A stretch of 64,000 bases of DNA from Streptosporangiaceae bacterium NEAU-GS5. Lineage in GTDB: Bacteria > Actinomycetota > Actinomycetes > Streptosporangiales > Streptosporangiaceae. A program made the position numbers and the translations under genes. Position 1 is the first letter of the stretch, and every line of letters starts with the position of its first letter. The notes beneath the pieces were generated by a model. That model saw only the letters and a list, made by a program, of their open reading frames with translations, was not told the origin of the DNA and did not search any database. Shown here one piece after another: positions 1 through 64,000 of the stretch. Where the stretch lies: contig JAGFNW010000008.1 in assembly GCA_017592665.1 (NCBI GenBank), forward strand, positions 208,063 to 272,062, in the 5' to 3' direction.

Positions 1-1
1 C

Positions 2-358
2 GTGCCGGAACAGACGTGGCGCGCGGACTTCGTCAAGAACTACAATTATCACGGAGAGAACTGGCGAGTATTTCAGGTCGTGAACAAGCGCACCGGGCTG
101 TGCCTGGAGATCCCGGACAGTGTGCCCTCGACGGCCCCCGATCGCACGCAGGCCGACCTGTTCACCTGCGATGCCAATCGAGCCAGCCAGCTCTGGTGGA
201 TGCCCGTGGCCAACGGTCTGGTCGGCCTGGTCAACATCAATAGCGTCAAGTGCCTCGACGTCCGCGGCAACGACGATGACGACGGGACGGTCGTCCAGCA
301 ATACCGCTGCAACGGCACTTACGCGCAGGAATTCTACATTTTCGGTTTCACGGGCTGA
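2..358 (+). CDS. Ricin-type beta-trefoil lectin, 5' end outside window
   Basis: C-terminal part of a RICIN carbohydrate-binding protein. It reads WRVFQVVNKRTGLCLEIP, later SQLWWM, then VKCLDVRGNDD and a final QEFYIF. These are the CLDV / Q-x-W signatures of beta-trefoil repeats, with cysteines paired inside repeats. The frame is open at the left edge, so the first visible GTG is probably internal and a signal peptide is expected upstream. Two more RICIN proteins lie at 54879-55490 and 55973-56539. Family assignment is firm; ligand and start are unknown. Confidence 0.72.
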   Translation: MPEQTWRADFVKNYNYHGENWRVFQVVNKRTGLCLEIPDSVPSTAPDRTQADLFTCDANRASQLWWMPVANGLVGLVNINSVKCLDVRGNDDDDGTVVQQYRCNGTYAQEFYIFGFTG

Positions 359-544
359 CGCGACCGGTCGAAAGCATGTCGGGCCCGAAATTCGATTCGG
401 GCTGCGGCATTGTCCCGCGATCAGAGGAGACGGCCTGGCAGCATCACAACTTGAGTTGGCCGCACGGCTGTACATGACCGTCATCCGGATGTGTTCGCGC
501 GGTGGTCCGGCACCTGGCGACCGAGAGCTCGACCGTGGGGGCAC

Positions 545-655
545 AGGCGCATCCACGGTGAGCTGATCGGCCTGGGACTACACCCTGGGCCGCCAGCACC
601 GTGTAGCTCATCATGAAGCGGGCCGGCATCGATCCGGCATCGCACCGTCGGGTCC
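545..655 (+). pseudogene. Transposase (rve/IS3-like) internal fragment
   Basis: Reading across small frame changes gives RRIHGELIGLG, a serine/threonine-rich stretch and then MKRAGIDPA. This matches the conserved RRIHGELIGLGYTL...AGVEPAP segment of the broken transposase at 32360-33417. No start, catalytic residues or stop remain. It is insertion-sequence debris. Confidence 0.6.
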
Positions 656-1078
656 TTGGGCCAATCACCGCCGATGCCCCCGTCGGAGCCTATGGACGTG
701 ACCAGAGGCCGAATCGAGCGTCACCAGGTCCTCCGCGGGATCATCAACGAGTTATCCAGGCCGCTTAATCGATCCAACGCGACAGCATGGTGCCAGGCCA
801 GCGTCCGATTCGAGTTTCCCATCCCACAGGCGTGCCTACGGACTGCCGTCGGCCCACTCACGCCGAGCGAATCAGGAAAGCGCCCTGCAATTAGAGCCTC
901 CTCAGCCATCGCCCAGTTCTTCGAATTTCTCCGCCCGCACCAAGCAACGTTGAGTAGAGGGGTACTCAAGTGCGCTCGAGGTGCGGCTGCCTACGCTGAA
1001 GAGGTCGCTCTACAAACCGGAGCGAGACACGCTAGCGTCGCGACCTGGGCGCTTAAGACCAGGAGAGGAGTGCCACTG
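656..1078 (+). other. Non-coding or decayed stretch
   Basis: An open frame runs through this segment, but its composition is irregular, there is no ribosome binding site at its first ATG and no recognisable motif. I treat it as decayed DNA between a transposase fragment and the small gene at 1079. Confidence 0.4.
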
Positions 1079-1339
1079 ATGTCGGCGTCGAAGGTTCACG
1101 ATTTCAGGCATCACCAAGGATTCGAGCAGGTTGTTCCCCTATTCGGAACCGGCCCGTTGAGCGTCGTCCTAGTATCTATCTGCGAACTCACCGTCCCAGG
1201 TAATACGCCGTTTCAGGGTGCGGCGAGCATGCAGATTCATAACGTCGTCCCCGAGGAAAATCAGGTGAGGGTCCGGGGATTCATCGGTTGGGATTCCGAC
1301 GTCTCGGTCCGCCTGCAGGTCTTCAGGGCGGCTCCCTGA
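1079..1339 (+). CDS. Small hypothetical protein, 86 aa
   Basis: The ATG at 1079 is preceded by a strong purine-rich Shine-Dalgarno (AGGAGAGGAG, 1061-1070) at good spacing, which is why I choose it over the longer upstream frame. The C-terminal half (VRVRGFIGWDSDVSVRLQVF) has alternating hydrophobic residues typical of beta strands. There is no signal peptide or membrane segment. Family not recognised. It could be an intact small gene or the tail of a decayed one; the ribosome binding site favours a gene. Confidence 0.4.
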   Translation: MSASKVHDFRHHQGFEQVVPLFGTGPLSVVLVSICELTVPGNTPFQGAASMQIHNVVPEENQVRVRGFIGWDSDVSVRLQVFRAAP

Positions 1340-1435
1340 GCCGGCGACCACGGCGTGTTCCAGTGCGGGGACCAGTAGCGGGTACGTGGCCCATAGCCCA
1401 GTCACCCCGATCACCGCGTCCGCTTCCTGGCCGGC

Positions 1436-4400
1436 TTGACCCAGCGGGCTGCAGCTCATCGACCAGGGACGGCCCACTCCCCCGCCTCAAGGCCGTCGTC
1501 AGACGCGCCGCGGCGCCGATCAGCCGCGTCGCCTGGCCTCGGGATCCTCGGATCAGCCCACTGGCCGCAGGTCTACCTCACGCCCGGGCCCACGCCGCTG
1601 ACCCGGCTCGTCGATCGGCTCCGCGAGCTGGGCGATCTGCCCGCCGAGGACATCGTCCAGACGCTACGCACCGATCCGCGGCGCGCGGCGGCCCTCTTCC
1701 GGCCACTGGTCGCGCCGGGAGATCGGATCGTTCTGACGGTCGACCAGTTCGAGGAGCTGTTCGCCGCCGATCCGAAGGAGCGCGACAGCTACATCAAGGC
1801 GCTGACGACGCTGTCCACGGGTGACGAGCACGGCCCGGTCGCCCTCGTCGTGCTCGCGGTACGCGCCGACTACTACACGCAGTGCATCGAGCTACCCACC
1901 CTCCTGCCCACCTTCGACGACGGGCCGGTGATCATCACGGCCATGACCGTCGATGAGGTGAGGTCCGTCATCGAAGGCCCCGCGGCGGCGGCGCGGCTCA
2001 CGCTCGAGCCAGGCCTCGTGCCCTTGATCATGCGAGACTTCGGCGTCCAGGAATTCTCCCTCGACTCCGCGGCAGGCGCGTACGAGGCGCACCGCCTCCC
2101 GCTGCTCTCCCACGCGTTGTACGCGACCTGGATCAACCGCCGCGATCAAGCCCTCACCATTTCCGGCTATCGAAAGACCCGGGGCATCCACGGCGCCCTC
2201 GACGCGACGGCGGAGCGCACCTATCACGAGTTGGATGAGCAGGCCCGCGTCGTCGCCCGGGGCGTCTTCGTACGACTGGTCAACCCTGGCGACGAGGGCA
2301 GGACACCGACCCGCCGGGCCGTCCGGCCTGATGCGCTGTACGCGGACATATCGGATACGTCCGGAGTCCAGCGTGTGCTCGCCGCATTCGCCGCCGACGG
2401 CGCTCGGCTCGTCTCGTTCGACCAGGATTCGATCGAGATCACCCATGAGACCTTGGTGACGGCATGGAAGCGGCTGGGCACCTGGATCGCCGAAAGCCGC
2501 GAAGTGATCGTCAAGGAACAGGCGTACGTGGGAACAGCGGAGCTGTGGACCCGTACGCGGGACGACAAACTGCTCCTTCAGGACGCGGAACTGGAGGCGG
2601 CGAGCAAGTGGCTCGACGCCGATCACATGGTCGAGCCCAGCCGGGTGGCCGTCCGGTTCATCCGAGCCGGCCTGGACCGTCAGCGGCGCAGGCAGCGCCG
2701 AGTCGCGGATCTGCGCTGGGTCGCCATGGCGGCCGTGCTGATCATGATCGCAGGAGCCGGTGCGTTCGCCGTACAGAAGATCAGCGCGGCCAACACGGCG
2801 AAGGCCGCGGAGGTGGCCCAGCGGCTGCTTCGACAGGCCGAATCCTTGGCCACGAGCCAGCCCGCGACCTCCCTGCTGCTGCGGCGCGCTTCCATGCTGA
2901 TCAATCCAACGCCGGCCGCACGGGTGTCGATGGTGTCCGCCCTGATGTCCAATCACCTCGCAGGCACGGTACGGACAGGTGCCGCGCCCCTGCAGACGGT
3001 CGCCTTCCAGCCGGGAGGCAGCATCATGATCGCTGGGGGCGCGGATGGCGACGTGTCCCTCATCGATGTGACCGACGTGCGGCATCCCCGGCTCATAAGC
3101 ACATTGACGGGGCACGACGCGACCGTCAACGCCGCCGCCTTCAGCCCCGACGGGAGGCTCGCGGTCACCGGCGGCGACGACCACATGGCGCTCCTGTGGG
3201 ACTTCTCCGCTCCTGCCCGGCCTCGGCTGCTGGCCAGGCTGTACGTCCAAGCCCGGACGAGCATTTACACACTCGCCTTCCGCCCGGACGGACAGACCCT
3301 GTTCGTCGGTGGATCAGAGGGCTATGCCGCGCTGTGGGACATCCGTGACGCGGCCGATCCGCACGCCGCGGCACTGCCGGGAGCCCGCGGAACGATCCGC
3401 GGAGCGGCGTTCGGACGAAGCGGCGCCCTGCTCGCCACCGCAAACGAAAATGGAGATTTCAGTATCTGGGCCACGGACCGGCCTGACCGCCCCACCCGGA
3501 TACAGACGAGCCCCGTCAAGGACACGCTTTATAGTGCCGCGTTCAGCCCTGACGGCTATGTGGTCTCCGCCGCGGGACTGAACGGTTCGGTAACACGCTG
3601 GGACGTCGCGTCGTCCGGCCGGCTTTCCCACCCCTCGTCGATCTCCGGCACGGACCGGGTCAATTCCCTGGCATTCACGCCGGACGGCGCGGGTCTTTTC
3701 GTGGCCGGCGCGGATCTCACGATGAAACCGTGGAATGCGGCCGAGCCTCCGGCGGCTTCCACAGAGCGTGTATTCGCACGCCAGGTCCAGGCGATCGCGG
3801 GTTTCTCCGTCAGGGATGACGGTCGTGTCATAGCCACTGCCGGCGCGGACGGCACAGCAGCCCTCTGGTACGTCGACGATCCGGCGCACCCGGCCGTCAC
3901 CGCTTCTCTGACATCCTCGTCCGCGGGTGGCGACAAAGAATCCAACGGCCCCGTGCAAGCGGCTTTCGCCGTCAAGAACACGTTGCTGGTGCACACAAGT
4001 TGCTGCGGGCCGCCACGGCTGGTCGAACTCACAGATCCGCGGCACCCCACGACCATCGATGCTTTCGGCACGGTGGCCGCCAGTGTCGACCACCTGGCTT
4101 ACGACCCGCGAAACGGAGTCCTGGCCACCGTCGATCGAAGCGGCTGGATCATGACCTGGCGGCTGAGCGAGTCAGGCAAGGCCGTTCTTCTCGGCCAGGC
4201 GCGCAGTTCTTCGGGCAGGCCGTTCCGCGAGATAGTCCTGAGCCCGGACGGCAGAACGGCCATAGTCAATGGCGACGACGACATCTCCGCTTGGGATATC
4301 TCCGATCCAAAAAACCCGCGGCAACTGGCTACCGTGGAACACTGGCTCCCCACGGCCCAGCATTTCGGCTCGACTCTGGCATTCAGCCCCGACGGGCACA

Positions 4401-4987
4401 CTCTGGCCGGCTCATCCGACCAAGAGGCAATGCTGTGGGAGCTGAGCGATCCCGGGAAACCCCTCGTCCGTGCGTCGTTGGCCGGAGCGCGCGGCCCTGT
4501 CGCATTCGCCCACAACGGCGCCGTGCTGATCACCCTGGAGGAGAGCGCGAGGGAGTTGATCTTATGGGATGTCCGCGATACGGCCCACCCGGTAAAACTC
4601 ACCTCGATCAAGTCGAGCGGCACCTTGTTCGATCGGCTGGTGGTGTCCCCACAGAACGTGCTCGCCGTCGACGGGGGCGGCGGGGAGATGGGGGTCACGT
4701 TGTTCGATCTCGCCGATGCCCGCCACCCACGGCAGCTCACCACTCTGGCCGGTTCGACGGTCGGCGCCTTCAGCCCAGACGGGAGGTGGCTGGTGGTGAC
4801 GGGCCCGATCGGGCCGGGAGCCGCGTCGCCCTCCTCTGCCGGTCTGCTGCTCGACATCGCCCAGGTCACTCAGATCGTGCAGTTTCCGCAGGTCATGGCG
4901 TGCGCGGTGGCCGGACGCGAGCTGACCCGGCACGAATGGGAGGCCTACATTCCCGATCTGGATTTCCGGCCTGTTTGCCCCGCCTGA
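1436..4987 (+). CDS. nSTAND1 NTPase-WD40 repeat protein, N-terminus truncated
   Basis: STAND-type signalling ATPase with a C-terminal WD40 propeller. Visible order: an nSTAND1 core from about residue 45 (YLTPGPTPLTRL), Walker B-like VLTVDQFEELF near 102-112, the ADYYTQC region near 145, a winged-helix-like part (ITHETLVTAW) near 335, a transmembrane helix near 425-447 (WVAMAAVLIMIAGAGAFAV), then at least ten WD40 repeats (AFSPDG...WD) from about 515 to 1150. Family members begin with an effector or EAD-type module and a P-loop. Here the residues before 45 are low-complexity and no GxxGxGK[ST] is present. In the +1 frame at about 1450-1530 the text CSSSTRDGPLPRLKAV resembles the helix after Walker A, suggesting a frameshift and erosion. 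It is probably inactive or start-damaged. It ends 23 bp from the convergent CHAT gene. Confidence 0.8.
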   Translation: MTQRAAAHRPGTAHSPASRPSSDAPRRRSAASPGLGILGSAHWPQVYLTPGPTPLTRLVDRLRELGDLPAEDIVQTLRTDPRRAAALFRPLVAPGDRIVLTVDQFEELFAADPKERDSYIKALTTLSTGDEHGPVALVVLAVRADYYTQCIELPTLLPTFDDGPVIITAMTVDEVRSVIEGPAAAARLTLEPGLVPLIMRDFGVQEFSLDSAAGAYEAHRLPLLSHALYATWINRRDQALTISGYRKTRGIHGALDATAERTYHELDEQARVVARGVFVRLVNPGDEGRTPTRRAVRPDALYADISDTSGVQRVLAAFAADGARLVSFDQDSIEITHETLVTAWKRLGTWIAESREVIVKEQAYVGTAELWTRTRDDKLLLQDAELEAASKWLDADHMVEPSRVAVRFIRAGLDRQRRRQRRVADLRWVAMAAVLIMIAGAGAFAVQKISAANTAKAAEVAQRLLRQAESLATSQPATSLLLRRASMLINPTPAARVSMVSALMSNHLAGTVRTGAAPLQTVAFQPGGSIMIAGGADGDVSLIDVTDVRHPRLISTLTGHDATVNAAAFSPDGRLAVTGGDDHMALLWDFSAPARPRLLARLYVQARTSIYTLAFRPDGQTLFVGGSEGYAALWDIRDAADPHAAALPGARGTIRGAAFGRSGALLATANENGDFSIWATDRPDRPTRIQTSPVKDTLYSAAFSPDGYVVSAAGLNGSVTRWDVASSGRLSHPSSISGTDRVNSLAFTPDGAGLFVAGADLTMKPWNAAEPPAASTERVFARQVQAIAGFSVRDDGRVIATAGADGTAALWYVDDPAHPAVTASLTSSSAGGDKESNGPVQAAFAVKNTLLVHTSCCGPPRLVELTDPRHPTTIDAFGTVAASVDHLAYDPRNGVLATVDRSGWIMTWRLSESGKAVLLGQARSSSGRPFREIVLSPDGRTAIVNGDDDISAWDISDPKNPRQLATVEHWLPTAQHFGSTLAFSPDGHTLAGSSDQEAMLWELSDPGKPLVRASLAGARGPVAFAHNGAVLITLEESARELILWDVRDTAHPVKLTSIKSSGTLFDRLVVSPQNVLAVDGGGGEMGVTLFDLADARHPRQLTTLAGSTVGAFSPDGRWLVVTGPIGPGAASPSSAGLLLDIAQVTQIVQFPQVMACAVAGRELTRHEWEAYIPDLDFRPVCPA

Positions 4988-5010
4988 TGCCGATCAGATG
5001 GGCAGCCGAC

Positions 5011-5712
5011 TCAGGCGTGTTTCTTCATGAGGACGGGGGCCGAATGCTCCCAGGATCCCAGCAGCCGAATTTGGGTGCGCCCCAAGTCGAATGCGTCCTC
5101 TATGCTGCGACCGCCGCCGAGGGCTTGGTAGAAGCCGGTCGCGAACGCTATCCCAGCTCGGTCGCCGATTTCATCGCTGATTCCGATGACGTAATCGATG
5201 TGCGCGGCGATCGCCTCGGCCTGCTGCGCCGAGTAGCAGGCGTTCAGCACGACGCATCGCACGTGGCCGGCGAAGTTCTTGAACAGGTCGCTCAATGCCT
5301 CTGGCGCGAGGGGGTGCGACCTGCCGCGCGAATTCTCCACGCAGAGCCTTCCCGCGGCCGTCCCATGTCCGGAGAAATGTACGATCGACGGCTGGACATC
5401 GAGCAGCGCCTGGGTGATGTCCAACGGGCGGACGGACGGGCGCTGCTCCAGCCGAAAACGCGCGCGGAGCCGCGAGAGCTGCAGCTTCTCCTGAATTTCC
5501 CGCAGTTCTTCCCCCAGGCGCAGGCGGTTGGCGTCCGTGGGATCGGCGGTCAGGAAAAGAATCGTGGAATCCGGGACCGCCGCCGACCGGTCTTGGTCTT
5601 GGCTGCGGTCACCGACTGGGGGCCGGCCTCCGGCGACGATATCGCCGGAGCCCCGGAGCTCGGCTTTTCCTATGTTTCCAGAGCCGTGCTGGATGATGTG
5701 GTCACCATTCAT
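5011..5712 (-). CDS. CHAT-domain caspase-like protease with N-terminal short signalling motif
   Basis: A 233-aa CHAT (caspase HetF-associated with TPRs) peptidase. A beta-strand plus helix (ILFLTADPTDANRLRLGEE, about 49-67) opens the fold. The catalytic dyad is His116 in HFSGHG and Cys159 in LNACYS. Residues 2-29 contain GDHIIQHGSGNIGKA followed by GSGDIVAG, nearly the same as the last 28 residues of the upstream EACC1 protein. The ATG overlaps the EACC1 stop as ATGA, so the two are translationally coupled. CHAT proteases are predicted, and in several systems shown, to act as proteolytic effectors after activation. The shared head/tail motif suggests homotypic recruitment (inference). Cytoplasmic; no signal peptide. 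Confidence 0.88.
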   Translation of the reverse strand: MNGDHIIQHGSGNIGKAELRGSGDIVAGGRPPVGDRSQDQDRSAAVPDSTILFLTADPTDANRLRLGEELREIQEKLQLSRLRARFRLEQRPSVRPLDITQALLDVQPSIVHFSGHGTAAGRLCVENSRGRSHPLAPEALSDLFKNFAGHVRCVVLNACYSAQQAEAIAAHIDYVIGISDEIGDRAGIAFATGFYQALGGGRSIEDAFDLGRTQIRLLGSWEHSAPVLMKKHA

Positions 5713-6200
5713 CGGCCGGCCACGATATCGCCGGCTCCGCCGTGTCGCGCTTTGCCGATGTTCCCGGACCCGTGCTGCAGGATGAAGTCGCCGTTGGCGA
5801 CATTGATAGTCGTCTTCGCGGTCTCGTCCTGGGCCTGGGCCTGGGCCTGGGCCGAAAGGATGCTGATGGCATGGTGGGCGGTCTTGGCGATATCCCTGGC
5901 GCTGGCCGCCTCGATCTCCACCACCTGGTCGCCCCGCTGGATGCGGATCTTGACTGTTCTGGACCGGGTCGACAACCAGGTGGTGATCGCTGTGACTACC
6001 GCAACGCCGATGCTCTCAGGTGCGGCCAGCACCTCGAGAAGCTCCACCACGGAGCCCATTTCGCCTGGTCGCGCCGGCCGTTGAACACGTTTGAGGATAA
6101 TGTGCCGCGCGACGTCATCGTCGGACAGCCACCTCGCCAGGTCGAGCAGCTCATCACCGGTTGGATCCTCGATAACCGATAGTTGAAACGCGTCAGCCAT
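5709..6200 (-). CDS. EACC1 (effector-associated constant component 1) protein
   Basis: A 163-aa protein. The N-terminal segment (DELLDLARWLSDDD) and the central GVAVVTAITTWLSTRSRTVK followed by IRIQRGDQVVEIEAAS match the EACC1 family, a constant partner of variable effectors (peptidases, CHAT, TIR) in actinobacterial conflict systems. The helix around 75-90 is hydrophobic and may associate with membrane. A Gln-Ala repeat (about 118-124) links to a C-terminal tail (residues 136-163) with GDFILQHGSGNIGKA, echoed at the N-terminus of the CHAT protein. The start is supported by GGAGGGGG upstream of ATG 6200. It is the first gene of a two-gene operon. Confidence 0.82.
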   Translation of the reverse strand: MADAFQLSVIEDPTGDELLDLARWLSDDDVARHIILKRVQRPARPGEMGSVVELLEVLAAPESIGVAVVTAITTWLSTRSRTVKIRIQRGDQVVEIEAASARDIAKTAHHAISILSAQAQAQAQDETAKTTINVANGDFILQHGSGNIGKARHGGAGDIVAGR

Positions 6201-6400
6201 ATAACCCCCTCCGGGCGCACCCAGATACCAGTTTGCGGCAGTTAAGCGACTCTATTCATGCTTTCGGTGAGAGCCAGTCGTGGAAGTAATCGGCTTGGCG
6301 CCACGCCCACGGCCGGCGGAAGTCGCCCTTGGCCCGGTCTTCCAGCCTTCCGAGGCAGCCGCCTGTGGGCTGCGGCCTGGCGCCATCCGGCCTGGACGGA

Positions 6401-8566
6401 TCAGGGGGTCGCGGCCTCTCGGCCGGCCCGCTCGAACAAGTGCCCTGCCCTCACGAGGTCGCCGTTGCGCTCGTGCAACTCGGCCGCTCCGAGTAGGTCT
6501 CCGGCCAGCTCGCGGATCAGGGCCTCCTCCTCCCACGTGGCCGGCTCGGCGTCGGCAGGGTCAAGCCTTTCCCTGCGACGCCGGACGAACTGGAGGAGAC
6601 CGGAGGAGCGCTCGCCACTCGCGGGATGCGGCTCCTGCGGCCGTCGTCGCGCCGCCGGCTCGAGGTCCTCCAGTTCCGCGATCGACTCGGGTGACAAACT
6701 CCGGTCGACCTCTGGCATTTGGCCGATCCACTGCCTCCAGACGGGCTGCCGGCCACTCAGATCGAAGACAAGCCCTGAGTCAGGCAGCAGCACCACTCCC
6801 GCGCCAGGGCCGACGCCGAACAGTGTCCGCCTGGCGGCCGTCGGCAGGGTGGGACGCAGTCGGAATCCAAGGGGCACGAACAGTGGGCCAGGCCCCAGAC
6901 AGTACAGAAGCTCGCCCATCGGCAGCCGCTCCAGCACTCCACCCGGCGCGATCAGCAGGCACTTGCCGTCGCCCTTCACCAGAGAAGCGATCTCGGCCAG
7001 CGGATGGCCTTCGAGAAGCAACGCCAGGTTGGGAATGTCCGAGTCGTCGAGCAGGATCGCGTCGACGGATTCACGCGGGGTCGGCGCGGACGCCAGTCGC
7101 ACTCCGGGCGGGTCGATGTGCACGTCGTTCTCGGCCGGCTCTGTGGAGGCCAGTCCATATCCGTCGGCCAGGCGCAGGAGAGACGTGCTGTCCACGTACT
7201 CGCCGCACGCCTCGCCGACCCAGCAGCCGAAGGGGGCGCGGGCGAGTATCCACGTCTCCGATCCCGTCAAGCCCGCCAGCGTCCGGTCGGCCACGGGGGC
7301 CGCGACGTCGTACTGAACGAGGAGCGCCTCCCCTGTGCTCCGGCAGACCGTCACTCCCGGCCAGCGCGCCATCGCGGCCAGAAAGGCGGTCGAGATCTCC
7401 GACTCGCCGGCGGCGCTCACCGACACCTCGATCATGGTGCCCGCGGCGTCTCGCCGGTCTTCGGCCTCGAAGAGCGGCCACAGCCGGATGGGCCGGTGCC
7501 TGACTGTCAGCCCCAGGTCGAGGGCACGATGGACGATGCGCGCCACGCGATGCCCGGGCGCGACGATCCGGGCGTCCCGAAGCCTCGGCCGGGCGGCGGC
7601 GCTCAGCCCGGCGATCCGGATGAGCTCTCGCACCGTGACAGGATGGAGGTCTGGATCCACGGTCTCGGCGTCATCGGACGGCGTGCCCCATCCGGGGGTG
7701 CGCACGAGTCGTCCGTCTCGCTCAGTGAAGAGTTCGGCCGCCACTGTGTCCGTCAGTTCTCTGGCAAGGTCCAGTTCGAGTTCCGCGCTGACCCACCAGG
7801 CTCCCGCCGTGGACGTCTCCTGTGGCTCGCGGGCGAAGACAGCGCCGGATCCGCGCCCGGCGGCATGAATGTGCTCGAAATAGACGAGGGCGGAAGCCGC
7901 CGACCCAAGCCGGACGGCCAGGCGGAGCCGTTCGCGGACAGGTTCAGGTGCGGCGGAAACGTCCGCCCGCGGTAGCACGGAAGGCCCCGCGACGGGCTGA
8001 TTGGAAGCACCCGGCGGATCTTCGATTGGCTCGATCCTGGACAGCGAGCGCCCCTGACCGGATCCCTGGCTCGTCCCAGGAGGCGTCGTGGGAACCGTTC
8101 CCCGCCTTGCTTCCGCTTCTGTGCGCATGAGCTCAAGCACCTCGGTGCGGATCTGATTGAAGTCCACTCCAAGATGGGTGAGGATCTGTGCCGCGACCGC
8201 CTCGCGCTCGCCGGCCAGGCACTCGCGGACCAGGCCGAGGAGGATGTGCTCCGTGCCGATGTAGTTATGGCCGAGCTGCAAAGCCTCACGAAGAGAAAAC
8301 TCCAGAATTTTCTTCGCGCGAGGGGTGAAAGGGATGTGCCCCGGCGGAGAGGTCGGTCCTCGCCCGATGATCACTTCGATCTGAGCGCGCACATCCTCCA
8401 AGGTGACGCCTAAAGCCCGGAGAACTCTGACGGCAATGCCCGTTTCTTCGCGAATGAGGCCGAGAAGGACATGCTCGGTGCCGATGTAGTTGTGGTATAA
8501 CATCCTGGCCTCTTCCTGGGACAGGACCACCACTCGCCGGGCGCGATCAGTGAATCGCTCGAACAT
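6401..8566 (-). CDS. Clp_N double-domain protein with ternary-system-type C-terminal region
   Basis: A 721-aa protein. Residues 1-70 and about 80-155 are two Clp N-terminal repeats ([19 protein letters not shown], then [16 protein letters not shown]), the substrate/adaptor-binding module of ClpC, but no AAA ATPase follows. A Pro/Ser-rich linker (156-215) precedes a large unrecognised alpha/beta region (about 220-640) containing ALVYFEHIH and PLGFRLRPTLP. The last 45 residues (LIRELAGDLLGAAELHER) form TPR-like helices similar to the N-terminus of the protein at 19162. The ATG at 8566 has an AGGGAG ribosome binding site. It is divergent from the ubiquitin-like operon, with which it shares the Clp_N type. 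It may present substrates to the unfoldase (inference). Confidence 0.72.
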   Translation of the reverse strand: MFERFTDRARRVVVLSQEEARMLYHNYIGTEHVLLGLIREETGIAVRVLRALGVTLEDVRAQIEVIIGRGPTSPPGHIPFTPRAKKILEFSLREALQLGHNYIGTEHILLGLVRECLAGEREAVAAQILTHLGVDFNQIRTEVLELMRTEAEARRGTVPTTPPGTSQGSGQGRSLSRIEPIEDPPGASNQPVAGPSVLPRADVSAAPEPVRERLRLAVRLGSAASALVYFEHIHAAGRGSGAVFAREPQETSTAGAWWVSAELELDLARELTDTVAAELFTERDGRLVRTPGWGTPSDDAETVDPDLHPVTVRELIRIAGLSAAARPRLRDARIVAPGHRVARIVHRALDLGLTVRHRPIRLWPLFEAEDRRDAAGTMIEVSVSAAGESEISTAFLAAMARWPGVTVCRSTGEALLVQYDVAAPVADRTLAGLTGSETWILARAPFGCWVGEACGEYVDSTSLLRLADGYGLASTEPAENDVHIDPPGVRLASAPTPRESVDAILLDDSDIPNLALLLEGHPLAEIASLVKGDGKCLLIAPGGVLERLPMGELLYCLGPGPLFVPLGFRLRPTLPTAARRTLFGVGPGAGVVLLPDSGLVFDLSGRQPVWRQWIGQMPEVDRSLSPESIAELEDLEPAARRRPQEPHPASGERSSGLLQFVRRRRERLDPADAEPATWEEEALIRELAGDLLGAAELHERNGDLVRAGHLFERAGREAATP

Positions 8567-8737
8567 GCCCGCTCCCTTAAAAGCCAGATACTAAGCACCT
8601 TCACGCACAAACCATCCCAAATCGGGCGCGTCCCGATAGCTCTGGAATAACTGGACGCACCCGCCAGAATAGGTGATCCCGCGCTAGCATGGAGCGATAG
8701 TTAGAGGGCCATCGCAATGTGATCAATAGAGGTGTGG
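8567..8737. promoter_or_regulatory. Divergent intergenic region of the conflict island
   Basis: 171 bp separate ATG 8566 (minus) from ATG 8738 (plus), so both promoters must lie here. AGGGAG serves the minus gene and AGAGG (8727-8731) the plus gene. I see no convincing -35/-10 pair or long palindrome, only the weak -10-like TAGCAT near 8683. Confidence 0.4.
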
Positions 8738-9583
8738 ATGACCAAGCCATTCACCGACCGCGAACTGAGCGAACTGGCTCGCGTATTCGCTCCAGGCCCG
8801 GCGGCATTGACCCTTTTCACCCGCGCGGGCATCCCGCGGCAGGACCTGCCCGGCGCGTTGGGCGGCGTAACGTCACGGGAATACTGGACCATGATCAGTG
8901 ACCTGATCGCCGCCGGCACTGTCGAAAATGGAGCACGCCGGGTTCTCACCGCCGCGTCCGAAATCTTTCCCGCCAATCCGATCTTTCAGGGCAGCGGCAC
9001 GCTTCGCCACGTCCTGTTCATCGGAGCGAGTCCCGACCGGATGAGCACGCTCCGGCCTGACCGCGAGCTGCGTGAGATAATCCGACGTGCCGACAATGAC
9101 CGGATCAAGGTGCGCTATCGCCCGGCCGCGGATTCCGGCAATCTGGCCGCAGTCTTGGAGGACCGCACCGACATCCTCCATTTGGCGTGCCATGGCAACT
9201 CGGACTCCGTCTACTTCGAGGCACCGGACGGAACACGACAGGTAGTCAGCGGCCGTCATTTGGCCGACACCCTTCGCCTTTATCAGGACGATGCAGGCGC
9301 CGTCCTAAGAGGGGTGGTCCTCGCCGCATGCCACAGTGCGGCCGTAGCCGAGCTGCTGCGCCCATACGCGGACACCATCATCGCTCATCAAGGAGATCTG
9401 CTCGACGTCTGCGCCATCGAATTCGCCGCCGAACTCTATCGCGTTCTTCCTGTTTCAGCCTCACTTGGCGGCGCCGCCCGCATAGCCGCCCGCCACGCGG
9501 CGAACGCGCGCGCTTTATGTGGCATGGTCCCTGACGAGCTGGTCGTGTTCGAAAAGCAGGAAGGCGCAAATGGCACAAAATGA
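8738..9583 (+). CDS. EAD1-CHAT protease
   Basis: A 281-aa two-domain protein. Residues 5-85 are an effector-associated domain 1 (EAD1), a death-like adaptor fold: FTDRELSELARVF, LFTRAGIPRQDLP, EYWTMISDLI, ILTAASEIFPANPIF-type layout. Residues about 90-281 are a CHAT protease with His152 (LHLACHG) and Cys198 (LAACHS). EAD domains couple effectors to sensors through homotypic contacts, and the E2 fusion at 11420 carries a second EAD1. I chose ATG 8738 over GTG 8732 because AGAGG sits 6 bp upstream of it. First gene of the coupled operon; its stop overlaps the next start. Likely the executioner of the system (inference). Confidence 0.85.
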   Translation: MTKPFTDRELSELARVFAPGPAALTLFTRAGIPRQDLPGALGGVTSREYWTMISDLIAAGTVENGARRVLTAASEIFPANPIFQGSGTLRHVLFIGASPDRMSTLRPDRELREIIRRADNDRIKVRYRPAADSGNLAAVLEDRTDILHLACHGNSDSVYFEAPDGTRQVVSGRHLADTLRLYQDDAGAVLRGVVLAACHSAAVAELLRPYADTIIAHQGDLLDVCAIEFAAELYRVLPVSASLGGAARIAARHAANARALCGMVPDELVVFEKQEGANGTK

Positions 9584-9779
9584 GTACGTCGAAGATCTTC
9601 CTGACCTGATCGACGCCGGCGAGTACGGCGTTCATCCGGAGGGACAGCTGGTGCGGCTATGCATCAGCGTGACCCCGGACGGGGTCGAGGTCCTGGGCGA
9701 CGCGTTTCGCCCAGACGTCCTCGACGCGCTCCTCGGCAATCTGGGTGGCGGACCAGTGGAGCAGATGCTGTGCGGCTAG
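9570..9779 (+). CDS. 69-aa peptide ending in Cys-Gly, ternary-system-associated type
   Basis: A small acidic protein with an N-terminal stretch (YVEDLPDLIDAGEYGVHPEG), a strand (QLVRLCISVTPDGVEVLG), one helix and the C-terminus GGGPVEQMLCG. ATG 9570 overlaps the end of the CHAT gene by 14 bp, so I reject the longer frame upstream. Its size and place resemble short peptides in FtsH-type ternary operons (from memory, not verified). The exposed C-terminal Gly directly after Cys makes it a possible modifier or carrier for the E1/E2 pair, but it is too short for a full beta-grasp fold. Function unknown. Confidence 0.6.
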   Translation: MAQNEYVEDLPDLIDAGEYGVHPEGQLVRLCISVTPDGVEVLGDAFRPDVLDALLGNLGGGPVEQMLCG

Positions 9780-10363
9780 GCGACCATGACGGGCGGGAGT
9801 CCGTCGAATTCGAGCTGGGCCACGCCGCTGCCGTCGACCGCCGGATCGAGGCTGACGTGCCCGCGGGCCCGGCAATCACCAATATCACATCCTGGTGGAA
9901 CCATTTGCCCTGTGGCCGATGCGGCCATACTTTCCGCAGAGGCGATCCGGTGATTCAGGATTTCCTCGCGCGCGAGGTCATCCACACGAACCCGCAGCTC
10001 GGATGCGGCGCGGCGGAATCGGCGGACCGGGGCCAGGACGACGAATTGACGGCTTTCGGGGCGGGCGTTCTGGCGGCCTGGCCCGGTGACGACAACGCGC
10101 CGGTCACCAGGCTTACCGATGATGACTGGCGTAGCAGCTGGTCAGGCCCGCCGCTCATGCGGGCACGCTGCCTGTTCTGCGCGCACACCTTCCGGTCGGG
10201 CGAGCTGGTGATCGTTTGCCCTTGCGGCCCCGGACAGCCGCAGTGCGGCTCGGCCGTGCACCGTGATCCGGCCCTTGGCATGGTCTGCTGGGAGAGCTGG
10301 CGTCCCGACGGGCGGATCGGATCCTGCCCGGTCACATTGGCCAGGCGCGGCGATGACAACTGA
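9770..10363 (+). CDS. RING-like binuclear zinc protein (candidate E3)
   Basis: A 197-aa protein from GTG 9770, which overlaps the previous stop; the longer frame would run far into that gene. Two cysteine blocks are visible: Cys48-x2-Cys51 (LPCGRCGHTF), then Cys134-x2-Cys137, Cys150-x-Cys152, Cys159, His164, Cys173 and Cys186. The spacing of the second block fits a cross-braced RING/treble-clef. The duplicated CxxCxHTFRxG motif suggests a repeated zinc module. Prokaryotic RING proteins are known beside E1/E2/JAB genes and are predicted ubiquitin-like ligases. The next gene here is the E1 (11-bp overlap). Role as E3 is inferred. Confidence 0.72.
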   Translation: MRLGDHDGRESVEFELGHAAAVDRRIEADVPAGPAITNITSWWNHLPCGRCGHTFRRGDPVIQDFLAREVIHTNPQLGCGAAESADRGQDDELTAFGAGVLAAWPGDDNAPVTRLTDDDWRSSWSGPPLMRARCLFCAHTFRSGELVIVCPCGPGQPQCGSAVHRDPALGMVCWESWRPDGRIGSCPVTLARRGDDN

Positions 10364-11441
10364 GGCCACCGACCGATATGCGCGGCAGCGCCTCGTGGCG
10401 GGCTGGAACCAGGAGCGTCTGGCGGCGGCCACGGCAGTGGTAGTTGGGGTCGGCGCGCTGGGGAACGAGGTCGCCAAGAACCTCACGCTGGCCGGTGTCG
10501 GCCACCTCATCCTCTGTGATCCCGACACTGTGAGCGCGTCGAATCTGAGTCGCAGCGTGTTATTCCGCGCCGCCGATCTCGGGCTGGCGAAGACCGAGGC
10601 GGCCAAGACCGAGCTGACGCGCATGTCCAGGGGTGTGAAGGTGGACTGCCGCAGGTCGGAGCTGACATCTGGAGTGGGCCTCGGCGAGCTCGCCGACGCC
10701 GACGTGGTCATGGGCTGCCTTGACAACCGGCGAGCCAGACTGCAACTGCTGGGCCGGTGCGCACTCGCGGGAGCACACCTGGTGGACGGAGGCACGGATC
10801 CCTGGGGTGGCGAGATCCGGCTCCGCTTCTCACGCGCCGACCCCTGCTACGGCTGCTCGCTGACACCTGCCCAGCGCGGGGAGTCCGACGTGCCCTGGCG
10901 ATGCCAGGATGCCTCACAGGAGCTTCCACCGGCCGCCACGATTGCCGGCACGGCCCTGGTCGCGGCCTGGATGACTGGGGCGGCACTCCGCGCCGTTCTG
11001 GGCCAGACTCCGCCCTATCGGTTCATCAGGATCGACGGCAAAGACGGCGAATCGAGTCCTGTGACCGTGACGAGGGATCCCGGCTGCCCGCTTCATCACC
11101 CCATGGGAGAGGTCGAGCGCGTCCCGTTCGGCCATCGCGCGACCGTCGATGCCTTCCTGGCCGTATTGCCAGATGACGCCGACCCGCTCACCTGGACCGA
11201 ATTCCCATTGACAGCCGACTGCCGCGGATGTGGCCGTCGCCATCCACGAGACGAGATCCACGCGAGAGCCATGACATGTCACGAGTGCGGCGGCATCGTG
11301 CGCCCCCGGTTCAGCCAGCGGTTACGGGACGCCATGGGAGAACCCGACCTGCGTCTGTCCCACCTCGGGGTCGCACCACAAGAGATCATCGCCGTCCGGC
11401 TGCCGGGAGGTGAGTTTCGATGGCTTCGCCTGAGCCGTTGA
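10353..11441 (+). CDS. E1-like ThiF/MoeB-family adenylyltransferase
   Basis: A 362-aa E1-like activating enzyme. The nucleotide-binding loop is Gly32-x-Gly-x-x-Gly37-Asn-Glu. Acidic Asp56 and Asp58 sit in LILCDPDTV, and NLSR (64-67) plus Lys80 match the ATP-contact positions of ThiF/MoeB. Cys184 (PWRCQDASQE, before PPAATIAG) lies where E1 enzymes carry the thioester cysteine. Cys165/Cys168 (DPCYGC) and a C-terminal CxxC...CxxC ribbon (290, 293, 309, 312) probably bind zinc. ATG 10353 gives a normal ThiF N-terminus. It would adenylate the C-terminal Gly of a ubiquitin-like protein and pass it to the E2 encoded by the next gene, which overlaps by 22 bp. Confidence 0.9.
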   Translation: MTTEATDRYARQRLVAGWNQERLAAATAVVVGVGALGNEVAKNLTLAGVGHLILCDPDTVSASNLSRSVLFRAADLGLAKTEAAKTELTRMSRGVKVDCRRSELTSGVGLGELADADVVMGCLDNRRARLQLLGRCALAGAHLVDGGTDPWGGEIRLRFSRADPCYGCSLTPAQRGESDVPWRCQDASQELPPAATIAGTALVAAWMTGAALRAVLGQTPPYRFIRIDGKDGESSPVTVTRDPGCPLHHPMGEVERVPFGHRATVDAFLAVLPDDADPLTWTEFPLTADCRGCGRRHPRDEIHARAMTCHECGGIVRPRFSQRLRDAMGEPDLRLSHLGVAPQEIIAVRLPGGEFRWLRLSR

Positions 11442-13054
11442 GACAACCACGCCGTCCTCCCACCGCGACGCTTCGGCCGGCCAGGGAGATCCCCCTGGAG
11501 TCAGACGAGCTCGACGAGTTCCGATGGGCCGTGGCACGAGTGTTCAACGATCAGACGAGTGCCGAGAACCTGCTGGCCAGGATCGGATACCCCAGAGAGC
11601 ATCTGCCCACGTGGGCCGGCCAGAACGCGGACACGTGGTGGACCGAGGTGTTCCTGGCACTGCATCACGGGATCATCGACCTTCCGCACCGCCGCCTGCT
11701 CGGTGCCGCGGTCCGCGTCTACCAGCACAACCCGGTCTTCCGCCCGCTGGCCCAACGACATGGGTTGATCAACCTGGACGAGGGCACCGCCGGAGAGCAG
11801 GACATGACAGACCCGGTCGCCCCAGAGCCGCAAGCACCGAGCATGCCTGAGGTGCACCCGGACGAGCCTGAGGACGCCTCAGCGGACAGCACCGCGGAAG
11901 CTGTCGGAGCGCCAGAGGAGGCAGGGCTCGCAGACGCCGAGGAGGCCGGGCCGCCGACCTGCCATGTGATCATCCGAGCGAGCTCGGAGGACGCGAGGGT
12001 TGAGGCCGCCGACATTCTGCGGGCTCTCGAGCTCGACCCAAGAGATGTCTGGTCCACCGCTCACGCCATCTCCTACCGCCTGAACACCGACGACATCTCT
12101 CATGTCCGTCGGCAGCTGGACTCGACAGATCTCGGCTGGACCGTCGTCCCCGCGGGCGCACGCGACTACCTACTGCGCGAGGTCTACGTACAAGGACCTG
12201 ACGGCCGCCGTTTCCGCTTCCTTGACGCCCCTGCCCAGCAGACGGTCGGCAACATCGCCGCCGAGGTCGTCGACCAGTACGGCAAGACCTTCGCCGACAA
12301 AGCGCGCCCAACAGTGGTGGATCACGTCGAGGATGACGGACGGCGCCGCAGGCTCGCCCCCGAGGCGACACTTCACGACGAAGGGGTCCGGGAAGGAGCT
12401 CATCTCCGCGTCGGGTTCGAGGCCACCGCGGGCGCGATCAATCCGCTGGACCGCCAGGACGCGCTGAGCAGAGTGCGCAACGAGCTGCTCTCCTTCGCCA
12501 GGAGCCGCCCCGATCTGGTGGTCCGAGGTTTCCCACCGATGCTCCCGACCGAATATGAGCTGGAATTCACCCAGCCCAGCCTCGGTCCGCCACGGACGCA
12601 GGACGGCGACCCCACCCGGGTGGAACGGCATGTCGTGAGCATCAGCCTGCGCGGCGACTTTCCCCAGACGCCGCCGGTGGTCTTCTGGGACAGCCTCATC
12701 TTTCATCCGAATGTCTACCCCAACTACGGCGACATGTCCCTGGATCATCCCGAGCACAGCGGCCTCGTCTGCCTCGGCATGCTGGCGGAGTCCTACCGGC
12801 CGTCCCTCGACTTCGGGGACCTGTTCCAGTTGCTGATCGACATGGCGGCCTTCCGCAACTACGGCCTGTTGGAGCCGACAGGCGTCGTCGGCGCGGACGG
12901 CCGCGAGGAGACCCGCGTCAACTTCTACGACAGGGCCGCCGCGATCTGGGTGGCAGAACATCCGGAGGAGATCCTCCAGATGGGTGGATCGCCGGGAGGT
13001 CGGCCCATGCGAGTGGAGCCGGAGTATCGCAACGTCATCGAGGCTGTCACGTGA
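11420..13054 (+). CDS. EAD1-Ubl-E2 fusion (ubiquitin-conjugating enzyme)
   Basis: A 544-aa modular protein. Residues 28-110 are an EAD1 domain (AENLLARIGYPREHLP, then VYQHNPVFRPL). A Glu/Pro-rich linker (115-180) follows. Residues 181-245 form a small alpha/beta unit of unknown family. Residues 252-340 are a YukD-like ubiquitin fold (VYVQGPDGRRFRFLDAP, TVGNIAAEVV, LHDEGVREGAHLRVGF). Residues 350-500 are an E2: FPPMLPTEYELEF, His429-Pro430-Asn431 and catalytic Cys451 in GLVCLGM. The HPN triad and cysteine are intact, so transferase activity is likely. The Ubl is internal and cannot be conjugated without cleavage, so it may be regulatory. ATG 11420 follows GGGAGGTGAG. It is coupled to JAB by a GTGA overlap. 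Confidence 0.87.
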   Translation: MASPEPLRQPRRPPTATLRPAREIPLESDELDEFRWAVARVFNDQTSAENLLARIGYPREHLPTWAGQNADTWWTEVFLALHHGIIDLPHRRLLGAAVRVYQHNPVFRPLAQRHGLINLDEGTAGEQDMTDPVAPEPQAPSMPEVHPDEPEDASADSTAEAVGAPEEAGLADAEEAGPPTCHVIIRASSEDARVEAADILRALELDPRDVWSTAHAISYRLNTDDISHVRRQLDSTDLGWTVVPAGARDYLLREVYVQGPDGRRFRFLDAPAQQTVGNIAAEVVDQYGKTFADKARPTVVDHVEDDGRRRRLAPEATLHDEGVREGAHLRVGFEATAGAINPLDRQDALSRVRNELLSFARSRPDLVVRGFPPMLPTEYELEFTQPSLGPPRTQDGDPTRVERHVVSISLRGDFPQTPPVVFWDSLIFHPNVYPNYGDMSLDHPEHSGLVCLGMLAESYRPSLDFGDLFQLLIDMAAFRNYGLLEPTGVVGADGREETRVNFYDRAAAIWVAEHPEEILQMGGSPGGRPMRVEPEYRNVIEAVT

Positions 13055-14082
13055 GCGAGATCACGGTCGACGTCTATCGCATAGACGACTTCACCAAGCA
13101 GGACAGCGTCCCCCTGACGGGCCTGCTGCGCTCGGCTCTTGAGCCTCTGCTCGGCGAGTCTCTCGCCGGCGCGCGGTTCAACCTCGTCTTCCTGCCCGTG
13201 CCCGACCTGGGAGTGCTGGACGGACATCCACCGTTGATCAATCTACGAAGCAGCCACGGTTATCTCAATGTACGTGTCGTACTCGGCGGCCTGCTCGTAT
13301 ACCAGCATCCGCACTCAGTCCGCGAGGTTGTCGCGCGACCGCTGCAACGCCTGCTGGCGGCACGGGGAGCGGACGGCCGCACACCCGGCTCCCGACATCA
13401 GGGCTCAGGAGACGGCGGATGGGGGTTCGGAATCTCCGGACCCGGCCTTGATCACATCTCCCTCGTCCGCCCCAAGCCCGTGCTCCCCGGCAGCGTTGAG
13501 ATCTCGGTCGGCACACGCCGACGCGCGTTGTTCCACGTGGAGGAGCTGCCCGAGCCGGAGCCCCGGGTGACGACGATGGCCGAGCTGGGCGTCCCGGCCT
13601 GGCCGGATGCGATCGACCCGCCGCTCGCGGTCGTCCTGACCGCCATCGTCTACGACCAGCTGCTCTCGTCGATGTCGTTCTCCGACGACCTGGAGGAGGG
13701 CGGCTTCTTTATCGGTGAGGTCTATCGGGCCGAGCAGGGCGGCATGGTCATCCTGATCACCGAGGCCGTCAAGGCCGAGCAGTCGGGCGCGTCGATGCTG
13801 CACTTCACCTTCACAGGGGAAAGTTTTCTCCGGCTCAACGACCTGATCGCTCACCGTTCCATGGGGGAACGGCTCCTCGGCTGGTATCACACGCATCTGT
13901 TCCCGGCCAGTGACGAACTCGGCTTGTCCTCCATCGACGTGGAACTGCACAAGGGCACGTTCCGCCAACCGTGGCAGGTGGCCGGACTCGTCAATATCGA
14001 CCGGAGATCTCGCCTGCTGCGCTTCTACGCGGAGCACGCGGGGCAGGTCGTCCCCGTTCCCTTCCAGGTGAGCACGCGATGA
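13051..14082 (+). CDS. JAB/JAMM-domain isopeptidase (deubiquitinase-like)
   Basis: A 343-aa protein. The first 175 residues are an alpha/beta region that I do not recognise, with a Gly/Ser-rich linker near 115-130. The C-terminal JAB domain carries the complete JAMM zinc site: Glu215 before GGFFIG, His280 and His282 in WYHTHL, Ser293 and Asp296 in LSSID. Such enzymes remove or mature ubiquitin-like tags; beside E1 and E2 this is the expected processing or recycling enzyme. It starts at a GTG overlapping the E2 stop, and its own stop overlaps the next ATG. Confidence 0.87.
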   Translation: MSEITVDVYRIDDFTKQDSVPLTGLLRSALEPLLGESLAGARFNLVFLPVPDLGVLDGHPPLINLRSSHGYLNVRVVLGGLLVYQHPHSVREVVARPLQRLLAARGADGRTPGSRHQGSGDGGWGFGISGPGLDHISLVRPKPVLPGSVEISVGTRRRALFHVEELPEPEPRVTTMAELGVPAWPDAIDPPLAVVLTAIVYDQLLSSMSFSDDLEEGGFFIGEVYRAEQGGMVILITEAVKAEQSGASMLHFTFTGESFLRLNDLIAHRSMGERLLGWYHTHLFPASDELGLSSIDVELHKGTFRQPWQVAGLVNIDRRSRLLRFYAEHAGQVVPVPFQVSTR

Positions 14083-15014
14083 CCACGGGACAGGCCCTTC
14101 CGGCCATCGAAGCGTTCGGCCGAGGATCGGCCGAGGAAACGGCGCGGGCGATCCTCGACTGGGCTCGGCAGCCGACCGGCCATGCTCCCCGCGCGACGCT
14201 GCGTGAGCTGGAAACACTCATCGCTCCAGGAGGTCGGACTGTCGCCTCACTGCAGAGACTCGCCTGTGAGGTGGCCGCCCGCCTGGGGGCGGGAGATCCG
14301 CCTCTCGGTGATCGAGCACCCATTGGGCTCGGCGCGCTGTTCCTGGCCGCCGCGATCGGCGGCCGGCACCGCCCCTCAGACGCGGAGCGCCTTGCCGCCG
14401 CAGCCCCCGCGCCGTCCCTTTCCCACTGGCGCGATCTGCTGGCTCGGCATGCGGTTCTCGCTCCCTTCCTCGCCATGCCGGCCGCCGACCACGCCATCTC
14501 GCCCGCTCCGCTGGAGGAGGCCCTGATCGTCGCCTCGCCGCTGACCACCGTGCTGTGCCGCCCCGCCGCGCGGCAACTGGTGGAGGGGACCGTCGGCGCT
14601 GGAATCGACACGGCGCGGCGCCTCGTGTCACGGCCGCATGGCCGGGCCATGCTGTCGCGGCGAATGGCTGTGCCAGAACGGGATCCCGTCACTCTCAACT
14701 GGCGCGCGCATGTGCTGTCCCAGCTCACGCTCGATCGTGTGGACGTGGTTCTGGACACCTATGTCACCGCGCGGGTCACATACGGCGAGGAATGGGACCG
14801 TCACGTGAGATGGGCGACCCGCGAGCTGTGCCGTCCTGAGCTTCCCGACGAGGCGCCGCTCGCCATCGTGCGGTTTTTCGTGCCGCTCGCGCTGCTGGCG
14901 CGACGTCAGGCGGACCTCGTACGGGTGCGCCCCTACCTCACCGGATTCGGCCGCGCGATCCGCTTGGCGGAGCAATACCGGCTGACCACTCGGATAGGAG
15001 CGGAGGGCCGATGA
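14079..15014 (+). CDS. All-helical hypothetical protein of the conjugation operon
   Basis: A 311-aa protein, Ala/Leu/Arg-rich and apparently all alpha-helical, without signal peptide or membrane helix. I recognise no catalytic motif. It begins ATGA at the end of the JAB gene and ends ATGA at the start of the AAA ATPase, so it is stoichiometrically co-translated with both. A scaffold or adaptor between isopeptidase and unfoldase is possible, but that rests on context alone. Confidence 0.6.
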   Translation: MTTGQALPAIEAFGRGSAEETARAILDWARQPTGHAPRATLRELETLIAPGGRTVASLQRLACEVAARLGAGDPPLGDRAPIGLGALFLAAAIGGRHRPSDAERLAAAAPAPSLSHWRDLLARHAVLAPFLAMPAADHAISPAPLEEALIVASPLTTVLCRPAARQLVEGTVGAGIDTARRLVSRPHGRAMLSRRMAVPERDPVTLNWRAHVLSQLTLDRVDVVLDTYVTARVTYGEEWDRHVRWATRELCRPELPDEAPLAIVRFFVPLALLARRQADLVRVRPYLTGFGRAIRLAEQYRLTTRIGAEGR

Positions 15015-16951
15015 TCGAGTTGCGTTTCGTTCCCCTGGATCCTCAGTCGTTCAACGACCGATTCCTGCTGGCCGGCATCGAGGAACCCGATCTCACGCTG
15101 GGCGCGTTCCTCCGGCAGGAGTCCGCGCTCAGCCTGGATCCCATCGATCCCGATCTCCTGGAGATCCCGCTCAGCCGCCTGATCATCCATGTCTGCGCGG
15201 CCGACCCCGCTGTGCCGCTCTATCTGCCACCGTTCGTCGACCTGACCAGGGCGGCGTCACGATCTGCCGAGGAGCGGGCCGCACCGGCGACGCCGGCCCC
15301 CAAACCGGTGGTCATCACGCCCGCCGGCACCGGGCACCCGGAGGAGCTCAGTGAGCGCAGCGCCGTGCTCATCGCCCACGACTCGGACATCACGCGCGCC
15401 GCGGCCTACCTCGACAGTGGTCTTTCGATCCTCATCCGCAGCGAGAAGCTGCTGGTCGAGCACCTGGCACAGGAGATCGCCGGAAGGGCCGGACGCGCAC
15501 CCCGGTTCGTCACGGCCGCCACGAACAGCGCCGCCGACCCCATGGGATTGGGCGGCGGGCGACGGGCGGCGCTGCTGACGGCACTCCAGCAGGCGGTCCA
15601 TGACGCCAAGCCTGGAGAGGTGGTCGTGGTGCCGCATCTCGACCTGCTGGCGGGCGGCAGTGACGCGGCGCTCACCGCCGAGGCCCGCGAACTGACCGAC
15701 GTGCTCTACGAGCGCAGCGACTGCATCCTGCTCGCCTTCACCGACCCGTCGCTGATGGTGCCCGAGGTCCTCGCCAACAGATTCGCGGTGCGGCTGGCCA
15801 TCGACATCCTGCCCCGGCAGGTGCGTACGGCCGAAGGCACGGTCATGCCGATCGGGACGGCGCTGGTCACCCAGGCCGAGGCCGCACTGTTTCACGGCTT
15901 CGACGCATCCGGCCTCTACAAGTACATCGCGGGCATGAACGCCGTACGACTGCGTCATGCCCTCAGGTTCGCCTATCACCAGAACCGTGCGACCGCGCCG
16001 GACACCACCTTCGCCGACCTGCTGCAGGAGCTGCGCAGCTTCAAGGCCAGGACGTCGAGCTCGTTCGAGGTGCCGACGGTCACGTTCGGTGAGATAGGCG
16101 GATACGACGAGGTCAAGGTAGAACTGCGGCGGGCCATAAAGATCATCGGAGGTGCGGGAGACCTACCCGACAGGCTCCGTCCCGACCTCGTGCCGCGCGG
16201 ATTCATATTCCACGGGCCACCCGGCACCGGCAAGACGCTCTTCGCCAAAGCCGCCGCCAACGCGCTCAAGGCGACGATCCTGGTGGTCTCGGGCCCCGAG
16301 GTCACCGACATGTACGTGGGCGAGAGTGAGCGCAAGGTTCGCGAGCTGTTCGCCGAAGCCCGCAGGAACGCTCCCAGCGTCGTGGTCTTCGACGAGTTCG
16401 ACTCGATCGCGGCCCGCAGAACCGGGCGCGACGACGGCGGCAGCCGCGCGGGCAACGCGATCGTGGCCCAGTTGCTGACCGAACTGGACGGTTTTCGGCC
16501 GGAGGTGCCAGTGCTGATCATCGGCACCACGAACCGCATCGACCTGATCGACTCCGCGCTGCTGAGACCCAGCCGGTTCCGCCCCGTGAAGATCGACCTG
16601 CCGGACAAGGTCGCCCGCAGAAAGATAGCGGCCGTGCACGCCGCGCACTTCGGCGTGCCGATCTCAGAATCGCTGCTCGACCGCGTCGCCCAGGCCACCG
16701 ACAAGATGAATGGCGATGAGATCCGGTCCATCTTCCGCGACGCCCGCGCGGACGAGCTCGTCGGAGAGCCGCCGCGTCCGGCCGGCCCCCGCCGCCTCGG
16801 CGAACTCGTCGGTGCCCTCCGCCTGGCGCAGCAGGAACGCGACGCGGGGCCGGACGCCAATCTCCGCCGCCGAGGACATGGCGGACGGGGACGCAGAGAC
16901 CTGCCGGTGTTGTCCGGCCCGAGCAATCCCGAGGAGGACAGGCGGACGTGA
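15011..16951 (+). CDS. FtsH/Cdc48-type AAA ATPase without peptidase
   Basis: A 646-aa protein. Residues 1-105 are a unique N-terminal region. About 110-320 look like a degenerate AAA-type alpha/beta domain (GEVVVVPHLDLLAGG resembles Walker B) with no P-loop. The second AAA domain is complete: Walker A GPPGTGKT (402-409, Lys408), pore loop MYVGESERKVRELF, Walker B VVVFDEFDS (Asp461-Glu462), sensor-1 IIGTTNR and arginine finger LLRPSRFRP. The FtsH zinc protease (HExxH) is absent, so this is an unfoldase or segregase. The C-terminal tail (after about 600) is basic and disordered. With the MoxR and vWA-like genes it completes the three parts of an FtsH-MoxR-vWA ternary system (family knowledge). 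Confidence 0.88.
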   Translation: MIELRFVPLDPQSFNDRFLLAGIEEPDLTLGAFLRQESALSLDPIDPDLLEIPLSRLIIHVCAADPAVPLYLPPFVDLTRAASRSAEERAAPATPAPKPVVITPAGTGHPEELSERSAVLIAHDSDITRAAAYLDSGLSILIRSEKLLVEHLAQEIAGRAGRAPRFVTAATNSAADPMGLGGGRRAALLTALQQAVHDAKPGEVVVVPHLDLLAGGSDAALTAEARELTDVLYERSDCILLAFTDPSLMVPEVLANRFAVRLAIDILPRQVRTAEGTVMPIGTALVTQAEAALFHGFDASGLYKYIAGMNAVRLRHALRFAYHQNRATAPDTTFADLLQELRSFKARTSSSFEVPTVTFGEIGGYDEVKVELRRAIKIIGGAGDLPDRLRPDLVPRGFIFHGPPGTGKTLFAKAAANALKATILVVSGPEVTDMYVGESERKVRELFAEARRNAPSVVVFDEFDSIAARRTGRDDGGSRAGNAIVAQLLTELDGFRPEVPVLIIGTTNRIDLIDSALLRPSRFRPVKIDLPDKVARRKIAAVHAAHFGVPISESLLDRVAQATDKMNGDEIRSIFRDARADELVGEPPRPAGPRRLGELVGALRLAQQERDAGPDANLRRRGHGGRGRRDLPVLSGPSNPEEDRRT

Positions 16952-18147
16952 GTGAGAGCGTGCTGGACAGAGAGACGCTGCTCAAGGGCAGGACGTACGC
17001 GACCAGGCTGGCGGATGTGAAGAACGGCTTCGTGGGAAGGGAGGAGGCGGTCGACCTGATCGCGCTGGCCCTGCTCTGCCGTGAGCACGCTCTGCTGATC
17101 GGACCTCCGGGAACCGCGAAGACCAGCTTGATGGAGCGCTTCCGTGTGCTACTCGACGCGCGGTACTTCGCCTACCTGCTGACCAGGTTCACCGAGCCCG
17201 CCGAGTTGTTCGGCCCCATCGACTTCCAGCGATTCAAGAAGGACAGCGTTTACCGGCTGAACACGGCCGGCATGCTGCCCGAGGCCCAGATCGCCTTTCT
17301 TGACGAGATCTTCCAGGGCAGCAGCGCGATCTTGAATTCGCTGCTCACCATCATCAACGAACGCCGGATCTACAACGGCTCCGAGCGCGTCAACGTCGAA
17401 CTGGTCACCTTGCTCGGGTCGTCCAACGAGATCCCCGATGATCCGCTGCTCGCCGCGTTCTCCGACCGCTTCCTGCTGCGCTGCCGGCTCGACTATGTGG
17501 CCGACGACGCGCTGGACAACGTGCTGGACCTCGGCTGGCGAGGCGAACAGGAGATCATCTTGCGAGCCGTCGGCGACTCGGCCGCGAACGGCGGCGCCAA
17601 ACCCGGATTCAGCCTGGAGGACCTGCAGCTTCTCCAGCGTGCCGTCGCCGACATCGACCTGTCGGCGATCCGGGGTCCGTTCGCCACGATCCTTCGGTCG
17701 TTCCGTGCCGAGGGCGTCGCCTTCTCCGACCGCAGAGCGGTCAAGGCCATGAAGACGTTCGCCGCACATGCGTTGCTCGGCGGACGGAAGAAGGCGGAAT
17801 TGCTGGACCTGGCCCCGCTTGTGCATCTGTGGTCCTCCCCCCGCGACGAGCCCTCGATCCGCCGGATCGTCGCCGACCACGACATCCCCGTGGACGTCGG
17901 CACGCGAGTGGTGAGGGATCCGGCCGAGGTCAAGTTCGAGCTGCGCCAGCTCATCCGGCAGCGCGAGCATGTGTCGTCCCACGACGAATGCCGCGAGCTG
18001 CTGCGGCGCCTGCATCGGCTGACCGTCGAGCTGCGACGGGACCACCCGGAAAGCCGCGAGCTGGCGGCGGACGTCGCCGCTGCGCAGCGAGACGTCCTCG
18101 ACATGTATCGGGAGAAGTACGCAGAGGAGGGACTCTACGGTGTGTAA
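16948..18147 (+). CDS. MoxR-family AAA+ ATPase
   Basis: A 399-aa MoxR/RavA-type ATPase. Walker A GPPGTAKT (52-59); GPIDFQRFKK and Walker B IAFLDEIFQ (Asp119-Glu120); the helix-2 insert region SSAILNSLLTIINER; sensor-1 LLGSSNEIPD; LLAAFSDRFLLR with the arginine finger. The helical lid domain extends to about 300 and a helical tail to the end. MoxR ATPases act as chaperones for vWA-domain partners; the only vWA-like protein here is encoded at 20083. GTG 16948 overlaps the AAA stop as GTGA; GAGGAGGACAGG just upstream supplies the ribosome binding site. Confidence 0.9.
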   Translation: MSESVLDRETLLKGRTYATRLADVKNGFVGREEAVDLIALALLCREHALLIGPPGTAKTSLMERFRVLLDARYFAYLLTRFTEPAELFGPIDFQRFKKDSVYRLNTAGMLPEAQIAFLDEIFQGSSAILNSLLTIINERRIYNGSERVNVELVTLLGSSNEIPDDPLLAAFSDRFLLRCRLDYVADDALDNVLDLGWRGEQEIILRAVGDSAANGGAKPGFSLEDLQLLQRAVADIDLSAIRGPFATILRSFRAEGVAFSDRRAVKAMKTFAAHALLGGRKKAELLDLAPLVHLWSSPRDEPSIRRIVADHDIPVDVGTRVVRDPAEVKFELRQLIRQREHVSSHDECRELLRRLHRLTVELRRDHPESRELAADVAAAQRDVLDMYREKYAEEGLYGV

Positions 18148-18913
18148 CCCCCGCCGCGTCCGCGTACGCACGACTCGGGAACTCGCTCAATCCTGGGAGC
18201 GTGAGGTGCGCCGACGAGTCACGCTCCGCGGCACGGCTCACGGCGAGGCTCGCATCCGAGAACCACTCGGCACGTCCCTCGGCGCCCCCACCCTGGCCGC
18301 GTTACCTGCGGCACTTGCCCATGCTGAGGGATGGCGGCGCGAAGAACACCGATACGTCCACTCGCTAGAAGGCGGTTATGTCGCCTATCTCCCAGAAAGC
18401 CGGGAGATAGAGATCGTCGCCACCGGCCAGCGGGGCGTGGAAGCGGCCGGCGACGCGGGCATGCTGCTCCGCGGCGAGCTCACTGAGACCTTCGAGGCCG
18501 AGGGCGAAGGGGTGTATTACACCGACGGCGAAGGCGGCCACACGCCGGCGTCGGCCCGGCGGGTCGCCGAAACCCGCGCCCAGCATGCGCTTGATCACCA
18601 GGTCAGAGATGCCCTGCACGCCGCGCAGGAGGCAGCCGAGCTGCGCGAGGCCGCCGCCCTGGAATCCGACGCCGGCTCCCGGGCGCGAAACGAACTTGAC
18701 CGGCGGACCGCGGAGGTCTCCGAGGAACTGCGGCGGGACGCGGCGCTTCGGCTGGAGGCCGTCGGAGTCCAGGCGCGCAACGCGTTCCATCGGGTCCTGG
18801 CGGTGGCGTATCGCGACGCGATCCTCGCCTACGCCAGGTCACGCGGGGCGCTCGGCGTCGTGTGCGCGGAGCGGGACGGAGTGGTGGACATCCAGTTTGA
18901 GCTCGAGGTGTGA
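18140..18913 (+). CDS. Coiled-coil protein of the ternary operon
   Basis: A 257-aa protein. The first 70 residues are Arg-rich and may be disordered. About 70-145 form a small beta-rich unit (YVAYLPESREIEIVATG, YYTDGEGG). About 150-225 are a long Glu/Ala/Arg coiled coil, and the end (VVCAERDGVVDIQFELEV) is a strand pair. GTG 18140 overlaps the MoxR stop by 8 bp. No enzyme motif. I suspect a structural partner of the ATPases; family not named with certainty. Confidence 0.6.
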   Translation: MCNPRRVRVRTTRELAQSWEREVRRRVTLRGTAHGEARIREPLGTSLGAPTLAALPAALAHAEGWRREEHRYVHSLEGGYVAYLPESREIEIVATGQRGVEAAGDAGMLLRGELTETFEAEGEGVYYTDGEGGHTPASARRVAETRAQHALDHQVRDALHAAQEAAELREAAALESDAGSRARNELDRRTAEVSEELRRDAALRLEAVGVQARNAFHRVLAVAYRDAILAYARSRGALGVVCAERDGVVDIQFELEV

Positions 18914-18914
18914 G

Positions 18915-19175
18915 ATGCGGATCAGAGTCAGCTTCCGTTACGACAGCTCCACCGGCGATGTCCAGGTGTTCCAGGTCAGCCAGGCTGACGACGCACCACG
19001 CACACCGGATCACGATCGCCGCCACGAGGCCGCCACCAGCGACGTCGCCCGGGTCGTAGCGCAGAATCCGACGATCGACGAGGTCCCCGACGAGGAGCCC
19101 GCACCACGGATCCACGAACGCGCGGACATCGAATCCCAGCAACGTGCTGAGCGGCGACGGCATGGCCAGTCCTGA
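18915..19175 (+). CDS. Small hypothetical protein, 86 aa
   Basis: The ATG at 18915 lies one base after the preceding stop. The N-terminus (MRIRVSFRYDSSTGDVQVFQ) predicts a beta hairpin, and the rest is acidic or basic and probably disordered. The next gene starts inside it. Conserved placement suggests a real operon member; no function can be assigned. Confidence 0.5.
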   Translation: MRIRVSFRYDSSTGDVQVFQVSQADDAPRTPDHDRRHEAATSDVARVVAQNPTIDEVPDEEPAPRIHERADIESQQRAERRRHGQS

Positions 19176-20073
19176 GCTGGGTCCACTTGAGCGCGCCGGC
19201 TCCTGCTACCTGCGCGCCGGCGACCTGGCGTCCGCGGCCCGCTGCTACCTGGACGCCGGGGCCTATTTACGCGCCGCCAACCTGTACGAGCAGGTGGGAG
19301 ACTATCGCGGTGCCGTGGAGGCGCTGACGGCCGGCGAGATTTCGATGGACGCGGCGTGGATCCTCGCCGACCGTCTCGGGGACACAACGGAGGCACGCCG
19401 CCGTGTCCCCGATCCCGGGCGCTCTCCCTGGGCCGGCACCCCGCTTGGCAGCGCCGAGGAGGCGTGGCGAATCCTGGCTCCAGAATTCGACTCCAGAGCT
19501 CATCTAGGCGCTCTCCCGCGTCCGACCAGGACCGACATAGAGAACGCGCTGGTCACGCTTGCCCTGACGCCCGATGATCCAGAAATCACGCAGCGAGTCG
19601 ACATGAGTCGTCGGAAGGCTCGTGATCTCAAGGAGGGCGGCATCGACGTGCAGGACTTCGAGACTGCGGCCGCCTTCCGGGACGTCGAGAGGCGCATGCA
19701 GTCGATGCAGCAAATCCTGTCTGACATGGGCTCGGAGTCCCGCGCCCAGCAGCAGCAATCGCTGCTTGAGCGGCTGGTCCTCGCCCGCTGCGATGTGGCG
19801 GAGCGGGCACCCGAGCGGCAGATCCTGCCAGTGCTGGCCGACGCCCGGGCAGCGCTGCGGTGGCCGGAGTCGGCCACAGATCAGCGGACCGAGGACTGGG
19901 CGGTGACAGTCGCCACCGCGATGCCCCGCTTCGACCATGTGGCGCTCATCTTCGCCACGTCGGTCCAAGCGCGTCGGACAGGCGCGGTCAGACGCTGGCA
20001 GAGCTGGTCTGAGCGAATGTTCGGGACCCGGCTGGTCCTGCCGACCGAGCCCGAGCCGGAGCCGGAGCAATAG
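19162..20073 (+). CDS. TPR-like solenoid protein with UVR motif
   Basis: About 303 aa. Residues 1-70 are helix-turn-helix repeats (AGSCYLRAGDLASAARCYL, ANLYEQVGDYRGAVEAL) of TPR type. In the middle, ARDLKEGGIDVQDFETAAAF followed by RDVERRM is a good UVR (UvrB/UvrC, also ClpC middle-domain) motif. The C-terminal third is helical with an acidic Glu/Pro tail. UVR motifs mediate ClpC/McsA/UvrC contacts, so its pairing with the Clp_N array in the next gene is suggestive. ATG 19162 or GTG 19144 could be the start; the ATG is preferred because it gives less overlap with the upstream gene. Confidence 0.68.
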   Translation: MASPELGPLERAGSCYLRAGDLASAARCYLDAGAYLRAANLYEQVGDYRGAVEALTAGEISMDAAWILADRLGDTTEARRRVPDPGRSPWAGTPLGSAEEAWRILAPEFDSRAHLGALPRPTRTDIENALVTLALTPDDPEITQRVDMSRRKARDLKEGGIDVQDFETAAAFRDVERRMQSMQQILSDMGSESRAQQQQSLLERLVLARCDVAERAPERQILPVLADARAALRWPESATDQRTEDWAVTVATAMPRFDHVALIFATSVQARRTGAVRRWQSWSERMFGTRLVLPTEPEPEPEQ

Positions 20074-20082
20074 GAGGTTCCT

Positions 20083-23000
20083 GTGTTCGAGAAGTACACC
20101 GACCGTGCGCGGCGGGTTATCGTCCTGGCTCAGGAAGAAGCCCGGATGCTCAACCACAACTACATCGGGACCGAGCACATTTTGCTTGGTTTGATCCATG
20201 AGAGTGAAGGCGTGGCGGCCAAGGCGTTGGAGAGCCTGGGGATCAGTCTTGAGAGGGTGCGTCAGCAGGTCGAGGAGATCATCGGGCAGGGGATTTCGGC
20301 GCCGTCGGGGCATATTCCGTTCACGCCGCGGGCCAAGAAGGTGGTGGAGCTGTCGCTGCGCGAGGCGTTGCAGCTGGGGCATAACTACATCGGGACCGAG
20401 CATATTCTGCTGGCTCTGATTCGTGAGGGTGAAGGCGTCGCGGCGCAGGTGCTGCTGACGCTGGGGACGGATCTGAATCGGGTGCGCCAGCAGGTGATCC
20501 AGTTGCTGCACTCCTACCAAGGCAAGGGGCCGGCAGTAAACGTGCCGGCCACAGCCCTCTCCCCAGTGCCCTATACCGAGGAGGCGGCGGACGTGCTGGC
20601 CGCAGCCGACGCCGAGGCGCGAATGTTCGGCCACGATGTGACGGGCTGTGAGCATCTTCTGCTGTCGATCGCGAAGACCGAGTATGGCGCCGCAGCGGAG
20701 GCCCTGCGGTCCTTGGGCGCCTTTTGGCAAGCCGTCTACCGCATGGTGGAAGCGGCCCCGATAAGCAGGGGGAAACATACGGGTCAGCGGACATCGACTT
20801 TAAGATTCGTGTTGGACAACTTGGGCCCGGCAGAAGCCGCGTCCTGGCAGGCGGATCGGCTCTCCGTCGACCATCTCCTACTCTGCCTGCTCCAATTGCC
20901 GTCTTTCAGTGGAACAACTCTCAGCAGACTTGATGTCAACCCGGCCGAGCTCCGCACCCGAGTCGAGACGACGCTACGCGGGCAGGAGCCACAGGAATCT
21001 GAGCCGGTGCCCGGCTACTCGCGATTCGACGATCCCGCACGGCAATCCCTGAAAAGGGCGGCCGCCGAGGCCCACCAGGTAACGGGCTACACCACGATAG
21101 GCACCCCTCACATGCTTCTTGGCCTGATCGGCCAGAGCGACGGTCACGCGTCCAAAATCCTCGGCTCCTTCGGCATCTCGCTGGAATCTGCCCGGGACTT
21201 CATCGACGGCCGCATCGACGGGAATCCGCACATAGAAAGGTCTGAGCCCGCGCTCAGCCCAGAGGCGGTGGAGGTCCTTGGGGCTGCCGTGCGCGAGGCC
21301 GACGCGTTCGGTCATGCGCAGATCGGCACCGAGCACATCCTCCTCGGTCTCTTGCCCGCACTGGATACCGCCGCCATTCTTTCCGCCCTCGGCGCAGATC
21401 TCGACGAAATTCGCGAGCGGGTCCAGACTGTACTTCGACCCATGCAAGAGCTTCGCGCACCAAGGGATGAATCCGGCCTCTTCGCCAGATTCACCGATTC
21501 AGCCCGACGAGCCGTCCATAACTCCGGAATGCGGTCAGAAGCATTGGGTCACGGTCCCGTCCTTGGCGAGAACCTTATCCTGACTTTCCTTCGCGAGTAT
21601 CCCGCGTCTCAACCCTATATGATTGCGCAGGATCCCCTGATCTCGCATTGCTATGCGACTGTGATGCTCATCCTGCTGGGCCTGGACCAGCAGACACTGG
21701 GAGCCGCTCTCATGGACGCGATGAGATCAGGCGAAAGCCCGGCACGTGATCACATCCCACTCGAGATACAGACGGAGGGAGTCTGTAAGGCTTCCGTCCG
21801 AGAGTCGCTTCAACTCGGCCATAACTTCATCTCCACCGGTCATCTGCTGTGCGCCATCGTCAGAGATGAGCAGAACAGCGCAGGACAGATTCTGCGCGAT
21901 CGGGGCGTGACGGTCGACGAGTGCCGCGCGATACTGCTCAGAATGCTCGGCCACTCCCCTCAGAGAGCCCAGGCTCCATCCTCACGACCGCGTCTGAGTC
22001 CGATAGAGGAATGGGCCGCAGTTCAGACGGCCACACTGGGCGGAACGATTTCCGGCGCCGACACGAGCGGCTGCGCCACCGGTCTGGCCGCTCTGTCCGA
22101 CGGCGGACTCATCGTTCCTTTCGGGCTGCTGGTGGATCTCATCGGGATGCTGGGCGGATCCGAACCTCATGACCGGACCCTGCGTCCCCTGGTCAGATCC
22201 GAGGGGGTCAGGTTATTGCGCGACCTGAAATGGCCGCTCACCGCACGGGTCGGCCTGGCGGCACTCCTGCTCGGCGAACTGCCGCCGGATCCGGCCCTCC
22301 GGCCACCCGCCTCGTCAGCGTCTGATCTGCGCGCAGCCCTAATGAACACCCTGCGCAAGGGAGGAAACCGCCCGACGCGTCCTCAGCCGTCGCCGGTTCC
22401 CGCCATCGTCGCAGCGGCCGAGCGAGTCAACGCGCAGACCGTCACCATGCTGACCATCCTCGGGCCCGAGACCGTCGCCGCAGATCCCGTGCTTCCGCTC
22501 CGGGTCCGCGACCGCATCGCGACGTTCCCCCTGCTCACGTCCCGCCAGAACACAGTCCTTTCCACCGTCGCCACGGGCATGCACTCGGACGCCCTCGCAC
22601 GCACCGGCTCCACCGCAGGTGGACCCGGATTCAACGGGGTCAGCAGGAAAGGGAAGATTACTAACTTGCTTCCCACGCAGCTGGCGCTTCCCGAGGACAT
22701 CCTCACTCACCGCTATGCCGGACAGGAGCTCATCTACAGGCTGCACGAGACGGATGTGGTGGCCCCGCCGACGCCAGTCACCGTAGTCCTCGACACGACA
22801 CCACCCACCTTCGGCCGGATCGAGACCATCCTCAGGATCGTCGCCCACGCGATCACGACCACCATGTGGGCCGAGCACGTTTCGCCGACGCTTATCACCC
22901 TCGACCGACCGCATCACCCTCGCTTGCTGGACAATCCCACGGACCTGCTCGCTATCTGGTCGGCGCGCACTTTGGCCGCCCCTGAGCTGTCCGCCGCACT

Positions 23001-23244
23001 GGCATCGGCCGACGGCACCGGCAACGAGACGACGATCGTGCTCACCCACCATCACCTGGCCCGTGATCACCCGATCCTGCCCGGCCCCCGGCTCCGGCTG
23101 CTGACCGCGCACGCGCCAGGAGACGAGCCGGCTGACCGTCCACGACACCGTCACCACATCCACCTCCCTGTGGACCCGGCGCCGGGCCAGGTGGCGCACG
23201 CGGTCCAACGGCTCCTGGCCCCCGCGGAACCCGGGTTGGTGTAG
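20083..23244 (+). CDS. Eight-fold Clp_N array fused to vWA-like domain
   Basis: A 1053-aa protein with an excellent AGGAGG ribosome binding site upstream of GTG 20083. Clp_N repeats lie at about 1-70, 80-150, 163-232, 237-300, 312-382, 390-452, 467-530 and 557-625. Repeats 1 and 2 are almost ClpC-like ([18 protein letters not shown]); 4 and 7 are divergent. No AAA module follows. After a helical region (640-760) the last 160 residues contain [17 protein letters not shown] (899-915) and [10 protein letters not shown], the layout of a vWA domain. The MIDAS reads Asp904-Thr-Thr-Pro-Pro-Thr instead of DxSxS, so metal binding may be altered. It is the probable vWA partner of the MoxR ATPase and a multivalent substrate receptor (inference). 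Confidence 0.83.
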
Positions 23245-23247
23245 GGG

Positions 23248-24267
23248 ATGCGGTGGACGCCCGCCGTGCTGTACAGCCCGGACGGCCCGGCACAGAGCAG
23301 GATCCGCTGCGACGCGTGCCCCATGAGGTGCCTCCTCGACGACGGCGAGGTGGGCCGGTGCCACGTGCGCCGCCGGACTGGACGAGTGATGGAGACGGCG
23401 ACCTTCGCCACCTCGGTCCGGAATATCGACGCCATCGAGCGCAAGCCGTTCTACCACTACAAGCCGGGAAGCCGGGCGATCACCCTTGCCGCCCCTGGAT
23501 GCACGTTCCGCTGCGACTACTGCGTGAACCATACGATCTCTCAGTACGGCCGGGAGCCCGGCCGGATCTGGTCGGCGTCACCGGTGGATCCCGCCGAAGT
23601 GGTCGCCGCCGCCGCGGAGGCAGGGGCCTGCGTCGCGCTCTCCTACACCGAGCCGTCCTTGGCGCCGGAGCTGACTCTCGCCCTGGCCGAGCACGGGTCG
23701 GCCGCCGGTGTCGACGTGGTCTGGAAGAGCAACGGCTTCCTCACTCCTGAAGCCGTCACCCTGGTCGCCCCCGCTCTCGCGGCCGTCAATCTCGACATCA
23801 AAGCGGCGGACGAGCATTCCCACCATCGCCTCACGGGTGCGCCGTTACGGCCCGTCCTTGACACCTTCCATGCGTTCGCCGCGCTCGGCGTCTGGATGGA
23901 GGTGTCCACTCCCCTGATTCCCGGAGTGAGCGACCACCCCAGCCAGCTGAAGACGATCGCCCGACTCATCGCCGCCGTAGATCGCGAGATTCCCTGGCAT
24001 CTGCTCCGCTTCACACCGACATTCCGGCTGGCTTCGGCTTCGCCGACCAGCCCGCATGCGCTCGCCCGGGCAGTCGACATCGGCCGGGAGGCGGGGCTGC
24101 GGTACGTCTACGTAGAACGCGCGCTGGGCGAGGCCGGCCGGTCGACGCGCTGCCCAGGGTGCGGTCAGCTGGTGGTTCGGCGTGGGATATGGGAGACCAC
24201 GGCGGTGTCGATCACCGCTGGGGGCTGCGGGCACTGTGGTGTGCCGCTGGCGGGCCGCTGGCGCTAG
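23248..24267 (+). CDS. AmrS-like radical SAM enzyme (AmmeMemoRadiSam type)
   Basis: A 339-aa radical SAM protein of the PflA-activase-like AmrS family. The [4Fe-4S]/SAM motif is Cys85-x3-Cys89-x2-Cys92 (GCTFRCDYC). The N-terminus has the family cysteines RCDACPMRC...GRC, and the C-terminus has a CxxC...CxxC zinc-ribbon-like end (RCPGCGQL, GCGHCGVPL). The usual partners AmmA and Memo are not in the window. It starts 3 bp after the vWA gene, in the same orientation, so it belongs to the operon. It may install a radical-based modification on an operon protein; the substrate is unknown. Confidence 0.82.
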   Translation: MRWTPAVLYSPDGPAQSRIRCDACPMRCLLDDGEVGRCHVRRRTGRVMETATFATSVRNIDAIERKPFYHYKPGSRAITLAAPGCTFRCDYCVNHTISQYGREPGRIWSASPVDPAEVVAAAAEAGACVALSYTEPSLAPELTLALAEHGSAAGVDVVWKSNGFLTPEAVTLVAPALAAVNLDIKAADEHSHHRLTGAPLRPVLDTFHAFAALGVWMEVSTPLIPGVSDHPSQLKTIARLIAAVDREIPWHLLRFTPTFRLASASPTSPHALARAVDIGREAGLRYVYVERALGEAGRSTRCPGCGQLVVRRGIWETTAVSITAGGCGHCGVPLAGRWR

Positions 24268-24479
24268 ACCGCAAACGCTGCTGGCGAGCTCAAACATCTG
24301 GGCCATCGAGTGTCCCCCACCATCGTCCGTATGATCCGGCCGCCTCAGCGCGGCCGCTACGATCAGCCGGCCGAAGACGGAAACTCTGGGGGTGTGGGGT
24401 ACGAAAACTCGAATTCGGACATTGACGTGCGGTTTTGTCGCCCGTCCGCGACCACGCTGTGGATCTTCTATGCGGCGGC

Positions 24480-24600
24480 GCTTGGCCAGGTTGACGGATC
24501 CGTTCAGTGGCATCGGGGGCCAATAATCCAGTGACCGGTGCGAACGTCGCCGGTTGTAATGATCAACATAGGTTGTAGCACGGCCCCGCCACCTCGAGCC
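24480..24600 (-). pseudogene. Transposase C-terminal fragment (rve family)
   Basis: The minus strand reads YVDHYNRRRSHRSLDYWPPM, the typical end of an IS3/IS481 integrase catalytic domain, then runs into unrelated sequence. There is no start and no upstream catalytic part. Confidence 0.6.
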
Positions 24601-24639
24601 GGGAGTAGTCGAAACTGGAATCCCCCACCGGCTACGACT

Positions 24640-25335
24640 TCTCATCAGCCCGGACACCGTCCTGCGCTGGCACCACGACCTACTGAAACGGCGTCACAGC
24701 CGTACCTATCGGCCGAAGCGGCGTGGCCGGCCGCCCGATGTCGACTCCATCGGCGTCCTCATCCTGCGCCTGATCCGGGAGAACCCCGCCTGGGGATACC
24801 GGTGGGTGCACGGCAAGCTCACCACGCTCGGCATCAAGGTCGCCGCGTCCGCGGTCTGTGAGATCCTCAAGCAGGAAGGCGTTGATCCGGCACCCGATCG
24901 GGTCTCTGCCACGTGGGCCGACTTCCTGCGCTCGCAAGCCGAGATGCTTTGGCCTGCGACTTCATCGAGACGATCACCCTGAACGGGCAGCGGCAGTACA
25001 TTCTGGCCGTCATCGAGCACGCCACACGGCGCGTCCATGTGCTGGCCACCACCGCCCATCCGACCGCCACCTGGGTCATCCAGGCGATCAGAAACCTCGT
25101 GATGGACCTGCAGGGCGCCGGCTGCCGACCCGCTATCTGATCCGGGACCGGGATGGGAAGTTCCCGACCTGATGGAGGAGATCATCGCTGATGCGGGCAT
25201 CCGGACCATGCGTGCAGGTGTCCGCATGCCCCGAATGAACTCGATCATGGAGCGATGCACACAGTCGTGCCGCCCTGCGCGATTACGAAGACTTCCACAC
25301 CGGCACCGAGCCCACCAAGCCCTCGGGCAGGCACA
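24640..25335 (+). pseudogene. Degenerate rve transposase
   Basis: Frame-hopping translation gives [79 protein letters not shown] and ALRDYEDF. These align along the transposase at 58819-59910. At least three frame changes and missing catalytic blocks make it dead. Confidence 0.75.
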
Positions 25336-25712
25336 TGGCGGCCAGGACGAGACGCAAGCCCTCCAGCGTTGCCGCGGCTCAATGGGCGACGGCCGCCGGG
25401 CCCTGAGCCGGGCGCCCCCATCCCCGGCACGCGCCGCGGACACGACAGCGGCCATCGTGGCCGCGCTGACGGCCCAATCTCCGCGCGGCCACAGCTGCCG
25501 CCGCGGTCAGCCGAGTCCGGGCAGGTAAGGCGCGATCCGGCACCAGCACGGGCCGGTCCCGCGCCCCCGACATATGACACTTCACCAATACAGGCCCATT
25601 GCCACAGCCCGCACGGACGGTGTTCTCGCCGAAGTCCAACCCGCCACCAATTCAACCAGTGACACAAATCTCGGCATCCCACAGGCCTGATACGACCAAT
25701 GCGAGGACATGA
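25336..25712. other. No recognisable gene
   Basis: GC-rich DNA between the dead transposase and the repeat-gene fragment. Open frames on both strands lack ribosome binding sites and any family motif. Confidence 0.4.
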
Positions 25713-25914
25713 TCACTCCAGGTCATCCCAGCCCCACGGAGAGGCCGCACTGCCGTCGGGGTCCCGTCCGAACCGGAACCGCTCCGCGTGATCTCCGGTT
25801 TCCGTGAATTGGGTGAAATGGCAGATCGCGGGCAGCCGCTGGGCGAGTCTGGCGGCCTGATCGTTCGCCCAGATCTCCCGCAGCTTCTTCAATAGTTCCA
25901 CCGAGCCCGACGCA
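25713..25914 (-). pseudogene. 3' fragment of a repeat-protein gene
   Basis: The minus strand reads ELLKKLREIWANDQAARLAQ, then ERFRFGRDPDGSAASPWGWD and a stop. This RFGREPDG...PW-WDDL ending is typical of large actinobacterial helical-repeat proteins. The 5' part lies beyond the IS5 element, at 26774-27257. By my reading the two halves do not rejoin in frame after removing the IS and one target copy, so further decay has occurred. Confidence 0.6.
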
Positions 25915-25917
25915 TAA

Positions 25918-26770
25918 GACCGTGTCTTGATTGGTGATCTTTAGTTGTAGTGATCGTGGAAGCGTTCATGCAGCGACTGGTCCCCGATGAGCTGTGGGAG
26001 CTGTTTCAGCGGGTGGCGCCCGCCACTCCGGTGCGGCCGCAAGGCGGAGGCCGCCGCCGCGCCGATGACCGGCTGATCTTGGCGGCGATCGTATACGTGG
26101 CCACCACCGGCTGCACCTGGCGGCAGCTGCCACCGATCTTCGGCGCGTCCTGGCAGACCGTGCACCGCCGTTTCACCGACTGGAGCGCGGCCCGGGTGTG
26201 GGCCAAGCTGTACCGGATCCTGCTCGATGAGCTCGGCTCGCGCGGCGAACTGGACTGGTCGCGGTGCGCCATCGACTCGGTCAGCGTCCGCGCCACCAAA
26301 GGGGGGACCTGACGGGCCCGAATCCTGTCGACAGGGGCAAGAAAGGCGCGAAGATCCACCTGATCACCGAACGGTCCGGTCTGCCGATCAGTGTCGGGAT
26401 CAGCGCTGCCAACACCCATGACAGCCTGGTGTTGGAGCCGCTGGTGCGCGGCATCCCGCCGATCCGCTCCCGGCGTGGACCACGGCGGCGGCGACCGGCC
26501 AAGCTGCACGGCGACAAGGGCTATGACTACGCGCACCTGCGGGCGTTCCTGCTCGGGCGCGGCATCATCCCGCGCATCGCCCGCCGCGGGATCGAATCCA
26601 GTCAGCGGCTGGGCCGGCACCGGTGGGTGGTGGAAAGGACGGTCGCGTGGCTGGCCGGCTGCCGCCGTTTACACCGACGCTATGAGCGCCGCGCCGACCA
26701 CTTCGGTTCCTTCGTCGCGATCGCCGCAGCACTCATTTGCTACCGCCGACTCACCAACCGAGACGACGTC
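25918..26770 (+). mobile_element. IS5-family (IS427-like) insertion sequence
   Basis: An 853-bp element with imperfect terminal inverted repeats. The left end begins GACCGTGTCTTGATTGGTGA; the right end, read from outside, begins GACGTCGTCTCGGTTGGTGA. A 3-bp TAA lies at both edges (25915-25917, 26771-26773) as the target duplication. It carries two overlapping transposase frames. A related copy, also bordered by TAA, enters the window at 63764. It interrupts the repeat-protein gene. Confidence 0.85.
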
Positions 26771-26773
26771 TAA
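25950..26773 (+). CDS. IS5-family transposase, two frames joined by -1 frameshift
   Basis: Frame A (25950-26312, 120 aa) holds the helix-turn-helix part (LILAAIVYVATTGCTWRQLP) and the first catalytic Asp in CAIDSVSVRATKGG. Frame B (open from 26264 to 26773) continues TGPNPVDRGKKGAKIHLITE, then GDKGYD and the WVVERTVAWLAGCRRLHRRY block with the catalytic Glu. The frames overlap at A3G6 (26298-26306), so a -1 slip would give the full DDE enzyme; this is the usual IS427-group arrangement. The last sense codon inside the IS was followed by TGA in the sister copy but is CGA here, and translation stops at the target-duplication TAA. Confidence 0.85.
26298..26306 (+). other. Probable programmed -1 frameshift site
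   Basis: AAAGGGGGG run at the overlap of the two transposase frames, six bases before the frame-A stop TGA (26310-26312). Slippery A/G runs at this place are characteristic of two-ORF IS5 elements. Confidence 0.7.
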
Positions 26774-27257
26774 CCAGTGCCGTGGCCTGATGCTCGGCGT
26801 CCGCCTCGCGGAGACTGCTCACCGATCTGTCGACAGCCCATAGGTCGTCCAGGGCGACGTCAGCAGCGGCACGCTCGATCAGGACGATCAGCTGATCACC
26901 GATCTCCGCCTCACGTAATCCGTCCATCAACCAGCCCACAACGAACGGGCCACGGCTCACGGCGTGGAAGACCGCGCACTCGGCCAGGGCGTTCGCCCGA
27001 TCCCACGCGCCCGCCTCCCGCAGACTTTCTATTAGCCAGGCCACATCATTCGGGTTGAGAACAGCATGGATGAGAGCCCGCTCGGCTATCTCGGCCGCCT
27101 CATGCTCTGCGCCAGCCTTGCGCAAACTGAGTTGCTCCGGGTGTCGTGAGTGGTGATTCCAGCGGGTTCGCTGGGCCGACTCCACCTCGGCCGGGCTGCG
27201 CCAGGGGCCGCGGGTGTCCAGGGCGTTGCCCATCGAGGCGTCGATGCCGGCGGTCAT
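26774..27257 (-). pseudogene. 5' part of helical-repeat protein gene interrupted by IS5
   Basis: The minus strand encodes three helical repeats of about 38 residues (VAWLIESLREAGAWDRANAL, VVGWLMDGLREAEIGDQLIV, SVSSLREADAEHQATALV). The pattern LLDSLREAGAxxQAxAL is common in actinobacterial conflict-associated repeat proteins. It runs into the IS5 right end. Codon 1 at 27257 (GTG) is uncertain and the real N-terminus may be lost. The 3' end is at 25713-25914. Confidence 0.6.
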
Positions 27258-27568
27258 CAGGTGGCCGACGCCGCCGGGTGGGCGCGCTACCGCATATCTG
27301 CCACCGGATCTGGCTTCTGCTCAGGACCAGGCAACAGTCCCACGTCCGATCTGTCGGACCAACACGAAATGGGGTCGAATTAGGCGACACTTTTTCTGGC
27401 AGCGATGTGCCGTGCCGTGCCTCCGATATTCTCGCAACCGAAATGCCCACACAGAACGTTCACATCTTCCGTGGACGGCATTTTTTGGGCAGAAATCCGA
27501 CATCGGCGAATCGGGCGCTATATGGCGTCAAAGCCGTTAAACCAATAAGAATGAGTAGTGTGCACCAC
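27258..27568. other. Intergenic or decayed region
   Basis: No family motif on either strand. The last 100 bp are noticeably AT-richer than the surroundings and probably contain the promoter of the secreted protein at 27569. Confidence 0.35.
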
Positions 27569-28834
27569 ATGACGAAAACGCCATATATGAAGCGTTCACT
27601 GGTCGCGACCCTGGCCGCGGCGACAACCCTGGCCGGATATTGCGTGGTCGCGGCCACTCCAGCGTACGCCGCCACCACCATCAGCATCGTCTATTCGACT
27701 GACAACGGAGTGACCTGGAGCAGTACCCTGCCGGTTCCGCGCCCGTCGAGATGGTTGACGCGCGTCTGGTACAACAACACCGATTCCACCGCCTACCGGG
27801 ACGCGTCCGTTCTCGCGCACATCCGTTCGCGGCTCGTCCCCGGCACGACGAGGGTCTGCCTTTCCCCGAGAACCTCCGATCCCGTCAATCCCGACGACAC
27901 TGAACTCGCCTGCAACACCGACGTCGGCCAGACCGGACCCATCGACGAAAAAGCGGTATGGGGTGGAGGACTCCCGGAAGCAGGCCTGGGCACGATCGAC
28001 GGCCAGAACTGGAACCTTCGGATCAGCCCGACCGCCGGATTGTTCGCCGAACCCAGCGACCTTACCAACGGGGTCCTGGAGCGTGGGAAGAAGGCATTTC
28101 TCCACCTTCAAGGATGCACCTATGGGAACGGTAGTACGGACAATTTCATGTCCTTCGTGGCGAATGTGCCGAATACGCCGTTCCAGACGGGGACGGGAGT
28201 CTCCAACGGGCCGAAGCCGCTCATGTGCGGGCCGGGGGATGCCGGCTACCGCTACAAGCCGGGCAGCGGCGCCACCCAGGCGATCAGCCTCCTCGGGATG
28301 CGCTATTTCAACCTCCAGCAATGCGTTTACAACTCCGGCGCCGACCTGGCCACCGTCGCCGTACAGCAGCCGCAAACCAACTCCAGCAACGTGAAGGCCA
28401 GCCCGACGGCCGCGTGCCCCGGCGCCGGATGGGTGCCCAGCAACAGCCGTACGCAGGCGTTGGACCTGCTGACCCGGCGCTACATCAACCTGCAGCAGTG
28501 CGTCTACGCGAAGCCCGGGGACTTCTACACCAACCTGGTCCAGAACTCGGGCGACCTGCAGACCAGGTCACCGGCGACCGACACCGGCGACACTCCGCAG
28601 GCGGCGAACTCCGCCTGCGCTCCCGGATATCCCACGTCCTACCAATGGGTCTCGGTGAACTCCGCCACGCAGGCGATCGACACCGAAGACACCACACGAG
28701 GCGCCGGGTTCATCGAATTCGAAGCGCAGCCTGAGGCCGTTCCCAGCCTTACCGACAATCCGCGGCCGGTGAGCGCGTGGCTCCTGATCGGTGGGGTCGT
28801 CGCGGCAAAGGACAGCGGGGGCTTCAGGGTCTGA
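27569..28834 (+). CDS. Secreted protein of unknown function with paired repeats
   Basis: 421 aa. The first 34 residues are a Sec signal peptide (MKRSLVATLAAATTLAGYCV...ATPAYA-A). The mature part has a beta-rich region (about 40-190) and two repeats containing YFNLQQCVYNSGAD and YINLQQCVYAKPGD, each with one conserved Cys, which may pair. The C-terminus (PVSAWLLIGGVVAAKDSGGF) looks like the beginning of a membrane anchor that is cut short, as though a frameshift or the adjacent transposase debris removed the end. ATG 27569 is chosen; 27551 and 27587 are in-frame alternatives. Family not recognised. Confidence 0.6.
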   Translation: MTKTPYMKRSLVATLAAATTLAGYCVVAATPAYAATTISIVYSTDNGVTWSSTLPVPRPSRWLTRVWYNNTDSTAYRDASVLAHIRSRLVPGTTRVCLSPRTSDPVNPDDTELACNTDVGQTGPIDEKAVWGGGLPEAGLGTIDGQNWNLRISPTAGLFAEPSDLTNGVLERGKKAFLHLQGCTYGNGSTDNFMSFVANVPNTPFQTGTGVSNGPKPLMCGPGDAGYRYKPGSGATQAISLLGMRYFNLQQCVYNSGADLATVAVQQPQTNSSNVKASPTAACPGAGWVPSNSRTQALDLLTRRYINLQQCVYAKPGDFYTNLVQNSGDLQTRSPATDTGDTPQAANSACAPGYPTSYQWVSVNSATQAIDTEDTTRGAGFIEFEAQPEAVPSLTDNPRPVSAWLLIGGVVAAKDSGGFRV

Positions 28835-28959
28835 CGCCGCCACAAAGGGGAGCCCGCTCGTTCACCCCACGGTGAGGTGGCACTCGGGCGAGTTCGAGCC
28901 GCGCATCGGCGCGAACCCGCTCCTGCGCAGAACCCGGCCGGGTCGCCGCCCGTGGCCTA

Positions 28960-29192
28960 CCTGGAGACGAAGGCAGTGGGCCAGGGGCGGAATCGCGGGC
29001 CCCCGCGATAGCCAGCAAAGCCCGGTCCTCGTCGGCGAACTTCACCCGGTTCTCGCCGGGCTGCCTTTCGAGGACGGTGATTTGGTGGCGCAGGACGAGG
29101 ATTTCGACGTCTTTGTCTCGATCGCTCATGGACAGCAGTCGCAGCGCGGCAAAGGCGTCGGTGACGGTCAGGTAGGCCAAGCGTACAAGCAT
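28960..29192 (-). pseudogene. Transposase N-terminal fragment (rve family)
   Basis: Reads MLVRLAYLTVTDAFAALRLL then DKDVEILVLRHQITVLERQ, nearly the same as the start of the transposase at 58819. Coding similarity is lost after about 80 codons. Confidence 0.7.
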
Positions 29193-29305
29193 GGCGTCTC
29201 ATCATGGCGCATTCGTCTGATCGCCGTGGCCGGAGTTCGCACCTGCTGGGCGACGCCCCAGTAAGGCCATGACCTGGGCGGATGAGATTATCGGCAGGCG
29301 CAGCG

Positions 29306-31474
29306 TCAACCATCCGCATCGTCAGGGGTTGTCGATGGACGCATCCATGCCTCAGCCATGCCGTCGCGGACTGTCACCACGCCATGCTCAAAGAACTGGA
29401 TCGTCTCATTGGCGTCGGCTGCCAATGATTTCGCCGCCGAGATAGGGAAGCCCAGTCGTTGGTCGGCGTCGCTCTGGCGTTCGAGCAGATCCACGACCAG
29501 CTGGAATACTGCGAATGCGTTGCCCCCCCTCCAGAAGATACGTCCGCCCTCAAAATCCTGGTGGACGCGCTTCTTCTCCTCGGCGCTCAACGTGCCTCGG
29601 CGCTCACAGGAGGTAGGAAAACCGAGCCAGCTCCCGGTCCCGCCCATGCGTTCGTAAACACGTCCTACGCCCGATCTGACCATATGAGTGCCACACGCTT
29701 TGGAGGAATAGACGGTGGCCCCGCCTCGGCCTTCGGTTTCAGACCAGTTACTGAGGATGTCTTCAGGATAATCAAATGGGCCCTCGAACCGCTGGAACGT
29801 GCCGCTCGTCCCGTACGGGGAGGGCGCTGCCGCGAGTGCTGGGCTGACCGGGAACCCTAATACCCCGGCCGCACCCTTCGGCCACCCGTCGTGGAAAGTG
29901 GCGATCGGGCCGGGAACCATGAAGATGCCAGTTTGCTCGGTGTAGTAGACGTTTCCCGCTTCGAAGCGCTGAACCCGGCCGGTCATGCCGAGGCCGCTCC
30001 GCGAGGGGCCGGCTTCAGATTCATCCGTTACCGGAAATCCCCACTCTCCCCACGTGCCGCCAAGCTTCTCGTGGGTCTCGCCGACAACGCCTCCCGTAGC
30101 ATGCGCTCCATACTTCGCCGACCAGTAAACAGTCGCCCCGCAGCGCAGCCCCAAGCGCTCGCAGATGTCCTGGGAGTAGTCACGAGGGCCCTCGAAGCGC
30201 TGATAGCTGCCCTCGGTCTCGAATGACGATCGCCCGGCAGGCTCGTCAGCGGTCAAGGGAAATCCGAGCGCACCCCTGCTGCCGTCCAGTGCCGCACAAT
30301 ACTCAGCGATGGCACCCGTTGTCGCCTGTGCGCCAGCCCGGGCGCTCCAATGGACCTGGCCTTTGCTGATCCCCTGGTAGAAGCCCTGTGTTTCTTGTGG
30401 CGAGGTGCTCGCGCGGCGGAACGGCTCGGTCGGTGCCCCGAGATCACGTCGCGAAATGAGCGCGGACTGAATCGCGTCGGCCGCTGCCGGCAGCTCCTTC
30501 AACCAGCCCAGCTCTGGTGGCATGAATCGCACGAGCTCGAGCGCCCGATCATGGCGAACGTCGATTAGAAGCGCAACCGCCAACTTCTCGTCCAGCGATA
30601 CAAGTGCCCGTAACACCTCGGCCATGTCCGCCGCGGATGCATTTCGATCGGCAAGCAGGTCTGCGGCTTCCTCGTCCGGCAAATGAGCCAGCCGACGAGC
30701 GGCAGTATGTGGATTGAGCTGCGTGAGAGTCAGCGCGTCAAGCCGGACGTGGGCACCCTCAACAGGTTTCAAGGAGGGGACCGCCCCCAGGTGCTCGCGC
30801 AGAGCCGTTCGGAAGCCCTCGTCGTCCAGCAGAGCGGCAACCGGGACGGCTGTCAGCCGGCGGTTTCGATAGACCGCCTCATTCCACGCGACCACCCCGA
30901 TCAGAACGCTGACGCCGGACTCGGCGAACAGCGCACTGCCGGACATGCCGGCCCACTGATCCTTACGCTCATGTGGATTACCCACGCCGGGCCAGGCGGT
31001 CACATTGATCGCGTAGCGATTGCTGGCCGCGTAGGTGCCCGGATCGACGGCGCCCCCGACCGACTCGGTGTCAGAGATACGCGTACGCTCGTCGTAGGCG
31101 GCCCGCGGCAGTCCGGTCGATCGCACTCGAACCGGCTGGGTGCCGACCAGCTTGCCCCAGGGGACCAGATTCGGCGCGAAGCCTTCAGGTGGATCGGCCT
31201 CCAGAAGGAGCAGCGCGGCGTCCAAGTCGTCATACCCCGCCCACGCCAACCGCGCCTCGATCGGGTCGCCCAGCCGTACAGAGCCCCGGGGGCCGAGTAG
31301 ACACATGACCGACAGGCTGGAATGGGCCTGACCGGTGGCTGAGGCGACACCGTGACGGACGGTCAGCACCACGCGCGGGGCGACCAGATAGCCTGAGCTG
31401 AAGCTACCGTCCTCATGCTGGTCGGACGGGCCTGCGGTGATGGCCACCAGACCCGGGTGTGCGTGGACGTCCAC
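29306..31474 (-). CDS. Trypsin-like serine peptidase with LGFP repeats
   Basis: A 722-aa protein. Residues 1-225 are a chymotrypsin-fold protease with His41 (TVRHGV), Asp85 (YDDLDAALL) and Ser178 (WAGMSGSA). Residues 240-345 are a helical region (LPDEEAADLLADRNASAADM). From about 365 to 705 there are at least four LGFP-type repeats (GALGFPLTADE, WGEWGFPVTDE, VLGFPVSPA, WLGFPTS, LGFPISAA, each with QRFEGG/VYWS blocks). LGFP repeats are usually cell-wall-binding in secreted actinobacterial proteins, yet no signal peptide is visible from GTG 31474. It is encoded 3 bp after a Trypco2 protein, the known partner of such proteases in conflict systems, which argues for an intracellular immune role. 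Confidence 0.85.
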   Translation of the reverse strand: MDVHAHPGLVAITAGPSDQHEDGSFSSGYLVAPRVVLTVRHGVASATGQAHSSLSVMCLLGPRGSVRLGDPIEARLAWAGYDDLDAALLLLEADPPEGFAPNLVPWGKLVGTQPVRVRSTGLPRAAYDERTRISDTESVGGAVDPGTYAASNRYAINVTAWPGVGNPHERKDQWAGMSGSALFAESGVSVLIGVVAWNEAVYRNRRLTAVPVAALLDDEGFRTALREHLGAVPSLKPVEGAHVRLDALTLTQLNPHTAARRLAHLPDEEAADLLADRNASAADMAEVLRALVSLDEKLAVALLIDVRHDRALELVRFMPPELGWLKELPAAADAIQSALISRRDLGAPTEPFRRASTSPQETQGFYQGISKGQVHWSARAGAQATTGAIAEYCAALDGSRGALGFPLTADEPAGRSSFETEGSYQRFEGPRDYSQDICERLGLRCGATVYWSAKYGAHATGGVVGETHEKLGGTWGEWGFPVTDESEAGPSRSGLGMTGRVQRFEAGNVYYTEQTGIFMVPGPIATFHDGWPKGAAGVLGFPVSPALAAAPSPYGTSGTFQRFEGPFDYPEDILSNWSETEGRGGATVYSSKACGTHMVRSGVGRVYERMGGTGSWLGFPTSCERRGTLSAEEKKRVHQDFEGGRIFWRGGNAFAVFQLVVDLLERQSDADQRLGFPISAAKSLAADANETIQFFEHGVVTVRDGMAEAWMRPSTTPDDADG

Positions 31475-31477
31475 TCG

Positions 31478-31774
31478 TCACCGCCGATCCAAAATCTCGC
31501 CCGGCCTGCCGGTGGTGCGGTCGGTGACGTTGAGTTTCAGCCTCAGCCGATGGGTTTGGCCGCGCGAGAGCGCGCCGTCCGCGCCGACCTTGACCACGCC
31601 TAATTGGACACCGAAGCTCCCACCGCCGTCCTTGCGCACCTCGACGGCGAACTCCATCTCCACCTCCGCGATCTGGAAGCGAAGACTCTCATTCTCCCCG
31701 CTCTTCTGCGCCGCCAGCAACTGCCCGCGTAATTGTTCAATCGCCTCAGTGATCTCGCCCGATCCGTCGGTCAC
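31478..31774 (-). CDS. Trypco2 (trypsin-co-occurring domain 2) protein
   Basis: A 98-aa protein from GTG 31774, preceded by GGGAGGG. It reads ITEAIEQLRGQLLAAQ, then LRFQIAEVEMEFAVEVRKDG, FGVQLGVVKVGADG and HRLRLKLNVTD. That is the helix plus four-strand layout of Trypco2 proteins, which are found beside trypsin-like peptidases. The peptidase gene follows after 3 bp. Likely a regulator or activation partner of the protease (family knowledge and context). The frame continues open upstream, but that part is unrelated debris. Confidence 0.82.
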   Translation of the reverse strand: MTDGSGEITEAIEQLRGQLLAAQKSGENESLRFQIAEVEMEFAVEVRKDGGGSFGVQLGVVKVGADGALSRGQTHRLRLKLNVTDRTTGRPGEILDRR

Positions 31775-32054
31775 TATCCCTCCCGCGATCCTAAATCCGG
31801 CTAGTGATAGTACGCCCGATTGTCTAACCCACACAGCCAGGTTCGAGCGGGCGACCTTTCTCAGCGGCGCCTGGTACAAAGGGACGACCTTTACCGGCGA
31901 CCTCGGGTTCAACGGAGCGACCGGCCAAGGGCCCGCCGCACGCTGCGCCTGGCCGACGCCTCGCATCCTGCGCCCCCTGAGGATGCGGCGAACGCCTTGG
32001 AGCGTCTGGGATCGAGGCCGCTGAAGTAGGCGGCCTACTGGACCTGGGGGTCCG

Positions 32055-32345
32055 TTGCCTCCGTTGACAACGTCGTTGCCCGGCCCGGCGTAGACGGTGC
32101 TGGCGCTGGCGCTGGCGTCGATGGTGTCGATGGTGTCGTTTCCGCCAAGAGAGCAGATGACGTTGTGAACAGTGCGGTTCAATGCGTCATTGCCAGGTGT
32201 CCCGATGATGGTGCAAGCGTGAGCGTTGTTAATCGTTGATATCTCCGTAGCGATGTTGTTCGACGTGCCGGGGTCGTCTTCAGCCGCATCTACGGTGGCC
32301 TCGCCCGTGATTGAGCCGATGGCATTGGGTTCCACAACGACGGTT
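32055..32345 (-). pseudogene. RTX/hemolysin-type calcium-binding protein fragment
   Basis: The minus strand reads ACTIIGTPGNDALN, VICSLGGNDTIDTI and VYAGPGNDVVNGG. These are nonapeptide GGxGxDxxx-type calcium-binding repeats of an exported protein. The beginning is cut by the transposase remnant at 32353 and the end is lost before the Trypco2 gene. Confidence 0.7.
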
Positions 32346-32352
32346 ATCGTGG

Positions 32353-33417
32353 CTGTCGGGCTCGAATATTCGATTTGGCTATGCGACCTGGGCGTATTCG
32401 TTGATCACCCCGCCGAGAACCTCGCGCCGAGTAACCTGGGTGTACTCGAGGTCGAGGACTTCAGGGCGCGGGTCTGGCGGACGTTGGCCGAGTGATCGAT
32501 GCGGACGATGGCTGTTGTAGTGCTGGATGTACTCGGACAGGACCTTCCGCAGCTGCCGTTCGCTGAAGATCAGCATCCGGTCGGTGCACTCTCGGCGGAC
32601 GGTGCCCACCCAACGTTCGGCGAAGCAATCGGCGACCAGCGTCCGTCGATGGAGGTCAGTACCGCGTCGAAGTCGGCGACGAACTTGCCATCCCGGTCGC
32701 GGATAAGGAACTTGATCCGATCGATCCAATCGGTGGCGTCCATGAGCAGCGTGCAGGCTCGTTGGGTGACCCGCGCTCCGGTCGGGTGCGCGGTGACCCC
32801 GACGAGATGCACGCGGCGGCTGGCCGGTTCGATCACGAATAGGACGTAGATGCGCTCGAGGAACACCGTGTCGACGGTGAAGAAGTCACAGGCCAGCATC
32901 GACTTTGCCTGGGCGGTGAGGAACTGCTTCCACGTTGGGCCGGTGCGGCGTGGGGCGGGTTCGACGCCGGCCCGTCTCAAGATGAGCCATGCGGTGCTGG
33001 CGGCCAGGGTGTAGCCCAGGCCGATCAGCTCGCCGTGGATGCGTCTGTGCCCCCATGTTGGGTTCTCGGCCACCAAGCGTAAACCAATGCGCGAACCTCC
33101 GGCGTGGTCGAGGGGCGACCGGGACGGCGGCGTGGATGGGTCCACTTTCGTCGGACCATGTCGCGGTGCCAGCGCAGTAGCGTGGCGGGTGTGACGGCGA
33201 ACGCCGTCCATCCGATCCTGGGCAGCAGCCGGGACAATAGCGCCAGGATCGCCCGGTCGGCGGGAGCAGGCCGCAGCGGACCAGCCTGACGACGTAACGC
33301 TGCAAGCTGGTGGCGCAAGACGATGATCTCGATATCTTTGCTGGTGTCGGTGCGCAGGCGGAGTAGCAGGAATTGGCTCATCCGGAGGATGGTCACGTAG
33401 AGCAGCGAGACGAACAC
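32353..33417 (-). pseudogene. Broken rve transposase (IS3/IS481-like)
   Basis: Starts at 33417 (FLLLRLRTDTSKDIEIIVLR), shifts frame near 33080 to WGHRRIHGELIGLGYTLAAS, CDFFTVDTVFLERIYVLFVI and [10 protein letters not shown], then shifts near 32640 to CFAERWVGTVRRECTDRML and ends INEYAQVA at 32379. Two frameshifts and a short deletion after the second catalytic region. Its end shares 44 identical bases with the fragment at 53118. Confidence 0.85.
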
Positions 33418-33539
33418 GAGCCGTGATGGTGTCAGAGGAGCCAGCCTGATCGCGCGTCAATGCCGCAGGTCACAGCGCCGAATCGGGTTTTCGAGCCCGA
33501 CAGGGTCCTGGGCCGGCTAGGAGCCGGCCCTCACCGGCG

Positions 33540-34215
33540 GGCCACAATCCTCGCCACGCTGGCTGGTCGTCGTCGCCGGGAGCGCGCTCACTGTGCTGCC
33601 GCTGCCGTTCGCGTGGCTGCTGGTCGACAGGGCGGCCCAGGGCGTCGGGCTCGGGCTGACGGCGCTGATGATGGGCGTGGCCCGGGACCACCTCCCCGAG
33701 GAGCGCAGCGCGGCCGTGATCGCCCTGATCTCGATGTCTTGATCATCGGGGCCGGCGTCGGCTACCCGCTGGCCACACTGCTCGCCGAGCTCGGCGGGGT
33801 ACGGGCCGCCTACGGCCTCGGCCCGGTCGTCACCGCCGCCGCCCTCCTGACCGCGTCGCGCTCCATGCCCGAAGCCACCGAAGGCCGCTCCGCCCACGTG
33901 GACGTGGCAGGCGCGGTCGTCCAGGCCGCTGCGCTGCTCCTGGTGCTGTTCCTCGCCAGCGAACGGGATCTGTGGAGCCGGCACCTCGCCGTGGCGGCGG
34001 GCCTCGCCGTCGTCGCGGTGGTGCTGCTGCTCTGCGTCTGGGCCGTCATCGAGCTGCGCAGCACGACGCCCCTGGTCGATGTGCTGGCGGTGCGGCACCC
34101 GGCGGTCGCCGGGGCGAAACTCGCCATGTTCGTCGGCGGGATCGGCATGTACGTCCTGCTCACGCTCATCACCCGGTACGCGCAGACGCCGCACGGCGCC
34201 GATGCCCGGCGTCAT
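33540..34215 (+). pseudogene. MFS transporter (DHA2-like) fragment
   Basis: One frame gives WLVVVAGSALTVLPLPFAWL and ARDHLPEERSAAVIALISMS up to about 33738. A second frame gives GVGYPLATLLAELGGVRAAY and several hydrophobic helices (AAALLLVLFLASERDLWS, GIGMYVLLTLITRYAQT). It lacks both ends of a 14-helix exporter and contains a frameshift. Confidence 0.7.
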
Positions 34216-34525
34216 CCTGGCCGTCACCCCGAGAGCGAGACGTCGAGCGCCATGAGCTTCAACTACTCGTCCGCTGCGTCGGCTACTCCCGTGGCATTCG
34301 TCACATATGTCCCACTCCGGATGATGTGCCATCATGGGTATCGTCACTTCGACGATAAGGGGTGTGCCATGACCGCGCAGCGCCATCGGCGGCCTACACC
34401 ACCGCGGCGCTGGTCGGCATCGGCGTCATGGCGATCAGGACGCTACAAGCCTCGCCCTCGCCCGCCGACGCTCGTCCGAGACCAACCCGTACGTCAGATG
34501 CACTCATGCCAACACTGGAGGTTCC
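34216..34525. other. No recognisable gene
   Basis: No motif and no ribosome-binding-site-supported frame except the signal just before the DUF1330 gene (GGAGG, about 34516). Confidence 0.4.
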
Positions 34526-34819
34526 ATGCCCAAGGGCTACTGGGTCAGCGTCTACCGCACCATTGCAGACCCTGAGAAGCTGGCTGCTTACAACAAGCTG
34601 GCCGGTCCGGCCGTCAAGGCCGGGGGCGGTCGGACCCTCGTCCGTGGCAGTCGGGTCGTGGCGCGTGACGCCGGAATCGCGGAGCGCACCGTCCTGGTCG
34701 AGTTCGACAGCTTCGAGCAGGCCGTTGCGGCGTACGAGAGTGCGGCCTACCAGGAGGCGCTGGTCGCCCTCTCCGACGGCGTCGAGCGCGACTTCCGCAT
34801 CGTCGAAGGCATCGACTAA
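34526..34819 (+). CDS. DUF1330 family protein
   Basis: A 97-aa ferredoxin-like fold protein: MPKGYWVSVYRTIADPEKLA, then GGRTLVRGSRVVARDAG, ERTVLVEFDSFEQAVAAYES and FRIVEGID. These features and the length match DUF1330 (dimeric alpha-beta barrel). The ATG follows GGAGG at good spacing. Single-gene unit. The biochemical role of DUF1330 proteins is not established. Confidence 0.88.
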   Translation: MPKGYWVSVYRTIADPEKLAAYNKLAGPAVKAGGGRTLVRGSRVVARDAGIAERTVLVEFDSFEQAVAAYESAAYQEALVALSDGVERDFRIVEGID

Positions 34820-34854
34820 CCGAGGTCCAGGTGAATCTTCACTGAAGATCCACC

Positions 34855-34968
34855 ATTCAGAGGGCGATCGTGAACTGGCCTTCGGCGAGTTTCCGCAGCC
34901 AGGCCCGGTCGGCCAGCCGGTTCAGCTTCGCCCGCAGCGGCTCCAGCTTTGCCCGCATATAGGCCGTC
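34855..34968 (-). pseudogene. Short C-terminal coding remnant
   Basis: The minus strand reads RLTAYMRAKLEPLRAKLNRL, ADRAWLRKLAEGQFTIAL and a stop. Codon use looks real, but there is no start and the upstream part is unrelated. Family not recognised. Confidence 0.3.
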
Positions 34969-35039
34969 AGCCTGATCGCGCGGGTGGAAGGTGCGGGCTG
35001 TGGGTGCCAGAAGTGGTGTCACAGGTCTTCACGATCGAG

Positions 35040-35470
35040 CGGCCCAGCAACTGGTGCCAGAACGCGCTCTCGGCTTCCAGTTCGCCGGCGTCGATGAGCT
35101 GTGCGCCGCCCCTGCGGACCTGCTCGACCGGCACGCCCCGGATGAGGCCCTGCGACGCTTCGTGCTGCTGCTCGTGGAGCACGAAGCCGTGGGCAAAGGC
35201 ATGGCGGTCGCACTGGAAAGCATCATGGCGACGGATTCACCGGTCTTCGACGTCGCCCGTACACAGACGGCACACGCTCTCGATCAGCTACTCAAGGCGG
35301 GCGCGGCAGCAGGCACCATTCGTGGCGACGTCAGCGACCGCACCATGCTGCGCGCGCTGGGAGGCGCCTGCGGAGTGCACGCCGCGTACGGCTGGAAGCA
35401 CGAAGCCGTGCGCATCACGGCGATCCTCTTCGACGGCCCGCGGTTCGGCGTGCCCAACGCAGGCTTAAAA
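35040..35470 (+). pseudogene. TetR regulator, ligand-binding C-terminal part only
   Basis: Reads ELCAAPADLLDRHAPDEALR, FVLLLVEHEAVGKGMAVALE, SIMATDSPVFDVART and MLRALGGACG. This is the C-terminal helical domain of a TetR-type repressor. The N-terminal helix-turn-helix is absent and the sequence before about 35040 is unrelated, so it cannot bind DNA. Confidence 0.7.
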
Positions 35471-35476
35471 CGTAGC

Positions 35477-36073
35477 TCAGGATGGCTGGCGTGCGGCGTG
35501 AGTCCGGATGAGTCCCTCGACGCCCCGGAGGAAGGTCTCGCAGATCAGTATGCGGTCGAAAAGGCAGCCGGCCACCATGGCGCCATCGCGGAGCATGACG
35601 AAATGCTGCGCGGCGGGCTCGGCCTCGGTTTTCTGGACGCTCGCCATCAAGGTGTTGATCGTGTCGAGGAACCACTGCCGATGCGCGAGGACGGCCCGGT
35701 GCACGGGGTGGTCGGGATCGGGATACTCAGCCGCGGCGTTCAGGAAGGCGCAACCGCGAAAGCCGGCGGACTGAATGCCCTGGGCAATCGACTCTGCAAC
35801 GGCCCGGAGGGCGTCGGGCGCCGGTAGGCCGGCGGTGATGGCCGTGTCCACTTGGCCGCGGATGGTTTGATCGGCCGCCTGCAGATAAGCGAGGACGAGA
35901 TCCTCCTTGCCGGGGAAGTGCCGATAGAAAGTGGCCCGGGTCACTTTCGCCTCGGTGATGATCCGATCGACACCGACCGAGTGGATTCCCTCTCCGTAGA
36001 AAATCCTGGTCGCCGTGCTAAGGAGCCGTTGTCGCGCCTCGGACGGCCGGATGTCGGTCTCGCTACGTGCCAT
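35477..36073 (-). CDS. TetR/AcrR family transcriptional regulator
   Basis: 198 aa. The N-terminal helix-turn-helix (RLLSTATRIFYGEGIHSVGV, DRIITEAKVTRATFYRHFPG) is complete. The C-terminal ligand domain has RGCAFLNAAAEYPDPDHPVH, typical of the TetR subgroup that controls small exporters or detoxification genes. The ATG at 36073 is the first in-frame start giving a normal TetR length. It is transcribed divergently from the membrane protein at 36326, and three related operator-like sites lie between, so auto- and cross-repression are likely. Confidence 0.9.
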   Translation of the reverse strand: MARSETDIRPSEARQRLLSTATRIFYGEGIHSVGVDRIITEAKVTRATFYRHFPGKEDLVLAYLQAADQTIRGQVDTAITAGLPAPDALRAVAESIAQGIQSAGFRGCAFLNAAAEYPDPDHPVHRAVLAHRQWFLDTINTLMASVQKTEAEPAAQHFVMLRDGAMVAGCLFDRILICETFLRGVEGLIRTHAARQPS

Positions 36074-36088
36074 GAGCCCATAGTAGTG

Positions 36089-36260
36089 ATAGAACGTTCG
36101 GTCTTGCACCTCGGTCCATCGGGCTCCGGCCAGTCCTTGCGTGTGGCTCGAGGGCCGCGCCCAGCGCGAACCAGTCGCAGGTAGCGGGGTAGAACGTTCT
36201 GTCTTGACAGGTCGGCGCAAAGTCGTCACTCTTGGCAAGACAGAACGTTCGTTCTTCAAG
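36089..36260. promoter_or_regulatory. Three TetR operator-like sites
   Basis: Three copies of CAAGAC[A/C]GAACGTTC occur: 36089-36107 (inverted), 36191-36210 (inverted) and 36236-36255. The last is the most symmetric (AAGACAGAACGTTCGTTCTT). All share AGAACGTTC and lie between the divergent TetR and DUF308-like genes. Confidence 0.7.
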
Positions 36261-36325
36261 GTGGTGTTTCCGACCGCGACGCCCGCTGGTCGCGGTGCCC
36301 CTCAGTAACCACCGAAAGGATCACC

Positions 36326-36883
36326 ATGACCACCGTTACCGCACCCGGCATCTCGACGACGGCGTCCACCCTGCGGCGGCTGTACTTCGTCCGCTTCGCG
36401 TTCGCCATCGTCTGGGCCCTCGTGATGTTCACGACCGACAAGCACCTCAGCCCGCTCGCCGTGACGCTGCTCGTGCTCTACCCGCTGTTCGACGTGGCCG
36501 CCGCGGTCATCGACGCCCGCGCGTCGCGCGCCACCGGATCGCCCACCCTGCTGTACCTGAACGTCGCGATCAGCCTGATCGCCGCGGTCGGCTTGGCCTT
36601 CGCCGGCGCGTCCGGCATACCGGCGGTCCTGCGCGTGTGGGGTGCCTGGGCGGTCGTGGCCGGGCTGATTCAGCTGATCGTGGGTGTCACCCGCCGCAAG
36701 ATGGGCGGCCAGTGGCCGATGATCATCAGCGGCGGCATCTCCGTACTCGCCGGTGGGTCGTTCATCGCGACTGCGACCGCGGATAACCCGGCGCTGACCA
36801 GCGCGATCGGCTACGCCATCCCCGGCGCCATCTTCTTTCTCATCTCGGCCATCCGTCTCGGCCGCGCGGTGAAGGAAAACTGA
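36326..36883 (+). CDS. DUF308-like small membrane protein
   Basis: 185 aa with about six hydrophobic helices (LYFVRFAFAIVWALVMFTT, LAVTLLVLYPLFDVAAAVID, YLNVAISLIAAVGLAFAGA, WAVVAGLIQLIVGVTRRK, IISGGISVLAGGSFIATA, IPGAIFFLISAIRLGRAV). The layout fits DUF308/HdeD-like proteins. GAAAGGATC precedes the ATG. Probably repressed by the divergent TetR. Transport substrate, if any, unknown. Confidence 0.78.
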   Translation: MTTVTAPGISTTASTLRRLYFVRFAFAIVWALVMFTTDKHLSPLAVTLLVLYPLFDVAAAVIDARASRATGSPTLLYLNVAISLIAAVGLAFAGASGIPAVLRVWGAWAVVAGLIQLIVGVTRRKMGGQWPMIISGGISVLAGGSFIATATADNPALTSAIGYAIPGAIFFLISAIRLGRAVKEN

Positions 36884-36884
36884 C

Positions 36885-37080
36885 ATGGAAAACGCTACGT
36901 ATGACGTCGTCGTCATCGGCGCGGGGCCGGTCGGAGAGAACGTCGCCGATCGGGTCGTGCAGGGCGGCCTGACCGCCGCCGTCGTCGAGCGGGAACTGGT
37001 CGGTGGTGAGTCTCATACTGGGCCTGCATACCGACCAAGGCGTTGCTGCGCAGCGCGAGTGAGGGTGAGCAACAGTCGAT
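36885..37080 (+). pseudogene. FAD/NAD-dependent disulfide oxidoreductase, N-terminal fragment
   Basis: Starts MENATYDVVVIGAGPVGENV with the GxGxxG FAD-binding motif, then VVERELVGGES. A one-base shift restores YWACIPTKALLRSASEGE, the redox-active region of dihydrolipoyl-dehydrogenase-like enzymes. It ends after 60 codons. Frameshifted and truncated. Confidence 0.8.
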
Positions 37081-37387
37081 AGGCTCGTGAGCTCCCTTGG
37101 TGCGCCTAGGGCAGATCGAGTACACCTGGACCAGGTGAGGAAGTCGTCCAGGTGCGTGGCGAGCGGGTGGTCGCGGCCGAGCTGCTCGATCAGGACCGGA
37201 TCCCGCCGTTTCCCTCCACGATCCGCGAAGTTGCCAGATAGCCGGGAATCGAACCGTCCGTCGGGCTGGACCCGTCCCCAGGTCGCCCCCGATGTGTGAT
37301 CGCTATCTTGCCTAGAGTCTTGGACCGGAGGGGTCACGACGCCTCCCGATGTGCCCATGCGCTACAGGGTGCGAGTTCCGAGATCCT
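37081..37387. other. No gene recognised
   Basis: The minus strand contains LIEQLGRDHPLATHLDDFLT, which could be a remnant of a coding gene, but both ends are lost. Nothing else is recognisable. Confidence 0.35.
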
Positions 37388-38401
37388 TTACGACTTGAGC
37401 GGAGGCGCGGATGGGCCCGGATTCGTCGGCGGGAGAGTGGCCTCGTCGCCTTCCCCGTGCGCGAGTTCCGCGTGGTCGGTGTCTGGAAGCCAGTCTCGCT
37501 CGGGCGTGTAGTCCAGCCAGCGCCGGGCGCGACCCACTTCGACGAAGCCGCGTAGCAGGGTGTCAAGGCGGGGGTGGCGCCGGGAATCGCGCCAGGCGAG
37601 CGACCATGCGTACAGCGGGGTCGGCGCGGTGAGCGGGATGGAGCGCAGGTCGGGGTGGTCGGGCAGGGGCCCGTCGCTGGGGAAAAGGGTGAAGCAGGTC
37701 GCATCGGTACGAACGTGCTGGACGAGGTGATCCAGGCCCAGGTTGGGCCCGTCCTGGACGCGCGTGATCTCGAACGTCTCCGCGAAGCGTCGCAGGAAGT
37801 CCAGGCGGGTCAGCTCGGCCGGGCACCACAGGGTGCTGTCGCGCAGGTCGGCCGGGCGCAGTTCGTCCGCGCCGGCCAGAGGGTGGGAGGCGCTGACGAC
37901 GGCGTCGACGGGTTCCAGACGGACGAGCCGGTGAGCGATGCCGGCCTCGCGGCCTCCGGGCAGTGGGTGCACCCGGCCGAAGCCGAGGTCGGTGTCACCG
38001 CGGAGGAGCGCCTGAGCTGCCGACGGCCAATCGCGTGCCGGGCCGGGTTCGAGGCTGATCGCGTCGAGTGTCTCGGCCGCTTGGGCGAGGGTGCGCAGGG
38101 GCGCGAACAGATGTCCCCACACATCAATGCGTACGGCCTGCCCGGCTCCCACCGCCGCCGCGATCGCGCGCTCACCCGCCGCGAGAGCCTCGCGCGCCGC
38201 GGGTGCGAACCGAGCGCCGGTCTCGGTCAGCCGCGTGCCGCCCTCCCGCTCGAAGAGGCGGACCCCGAGCAGTGATTCCAGGCGCACGATGCGCTTCGAC
38301 AGCGCCTGCTGGCTGGTTCCCAACTGGTGGGCGGCGCGACCGAAGTGCAACGTCTCAGCGGTTGCGACGAACGCTCTGACCAAGGTGAGGTCGAGATCCA
38401 T
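37388..38401 (-). CDS. LysR-family transcriptional regulator
   Basis: 337 aa. N-terminal winged helix-turn-helix (LTLVRAFVATAETLHFGRAA, HQLGTSQQALSKRIVRLESL, LGVRLFERE) followed by a periplasmic-binding-like effector domain (LWCPAELTRLDFLRRFAETF). The C-terminal 35 residues are Asp/Glu/Pro-rich. Divergent from the MDR oxidoreductase at 38517 with 115 bp between, the usual arrangement for a LysR activator and its target. ATG 38401 is used; 38413 is possible. Confidence 0.92.
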   Translation of the reverse strand: MDLDLTLVRAFVATAETLHFGRAAHQLGTSQQALSKRIVRLESLLGVRLFEREGGTRLTETGARFAPAAREALAAGERAIAAAVGAGQAVRIDVWGHLFAPLRTLAQAAETLDAISLEPGPARDWPSAAQALLRGDTDLGFGRVHPLPGGREAGIAHRLVRLEPVDAVVSASHPLAGADELRPADLRDSTLWCPAELTRLDFLRRFAETFEITRVQDGPNLGLDHLVQHVRTDATCFTLFPSDGPLPDHPDLRSIPLTAPTPLYAWSLAWRDSRRHPRLDTLLRGFVEVGRARRWLDYTPERDWLPDTDHAELAHGEGDEATLPPTNPGPSAPPLKS

Positions 38402-38516
38402 GCCGCTGACCATACGTGACAACCCGGCGTTGTCGGTCTGGTGGCTTCGTTGTTGGCCCGGATGCCCCCTCCAGCGGTGAAGTGTTCTCAACACCGCCAA
38501 AGGAGGCGCAACAGCA

Positions 38517-39437
38517 ATGAAAGCTCTCATACCGTCCGGGGATCTCGCAGCCCCCGTCGTGCTCGCTGACGTCCCCGAGCCCACGCCGCGCGCCAACGAG
38601 GCGCTGGTGAGGGTGGAGGCGTTCTCGATCAACCGCGGCGAGACGTTCAAGCTGGAAGCGCCCATGCCTGGCGAACGGCCCGGTAAGGACATCGCGGGCC
38701 TCGTCATCCAGCCCGCCGCCGACGGCAGCGGGCCGACCGGCATCGCGCGGGTCGTCGGCCACCCCGCGTCGGGGGGCTGGGCGGAGTACGCCGCGGTTCC
38801 GACCGAGGCCCTCGCGATCCTGCCGGACCACGTCTCCACGGTCCAGGGGGCGGCGTTGCCGCTCGCGGGTCTCACCGCGCTACGGCTGCTGCGTGCGGCC
38901 GGGCCGGTTGTGGGCCGACGCGTGCTGCTGACCGGAGCCTCGGGAGGCGTGGGGCACTACGTGACCGAACTCGCAGCCGCCGCTGGAGCGGAGGTCACAG
39001 CCGTGACCCGGAACGCCGAGCGCGGTGCCCGGCTCACCGAACTCGGTGCGGCCGAAGTCGTCCACGATGTGGCCGCCGCGCGCGGGCGGTACGACATCGT
39101 GCTGGAGTCGACGGGAGGCCAGGCCATGCCCGTGGCGCTCGCGCGGCTGGCGAAGCGGGGCATGCTCATCTGGTTCGGTCAGGCCAGCCGTACCCCGGCG
39201 ACGCTGAATTTCTTCGACTTCTTCAACGGACCCGAGTCGGCCCTCATCCGCCACTTCCACTACTTGGACGCGGACACCAGCCTCGGCCAAGATCTCGCCG
39301 CGCTCGTCCGGCTGGTCGCCGAAGACCGCCTACACCCCGAGATCGGCCGCATCGCGGACTGGGCCGAGACCGCTACCACCCTCACCGACCTGCGCGAGCG
39401 CCACATCCGCGGCAAGGCCGTGCTCACCCTTTCCTGA
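38517..39437 (+). CDS. Zinc-binding-dehydrogenase-like quinone oxidoreductase (MDR superfamily)
   Basis: 306 aa. GroES-like N-terminus (EALVRVEAFSINRGETFKLE, PGKDIAGLV) and Rossmann NADPH site (VLLTGASGGVGHYVTELAAA). The structural zinc cysteines and the catalytic Cys/His of alcohol dehydrogenases are missing, as in zinc-free quinone reductases. C-terminus HIRGKAVLTLS is intact. It has a GGAGG ribosome binding site and forms an operon with the SnoaL-like gene 14 bp downstream. Likely regulated by the divergent LysR. Substrate unknown. Confidence 0.9.
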   Translation: MKALIPSGDLAAPVVLADVPEPTPRANEALVRVEAFSINRGETFKLEAPMPGERPGKDIAGLVIQPAADGSGPTGIARVVGHPASGGWAEYAAVPTEALAILPDHVSTVQGAALPLAGLTALRLLRAAGPVVGRRVLLTGASGGVGHYVTELAAAAGAEVTAVTRNAERGARLTELGAAEVVHDVAAARGRYDIVLESTGGQAMPVALARLAKRGMLIWFGQASRTPATLNFFDFFNGPESALIRHFHYLDADTSLGQDLAALVRLVAEDRLHPEIGRIADWAETATTLTDLRERHIRGKAVLTLS

Positions 39438-39451
39438 ACAGGAGTCAGATC

Positions 39452-39886
39452 ATGAACGCATTCACCGAGCCCAGGGACGTCGTCATCCGCTATGTCGAGG
39501 CCGTCCGCGATGGGGACGCCGACGTCATCTACAGCAGCTTCGCCGAGGACGCGACCTGGTATTACCCGGGCAATCTGCCCATCTCGAAGGTGTGGCAGGG
39601 CCGCGACGCGATCGTCAACGAGTTCCTGGGCGGCATGGGCCCGATCCTCGTTCCCGGCACGATGCAGGTCGAGCTGGTCACCACAATCGCCGAGGGCGAC
39701 CGAGTGGTCGCCGAGTGGACCTCCAAGGCGCAGACCGTGTACGGCGGCGCCTACGACAATCGGTGCATCGGGATCTACACGGTCAGGGACGGCCAGATCA
39801 CCTCTGTTGTCGAATACGCCGACACCCTGCATGTGGCAGCGACCCTCTTCCCTGAAGATCGCGATCCCGCAACCGGCGCTGAATGA
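39452..39886 (+). CDS. SnoaL-like / NTF2-fold protein
   Basis: 144 aa. It reads VVIRYVEAVRDGDADVIYSS, FAEDATWYYPGNLPISKVWQ, IAEGDRVVAEWTSKAQTVYG and YNNRCIGIYTVRDGQIT-type strands, the cone-shaped NTF2/SnoaL fold of polyketide-cyclase-like and ketosteroid-isomerase-like proteins. AGGAG lies upstream of the ATG. Follows the MDR oxidoreductase in the same operon. A 28-codon frame overlaps its stop (39883-39969) but looks like a remnant. Confidence 0.85.
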   Translation: MNAFTEPRDVVIRYVEAVRDGDADVIYSSFAEDATWYYPGNLPISKVWQGRDAIVNEFLGGMGPILVPGTMQVELVTTIAEGDRVVAEWTSKAQTVYGGAYDNRCIGIYTVRDGQITSVVEYADTLHVAATLFPEDRDPATGAE

Positions 39887-40040
39887 GCCCCCAACCCGGC
39901 CTCAACGCCATCGCCGACGCCGAGCGGGCGGCACGCGAGCGCCTGGTCGCCGAGCAGCACGCCCCCTGACCGGCTTGCTGTCGTCAAGGGAGCTGTCACC
40001 ACGTACACGCGGGCGGGTTGGCCGGGTCTGTCCAAATAAC

Positions 40041-40108
40041 GGCTCTGTCGCAGATTCGGCTCTGTCGCAGATTCGGCTCTGTCGCAGATTCGGCTCTGTC
40101 GCAGATTC
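40041..40108. repeat. Four exact tandem copies of a 17-bp unit
   Basis: Unit GGCTCTGTCGCAGATTC repeated without interruption at 40041, 40058, 40075 and 40092. It directly abuts the end of the ISL3-type transposase remnant (stop at 40124), and the unit resembles the GGCTCT... terminal inverted repeat of ISL3 elements, so it is probably a multiplied IS end. Confidence 0.9.
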
Positions 40109-40123
40109 GGTGGTGGCGGAGCG

Positions 40124-40905
40124 TTAGCCGAGCAGGATGCGGTGGCGGAGCAGCGCGAAGCCGGCTCGGCCGTGCTTCTGGCGCATGATGCGTTTGGTCT
40201 TGGTGTTCACGCCTTCGGTGCCGCCGTCATGGTGGGGCAAGGTGACGACTGCGTGGACGGCATCGCGGTCGTGGTCCAGGCCGCGGGTGAAGGCGTGCAG
40301 ATGCGGCAGGTCGGCGGCGCGAGTAGCGGCGATCCAGGCGCCGAGGCGGCCGGCGTTGTCCTCGTGCGAGCGTAATAGATTGGCGAAGCCGTGGACCAGT
40401 TCGGCCAGGGCGATCATCTCGGGGCAGGCGGCCGACAACTCGTCGCGCAGTCGGCGGTGCTCGTCGGTGAGGTTGCCGGGCCGGGTGAGCAGGAGCCGGG
40501 TCAAGCGGCGCGGTGCGACTGGCAGGGCGGTCGGCTTCGACGCGGCCTTGAGTGATGTAGCGGTAGAGCAGGTTGAAGCTGCCCGCATATCCGGGGGCTT
40601 TGATCTCGGTGAACAGGTGTGCGATCGGGACGGCGGGGTCGTCGGCGCGGCGTTGCCGCAGGTGGTCGCGGTAGGGGTCGGCCGATACAGCGGGGCCCGC
40701 CGCATCCGCTCCGGCTCGAAGATACGTGCGTAGCGTTTGACGGTGTTGAGCGACAGGTTCAGGCGGCGGGCGCATTCCAGCAGGCCGACGCCGTTGTCGA
40801 GCAGGTCGTGCACCTGACGCCAGCGTTCGCGGGTGGTCTGCGCCCGTTTGCCGTCCTGCATGGGTGGCCCGGCTTTGGCCCAGCAGGCTCTGTGCGCGGC
40901 GGCCT
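40124..40905 (-). pseudogene. ISL3-family transposase, frameshifted
   Basis: Reads ERWRQVHDLLDNGVGLLECA and LNLSLNTVKRYARIFEPERM (helix-turn-helix), shifts frame to YRDHLRQRRADDPAVPIAHL and FNLLYRYITQGRVEADRP, then returns to LHAFTRGLDHDRDAVHAVVT, GGTEGVNTKTKRIMRQKHGR and FALLRHRILLG, the ISL3 catalytic end with the NxxTK and RxxHGRAGFxLLR blocks. Two frame changes inactivate it. Confidence 0.85.
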
Positions 40906-40908
40906 CCT

Positions 40909-41386
40909 TCAAGACGGCCTCGCCGAGGTTGTTGGGTCGGGCCGGGGCGATGCCGTTGGAATCGAGCCGATCTGCGGGCAGGAACTGCCGCCAGCTCGGT
41001 GAAGCGCTGCGGCGCGGCGCCGGTCCGAGCCCCGGCGCGGCCAGGATCCGGCGGATCGTGCCCTCCCCCATCCGATGCCCCAGCCCGTCAACTCGCCCTG
41101 AATCCTGCGATAACTCCAGCAGGCGTTCTCCCCAGCCAGACGTATGACCAGGTCACGCACTTCCTTCGGGATCGGCGAGCGACCGGCGCAGCTCGGGTAA
41201 GTCCAGCGCCGCTTGACCAGTCGCCGGTGCCAGGCCAGCAGTGTGCCCGGCATCACGATCCGATGCGCCCGAAGCCCAGCGCGGAAGATGTCGGGTGAGC
41301 ACGGCCAGGATCGCCCGGTCGGCCCAGTCCGGCCGCGGATGACGAGCAGCGGCCGGCAAGCCTGTGACGGCGCGGCCGATGATCAA
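40909..41386 (-). pseudogene. rve transposase N-terminal fragment fused to the ISL3 remnant
   Basis: Reads [52 protein letters not shown] and, after a frame change, [20 protein letters not shown] then SWRQFLPA. This matches the first third of the transposase at 62977-63723. It stops abruptly where the ISL3 sequence begins, so one transposon was joined into another. Confidence 0.75.
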
Positions 41387-41539
41387 ACGCTGGATCTCCG
41401 ACGTGCCCTCGAAAATGGTGAAGACCGTCGAGCTATACCCAATTACCGCAGGTCAGCAGCCTCCTCGGACCGCCAGGGTCAGCACCAGCTCAGCACCAAT
41501 GGATTTGGCCCCCTTGTGGAACCCTCGCGCCTGCTGTCA

Positions 41540-41760
41540 GACAACGCCCCAGCTCAAAGCCAGTGACATAGTTTTCGGCACTCACACGATCAATCTGCAC
41601 CCAGTTATGCAGTGTGTACTCGTTAATACCAAGATCTCACGCGATCTGCGCGACCGGTTTGCCGGTCTCGTTGACGATCCGCACCGCCCCAGCCCGGAAC
41701 TCCGGATCAAGCGACGCCTCGTCGTACCAGCCACGACCGAACCTCTCCGGTTCGGCCTCG
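41540..41760 (-). pseudogene. IS3-type OrfA fragment
   Basis: The minus strand reads FRAGAVRIVNETGKPVAQIA then DLGINEYTLHNW, the helix-turn-helix of IS3-family OrfA proteins. No intact start or stop. Confidence 0.65.
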
Positions 41761-41894
41761 ACGTTACGAGGGAAGCTCAGCGTCTCATGTCCCCCCAATC
41801 CGTACGCTTCGAGTGATCGCGCCGACCAAGAGGAAACCGGCCGGGAGACGTGACGCGCCTCCCGGCCGGTGCGGTAAACATCGGTCCGGTTCCC

Positions 41895-43130
41895 TCAGGG
41901 TGCCAGTTCCACGGCCGGCTCCGGGACGCTCGAAACCGCAGGGGCCTCGCTGGTGGCGGCGGGGGCCTTCAGGCGGCCGGTGGCCCAGGCCGCGGGGACG
42001 GAGAGGGCAACGATCACGATTGCGGTGACGACGGCACCGGTCGGGCCGTAACCGGCCACCGCCCAGCCGCCGATGAGCGAGCCCACCGCGATTCCCGCGG
42101 TGACCGCGGACGCGGGCAGCGTCGCGGCGAAGTCACGGCCGGGGCCGGCCAGGCTGACCACGCGGTACTGCAGCGACGGCACCAGCCCGAATCCGACCAA
42201 GCCCCAGGCCACCATCGCCACGGCGACCACAACCGGCCTCGAACCGAAGAGGTACAGCGCGCCGAGGGCCAGCACCAGCACTGCGGTGGCGGCCACCAGT
42301 GTCATTGAGGCGTCGCGGTCCGCGGCCCGCCCGCCGATGAAGGTGCCGACGGCGTTGGCGAGGCCGTACACCAGCAGGAAGGCGCTGATCAGCCCGCCGG
42401 AGATGCCCGTCTCCTGCTGCAGGAACGGCGTGATGTAGGTGAGCGCGGCGAACTGGCCGCCCATGATCAGGAACCCGACGCCCAGCACGGCGAGCACCCG
42501 GGGAGCGAGCGCGTGACGTGCCTGCGCGGCGAACCCACCGCTGCCGGTGTTCCGGACCCGCGGGACTAAGGTCAGCGTCGCGACCAGGGCGACGGCCCCG
42601 AGGATGATGATGGCGGTGAACGCGGCACGCCAGCCCAGCGCCTGGCCGATCAACGTGCCGAGGGGCACGCCCAGCGCGGTGGACACCGCTATGCCGCCGA
42701 AGACGGTGGCTATCGCCCGGCCCATCCGCTCACGCGGCACCACGCTGGTTCCCACCGCGAAGGCCACCCCGATGAACAGCCCTTGCAGCGCGCCCGTGAC
42801 GGCGCGGGCCACCAGGAGTTGTCCGAAGTTGGAGGCCACCACCGCGAGCACGTTTCCGGCGAGGTAGGCGACCAGCGACGCCGACAGCAGCAGGCGGCGG
42901 CCGAACCGGATGCTCACCGCGGTGAGAAGCGGCCCGCCGATCGAGATCCCCAGCGCATAGGCGGTGACCAGGGTGCCGGCGAGGCTGATGGACACCGCCA
43001 TGTCCCTGGCGATGAGATCCAGCAGGCCGACGACGACGAGTTCGGCGCTGCCCAGGACGAACGTGCCTAAGAACAGCGTGGCCAGCACCAAGTTAGTTCG
43101 AGTCCGACCATAGACCGCTTGCGTGGTCAT
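41895..43130 (-). CDS. MFS drug-efflux-type transporter (DHA1)
   Basis: 411 aa with twelve predicted membrane helices and the MFS loop-2 motif (GGPLLTAVSIRFGRRLLLSA). Similar to the AraJ/CmlA/Bcr-like DHA1 exporters of small hydrophobic compounds. The Ala/Pro/Glu-rich C-terminal tail is cytoplasmic. ATG 43130 is followed by a normal first helix (LVLATLFLGTFVLGSAELVV). Divergent from a TetR gene, with a perfect palindrome 15 bp upstream of its start, so repression by that TetR is very likely. Confidence 0.92.
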   Translation of the reverse strand: MTTQAVYGRTRTNLVLATLFLGTFVLGSAELVVVGLLDLIARDMAVSISLAGTLVTAYALGISIGGPLLTAVSIRFGRRLLLSASLVAYLAGNVLAVVASNFGQLLVARAVTGALQGLFIGVAFAVGTSVVPRERMGRAIATVFGGIAVSTALGVPLGTLIGQALGWRAAFTAIIILGAVALVATLTLVPRVRNTGSGGFAAQARHALAPRVLAVLGVGFLIMGGQFAALTYITPFLQQETGISGGLISAFLLVYGLANAVGTFIGGRAADRDASMTLVAATAVLVLALGALYLFGSRPVVVAVAMVAWGLVGFGLVPSLQYRVVSLAGPGRDFAATLPASAVTAGIAVGSLIGGWAVAGYGPTGAVVTAIVIVALSVPAAWATGRLKAPAATSEAPAVSSVPEPAVELAP

Positions 43131-43144
43131 ATGCGCCCCCTTTG

Positions 43145-43172
43145 CAATGATAGGGAACGTTCCCTATCATTG
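43145..43172. promoter_or_regulatory. Perfect 28-bp palindromic TetR operator
   Basis: Central half-site pair TAGGGAACGTTCCCTA, with symmetry extending to CAATGA...TCATTG. It lies between the MFS transporter and the divergent TetR, covering the probable promoters of both. Confidence 0.88.
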
Positions 43173-43216
43173 GTGAATGTAGTACTTTCGAGACGGCAGA
43201 GCAAGGGGAGATTCCG

Positions 43217-43819
43217 GTGAGACGCAGCGCGACCGAGACCCGCGAGCATGTGCTCCAGGTCGCTCACGACCTGTTCTATTGGCACGGGGTCCGTGCCACA
43301 GGCATCGACCGGGTCGCGGCTGCGGCCGAGGTGACCACCACGACCCTCTATCGGCTATTTCCGTCCAAGGACGACCTCGTCGCCGCCTATGTCCACCGGG
43401 CCGACCAGTGGACTCGGGAGGGGTTCGACGCCACGATCGAAGCCGCCGGCCCGCACCCCCGAGACCAGATCCTCGCGGCCTTCGACGCCCACACCGAACA
43501 GATGCGGCCCGAGCGGTTCCGCGGTTGCGTCTGCATGATGGCGCTGGCCGAGTTCCCCGATCCCGCCCTGCCGGCCCACCAGCACGCCGTCATGGCGAAG
43601 ACCTGGCTGCGCACTACCCTGCGCGAGCTGACCCGGCGACTGGCGGCGACTACCCCGATCGAGGACCCGGCGGCCCTCGCCGACCGGCTCTACCTCGTCA
43701 TGGAAGGCGCCAAGGCCGCCACGCAGGCGCTTGGCGCCGATGGTCCCGCCGAACAGGCCCGCCCCCTCGTGGAAGCCATCCTCGACGCCCCGACAGCCGT
43801 ACGGCCAGGCCCCGCGTAG
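43217..43819 (+). CDS. TetR/AcrR family regulator
   Basis: 200 aa from GTG 43217 (AAGGGGAG upstream). Helix-turn-helix: HVLQVAHDLFYWHGVRATGI, DRVAAAAEVTTTTLYRLFPS. C-terminal domain: RFRGCVCMMALAEFPDPALP and LYLVMEGAKAATQALGADGP. Divergent from the MFS exporter; the 28-bp palindrome between them is its likely operator, so it probably represses the exporter and itself until an exported compound binds. Confidence 0.92.
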   Translation: MRRSATETREHVLQVAHDLFYWHGVRATGIDRVAAAAEVTTTTLYRLFPSKDDLVAAYVHRADQWTREGFDATIEAAGPHPRDQILAAFDAHTEQMRPERFRGCVCMMALAEFPDPALPAHQHAVMAKTWLRTTLRELTRRLAATTPIEDPAALADRLYLVMEGAKAATQALGADGPAEQARPLVEAILDAPTAVRPGPA

Positions 43820-43895
43820 GCCTCGGGGCTGGCCGGTAGAACCAGTGGGTGGACCAGGAGCCGTAGCCGGTGCAGGATCTGGCCGGGCAGCGGCG

Positions 43896-44306
43896 TCAGC
43901 AGTGCTGTCCGGTTCGGTCGCCGTAGAACTGGTTCTTGACCGGGCTCAGGACAATGGCGCCGGCGTCGGTCGCCCGCGCGAAGACATCATCGACGTCCTC
44001 GACGTACAGGGTCATCGTGACCGGAGTACCACCGATCGTCTTTGGCGCTCGGACACCGAGGTCGGGGAACTCGTCCGCCAGCATGATCACCGCCGTGCCG
44101 ATCTCGAGCTCGGCATGGCCGAGCCTGCCGTCGGGCTCGGCCATCCGCATCCGCTCGGTCGCGCCGAACACGTTGCGGTAGAACTCGATCGCGGCGCTTG
44201 CTCCGTCGACGCACAGGTAGGGCACGACCTGGGGGTAGTTGTCGGGGATGGCCTTCACCTGCGCTGTGGTGGCTGCGACGGTAGTGGCTCTGCCAGTGTC
44301 GGACAT
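43896..44306 (-). pseudogene. VOC/PhnB-like glyoxalase-fold protein, C-terminus truncated
   Basis: 136 codons from ATG 44306. It reads VVPYLCVDGASAAIEFYRNV, FGATERMRMAEPDGRLGHAE, TLYVEDVDDVFARATDAGAI and NQFYGDRTG, the beta-alpha-beta-beta-beta repeat of the PhnB subgroup. Relatives continue with a final strand after the YGDR-[ST]-G element; here the frame ends right after it (QHC stop), so the last strand and metal-site Glu are probably lost. It may be non-functional. Confidence 0.65.
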
Positions 44307-44739
44307 GGCTGCTTTCCTTCTCCTTGTAGCCGCACGCCGCGAACGGCTGGATGCAGCGCGTGAAGTCTGTTCGAGCGGCACCGACGAATGGCAATGGCCA
44401 CGAGGTCAAATCAGATTTCACCGATGCTGGGACCTCGACCGGTGGGATGCGTCCGCCTTCGCCGCACTGTTGGCCACCAGGTCCCGAGCGATGCCTTCAC
44501 CCTACGCCTGCCACTGCCTTCCGGGTGATCGCAGGCGAGTCGGGCCGTTCGGATGCCGTCGGGCAGGACCATGCGCCCCATGCCTGCTCGCAGCGCCGCT
44601 CGAGCCACCAGCGTTCCAGTGCGCACCCGGGCGCGTGCCGGGCGTGCGCGGACAGGGCAGGCCGGAACAGCACCAGCATTCGGTGCCGGGCCGTGTCGGG
44701 GAGCCGGGCCAGGAGATCGGCGTCCGTCTGCATACGAGA
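44307..44739. other. No recognisable gene
   Basis: Open frames on both strands are probably shadows and no family motif was found. Likely decayed DNA between the VOC remnant and a transposase tail. Confidence 0.35.
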
Positions 44740-44812
44740 GGTCGCCCCGCCGCGTATCGTCCGACGCGACCGACTCGGCGGCCTGATCTACGAATACACC
44801 CGGGTCGCGTGA
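44740..44812 (+). pseudogene. Transposase C-terminal tail
   Basis: Reads IVRRDRLGGLIYEYTRVA and a stop, the same ending type (RRxRLGGxIxEYxxAA) as the transposases at 59910 and 32379. Only this tip remains. Confidence 0.6.
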
Positions 44813-44838
44813 CGCGACACCATTTCCGGGCCGACAGG

Positions 44839-46071
44839 TTAGTCCTGAAGGACGGCCTGGTAGACGGCCAGCGTCTCATCGGACGTACGGGACCAGCTCA
44901 GGCGATCCCGGACAAAGCGCTGGCCACGGGCGCCGAGCGCACGGCGGAGCTCGGGGTCGCGCATCACCTCGATGACGGTCCGCGCGATGTCGGCCGGATC
45001 GGCGGCACGGACGAACCGGACGGCCGGACGGCCGGAGTCGCCGAGGAAGACCCGCGAGAAGCCGTCGCCGAGGACCGTCGGCTTGCCAAGCGCCATCGCC
45101 TCGGTCGCCACCAGCCCGAACGGCTCGAACAAGGACGGGAAGACGCACAGATCGGCCATCTCGTAGAACTCCATCAGGGACGACCCACTGAAGAAACCGT
45201 CTACGGTCACGACCCGCCCGCCCAGCCCACCATCGGCCACGATGCGACCGACTCCGGCGGCATCCCCTTCCCCCACGATCACCAGCCGCAGCCCGGGAAC
45301 GCCTGCCGCGATCTCCGGCATCGCCTCCAGCAACTGGTAGACGCCCTTTTGCCGCTCGAGCCGCCCGACGAACAACAGCACCTGTTCTGAAGCGGCGATC
45401 CCGAGCCGGTCGCGGAGCCTGGCGGCGCCGAGCCGGAGCTTGCCGCCGTCGAAGCCGGGCTCGGCGAGCGCGCGCTCGAACGTGCCGCCCAGGCACACCA
45501 CGTCGATCGACGCGCGATCCCAGCCGTCCGCGGCGAGCTGGTCGCGTACCTCCGGGGTGGCGACGACGACGCGGCGCGCGATCCGGCCGAGCCGGCGTTC
45601 GAGCGCGGCGAACAGGTTGAGCGGGTCGGTCGCGCTGCGCTGCGGCGCCACGCCGTACTCGGTGGTGTGCACGTGCAGCACGACCGGCAGCCGCAGCACG
45701 TAGTGGCAGAGCAGGCCGGACAGGAAGTTCGTCGAGTCGTGGACCACCACGAGGTCGGGCGCGCCGCCACGCTGCCGGGCGCGCCTGAGCCGCTGGAAGT
45801 AGCGCCAGTTGCTGACCACGACATTGGCCGCGAGGAGCGCGAACTCCCCCCGCCGAGTCCGGTTGAGCCGGCGACCCCGCCCGCCCACCAGACCCGGCCG
45901 ATACACGGTGATGTTGCCCTGCCGCTCGTACGCGGCCGACCGCCCGTCGCCGAGTGTGAAGACCGCGAGCCGATGCCGTTCGGCCAGATGAGGGATGATC
46001 TGCTCGACGTAGCGGCCGAGCCCGGCGGTGATGTTGGGCGGGTACTGGTTCGTGACGTACGCGATCTTCAT
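44839..46071 (-). CDS. Glycosyltransferase family 4
   Basis: 410-aa GT-B glycosyltransferase. N-terminal Rossmann half with Gly-rich acceptor loop (YVTNQYPPNITAGLGRYVEQ); HVHTTEYGV near 150; C-terminal donor half with LLFVGRLERQKGVYQLLEAM, then VIVGEGD and the EX7E-type motif CVFPSLFEPFGLVATEAMAL. These are the retaining GT4 features. Last gene of the glycan operon; its ATG overlaps the flippase stop (ATGA). Closely related in plan to the GT4 at 47315. Sugar specificity unknown. Confidence 0.9.
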   Translation of the reverse strand: MKIAYVTNQYPPNITAGLGRYVEQIIPHLAERHRLAVFTLGDGRSAAYERQGNITVYRPGLVGGRGRRLNRTRRGEFALLAANVVVSNWRYFQRLRRARQRGGAPDLVVVHDSTNFLSGLLCHYVLRLPVVLHVHTTEYGVAPQRSATDPLNLFAALERRLGRIARRVVVATPEVRDQLAADGWDRASIDVVCLGGTFERALAEPGFDGGKLRLGAARLRDRLGIAASEQVLLFVGRLERQKGVYQLLEAMPEIAAGVPGLRLVIVGEGDAAGVGRIVADGGLGGRVVTVDGFFSGSSLMEFYEMADLCVFPSLFEPFGLVATEAMALGKPTVLGDGFSRVFLGDSGRPAVRFVRAADPADIARTVIEVMRDPELRRALGARGQRFVRDRLSWSRTSDETLAVYQAVLQD

Positions 46072-47318
46072 CGGGCGGCCTCCGGGACGGGCGCCGACCG
46101 GTAGACGCGGGCGGCGACCGCGGCCACGACGGCGACGAGGACGAGGTTGGTCACGATGAACGCCACCAGTCCGCCGGTCACGCCCCACCAGGCGATGCAG
46201 GCGGCCTGGCAGACCAGCGTCACCGGCGCCCCGGCGGCGAGGCAGCCGAGGAACACCTTGGCGCCGCGCACCCCGTCCATCGACAGGGCGAAGAAGTAGA
46301 GGTTGAAGACTGTGTGGACGCTGATGCCCGCGGCCGACAGCGCCATCAACCCGGGCGAGTACGGATATTCGGCGCGCAGCAGCAGAAAGAAGACGGCGCT
46401 CGCGGCCAGCGAGAAGACCGCGGTAGCCACGGCCACGACCGGGATCAGCCGTCTGATCCGGCGCAGCAGGACGGTCTTGTCGGCCGTCGCCATCGCCGGC
46501 AGCAGCACGAGCCCGATGCCCTCGGTGAACACCACACCGAGCAGCCGTTTGGGAAAGCCGTTGTAGACCGAGTACACCCCGACCTCGGCTGGATCGGCCC
46601 AGTGGTTGAGGAAGATGACGTCCAGGCCGAACACCACGGCGGTCAGCGCGGCGATGGCCGTGACGTAGGCGCCGTGCCGGTAGAGCGACCGCGCCAGCGC
46701 CGCCGACCAGCGCCGGGGGGCGACCTCGACCGCGGCCACCGCCACCGCGGCGAAGACCAGGTTCGTGACGATCAACGCGACGAGGTAGGCGTCGGCGCTC
46801 CGGATCCCGAGAACCAGCAGGCAGAACGCGGCGGCAGCCAGATAGGCCACCGCGACGGCGAGCTTCACCCGGGCCACGAACACGAATCGTTTGAGCCCGC
46901 GGAGGAAGCTCTCGCTGAGCTGGCTGAGCGTCATCGCGAGTGCCAGCCCCAGCGCGAGGCACAGCGCGCGCAGGTCGACGCCGAGCAGCGCGGTCAGCAG
47001 CGGCGCGGCCAGCAGGGCGGCGGCGGCGAGGCCGGTCCCCAGCGCCAGCGTGGCGAACAGGGCGGTCGTGACCAGGGCCGGGCGGTCCTCCGGCGCGGAT
47101 CGCGGCAGCTCCTGGTACATGACGTAGTTGAGGCTCATCTGCATCGCCGCCGTGACGATCAGCGCGATCGACAGCACCACGGTGAACCGGCCGAACGCGG
47201 CGGCGCCGATCCCCCGCGCCACCACGAGCGTGGTCGCCGCCGCCGCGCCGCTGGCCGCGATGCTCATCGCGGTCGGCCCGACCGCCCAGCGGTGGCCTGC
47301 CAGGAGCCGCTCGATCAT
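46068..47318 (-). CDS. Oligosaccharide flippase / polysaccharide exporter (MOP superfamily)
   Basis: 416 aa with about twelve to fourteen hydrophobic helices, beginning WAVGPTAMSIAASGAAAATT and LVVARGIGAAAFGRFTVVL, which resemble the Wzx/RfbX-type N-terminus. It would move lipid-linked glycan intermediates across the membrane. ATG 47318 overlaps the upstream GT4 stop (ATGA). It lies between two glycosyltransferases, which fits a surface-glycan export role. A longer upstream frame is a shadow and is rejected. Confidence 0.82.
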   Translation of the reverse strand: MIERLLAGHRWAVGPTAMSIAASGAAAATTLVVARGIGAAAFGRFTVVLSIALIVTAAMQMSLNYVMYQELPRSAPEDRPALVTTALFATLALGTGLAAAALLAAPLLTALLGVDLRALCLALGLALAMTLSQLSESFLRGLKRFVFVARVKLAVAVAYLAAAAFCLLVLGIRSADAYLVALIVTNLVFAAVAVAAVEVAPRRWSAALARSLYRHGAYVTAIAALTAVVFGLDVIFLNHWADPAEVGVYSVYNGFPKRLLGVVFTEGIGLVLLPAMATADKTVLLRRIRRLIPVVAVATAVFSLAASAVFFLLLRAEYPYSPGLMALSAAGISVHTVFNLYFFALSMDGVRGAKVFLGCLAAGAPVTLVCQAACIAWWGVTGGLVAFIVTNLVLVAVVAAVAARVYRSAPVPEAAR

Positions 47319-48490
47319 CGGGCCGCCTCCGCGTACGCGGCGAGCGTGAGCTCGGCCGTCCGCGCCCAGCTGTAGCGGTCGCGGACGTGGGCGGCGCCGC
47401 TGCGCCCCAGCCGTCCCGCGGCCACCGGGTCGTCGAGGATCTGGAGGAGAGCCGCCGACAGGTCGTCCGCGCACCGGAGGGCGCCGTCCCCCACCACCTC
47501 CGCCGAGTAGCCCGGCCCGACCACCACCGGCCTGCCCAGCGCCATCGCCTCGACCGCGACCAGCCCGAACGGCTCGTACGTGGACGGAAACGCACAGACG
47601 TCCGCGGCCAGGAAGTGCGCGAAGACGTCCGCCGGAGGCAGGAACCGGTAGTCCGCGACCACGTGCGCGCCGACTCCCAACTCGTCGATCAGCCGGGCGA
47701 TCGCCGCGTTGTCGTCCGTACGGGGCGCCTGCGCACCCACCAGGACAACCCGCACGTGGTCGTGCTTACCGAGCAGGATCGGCACGGCCCGGATCAGCTC
47801 GCGGACGCCCTTGTGGGATGACAGCCGGCCCGCGAAGACGATCAGACGCCCTGCTCCCCCGGGCAGGTAGCGTGCCCGGACCTCGTCCCGCAGCCTTTCG
47901 CGCTCCTCCGCCGGCGCCTCGGCCAGCCGGACGAGCTCGGGATCCTCGAAGCCGTGCGGGATCACCCGTAGCCGGGCGGCCGGCCAGCCACGCGCCGTGA
48001 GGTCGTCGCGCATCCCGGCGCTCGGCACGACGACGAGCCGCGCCAGCCTGGCCTGCGCCCGCTCCAGCGCCGCGATGCCCGCTCCCACGAGGGAAAGCGC
48101 GCCGCCCTCCTGGGTGTGCACGTGGAAGACGACCGGCCGCCGGCCGACCGCGGCGCAGAGGATGCCGGCCAGGCAGCCCATCCAGTCGTGCACCGCCACG
48201 ACCGACCCGCTCCGGCTCGTGCGCAGAATGTGCCATGCGGCGCGCACGTTGAAGGCGAGCATCCCGGTGACCCTTCCCAGCCGGGTCGTACCGCCGGGGG
48301 TGCGAAGCCGGTGCAGGGTGACGCCGCCGATCCGCTCGGTCCGCGTTCGCCCGGCGGTGGTTCCGTACACCGTGACGGGGGCGCGGAGCGCCGGCATCAT
48401 TCGCTCGGCGTACCGGCCGAGGCCGCCGACCACCTCGGGCGGGACCTCGGCGCAGACCACGGAGACGCGCCCGGGGCTCAGCCGGCGCAT
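47315..48490 (-). CDS. Glycosyltransferase family 4
   Basis: 391-aa GT-B enzyme: VCAEVPPEVVGGLGRYAERM (acceptor loop), VVFHVHTQEGGALSLVGAGI, LIVFAGRLSSHKGVRELIRA, then CAFPSTYEPFGLVAVEAMAL (the E-x7-E motif). Starts at 48490 inside the end of the nucleotidyltransferase gene (13-bp overlap). It shares the G-L-G-R-Y motif and domain order with the GT4 at 44839, suggesting an ancient duplication or sequential sugar additions. Confidence 0.9.
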   Translation of the reverse strand: MRRLSPGRVSVVCAEVPPEVVGGLGRYAERMMPALRAPVTVYGTTAGRTRTERIGGVTLHRLRTPGGTTRLGRVTGMLAFNVRAAWHILRTSRSGSVVAVHDWMGCLAGILCAAVGRRPVVFHVHTQEGGALSLVGAGIAALERAQARLARLVVVPSAGMRDDLTARGWPAARLRVIPHGFEDPELVRLAEAPAEERERLRDEVRARYLPGGAGRLIVFAGRLSSHKGVRELIRAVPILLGKHDHVRVVLVGAQAPRTDDNAAIARLIDELGVGAHVVADYRFLPPADVFAHFLAADVCAFPSTYEPFGLVAVEAMALGRPVVVGPGYSAEVVGDGALRCADDLSAALLQILDDPVAAGRLGRSGAAHVRDRYSWARTAELTLAAYAEAAR

Positions 48491-49230
48491 CGCCGATACG
48501 CCGCGCGGGCGAACTCGAGGTCGGCCTCGGTGTTGATGCCGCGCGCCTCGTCCGGATCGGCGACCGGGATGACCGTGACCGGCCAGCCCTCAACCTGGGA
48601 CAGATGCGGCAGGAACGGCAGGAAGTTGACCTCCCCGGTCGCGGCCCCGAGGTCGGCCGCACCGAGATAGCCGGCCCACGCCGCCGCAAGCCCGTCCGTA
48701 CTGAGGCAGAACATCCCGACATCGCTGAGCCCGCCGGGACGACACGCGTCGCCTTCCCGCGACTGCCGCACGCGAAGCAGCCGATGCCCGGCCATCTCGT
48801 ACTCCACGTACGGGTCGCGCATCGGCACCAGCGGTAGCGTCAGCCCCCGAGAGTGCGCGGACGTCACCCGGCGTACCGTCTCCGCGGCGAGATTCGCCTG
48901 GTCACCCCAGGTCACGAGAATCGCGTCGTACCTCTTCCAATGATCGGCGGCCCCGAACACCGCGTCACCCATGCCACGCGGCACGTCCTGCACGCTCACC
49001 GAGACGTCCCCTCGTTCGATCTCGGCCCGTGCCAGCCGCCGGAACGGCGCCTCGCCGGCAGGCGACAGCACCACGTGGACATGCTTCGTCCACGGCCGCA
49101 GCCGTCGCGTCAGCACGTCCCAGACGGTCACGCCGTCAGCGAGCGCCAGCATGATCTTCGGCACGTCGTGGCCCAGCCGCGTGCCGCGCCCCGCCGCCGG
49201 AATCACCGCGCAGATCCGGGCCCCGCTCAT
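48478..49230 (-). CDS. Nucleotidyltransferase (sugar-1-phosphate NTP transferase family)
   Basis: 250 aa. N-terminus ICAVIPAAGRGTRLGHDVPK is the GxGTRL...PK signature, followed by IMLALADGVTVWDVLTRRLR. VTWGDQANL carries the metal-binding Asp region. EVNFLPFLPHL and the closing GINTEADLEFARAAYRR fit the family. It would make an activated sugar or sugar alcohol (NDP-sugar) for the operon's transferases. Start ATG 49230 overlaps the HAD stop by 4 bp. Confidence 0.85.
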   Translation of the reverse strand: MSGARICAVIPAAGRGTRLGHDVPKIMLALADGVTVWDVLTRRLRPWTKHVHVVLSPAGEAPFRRLARAEIERGDVSVSVQDVPRGMGDAVFGAADHWKRYDAILVTWGDQANLAAETVRRVTSAHSRGLTLPLVPMRDPYVEYEMAGHRLLRVRQSREGDACRPGGLSDVGMFCLSTDGLAAAWAGYLGAADLGAATGEVNFLPFLPHLSQVEGWPVTVIPVADPDEARGINTEADLEFARAAYRRCAG

Positions 49231-49895
49231 GGCCGCTCCAGCGCCGACACGATCCGCCCCAGGTCCTGTACGGCTGTCGCCCCCGGGGCCGCCAGATCGA
49301 CGTGGACGTGCAAAGTCAGCAGGCCGGCGCCCACGGCCGCGGCGACCCCGTTCGCCGAGTCCTCCAGCACCACGACCTCGGCCGGGTCGGCCGCCCAGCG
49401 CTCACACGCGTACCGGTAGACGAGCGGATCGGGCTTGCTCGCCGGCAGCTCGTCAGCGGTGAGGACGTCCACGAAATCCAGCCCGGAGGCGGTCAGGACG
49501 CGCTCGACCGAGCCGCGGCTCCCGCTCGTGACCATGTAGGGCACGAAACCGCGTCTGGTCAGGAGATCGAGGAGCTCGCGGGCTCCGGGGAAGAGGGGCA
49601 CCCGGCCGGCGTCCACGTACTCGCGGTAAATCTGCTGTTTGCGCCGGGCCAGCCGGTCGGCGGTCGCGCTTTCGACCCCGAGCCTCGCCGTGGTCTCGTG
49701 AGTGGTCGTGCCGGCCAGCGGCCCGTACCGGAAGGAGCCGAGCAGGCCGGGCGCGAGCTCGGCGATGGCAGCGCGGAAGGCCGCCTCGTGCACGGGCGTG
49801 GAGTCGACGAGGGTGCCGTCGAGGTCGCACATCCAGATCCGCCGGTCGGCGAACGTCTCCGCCAGGCTCGCGGGCCGGACCGTCGCCGGGTTCAT
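49227..49895 (-). CDS. HAD-superfamily phosphatase (beta-phosphoglucomutase-like)
   Basis: 222 aa. Motif I WMCDLDGTLVDST, cap-domain helices, motif II MVTSGSRGSVE, motif III Lys in ASKPDPLVY and motif IV VVLEDSANGVAAAVGAG are all present. Subclass I HAD with an alpha-helical cap, as in sugar-phosphate phosphatases and beta-PGM. In this operon it probably processes a sugar phosphate. ATG 49895 overlaps the stop of the CofD-like gene. Confidence 0.88.
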   Translation of the reverse strand: MNPATVRPASLAETFADRRIWMCDLDGTLVDSTPVHEAAFRAAIAELAPGLLGSFRYGPLAGTTTHETTARLGVESATADRLARRKQQIYREYVDAGRVPLFPGARELLDLLTRRGFVPYMVTSGSRGSVERVLTASGLDFVDVLTADELPASKPDPLVYRYACERWAADPAEVVVLEDSANGVAAAVGAGLLTLHVHVDLAAPGATAVQDLGRIVSALERP

Positions 49896-51073
49896 CCGGC
49901 CCTCGTCAGGGTGTGCTCGCACGCGATGGCGTTCAGGGCGCGTACCGTCCGGCGGCCGTCGTGCGTCCCGGGACGGCCGGGATCCTCCAGGTCGGCGACG
50001 ACCCAGCGGACGCCTTCCCGGGTGACCGAGCGCGGCGTGGCCACCGGCCGGTGGCACAGGACGTGGGTGACGGCCCGCCGCTCGTTGAGCGGGTCGCCGA
50101 GGTACGACAGCGTGAGGTCGACCAGGTCGAAGGCCGTCAGCCCCTGGACGTCGTGGTCGGCGCCGATGTTGACCACGAACACCTTGGCCCTTGCCCGGCT
50201 CGCCGCGATCGCGTCGTCCAGGGCCGGGGTCAGATAGGTGGGCAGCAGGGACGAGTGGGGCGTGCCCGGGCCGTACACGATGATGTCGGCGCCGAGGATC
50301 GCCTCACGTGCGTGCGGGTTGAGCGAGACCCAGGCGGCACCGCCGGCCAGCGTCTCGCGGACCCGGTCGGGCGGCAGCGCGGCCAGCTCGGCCCGCCGGG
50401 CTGGGCTCAGCGGGCCGGGCAGCAGGAACAGCCGGGTGATGGGGGCGGCGTCCTGCGGCGCGACGATGTCGGCCTCGTCCGCGAGCAGCCGGCCGTCCCG
50501 CTTGACCGCGACGAGGAAGGCGTTCTCACCGTTGGTCACGTTCACCAGCTGGGCCGGCGACCCGAACGACGCGGCGCACGCCCGTATCGCCGCGTTGAAG
50601 TCGCCGTCCAGCCGGAGGTACGCGCCGGCGAGGACAAGGTTGCCGAGCGCGCAGTCGGCCAGGTCGAACCCGTCCGGCCGCCGGTCCAGCCGGTCGGCGA
50701 AGGCTGTCAGATCCCGGGCGACCGCGGCGCGGACCTGCCGCGGCAGCGCCGCGAACCCCAGATGGCGGCCCACCGCGAGCGCGTCGACCAGGTCGCGCAG
50801 GCCGGCGCGGGTGGTCCCCGGGGGTAATCGGTGTTCGAGGACGCGGACCTGGGCGTCCTCCGCCGGGTCGCTGCGATCGAGGTGGAGCGGCAGGTTCTTG
50901 CGGAAGTCGGACGGCCCGAGCATTCCTGGCAGATAGCGGCGAAGCGCGCCGGTCGAATGCCCGTTGTCGTACCCGTTGATCACCAGGGAGAGCCTGATCC
51001 CCCGGATCCGCAGCAGCCGGCGCGCGATGCTCGCGCTGCCGCGCCCCCCGGCGAACAGGACGACCGCCGTCAT
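49892..51073 (-). CDS. CofD/YvcK-like protein
   Basis: 393 aa. The N-terminus VVLFAGGRGSASIARRLLRI with INGYDNGHSTGALRRYLPGM and GPSDFRKNL corresponds to the Rossmann core of the 2-phospho-L-lactate transferase (CofD) / YvcK superfamily. Later blocks are DCALGNLVLAGAYLRLDGD and ILGADIIVYGPGTPHSSLLP. YvcK proteins bind UDP-sugars and influence cell-wall precursor allocation; CofD transfers lactyl phosphate in F420 synthesis. Placement in a glycan operon favours a YvcK-like or glycan-specific transferase role. Coupled by ATGA overlaps on both sides. Confidence 0.78.
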   Translation of the reverse strand: MTAVVLFAGGRGSASIARRLLRIRGIRLSLVINGYDNGHSTGALRRYLPGMLGPSDFRKNLPLHLDRSDPAEDAQVRVLEHRLPPGTTRAGLRDLVDALAVGRHLGFAALPRQVRAAVARDLTAFADRLDRRPDGFDLADCALGNLVLAGAYLRLDGDFNAAIRACAASFGSPAQLVNVTNGENAFLVAVKRDGRLLADEADIVAPQDAAPITRLFLLPGPLSPARRAELAALPPDRVRETLAGGAAWVSLNPHAREAILGADIIVYGPGTPHSSLLPTYLTPALDDAIAASRARAKVFVVNIGADHDVQGLTAFDLVDLTLSYLGDPLNERRAVTHVLCHRPVATPRSVTREGVRWVVADLEDPGRPGTHDGRRTVRALNAIACEHTLTRAG

Positions 51074-51891
51074 CGGACCCGCTCCGACAGCTTGCCACCG
51101 CCGGCCACCCTGGCATCGGTATCGGCGGCGCGGAGCACGCCGCGGCGGAGCAACCAGCACCGGTAGCCGAGGTAGGCGACGAATAATGCCCGGTCGCGGG
51201 CGCCGCGCCAGAACCGCCACCCTCGTTGCCCACCACCGCGTTCGCGATGCTCGATCGGGACCTCCACCCAGGTGTGGCCGAGCTCGGCGACCCGCGCCGT
51301 GATCTCGGTGGAGCAGTTCATCCCGCCCGACTCCAGAGGCAGCGCCCGGAAGAGCGGGCCGTACACGACCTTGAAAATGGAGTTGAAGTCCCGGTAGCGG
51401 GTGCCGTGCAGCAGGTTGCTGACCGCGCTGCTGGCCGCCGAGCCCCAGCGCTGCGGCAGCCCGTCCGCCTTCCGGATCCGAGCCCCCGAGAACGCGAGGC
51501 CGTCGCCGGCCAGGATGCGGCCGATGAAGCGGTCGAGGTTGGCGATCGGGAACTGGCCGTCCGAGTCGAGCAGGACCACCCAGTCCAGCCGGGTGCACGC
51601 GATCGCGGCGGCGATCGCCGCCCCCGCGCCGCGGTTGCGGTCGAAGCCGACCACCACGAGCCCAGGGCAGGTCTCGTGCAGTCCCGCCAAAATGGCCCGG
51701 GTGCCGTCGGTGCTCCCGTCGTCGCACACCACGATCTCCCAGGTGCCGACAGACGGATGGGCTTCCAGGTAGTGCTGCCATTCAGCAACGGCCGCCGCGA
51801 TGTTGGCCGCCTCGTTGTACGCGGGCGCGGCCACCGATATGCCGACGGTGTCAGGTGCGTTGCGAATCTCCGGCAAGCGTGGCCTCCTCAT
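51070..51891 (-). CDS. Glycosyltransferase family 2 (dolichyl-phosphate-mannose-synthase-like)
   Basis: 273 aa GT-A enzyme: ISVAAPAYNEAANIAAAVAE, VVCDDGSTDGTRAIL, the catalytic metal-site DSDGQFPI (DxD), GARIRKADGL and FNSIFKVVYGPLFRALPLES. It resembles polyprenyl-phosphate sugar synthases and ArnC/DPM1 proteins, without added membrane helices. It would start glycan assembly on a lipid carrier or add a sugar. Overlaps the upstream membrane gene by 41 bp, so this is one operon. Confidence 0.9.
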   Translation of the reverse strand: MRRPRLPEIRNAPDTVGISVAAPAYNEAANIAAAVAEWQHYLEAHPSVGTWEIVVCDDGSTDGTRAILAGLHETCPGLVVVGFDRNRGAGAAIAAAIACTRLDWVVLLDSDGQFPIANLDRFIGRILAGDGLAFSGARIRKADGLPQRWGSAASSAVSNLLHGTRYRDFNSIFKVVYGPLFRALPLESGGMNCSTEITARVAELGHTWVEVPIEHRERGGGQRGWRFWRGARDRALFVAYLGYRCWLLRRGVLRAADTDARVAGGGKLSERVR

Positions 51892-52531
51892 GGTGGGTTC
51901 CGAACCAGCGGTCCAGGGGAAGCAGGTTGATCGCGACCAGGATCGGTAGGTGGGCGAGCGCGAACACGATCGTCGCGCCGAACGAGATCGGATGCCCCGT
52001 GAAGATCACAATGTGCGGGGCCTCGATGGTCTTGGGGATCTGCACTGGGTTGACCAGCTGCCACATGATGTCGAGGAAGCCGGAGAACACGATCACGATC
52101 CCGGTGAGCGCCACCTTCAGGCAGCGCCCAGGAGTGCCGCCGCCCAGCCGATACGCGGCCGCGACCGTGAGCACGATCCCCGGATAGAGCAGCAGGTAGA
52201 GGTGCGTGTAGAAGCTGTCACCCTGAGAACGGGTGACGTCCCCATAGTAGAAATAGCTGACCCGCGGCAGCAGATAGCCGGTGAAGAAAATGAATGGAAC
52301 GTACAGCAGCCAGTAGAGCCGCCGCGACGTCCACGGAAAGAACGCGATCGCGCAGCACAGGCACGCGAACGCGAACAGCTTGGCCAGCAGTTCCCAGGCC
52401 GCGCCGATGGGCCGCCCGTGCGGCGTCCCCAGCCACACGAACACGAACGCCGCCGCTCCCGTGGCGAGAGCGATCCACCACAGATGCCGCGCAACCGCGT
52501 TGGGTCGCGGGAAATCACCCCGTGCCGTCAT
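51851..52531 (-). CDS. Multi-pass membrane protein of the glycan operon
   Basis: 226 aa from ATG 52531; an in-frame extension to 52693 is possible but its extra 54 residues contain no helix typical of the family. Six hydrophobic helices are visible (LWWIALATGAAAFVFVWLG, LFAFACLCCAIAFFP, LYWLLYVPFIFFTGYLLPR, YLLLYPGIVLTVAAAYRLG, LTGIVIVFSGFLDIMWQL, ATIVFALAHLPILVAINLL). No known transporter motif. First gene of the operon; possibly a carrier or assembly membrane component. Confidence 0.7.
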   Translation of the reverse strand: MTARGDFPRPNAVARHLWWIALATGAAAFVFVWLGTPHGRPIGAAWELLAKLFAFACLCCAIAFFPWTSRRLYWLLYVPFIFFTGYLLPRVSYFYYGDVTRSQGDSFYTHLYLLLYPGIVLTVAAAYRLGGGTPGRCLKVALTGIVIVFSGFLDIMWQLVNPVQIPKTIEAPHIVIFTGHPISFGATIVFALAHLPILVAINLLPLDRWFGTHHEEATLAGDSQRT

Positions 52532-52990
52532 GAAGTAGGCACCTTTCCTTCCGGCGTCGTACGCGGAGTGCCTGACGGCATGGAGATACGCCCGACGACG
52601 CAGCTGCGGTAGAGCTTGAAGGAGAACCAGGGGCCCCCGCAGCATTATGGCACCGACCGACCCCAAAAGGGGCTTATCGGTCCCTTCCGCCACCCCTCAC
52701 CGCAGCGCCGCTCCCGGACCAGTGCCGATCCGCACCCGCCGAACTGAGCTGTGATCCAACCACCGTTGGATCACGTGCTTCGAGATCGGGGCCCATTTCG
52801 TCGCGTCGAACGATGCCCGTCTAGTCGAAGTCAGCGGTTCCACGTCGACGCTGTGGGCTCGTTTCGGGCTCAGGGGTCGCTGACCCATTTGGTACGGGCC
52901 ATCATGGACCAGCACGAAAATCGGGTTAAATCACCGACAAAGCAACACAGGTTGGATGCCATAGCAGCCGGACGCTCAATCACGCAATGC
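52532..52990. other. Upstream region of the glycan operon
   Basis: No gene recognised. The promoter of the minus-strand operon is expected here. The plus strand leads into the tRNA 3' remnant. Confidence 0.4.
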
Positions 52991-52992
52991 AA

Positions 52993-53038
52993 CGGACTCT
53001 TAACCAGAGGGTCCGGGGTTCGAGTCCCTGGCGACGCA
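52993..53038 (+). pseudogene. tRNA-Lys (CTT) 3' half remnant
   Basis: The sequence has the anticodon arm GGACTCTTAACCAGAGG, variable loop, T arm GGGGTTCGAGTCCCTG and acceptor end GCGACGCACC. It resembles actinobacterial tRNA-Lys from the anticodon onward, but the preceding bases do not make a D arm or the 5' acceptor strand. It is either a decayed gene or the 3' duplicate left by an integrated element. Confidence 0.7.
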
Positions 53039-53046
53039 CCCATTGG

Positions 53047-53078
53047 AAATCCCAGCTCATAGCTTTGAGCTGGGATTT
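53047..53078 (+). terminator. Rho-independent-type hairpin after tRNA remnant
   Basis: A perfect 13-bp stem (AAATCCCAGCTCA with TGAGCTGGGATTT) around a 6-nt loop, followed by a T-rich stretch (TTCTTCGTTT). It sits 8 bp after the tRNA 3' end, the usual tRNA terminator position. Confidence 0.85.
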
Positions 53079-53117
53079 CTTCGTTTCCGTCCAACCAACG
53101 GCATGTCTTGGGGTGGC

Positions 53118-53540
53118 CTGTCGGGCTCGAATATTCGATTTGGCTATGCGACCTGGGCGTACTCGTTGATCAGTCCGCCGAGGACCGTACGCCGGGCAAT
53201 ACGGGTCTGCTCGATGTCGACCACCACGGGGCGCGGGTCTGGCGGCCGCTGGCCGAGTGATCGGTGTGGGCGGTGCGCGTTGTAGTGCCGGATGTACTCG
53301 GACAGGACCTTCCGCAGCTGCCGTTCACTGAAGATCAGCATCCGGTCGGTGCACTCGCGGCGGACAGTGCCGACCCAGCGTTCGGCGTAGCAGTTAGCGA
53401 CGGGCGCCCGGGGCGGGGTCGCGATGATCTGCACGCCCAGGGAAGCGAATACCGCATCGAAGCCGGCGACGAACTCGCCCAACGCGCTCCGGCGATGTGC
53501 CTGCTCAAAGCTGGTGACACAATTCTCGGCACCCACAATG
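53118..53540 (-). pseudogene. rve transposase C-terminal fragment
   Basis: Reads FVAGFDAVFASLGVQIIATP, CYAERWVGTVRRECTDRMLI, SEYIRHYNAHRPHRSLGQRP and INEYAQVA with stop. Same family as the pseudogene at 32353; the final 44 bases (53118-53161) are identical to 32353-32396. The N-terminal two thirds are missing. Confidence 0.85.
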
Positions 53541-53588
53541 CCCGGCGAGCGGCGACGGCTCAGACATCGCCGCCGCCGGAACGCTGGG

Positions 53589-54077
53589 TCAGCAGTCACC
53601 GCGCCAGTCGACCGACTTGATGGAGTCGAACGCGGCCTGGCTGATCCGGACGGCGCCGATGTAGTACTTCCGGACGCGGTAGACCCGGTCGTCGGACATG
53701 GGATACCCGTCGATCTTGACGGTCAGGACAGTGGCACCGGCGGCGTTCTTGTAGGTGTACGTCGCGTGCCAGAGGTCCTTCGTATACGTGTGAACGGTGC
53801 CCATGGTCATGTCCCAGTAGAAGCTGGAGTATCCCTCTTCAGGCTTGGTCAGGTAGATCGCGGACGCGTTGCCGCGCAGGGTGCCGTTTCCGGCCATATA
53901 GCAGTCGCCGGCCCGGAGCCCCCTGGGCAGGATCGAGACCACCTCGCCGTCGGCGTTGTGGTACGTACCGACGTTGTTCATCGCACCGACCTCGGCCTGC
54001 GCCGGCGTCGCCATCCACATGCCGGCCGCCACGCCACCCACGCCCGCCACGGCCAGGATCTTTCGTCTGATACTCAC
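53589..54077 (-). CDS. Secreted protein of unknown function
   Basis: 162 aa from GTG 54077, preceded by GGAGGGGAG. Sec signal peptide RRKILAVAGVGGVAAGMWMA with cleavage after TPAQA. The mature part (about 133 aa) has two cysteines (GDCYMAGNG and the final RGDC) that may form a disulfide, and alternating aromatic strands (YSSFYWDMTMGTVHTYTKDL). Family not recognised. A similar exported gene, now broken, lies divergently at 54215. Confidence 0.65.
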   Translation of the reverse strand: MSIRRKILAVAGVGGVAAGMWMATPAQAEVGAMNNVGTYHNADGEVVSILPRGLRAGDCYMAGNGTLRGNASAIYLTKPEEGYSSFYWDMTMGTVHTYTKDLWHATYTYKNAAGATVLTVKIDGYPMSDDRVYRVRKYYIGAVRISQAAFDSIKSVDWRGDC

Positions 54078-54214
54078 TGAACTCCCCTCCGATTTGCTGT
54101 GCCTGAGCCGGCCCGAGATTCCCCCCTCGGCCGCCTCAACCTTGACCGCGTTCCATCGCGTGACACGTGGAACGCGACGGCACGCCCACGCAGAGGAGAA
54201 CCGAAGGAGGAGCG

Positions 54215-54769
54215 ATGAAACGCATCCTGATATGCGGCCTGATCGGCGGGTCACCGGTGCTCGTGAGCGGCACCGCGGCCGCGGCCGACGCGCAGGCCGA
54301 CGTGCAGCGGGCGACGAAGCCGCTGCACCTGTGCGGCGGGCTCACGATCCGGATCCCGGCGAAGTGGAACGTCTATCACCGCGACCGACTGGACCCAGGT
54401 CGTCACCGGCAAGTGCGACTACTCCGGCAGATATTTCGGGCCGCCCTGCCGTAGCTTCTGGATCCTCGGGCCGAAGGCGCTCAAGAAGGGCACGGAAGGC
54501 TTCGCCTACTCCCCCGCCCACGCGTTCTATCCTGCCCAGGACGTCGAGCCGTGCCCGTCGAACCGCAAGCTCTACCAGCACATCGACAATGCCGCGACGA
54601 AGGGGCTGCGTCAGGTGGGCAAGGGGCACAAGGCGTACTACCGGGATTACGTGGCGCGCTGCACGACGGCCAGCGTGAGTGGTACCTCCCGAAGACCAAG
54701 ATCCTCGTGGTGGAGCAGTGGGCGACCGACAACCTGGACGTCATCCTCAAGCACGCCACCTGGAGCTGA
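54215..54769 (+). pseudogene. Secreted protein gene, two frameshifts
   Basis: Starts MKRILICGLIGGSPVLVSGT, a signal peptide with GGAGG upstream. It continues LHLCGGLTIRIPAKWNVYHR, changes frame to TDWTQVVTGKCDYSGRYFGP and FWILGPKALKKGTEGFAYSP, and near 54670 changes again to REWYLPKTKILVVEQWATDN with a stop at 54769. Two single-base changes would restore about 185 residues. Such closely spaced shifts may be real decay or sequencing error. Function unknown. Confidence 0.75.
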
Positions 54770-54878
54770 TGACGGCCTGCCAGGTGTGCCAGCGAGATGG
54801 AACGCGACGGAACGCCCGGCTGTATGTGGCGAGTTCCTCGTCAATACCTGATGGCGAATGGGAAAGACAGGCGGCGAA

Positions 54879-55490
54879 ATGAATAGGTGGCGCTGGATTA
54901 GCACGGCCATCGCCGGTGTATCGGTGATGGCGGGGACCGTACTGATCGGAGCTCAGCCCGCCTCCGCGGTCAACGCGGACGGCTCAGTCGAGCTGAAAGC
55001 AGCGACCGGCAAATGCCTCGAGGTCGTCCCCGACGCGAGCGGCAATTTCTTCGTCACCGGAAACCGCATCCAGCAGCGTACCTGTGACGGCGCGCCCCAA
55101 CAGCAGTGGTTCCTGGATCAGCTGCCCGGGGCGGCCCTGGTCCAAGCCCCGTCCGGCGGGGCGACACCCCATAGCGGCGCTGTCATTTCCGGGCCGCCTC
55201 GGCCGATCTATCACATCGTGAACAGGATGACGCTGCAGTGCCTGGACGACATGGACGGCCGGACGACCAACCGGAACCCCGTGCAGCAGTGGACCTGTAA
55301 CGGCGACACCTCGATGGTCTGGGTTTGGGACGAGGTGTACGAACCCAGCACTCTTGGGGCTCGGCTGATCAACATGAAAGCAGGCAAATGCCTCGACGTC
55401 ACCGACGGATCGTTCGAGAACGGCGCGCGGCTCCAGATCTACAACTGCTTCGACCCCGGCAACGCCGCACAGCACTACACGAAGCTGTGA
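54879..55490 (+). CDS. Secreted ricin-type beta-trefoil lectin
   Basis: 203 aa. Signal peptide (WISTAIAGVSVMAGTVLIGA...PASA) and a single beta-trefoil: KAATGKCLEVVPDASGN, QQQWFLDQLPGA, MTLQCLDDMDGRTTN, VQQWTCNGD, AGKCLDVTDGSFENG and a terminal AAQHYTKL. The CLD and QxW motifs of the RICIN fold are partly conserved. I use ATG 54879 rather than the GTG further upstream. It has no catalytic partner domain, so it is probably a stand-alone sugar-binding or inhibitor-like exported protein. Confidence 0.85.
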   Translation: MNRWRWISTAIAGVSVMAGTVLIGAQPASAVNADGSVELKAATGKCLEVVPDASGNFFVTGNRIQQRTCDGAPQQQWFLDQLPGAALVQAPSGGATPHSGAVISGPPRPIYHIVNRMTLQCLDDMDGRTTNRNPVQQWTCNGDTSMVWVWDEVYEPSTLGARLINMKAGKCLDVTDGSFENGARLQIYNCFDPGNAAQHYTKL

Positions 55491-55571
55491 TCTGTACGGC
55501 ACCGCGCCTGGCCGTCCCCTGTGCCGTGCCAATACTCGTGTACTGGCTCTCACCTGCGATGCAGGTGATGG

Positions 55572-55800
55572 CTAGGCCGCTCGCCGGTACTGATTGATCA
55601 ATCCCGAAACAGCCCTGGTCCGTCGAACCGGTGCCCTCATATCGATCACCTGGCCGGGCTCGTGCAGTGGCGGCTTCTGATCTCGGGACTGATGCGGCCG
55701 ATGATCATCGTAGTGCCGCTCGAATTCGGCGAGCACCCGGCGCAGATGCCGCTCACCAAAGATCAGCAGATGATCCAGACACTCACGCCGCAGAGACCGG
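55572..55800 (-). pseudogene. rve transposase C-terminal fragment
   Basis: Reads [40 protein letters not shown] and LINQYRRAA with stop. Identical family to the transposase at 62977. The IS end sequence around 55520-55600 recurs at 56713 and 62935. Confidence 0.85.
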
Positions 55801-55972
55801 CCTGCACTCCTGGACGCCTTCGTGGCGCACACCGGCCTGATCAGCAGCCCGGCTCCACCATGAGACCCCGACCTTTCAGCCTCTTTAGCGATCCGTTGGT
55901 TTGCGCGCTCGTATGTTGATCCCGTTTCTCGCCCGGCACCACACGCCAGCCGAAACGGCCCCGCTCGACCAT

Positions 55973-56539
55973 TCAGGCGAGCATATGGAGCCACCACGCA
56001 CGTTTGTCGCCGCAGCCCGTTACACCGGGGACATGGCCGACTACGCGGGTGCCGTTAACGGTGTCAAAGTTACGGGGAGCAAGGCAACCCCCGAAAGCCT
56101 TGTTCTGCATCAAAGCCATCCAGCCACTAGGGGGGGATCCGATATTCCGGTCGTCGACGTTCCACCATATCTGATTCGCGGCGAAAGTGCACGGTTGGAC
56201 GCGTATGATATCCGGAGCGACGTCTGTTCCGGTGAGGCATTTTCCGTCGAGCTTATTGACGATCGCGAAGCTGTCGAGGCCGTAGGGGTTAGGGCCGTAA
56301 AAAAGCGGGTCGAGTCGGATGGCATTCCACTGCTGCTGGGGTTGGCCATTGCATTCCCATAGCTGGACCTCTTCTCGGCTCTCCCGCTGTACATCCAAAC
56401 ATGGATTGTTGTTAGCCCAAAATTGAACGGTCGTATAACGCTGTGCGTCGGCTTGTGCCGGACTTGCGGACATGAACGACAGCGGCGCCAGCAGCCCGAC
56501 GGTCAGCATCAGCTTGATCAGTGACGTCTTCTTGCGCAT
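55973..56539 (-). CDS. Secreted ricin-type beta-trefoil lectin
   Basis: 188 aa from ATG 56539. Signal peptide KTSLIKLMLTVGLLAPLSFM then ASPAQA; mature trefoil with NNNPCLDVQRES, QLWECNGQPQQQWNAI, LDGKCLTGTDVAPD, ANQIWWNV and FGGCLAPRNFDT. Same fold as the lectin at 54879 but divergent in sequence. No upstream operon; an AT-richer stretch before the gene probably contains its promoter. Confidence 0.85.
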   Translation of the reverse strand: MRKKTSLIKLMLTVGLLAPLSFMSASPAQADAQRYTTVQFWANNNPCLDVQRESREEVQLWECNGQPQQQWNAIRLDPLFYGPNPYGLDSFAIVNKLDGKCLTGTDVAPDIIRVQPCTFAANQIWWNVDDRNIGSPPSGWMALMQNKAFGGCLAPRNFDTVNGTRVVGHVPGVTGCGDKRAWWLHMLA

Positions 56540-56760
56540 ACTGCATCCCTTCTCACCTGACCACCAACGCGGTCCCCGCAGTAAAGACGACACACCCGGC
56601 CCATCTGTGACATGCGCCGGAGCCCGATCCGCAGCCATCCCGCCCGGTTCGGGGGTTGAGCAGCAACCCCGGACGTGGCGTGGGGGAATACCTTGGGGTC
56701 TTTTTCCTGCGCCGTGCCAATACTGGCGTTCTGGCTCTCACCGGGATGCAGGTGATAGTG

Positions 56761-57060
56761 ACTACGCCGCTCGCCGGTACTGATTGATCAAGCCCGAGAC
56801 AGTCTTGCGCCGGCGAATCGGTGCGGTCATGTCGATCACCCTGCCGGGCTCGTGCAGTGGCGGCGTCTGATCTCGGGACTGATGCGGACGATGATCGTTA
56901 TAGTGCCACTCGAAATCTCCGAGCACCCTGCGCAGATGCCGCTCGCCGTAGATCAGCAGATGGTCCAGACACTCCCGCCGCAGAGTCCCGGCAAACCGCT
57001 CCGCATAGCAATTCGCTCGAGGCGCGCGCGGTGGAATTTAGAGGATCTGTACGCCGCCAC
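56761..57060 (-). pseudogene. rve transposase C-terminal fragment
   Basis: Reads [53 protein letters not shown] and LINQYRRAA with stop. Second copy of the family seen at 55572 and 62977, with small lesions. Confidence 0.85.
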
Positions 57061-57137
57061 CGATGAACACCTGGTCGACGACCTTCGAGAACTTGCCGTC
57101 ACGGTCCCCGACCAAGCCGACGACGACATCGTCGATG

Positions 57138-57486
57138 ACCTTCTGCAGATTACGGCGAAGAATCCATCGGAAAGTGAGCTGCGTGCTGCCCGGTATCTGG
57201 CATCACAAGGGAAACGAGTAACTCTTCGCGACCCGGAAGGCACTCGAAAAGGAGGGCAGGACAAGTGATTTATTAGTCGACGGTGTTTATGGGACGTGTA
57301 TACTCCTGAAAGCGCAGCGTCAATCGTATTGTCAGCGCAGTGGCTTCAAAAGGGAGTCCGGTCCACGGCGGCGGCGTCATCATCGACTTGAGCAAGAGTC
57401 CGGTGACGCCTGAGCAATTGGCGAACATCAAACAACGCGTAGCCGGGACTGGCGCTCGCGTCGGAGATGTAATATTACCAGAGTGA
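57138..57486 (+). pseudogene. Polymorphic-toxin C-terminal domain (CdiA-C tRNase-like), frameshifted
   Basis: Frame-hopping translation gives NPSESELRAARYLASQGKRV, LRDPEGTRKGGQ, SDLLVDGVYG, DVYTPESA, RIVSAVASKGSPVHGGGVII, DLSKSPVTPEQLANIKQRVA and VGDVILPE with stop. This order matches actinobacterial toxin tips of the CdiA-C type predicted to cleave RNA. At least three frame changes break it and the large N-terminal delivery part is absent, so it is a dead toxin tip. The immunity-like gene starts at its stop. Confidence 0.75.
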
Positions 57487-57737
57487 CCAAGTTTTTCTGT
57501 AGATGTGACACGCTGATCCAGATTAGTGGATCCATTCCGAACCCGATCGAATGGAGGATTCTCTCGGATATCGATTTCGATCACTTTGAAGGGCTTGTGC
57601 AAGCCGAGGATGTATATCTGGCGTGTCAATCGATGTTCCGATGTCCGACCTGTGACCGCCTCTGGGTTTTCTGGAGCGGCTTCGACGAAGAACCGACGTG
57701 CTACGCACGTGAGGAAGCGACGGAAGATGCAGATTAA
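57483..57737 (+). CDS. Probable orphan immunity protein
   Basis: 84 aa. GTG 57483 overlaps the toxin stop as GTGA, the classic toxin-immunity spacing. It reads MTKFFCRCDTLIQISGSIPN, FDHFEGLVQAEDVYLACQSM and FRCPTCDRLWVFWSGFDEEP. The C-x-C near the start with the later C and CPTC suggests a zinc-binding fold. The gene appears intact while the toxin is broken, as expected if protection is still selected or if decay began in the toxin. Partner specificity is inferred from context. Confidence 0.65.
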   Translation: MTKFFCRCDTLIQISGSIPNPIEWRILSDIDFDHFEGLVQAEDVYLACQSMFRCPTCDRLWVFWSGFDEEPTCYAREEATEDAD

Positions 57738-58153
57738 GGGAATTCTGCATCTCGAACTATGCCTGCCGGAACCTCATTCGTGCAGTTCGAATGGCGCTTG
57801 GTACGTATGTGGAAAGGGTCGATCACGATCGTTTTGTCGCCGTAGCACCGCGTCGGCCGGTCGCGATAGCGGGCGGGTGCCGCGTGATCGCCGCCACCTC
57901 TCCGATCTGACCGACGCCCATGGGCGCTGATCGAGCGGCTGTCGCCCGCCCCGAACACCGGCGGCCAGGGATTGGTGAAGGTGTATCAATTCGACGAATG
58001 GCCGATCGACTGAGGTAGAGCGCTCGAAATCCCACAGGCCGGCCTGGTGAATGAGTAGCCGCTCTCGTCGTGGGGGTAGTGGGCGGGACACGGCCAGGGC
58101 CCCCGCACCCCCCCCCCCGCCGGGGGTGCGCCTTCGTTTTGGTCTCCCCGCTT
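57738..58153 (+). other. Decayed region with IS5-type N-terminal trace
   Basis: Around 57885-57975 the plus strand reads RHLSDLTDAHGR then, in another frame, LIERLSPAPNTGG, similar to the start of IS5-type transposases. Nothing else is recognised, and the sequence turns very C-rich near 58105. Confidence 0.4.
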
Positions 58154-58198
<45 letters not shown>

Positions 58199-58239
58199 AC
58201 GACCGAGGCCGGGTTTGTAGAGGACTATCCTGTGCCGCT

Positions 58240-58590
58240 CGAATATTGAGTTATGCGGCCTGTTCTGGGGTTATGCGGCGTGGTGGCATTCGTTGATCAT
58301 GCCAGTGACTACGGGTCTTCGCCGGATGGATCTCAGGTCGGTGAGTTCGGCCCTGTCGAAGGTCGGCCGAGCCTCGGTGTCCGGAGGCTGTTGTTGCCGG
58401 GATTGGTGCGGTCGGTGACCGTTGTAGTGGATCAGGTAATCGCTGAGCACCAGGGCCAGGTGTTGTTCGCCGAGGATCAGGATCCGGTCCAGGAGTTCGC
58501 GGCGGAGGGTTCCGATGACGCGTTCGCAGATGGCGTTCACCTGCGGGGTCCGCGGCATCGTCTTAGCTTGTCGTTTAACCTGCGTGGCTC
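58240..58590 (-). pseudogene. rve transposase C-terminal fragment
   Basis: Reads NAICERVIGTLRRELLDRIL, ILGEQHLALVLSDYLIHYNG, HRPHQSRQQQPPD and MINECHHAA with stop at 58271; GCTCGAATATT at 58234 marks the IS end, as at 32361 and 53126. The catalytic centre upstream is missing. Confidence 0.8.
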
Positions 58591-58596
58591 CGCTCA

Positions 58597-58770
58597 ATGA
58601 GTGTTTTGGCGCGTTTGACGGTCTTGCCGACGTCGTGGCGGCGGGCGGTGACGCGGTTCGTGGAGCCTTTGGGTCGTCCGGGGCCGGGCGTGCTGGGTTT
58701 TGGCGCTGTGTGTGCCGATAAATTCATCCGTGCAGGTCGCAGGCATGATCGGTGTTCTTGCATGGTTCGA
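58597..58770 (-). pseudogene. Transposase C-terminal scrap
   Basis: Reads APKPSTPGPGRPKGSTNRVT then ARRHDVGKTVKRAKTLIERS and stop. The PGPGRPxGSxN...DVGKxxKR ending occurs in actinobacterial IS701/IS4-like transposases. Only the tail remains. Confidence 0.55.
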
Positions 58771-58818
58771 GGCGGGGTGGAGTCGCAGAGGATGCGCCGC
58801 CACGGCATTATGGTCGGC

Positions 58819-59910
58819 CATGTTGGTGCGCTTGGCCTACCTTGCCGTGACGAACACCTTCTCGTTCATCCGGCTCCTACCGGCAAGGGACCGCGACAAG
58901 GAGATCGAGATCCTGGTGCTCCGACATCAGATGATGGTACTGCGACGACAGGTGGCCAAACCCGTCTTCACCCCGGCTGACCGGTTCCTACTGTCCAGCC
59001 TGCTCCACCATCTGCCGACAGACAAGCTCAGGTCCCTCACGTTGCTGGTCCGTCCGGACACGATCATGCGCTGACATCGTGACCTGCTTAAGCGTCGCCA
59101 CGCCGCGGCCTGCACGCCCAGACGGCCAGGACGTCCCCGCACCGTCCGTTCGATCCGAGCCCTGGTGCTGCGGCTGGCCCGGGAGAACAGCTCGTGGGGC
59201 TACCGGCGCATCCACGGCGAGCCGGCCGCGGTCGGCATCAAGGTCGCCGCCTCAACCGTCTGGGAGATCCTGAAACAGCACGGCATCGCGCCCTCCCCTG
59301 AACGTGCGCATACCGCGTGGGCGACTTCCTGCTCGACCAGGCCAGCGCGCTGCTGGCGTGCGACCTCTTCGAGGTCCGCGCCCTGACCGGCGCGCGACTG
59401 TATGTCGTGGCGGTCATCGAGCACGCCACCCGCCGCGTCCGCATCCTCGGCACCACCGCCCACCCCACCGGAGCATGGGTCACCCAGCTCGCCCGCAACC
59501 TCGTCATGGATCTTGAGGATTCCGGAAGGAAGGCCCGCTTCCTCATTCACGACCGAGACGCCAAATTCACCGCCGCCTTCGACGCTGTGCTATCCGAGGC
59601 CGGCGTGCAGGTCGTCCTGAGCGGGATTCGGGTCCCACGGATGAACTCGGTAATGGAGCGGTGGATCCAGACCTGCCGACACGAACTGCTGGACCGCACC
59701 CTCATCTGGAACCGCCGCTATCTGTTCCACGCGCTGCGCGAGTTCGAGACGTTCTACAACGGCCACCGGCCCCATCGAGCTCTCCATCAGGCAGCCCCGC
59801 TTCGCCCGCTCCCCCATCCGAGCGCCACCCAGGCGGAAATCACGCGCCTGAACATCCGCCGGCGTGATCGACTGGGTGGAGTCCTCCGGGAGTATCAACA
59901 TGCGGCTTGA
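58819..59910 (+). pseudogene. rve transposase (IS3/IS481-like) with stop and frameshift
   Basis: Starts MLVRLAYLAVTNTFSFIRLL, EIEILVLRHQMMVLRRQ. An in-frame TGA interrupts at 59072 (IMR-stop-HRDLLKRRH). The frame then changes near 59310 into MGDFLLDQASALLACDLFEV, IEHATRRVRILGTTAHPTGA, DRDAKFTAAFDAVL and MNSVMERWIQTCRHELLDRT, ending LREYQHAA. The catalytic D-D-E blocks are visible, but the protein cannot be made as one chain. Confidence 0.85.
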
Positions 59911-59941
59911 CCTGCACGGACGAATAATCGGCATCCGCAGT

Positions 59942-60186
59942 GCTGAGCCCGGCGACCGGGAACATGGACGGGCGTTCGATCGTGGTATCCGGCGGCGCGG
60001 ACGGACGTCCATGTGTGGGACCTGAGCACGGCCGGGGAGATCGGCTCGGCCATGGTGGGCCACACCGACGGCGTGGGGTCGCTCGCACTCGGGATGCTGG
60101 ACGGAGATCCCATCGTGGTCTCCGGCAGCATCGATCACACAGCGCGCGTATGGAGCTTGAAGCAGCCCGTTTCACCGGGTCCCTGA
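59942..60186 (+). pseudogene. WD40-repeat C-terminal fragment
   Basis: Reads IVVSGGADG, then (one-base shift) VHVWDLSTAGEIGSAMVGHT, DGVGSLALGMLDGDPIVVSG and DHTARVWSLKQPVS with stop: the last WD40 blades of a protein similar in type to those with nSTAND or kinase heads. The beginning is lost against the transposon at 59910. Confidence 0.75.
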
Positions 60187-60493
60187 GTTCAGGTCGGGCA
60201 TTCGGCCACCGGCGGTTCGTGATCGGAGCCAGGCGAGCAGCTCCTCATGTTGTCACCGTTCCACTGCGGCTACCACCGGCCGGTTCTCGTCGTCAGGGTG
60301 AAGGACGCGTGCCTCTGGCGGGGGCTCCTACCACGGGATGATCACGGTGCCGGGTCTGAAGTCCGTCAGAGGCTGAGGGGAAGCCTGATCATCCTGCCCG
60401 CCATCGACGCGGGACAAGCCGAGCAGGACAGGATGATCAGTCGGGGATGCGCGCGGCACCGCAACAGGCCGGTAGTGGTCGTGCTTGTTTCGT
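60187..60493. other. Intergenic, with inverted repeat
   Basis: No gene recognised. A perfect 12-bp inverted repeat CTGATCATCCTG / CAGGATGATCAG lies at 60385-60396 and 60429-60440, about 50 bp beyond the stop of the small exported protein gene, so it may end that transcript. Confidence 0.5.
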
Positions 60494-60820
60494 TCAGGAT
60501 GGCAATGACGGGGCGGACGGTGCTTCGGGTGCGGCGGGCAGGCGGGCGTCTGCGGGCAGCAGCGACTCGCATGCCTTCACAGCGGCGCCGTACTTTTCGG
60601 ACAGCGCGTCGACACGCTCGCCCTCGATGTCGAGGTTGACCAACCCCTCCGAGGAGAACGAGACTTCGGGGAAGTCGGGCAGGTTGTGCGAGCGCATGCA
60701 GGCGGTGAATGCCTTGGCGTCCGGGGCGGGGGCATCGGACTGGGTGGTCATCACCACGCCTGCGGCGAGGATCCCGACGGCGAGGGCCGCCTTGCTGATC
60801 GTCGAATGGAAGCCGGGCAT
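60494..60820 (-). CDS. Small exported protein
   Basis: 108 aa. The N-terminal hydrophobic stretch (ISKAALAVGILAAGVVMTTQ) is a signal peptide or anchor; there is no lipobox. The mature part contains FTACMRSHNLPDFPEVSFSS and AAVKACESLLPADARLP, the CMRxHGxPxFPDP...AxxACxxLLP pattern frequent in actinobacterial exported proteins, with two cysteines likely disulfide-bonded. Transcribed divergently from the two-component system 111 bp away, which may control it or sense its product. Confidence 0.72.
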   Translation of the reverse strand: MPGFHSTISKAALAVGILAAGVVMTTQSDAPAPDAKAFTACMRSHNLPDFPEVSFSSEGLVNLDIEGERVDALSEKYGAAVKACESLLPADARLPAAPEAPSAPSLPS

Positions 60821-60931
60821 TGTGGTTCCTTCCGGTGTCGTCGATGCGCTCAGACAAGCGGAGGAGTGGTTACAGGGCGGGAACGGCGGCAGTTACTCGC
60901 CTGTAACCGGGGCCGGGGCATCCTGGGGATC

Positions 60932-61585
60932 ATGAGGGTGCTGATCGTCGAAGACCACGAGGAGCTGGCCTTGACGGTGGCTGCGGGGTTGCGCCGTGAG
61001 GGCATGGCCATCGACGTGGTGCTGGACGGTCACGCCGCACTCGAGCGCACCATGGTCAACCATTACGACGTGATCGTCCTCGATCGGGATCTGCCTGGAC
61101 TGCACGGTGATGAAGTGTGCAGGGCGTTGGCCACGGACGGATATCCGGCGCGCGTACTGATGCTCACCGCCGCCGGCACGATCGACGATCGAGTGACCGG
61201 GCTGGGCATCGGCGCCGATGACTACCTCGCCAAGCCGTTCGCCTTCGCCGAACTGGTCGCCCGGGTCCGGGCGCTGGCCCGGCGGTCATCCCACGCGTTG
61301 CCTCCGGTGCTCGGCCACGGCGACCTGCGGCTGAATTCCGCCACTCGGATAGCCACCCGTGACGGGCGGCGGCTTCCACTGACCCCCAAGGAGTTCGCCG
61401 TACTGGAACTCCTGCTGGCCGCGGAAGGAGCGGTGGTGTCGGCGGAGCAGCTTCTGGAACGGGTGTGGGACGAGTTCGCCGACCCGTTCACGCAGACCGT
61501 GAAAGTGACGATCAGCCGGCTGCGCCGCAAGCTCGGCGATCCACCGCTGATAGAGACGGTGCCGCAAGCTGGGTATCGGATATGA
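60932..61585 (+). CDS. OmpR/PhoB-type response regulator
   Basis: 217 aa. Receiver domain MRVLIVEDHEELALTVAAGL with the acidic pair, phospho-acceptor Asp in VIVLDRDLPGLHGD, LMLTAAG and the Lys in YLAKPFAF. The C-terminal winged helix (LTPKEFAVLELLLAAEGAVV, TVKVTISRLRRKLGDPPLIE, TVPQAGYRI) is complete. ATG 60932 gives the canonical start. Coupled to the histidine kinase by an ATGA overlap. Confidence 0.95.
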   Translation: MRVLIVEDHEELALTVAAGLRREGMAIDVVLDGHAALERTMVNHYDVIVLDRDLPGLHGDEVCRALATDGYPARVLMLTAAGTIDDRVTGLGIGADDYLAKPFAFAELVARVRALARRSSHALPPVLGHGDLRLNSATRIATRDGRRLPLTPKEFAVLELLLAAEGAVVSAEQLLERVWDEFADPFTQTVKVTISRLRRKLGDPPLIETVPQAGYRI

Positions 61586-62721
61586 GGCGGACGGTACGGC
61601 TCCGCCTGACTCTCATCTACGGTGGCCTGTTCCTGATGGCCGCGGTGGTGCTGGTCGCCCTCATCTACGTCCTGGTCGAGTATTCCCCCTTTCCCAGGGC
61701 GCCGGCCGCTCCCGCGCCGCCCGGCGGGGCAGGCCTGCCCGCCACCGCGCCCCAGGAGGAGCAGGCGGCGCGGCTGCTGGTCAACTCCCTGATCGCGTTG
61801 GCGGCCATGGCGGTCGCGGCGATGCTGCTCGGCTGGTTCATGGCCGCGCGCGTGCTGCGGCCGCTGGGTGAGATGACAGCCACCGTACGGCGGATCACAG
61901 CCGATCGGCTCGACCGGCGGCTGGCCGCTTCGGGGCCCGACGACGAGCTCAAGGAGCTGGCTGACACCTTCGACGACCTGCTCGACCGGCTGGAGGCCGC
62001 CTTCACCGCGCAGCGGCGATTTGTCGCGAACGCCTCCCACGAGCTGCGTACGCCGCTGACGCTGCAGCGGGCCATGGCGGAAGTCGCGCTCACTGATACC
62101 GCGGCTGACGCGGAGTCATTGCGGAAGGTGCTGGAACGCATGCTGGCCGCTGGAACGCATCAGGAGCGGCTCATCGAGGCCCTGCTCACGCTGGCTCGAA
62201 GTCAGCAGGGGCTGCGGCACCGCGAGCCCTTCGATCTGGCCACGGTGGTGGGACAGGCTCTCGATCACCATGGGGAGGCGGCAGTCCGCATCGAGCGCTC
62301 CCTGCAATCCGCGCCGGTCAGTGGCGACCGCGCCCTGATCGAGCGTCTGGTCGTCAATCTGCTGGACAACGCCGTGCGCTACAACGTGCCCGGCGGCCGC
62401 GTCAGGGTGGAGACCGCCGTACGATCCGGGCGCCCCGCCCTCAGGGTTCTCAACAACGGCCCGGTGATCCCGCCCGACCGGGTGGACCTGCTTGTGCAGC
62501 CCTTCCAGCGTCTGGACACGGGCAGGAAGGCCAGTGGCGACGGTCTCGGGCTGGGCTTGTCGATCGTGGCGGCCATCGTCGAGGCACATCAGGGCGCGCT
62601 GGATGTCCGGCCTCTTCCCGAAGGCGGACTGGAGGTGACCGTCGCCCTCAACCCGCCACCCGCACCCGGCTCCCCGGCCCCGACAATGAGAACGGCAAAG
62701 CCTCCTACCTCATCCCGGTGA
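61582..62721 (+). CDS. Membrane histidine kinase
   Basis: 379 aa. Two membrane helices (LTLIYGGLFLMAAVVLVALI near 10-30; LLVNSLIALAAMAVAAMLLG near 65-90) enclose a short Pro/Ala-rich external loop of about 35 residues. HAMP (RPLGEMTATVRRITADRLDR), dimerisation box with phosphorylatable His (RRFVANASHELRTPLTLQRA), N box VNLLDNAVRYN and G box GDGLGLGLSIVAAIVEAHQG. The short sensor loop suggests membrane or envelope stress sensing. Pairs with the response regulator. The C-terminus is Pro-rich. Confidence 0.93.
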   Translation: MRRTVRLRLTLIYGGLFLMAAVVLVALIYVLVEYSPFPRAPAAPAPPGGAGLPATAPQEEQAARLLVNSLIALAAMAVAAMLLGWFMAARVLRPLGEMTATVRRITADRLDRRLAASGPDDELKELADTFDDLLDRLEAAFTAQRRFVANASHELRTPLTLQRAMAEVALTDTAADAESLRKVLERMLAAGTHQERLIEALLTLARSQQGLRHREPFDLATVVGQALDHHGEAAVRIERSLQSAPVSGDRALIERLVVNLLDNAVRYNVPGGRVRVETAVRSGRPALRVLNNGPVIPPDRVDLLVQPFQRLDTGRKASGDGLGLGLSIVAAIVEAHQGALDVRPLPEGGLEVTVALNPPPAPGSPAPTMRTAKPPTSSR

Positions 62722-62772
62722 ATTCACCCTCATCCGCTCCTGCCCGGCCGTTGACATTCAAGATACTCAGTG

Positions 62773-62945
62773 CACCGACACCGCCAAAGACATCGAAATA
62801 CTCGTCCTGCGCCACCAACTCGCCGTGCTACGTCGTCAGGCTGGTCCACTGCGGCCCGCTCCCGCCGACCGGGCGATCCTGGCACTATTGTCCCGGCTGC
62901 TGCCCCGGATCCGATGGACGGCGTTCGCCTATGCGGTGCCAATAC
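62773..62945 (+). pseudogene. rve transposase N-terminal fragment
   Basis: Reads TDTAKDIEILVLRHQLAVLR, RQAGPLRPAPADRAILALLS, RLLPRIRWTAFAY, the start of the same transposase group as 33417. It is cut by the end of the opposing element at about 62935. Confidence 0.8.
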
Positions 62946-62976
62946 TCGTGCACTGGCTCACCTGGGATGCAAGCGA

Positions 62977-63760
62977 TCACTGAGCTGCTCGCCGGTACTG
63001 ATTGATCACGCGCGAGACAGCCTTGGTCCGTCGGACCGGTGCCGTCATATCGATCGCCCGGCCTGGTTCGTACAGTGGCGGCTTCTGGTCTCGGGACTGA
63101 TGCGGACGATGATCGTTATAGTGCCGTTCGAATTCGGCGAGCACCCTGCGCAGATGCCGCTCACCGTAGATCAGCAGATGATCCAGGCACTCCCGCCGCA
63201 GGGTCCCGGCAAACCGCTCCGCATAGCAATTCGCTCGAGGCGCCCGCGGCGGAATCTTGAGGATCCGCACGCCGACGCCGGTGAACACCTGGTCGAAGGC
63301 CCTGGAGAACTTGCCGTCGCGGTCCCTGATCAGGTACTTGAAGCCGCCGCCACGCTCCCCCACGTCCATCAGCAGATTCCGGGCCTGCTGAACGGTCCAC
63401 GCCCCGGTCGGATTGGCCGTCACGCCGAGGATATGAACGCGCCGGGTTTCGATCTCCATCACGAAGAAGATGTACAGCCGTTTGAGGAACACGGTGTCGA
63501 TATGCACGAAGTCGCACGCCAATACGCCGGCGGCCTGGGAGGACAGGAACTGCCGCCACGTCGGTGAGGCCCGGCGCGGTGCCGGGCCGAGCCCTGCCCC
63601 TGCCAAGATCCGGCGAATCGTCCCCTCCCCCATCCGATGCCCCAAGCCGATCAACTCGCCCCGAATCCTCCTATAGCCCCACCGCGGATTCTCGGTAGCC
63701 AGGCGGATGACCAGGTCACGCACTTCCTCCAGGATCGGCGCGCGGCCTGTGCCGCGCGGG
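62977..63760 (-). pseudogene. rve transposase, N-terminus removed by IS5 insertion
   Basis: Reads [95 protein letters not shown] and INQYRRAAQ. The DDE integrase core looks intact from about codon 20 to the end, and this is the best preserved copy of its family in the window. The first part is replaced by the IS5 element starting at 63764, so no native start remains. Confidence 0.8.
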
Positions 63761-63763
63761 TAA

Positions 63764-64000
63764 GACGTCGTCTCAGTTGGTGAGTCGGCGGTAGCAAATC
63801 AGGGCTGCGGCGATGGCGACGAAGGAGCCGAAGTGGTCGGCGCGGCGTTCATAGCGGCGGTGTAGGCGTCGGCATCCAGCCAGCCAGGACACGGTTCTCT
63901 CCACTACCCAGCGGTGGCGGCCCAGGCGCTGGCTGGACTCGATCCCGCGGCGGGCGATGCGCGGGATGATGCCGCGCCCACGCAGGAACGCCCGCAGGTG
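63764..64000 (-). mobile_element. IS5-family (IS427-like) element, extends beyond the window
   Basis: Right-end terminal repeat GACGTCGTCTCAGTTGGTGA at 63764 with TAA at 63761-63763 as likely target copy. The minus-strand transposase end (63773-64000) reads GRGIIPRIARRGIESSQRLG, RHRWVVERTVSWLAGCRRLH, RRYERRADHFGSFVAIAAAL and CYRRLTN with stop TGA. It differs from the element at 25918 by scattered silent and a few coding changes, so the two are close relatives and not a recent identical pair. Confidence 0.85.

Follow-up and report, generated by a model that had tools for sequence, protein, structure and literature searches.

A Clp_N-bearing variant of the predicted FtsH ternary system in a Streptosporangiaceae genome, with ClpC1-type domains as possible bait

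Type II CBASS systems have a fused E1-E2 protein together with a CD-NTase. In the Bil system, as far as the available text describes it, a separate BilA carries two ubiquitin-like (Ubl) domains (PMC11354881). An FtsH ternary system was predicted computationally in 2020, its rare Clp_N form included (Kaur et al. 2020, PMC7159879); the available part of that paper mentions Clp_N variants and an AmmeMemo-related radical SAM enzyme, and places a zincin and a (variable) peptide beside many FtsH ternary systems. ClpC2, a partial homologue of ClpC1, has been reported as a cyclomarin sponge (PMC10030653).

The window analysed here is a stretch of 64,000 nucleotides from Streptosporangiaceae bacterium NEAU-GS5. 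It contains a genuine operon of 13 genes, on the + strand throughout and head to tail, spanning 8732-24267; nine of the 12 junctions overlap by 2-22 bases, and the remaining three are gaps of 75, 9 and 3 bases. A preliminary description was right about the shared strand but had counted fourteen genes, and its view that nearly all stop and start codons overlap holds for those nine junctions only. Its boundaries (8738..24267) were also too narrow: the system reaches onto the - strand, where a Clp_N-fvmX7 gene (6401-8566) adjoins an EACC1-CHAT pair (5011-6200). The features are:

8732..9583, likely start 8738, + strand: EAD1-CHAT protease, predicted executioner (Pfam EAD1 39.3 bits, CHAT 32.6 bits; C198)
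9659..10363, true start uncertain, + strand: RING-like zinc protein, likely E3 (Prok-RING_1 14.6 bits, below the cut-off of 29.1; 11 invariant Cys/His positions)
10353..11441, + strand: E1-like activating enzyme, C184 (ThiF PF00899, 141.8 bits)
11420..13054, + strand: EAD1-Ubl-E2 protein, C451 (EAD1 11495-11761, Ubl about 12167-12433, E2 12443-12988)
12425..12436, + strand: predicted JAB processing site T336-A337-G338 / A339 (conserved AG at the Ubl/E2 border)
13051..14082, + strand: JAB/JAMM isopeptidase with fvmJAB_N (fvmJAB_N 120.2 bits; JAB 15.6 bits, below the cut-off of 22.5)
14079..15014, + strand: fvmX1 protein (PF19998, 202.7 bits)
15011..16951, + strand: FtsH/CDC48-type AAA ATPase (PF00004, 140.9 bits, residues 399-524)
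16948..18147, + strand: MoxR AAA ATPase (bpMoxR 236.8 bits; P-loop GPPGTAKT in the sequence)
18140..18913, + strand: fvmX2 protein (PF20000, 265.3 bits)
18912..19175, + strand: fvmX3 protein (PF19999, 66.9 bits)
19144..20073, likely start 19159, + strand: TPR-UVR protein (TPR and UVR matched only weakly, each below its cut-off; relatives at the same place)
20083..23244, + strand: Clp_N x7-vWA subunit (Clp_N 252.3 bits, seven stretches; vWA by fold only; first ClpC1-type N-terminal domain 20083-20520)
23248..24267, + strand: AmmeMemo-type radical SAM enzyme (TIGR04337, 220.9 bits, cut-off 220)
6401..8566, - strand: divergent Clp_N-fvmX7 subunit (fvmX7 129 bits, Clp_N 107.4 bits; ClpC1-like N-terminal domain about 8117-8566)
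5709..6200, - strand: EACC1 membrane protein (PF19953, 73.5 bits)
5011..5712, - strand: second CHAT protease (PF12770, 42 bits, sole Pfam match at E 0.1, with no EAD1 match at that threshold)

By its domain content, the operon belongs to the predicted FtsH ternary class, as a Clp_N-bearing example of the complex variant. The locus encodes a MoxR with a GXXXTAK-type P-loop and a vWA partner, a protein with an FtsH-type AAA and conserved P-loop, a full Ubl pathway with EAD1 both on the Ubl (identified by a weak YukD match and by stand-alone relatives) and on a caspase-like effector, and the system-specific fvmX1, X2, X3 and X7; all of these fvm families, and fvmJAB_N, exceed their Pfam cut-offs. 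MoxR, vWA, FtsH, JAB, E1, RING and EAD1-Ubl-E2 are shared with the published prediction, as are an EAD1-caspase-like effector, a radical SAM enzyme, unique helical proteins and the rare Clp_N-vWA form (PMC7159879, available text). Compared with that text, the window has Clp_N on X7 too, a first Clp_N domain akin to the host clpC1, a placed Ubl processing site, a CHAT protease as effector and an adjoining EACC1-CHAT pair (Kaur et al. 2020). Among the accessory radical SAM enzyme, zincin and variable peptide, the first was identified at the window locus. The idea of a new gene combination was rejected on the Pfam names fvmX1, fvmX2, fvmX3 and fvmJAB_N and on the earlier prediction (Kaur et al. 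2020, PMC7159879). The preliminary picture of a tag-and-unfold system wired to a caspase-like executioner stands, but the combination is not an undescribed one, the complex FtsH ternary system having already been predicted in silico. A literature search judged by titles and abstract openings found no experiment on this class, including any trial of a possible role in phage defence.

Bil and type II CBASS share the logic of E1, E2 and JAB with the operon and differ from it in that the window has a single Ubl inside EAD1-Ubl-E2, a separate E1, and AAA, MoxR and vWA components in addition. In PADLOC, which was given 10 of the 13 genes, matches to Bil/CBASS-type systems were only partial and were to the E1, for which a single Bil model, BilD (30.4 bits), appeared in the 25 best of 32 matches. 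Membership of Bil was rejected on these partial matches and on the one Ubl lying inside the E2 protein, with no separate two-Ubl BilA. Type II CBASS was likewise rejected: E1 and E2 are separate genes, and Pfam matched no CD-NTase in any of the 13.

Linkage of the genes, named in the preliminary description as a check, is conserved: E1, E2, JAB, X1, FtsH, MoxR, X2, X3 and UVR are held together in 20 of 35 related loci. The catalytic residues are conserved as well, in alignments some of whose rows come from loci that lack the complete system (35 rows for the E1). C184 of the E1 is kept in at least 90% of the 35 rows; in the E2 (25 rows), HPN is invariant and C451 at least 90% conserved. The JAB metal-site residues E215/H280/H282/S293/D296 and the GTGKT P-loop of the FtsH-type AAA are invariant (23 rows each). 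In the published class the latter protein also has an inactive second AAA copy at its N-terminus; in the window's protein, no Pfam AAA match starts before residue 397. At C198 of the CHAT protease, which we count as caspase-like, Cys is present in 19/19 rows, and all 18 rows covering position 152 have His, presumably the catalytic partner. The activating enzyme, E2, JAMM isopeptidase and EAD1-CHAT protease named beforehand were borne out, and so were the FtsH-type AAA, MoxR, TPR-UVR and radical SAM genes. The RING-like protein matched Pfam only weakly, but 11 of its Cys/His positions are invariant in 22 rows. The vWA-like protein and Clp_N receptors are both present, but in one gene rather than as separate proteins. 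Fold matches of this vWA subunit include the NorD vWA, a MoxR partner, and the MDN1 MIDAS-UBL; for its model (mean pLDDT 74.8), none of the Foldseek matches reached E 0.001, and the second MIDAS serine is missing in 11/11 rows. In a search of the phylum for fvmX7, the own genome was the sole match (1/396).

A ubiquitin-like domain, overlooked in the preliminary description, sits inside the E2 protein behind EAD1. A new finding from the alignments is the end of this Ubl, a conserved ...AG at the point where its stand-alone relatives stop. Of the 25 fused rows, 22 have AG at the border between Ubl and E2 and the other three have AA, and E..AG is invariant across seven aligned rows in which fused and stand-alone forms are mixed. 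Of the 120 stand-alone Ubls listed from 1039 relatives, AG is the exact C-terminus in 106, a short tail follows it in 12, and two look like read artefacts; these 120 are far from independent, since all are those nearest to a single planctomycete query (76-97% identity). The stand-alone forms match YukD and share only some 30% identity with the Ubl of the window; no conjugation is known for the best-known YukD members. The Ubl fold is assigned from weak YukD matches and the stand-alone relatives, because the Ubl profile gave only weak ubiquitin-like matches in the PDB (best E 0.047) and the VIA rows for the E2-protein model mainly cover residues 340-523. In that model, pLDDT is under 50 at residues 336-338. 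Given the conserved end, a JAB cut between G338 and A339 is predicted, and with it an EAD1-Ubl tag able to recruit EAD1-CHAT.

Also new is that in this genome the vWA subunit and the X7 subunit both carry N-terminal domains of ClpC1 type, where relatives have beta-propellers or nothing. The first domain of the vWA subunit shares 87% identity with the N-terminal domain of ClpC1 in 7aa4, and that of X7 shares 68% with the ClpC1 N-terminal domain; the remaining Clp_N stretches of the vWA subunit are far less ClpC1-like than the first. Among the matches listed, window counted, two of the 17 vWA relatives bear Clp_N, as does one of the 13 X7 relatives. In the loci of 35 relatives, no ORF of at least 50 aa matched the ClpC1 N-terminal domain at 1e-5, compared with two ORFs of the window. 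In mycobacteria, ClpC2 similarly has a ClpC1-like domain outside ClpC1 and is reported to bind a ClpC1-directed antibiotic; unlike the window's domains, which are fused to subunits of an effector operon, it is described in the available text as a separate autoregulating protein (PMC10030653).

The first Clp_N domain was likely copied from the host's own clpC1. At silent sites it differs from host clpC1 at 2 of 37, a new kinship in a comparison limited to 126 bases because the contig with host clpC1 ends there; a second clpC1-like contig end (C88) could likewise be followed over 126 bases. Over the same length, 5-18 of 37 silent sites differ in the clpC1 of 29 other genera, namely those of 40 other family genomes whose clpC1 loci were returned. 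Codon bias as the sole cause of the match was ruled out, since this genome's X7 domain shows differences at 20 of 36 silent sites. The domain is not a strict mimic, because besides the start codon it has 13 changes from the family consensus, 10 of them at columns invariant in the 29 ClpC1s. F80 and K85 are kept and V13 is changed to I; V13, F80 and K85 of ClpC1 are named for ClpC1-directed antibiotics in the available text of PMC12913811. An lsr2-like motif lies upstream of clpC1 in 24 of the 29 comparison genomes.

The analysis directly shows how the genes are ordered, that the residues are conserved, that fused and stand-alone forms share the AG end, that domains have been swapped and that the first Clp_N domain is kin to host clpC1 at silent sites. 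The mechanism that we propose from sequence would begin with JAB cutting EAD1-Ubl free of the E2 after ...TAG (G338). The C-terminus thus exposed would be activated by E1 (C184), after which E2 (C451) and the RING protein together would pass EAD1-Ubl to a target. There, the EAD1 of the tag may meet the EAD1 of CHAT and of a trypsin-like protease, which is encoded elsewhere and carries the genome's third EAD1; the resulting proteolysis would lead to cell death or arrest. MoxR-vWA and the FtsH-type AAA would restrain the complex and remodel it upon a trigger. The chance that cutting, transfer, EAD1-EAD1 activation and MoxR-vWA/AAA control are broadly right seems to us slightly below even. The trigger could be a ClpC1-targeting agent, e.g., a phage protein or peptide antibiotic, that engages the ClpC1-type domains on vWA and X7; that these domains serve as bait is suggested tentatively and is rather doubtful. 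It is about equally uncertain that the whole forms an integrated decoy, a ubiquitin-like suicide system whose sensor subunits bear a copy of the host's ClpC1 substrate-receptor domain; whatever seizes ClpC1 would then also seize the sensor and set off EAD1-Ubl tagging and the caspase-like protease. In one genome, EAD1-CHAT adjoins a protein with four Clp_N domains and EAD1, a pair that, by its domains, is a minimal Clp_N-to-CHAT circuit; Clp_N-EAD1 is rare, being one of the 27 EAD1 matches that 14 of 250 family genomes gave.

The Clp_N domains could also be ordinary receptors by which ClpC1 clients or marked proteins are fed to the FtsH-type AAA, in a regulated machine for quality control or development. 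Adaptors and phospho-arginine clients are recognised by the N-terminal domain of ClpC, according to the available text of PMC9240326, and the weak UVR motif in the operon and the ClpC1 domain-only paralogues, which are common in the family (many of the genomes searched), fit such a role. However, among the fetched relatives only this genome bears Clp_N on two different subunits, and the EAD1-CHAT pairing points to an effector output; we consider the receptor role unlikely, at a level similar to bait. Such domains could bind tagged or damaged clients rather than attackers. Chance fusions without a sensing role, kept since the vWA and X7 cores still work, would agree with a first domain whose protein changes fast relative to its silent sites; a second vWA subunit (P0004, JGI contig) with three such domains (78, 77 and 52% identity to ClpC1) argues against them, and they appear the least probable of these alternatives.

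The proposed release of the tag has a rival of its own, in which the Ubl is never released: EAD1-Ubl-E2 would be one scaffold whose Ubl docks on vWA or E1, while JAB acts on other conjugates. The three rows with AA and the presence of 8ql1, a solved MIDAS-UBL complex, among the vWA fold matches are in keeping with this. However, the AG border lies where the stand-alone relatives have their free C-terminus, and also at the homology break in a relative (L013) that retains EAD1-Ubl, its homology ending at the Ubl/E2 border and no E2 match better than chance occurring in the 1.4 kb downstream. An unreleased Ubl is regarded as improbable, less so than chance fusion.

Cleavage at G338/A339 and the logic of EAD1 on the tag make the proposed mechanism directly testable, as does the natural pair of Clp_N-EAD1 and EAD1-CHAT. 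Integrated decoys are a strategy of plant immune receptors. Based on its sequence, we read the operon as a variant of an already predicted system, one that would couple a likely ClpC1 bait to an effector made up of tag and protease. Should the ClpC1 domain be bait, bacteria would use the integrated-decoy strategy against agents directed at a protease that is also a drug target.

The locus in the window comprises an operon of 13 plus-strand genes (8732-24267) and a divergent minus-strand set. Genes of the operon overlap at nine of its 12 junctions; the remaining three are gaps of 75, 9 and 3 bases.

Operon genes 1-7, plus strand: EAD1-CHAT, RING-like, E1, EAD1-Ubl-E2, JAB, fvmX1, FtsH-type AAA
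Operon genes 8-13, plus strand: MoxR, fvmX2, fvmX3, TPR-UVR, Clp_N-vWA, radical SAM
Beginning at 8566, minus strand: divergent set of Clp_N-fvmX7, EACC1 and a second CHAT
1436-4984, plus strand: nSTAND1-WD40 protein directly upstream, likely a further conflict-system gene
29309-31774, minus strand: LGFP protein, in part trypsin-like (Trypsin_2, 25.7 bits against a cut-off of 27.6), likely forming an additional conflict pair with a Trypco2 partner

The operon almost certainly belongs to the predicted FtsH ternary class. Its fvm families are already in Pfam, and the available portions of Kaur et al. (2020; PMC7159879) describe a complex FtsH ternary system that includes a JAB, E1, RING and EAD1-Ubl-E2 set, a caspase-like effector coupled via EAD1, a radical SAM enzyme of AmmeMemo-related type, and a divergent vWA carrying a beta-propeller, rarely Clp_N. 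Set beside that system, as far as those portions show, the window operon is of a kind known as a prediction, and the view in the preliminary description that the combination is undescribed can therefore hold for experiments only, none of which was found for this class in the published literature as searched.

One scan of genome contigs gave 35 related loci. E1, E2, JAB, X1, FtsH, MoxR, X2, X3 and UVR are all present in 20 of them, all actinobacterial apart from one Nostoc locus (L033). Among the remaining 15 are three Frankia loci (L021-L023), incomplete within the fetched stretch. This group also includes loci from planctomycetes, archaea and other sources that have E1, E2 or JAB components; two of these loci (L051, L055) additionally have an FtsH-like match. 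In the alignments, HPN never varies across 25 E2 rows, in which C451 is conserved to at least 90%; JAB metal residues (23 rows) and RING ligands (22 rows) are invariant, and CHAT has Cys in 19/19 rows and His in all 18 rows covering the position. The distribution is patchy: the EAD1-Ubl-E2 protein was matched in 12 of 150 family genomes (seven matches extend into E2, the others cover EAD1 or Ubl only), and fvmX7 in one genome, the strain's own, out of 396 sampled from the phylum.

At 1e-5, the ClpC1 N-terminal domain matched two window ORFs (87% and 68%) and no ORF of the 35 related loci. In the nine vWA genes of relatives, in eight loci, the N-terminal part looks WD40-like on visual inspection or is missing. 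Of the 17 vWA relatives among the matches listed from a large protein set, 14 have propeller families, two have Clp_N, namely the window protein and P0004, and one has neither; P0004 contains three ClpC1-type domains (78, 77 and 52%). Clp_N is found on one of the 13 X7 matches listed, that of the window, and is absent from the 11 aligned X7 relatives.

Of the host clpC1, only the first 126 bases are known, at a contig end after lsr2. The first window Clp_N domain shows two silent differences from it in 37 shared codons, against 5-18 (median 12) from 29 clpC1 genes of other genera. Across 146 residues, the domain departs from the family consensus at 13 positions, the start not counted, ten of them invariant columns. 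Judged from sequence, the clpC1 line of the host itself is the likely source of this copy, which has since changed faster than ClpC1; for the remaining Clp_N stretches and the X7 domain, a greater age or another origin is likely. F2, F80 and K85 are kept and V13 has become I. F2 is among the positions tied to ClpC1-directed antibiotics. V13, F80 and K85 are named for such antibiotics in the accessible part of PMC12913811. Clp_N may serve as bait for ClpC1-targeting agents, a reading held with low confidence. The same 126-base clpC1 start, identical from the ATG, lies at two contig ends of this genome (L061, G000:C88; L062, G000:C63) with differing upstream sequence, so a second clpC1-like gene is likely.

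ClpC2, a ClpC1 homologue, has been reported as an antibiotic sponge (PMC10030653, in part). Many family genomes encode short ClpC1 N-terminal-domain proteins (L102-L121), possibly free ClpC2-like sponges; by eye, several of these proteins have a UVR-like tail. In another genome (L071, 6523-9490, minus strand), EAD1-CHAT adjoins a protein of four Clp_N and an EAD1; this two-gene locus connects Clp_N with CHAT through EAD1 and may be a minimal circuit. The Clp_N-EAD1 fusion is the sole one of its kind among 27 EAD1 matches (14 of 250 family genomes). An EAD1-trypsin protease elsewhere in the strain's genome (L005, 700-1776, minus strand) is likely a trans effector.

The YukD-like Ubl sits between EAD1 and E2, and in fused proteins it ends in AG in 22 of 25 rows and in AA in three. 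Stand-alone relatives were checked in the 120 listed of 1039 found, which are close kin of one planctomycete query and non-independent; AG is the C-terminus in 106, 12 have a short tail and two are likely read artefacts. Further stand-alone Ubls, next to E1/E2/JAB genes (L048, L051, L055), have AG and then a tail of 4-10 residues. In the predicted structure, model confidence falls below 50 at residues 336-338, which lie after the final strand of the Ubl and before the first helix of E2. At locus L013, homology with EAD1-Ubl-E2 ends at the Ubl/E2 border, and the 1.4 kb of downstream sequence covered contain no better-than-chance E2 match. A similar Ubl occurs in a long protein at L017 (match E 1.7e-5), in the sequence of which E2 was not seen.

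Kaur et al. (2020; PMC7159879) had already proposed that JAB releases the Ubl, and Iyer et al. (2006; PMC1779556) proposed such release for some other fused Ub-like domains; what the present analysis adds is the predicted cleavage site and a proposed role for EAD1 on the freed tag. Release of EAD1-Ubl at G338 is, on balance, slightly favoured. A mechanism running from this release through E1/E2/RING transfer to a target and EAD1-EAD1 protease activation, under control of MoxR-vWA and the FtsH-type AAA, is put forward more tentatively. JAB would cut out an EAD1-Ubl ending in ...TAG, and the conjugated tag would thus bear an EAD1 that could recruit EAD1-CHAT.
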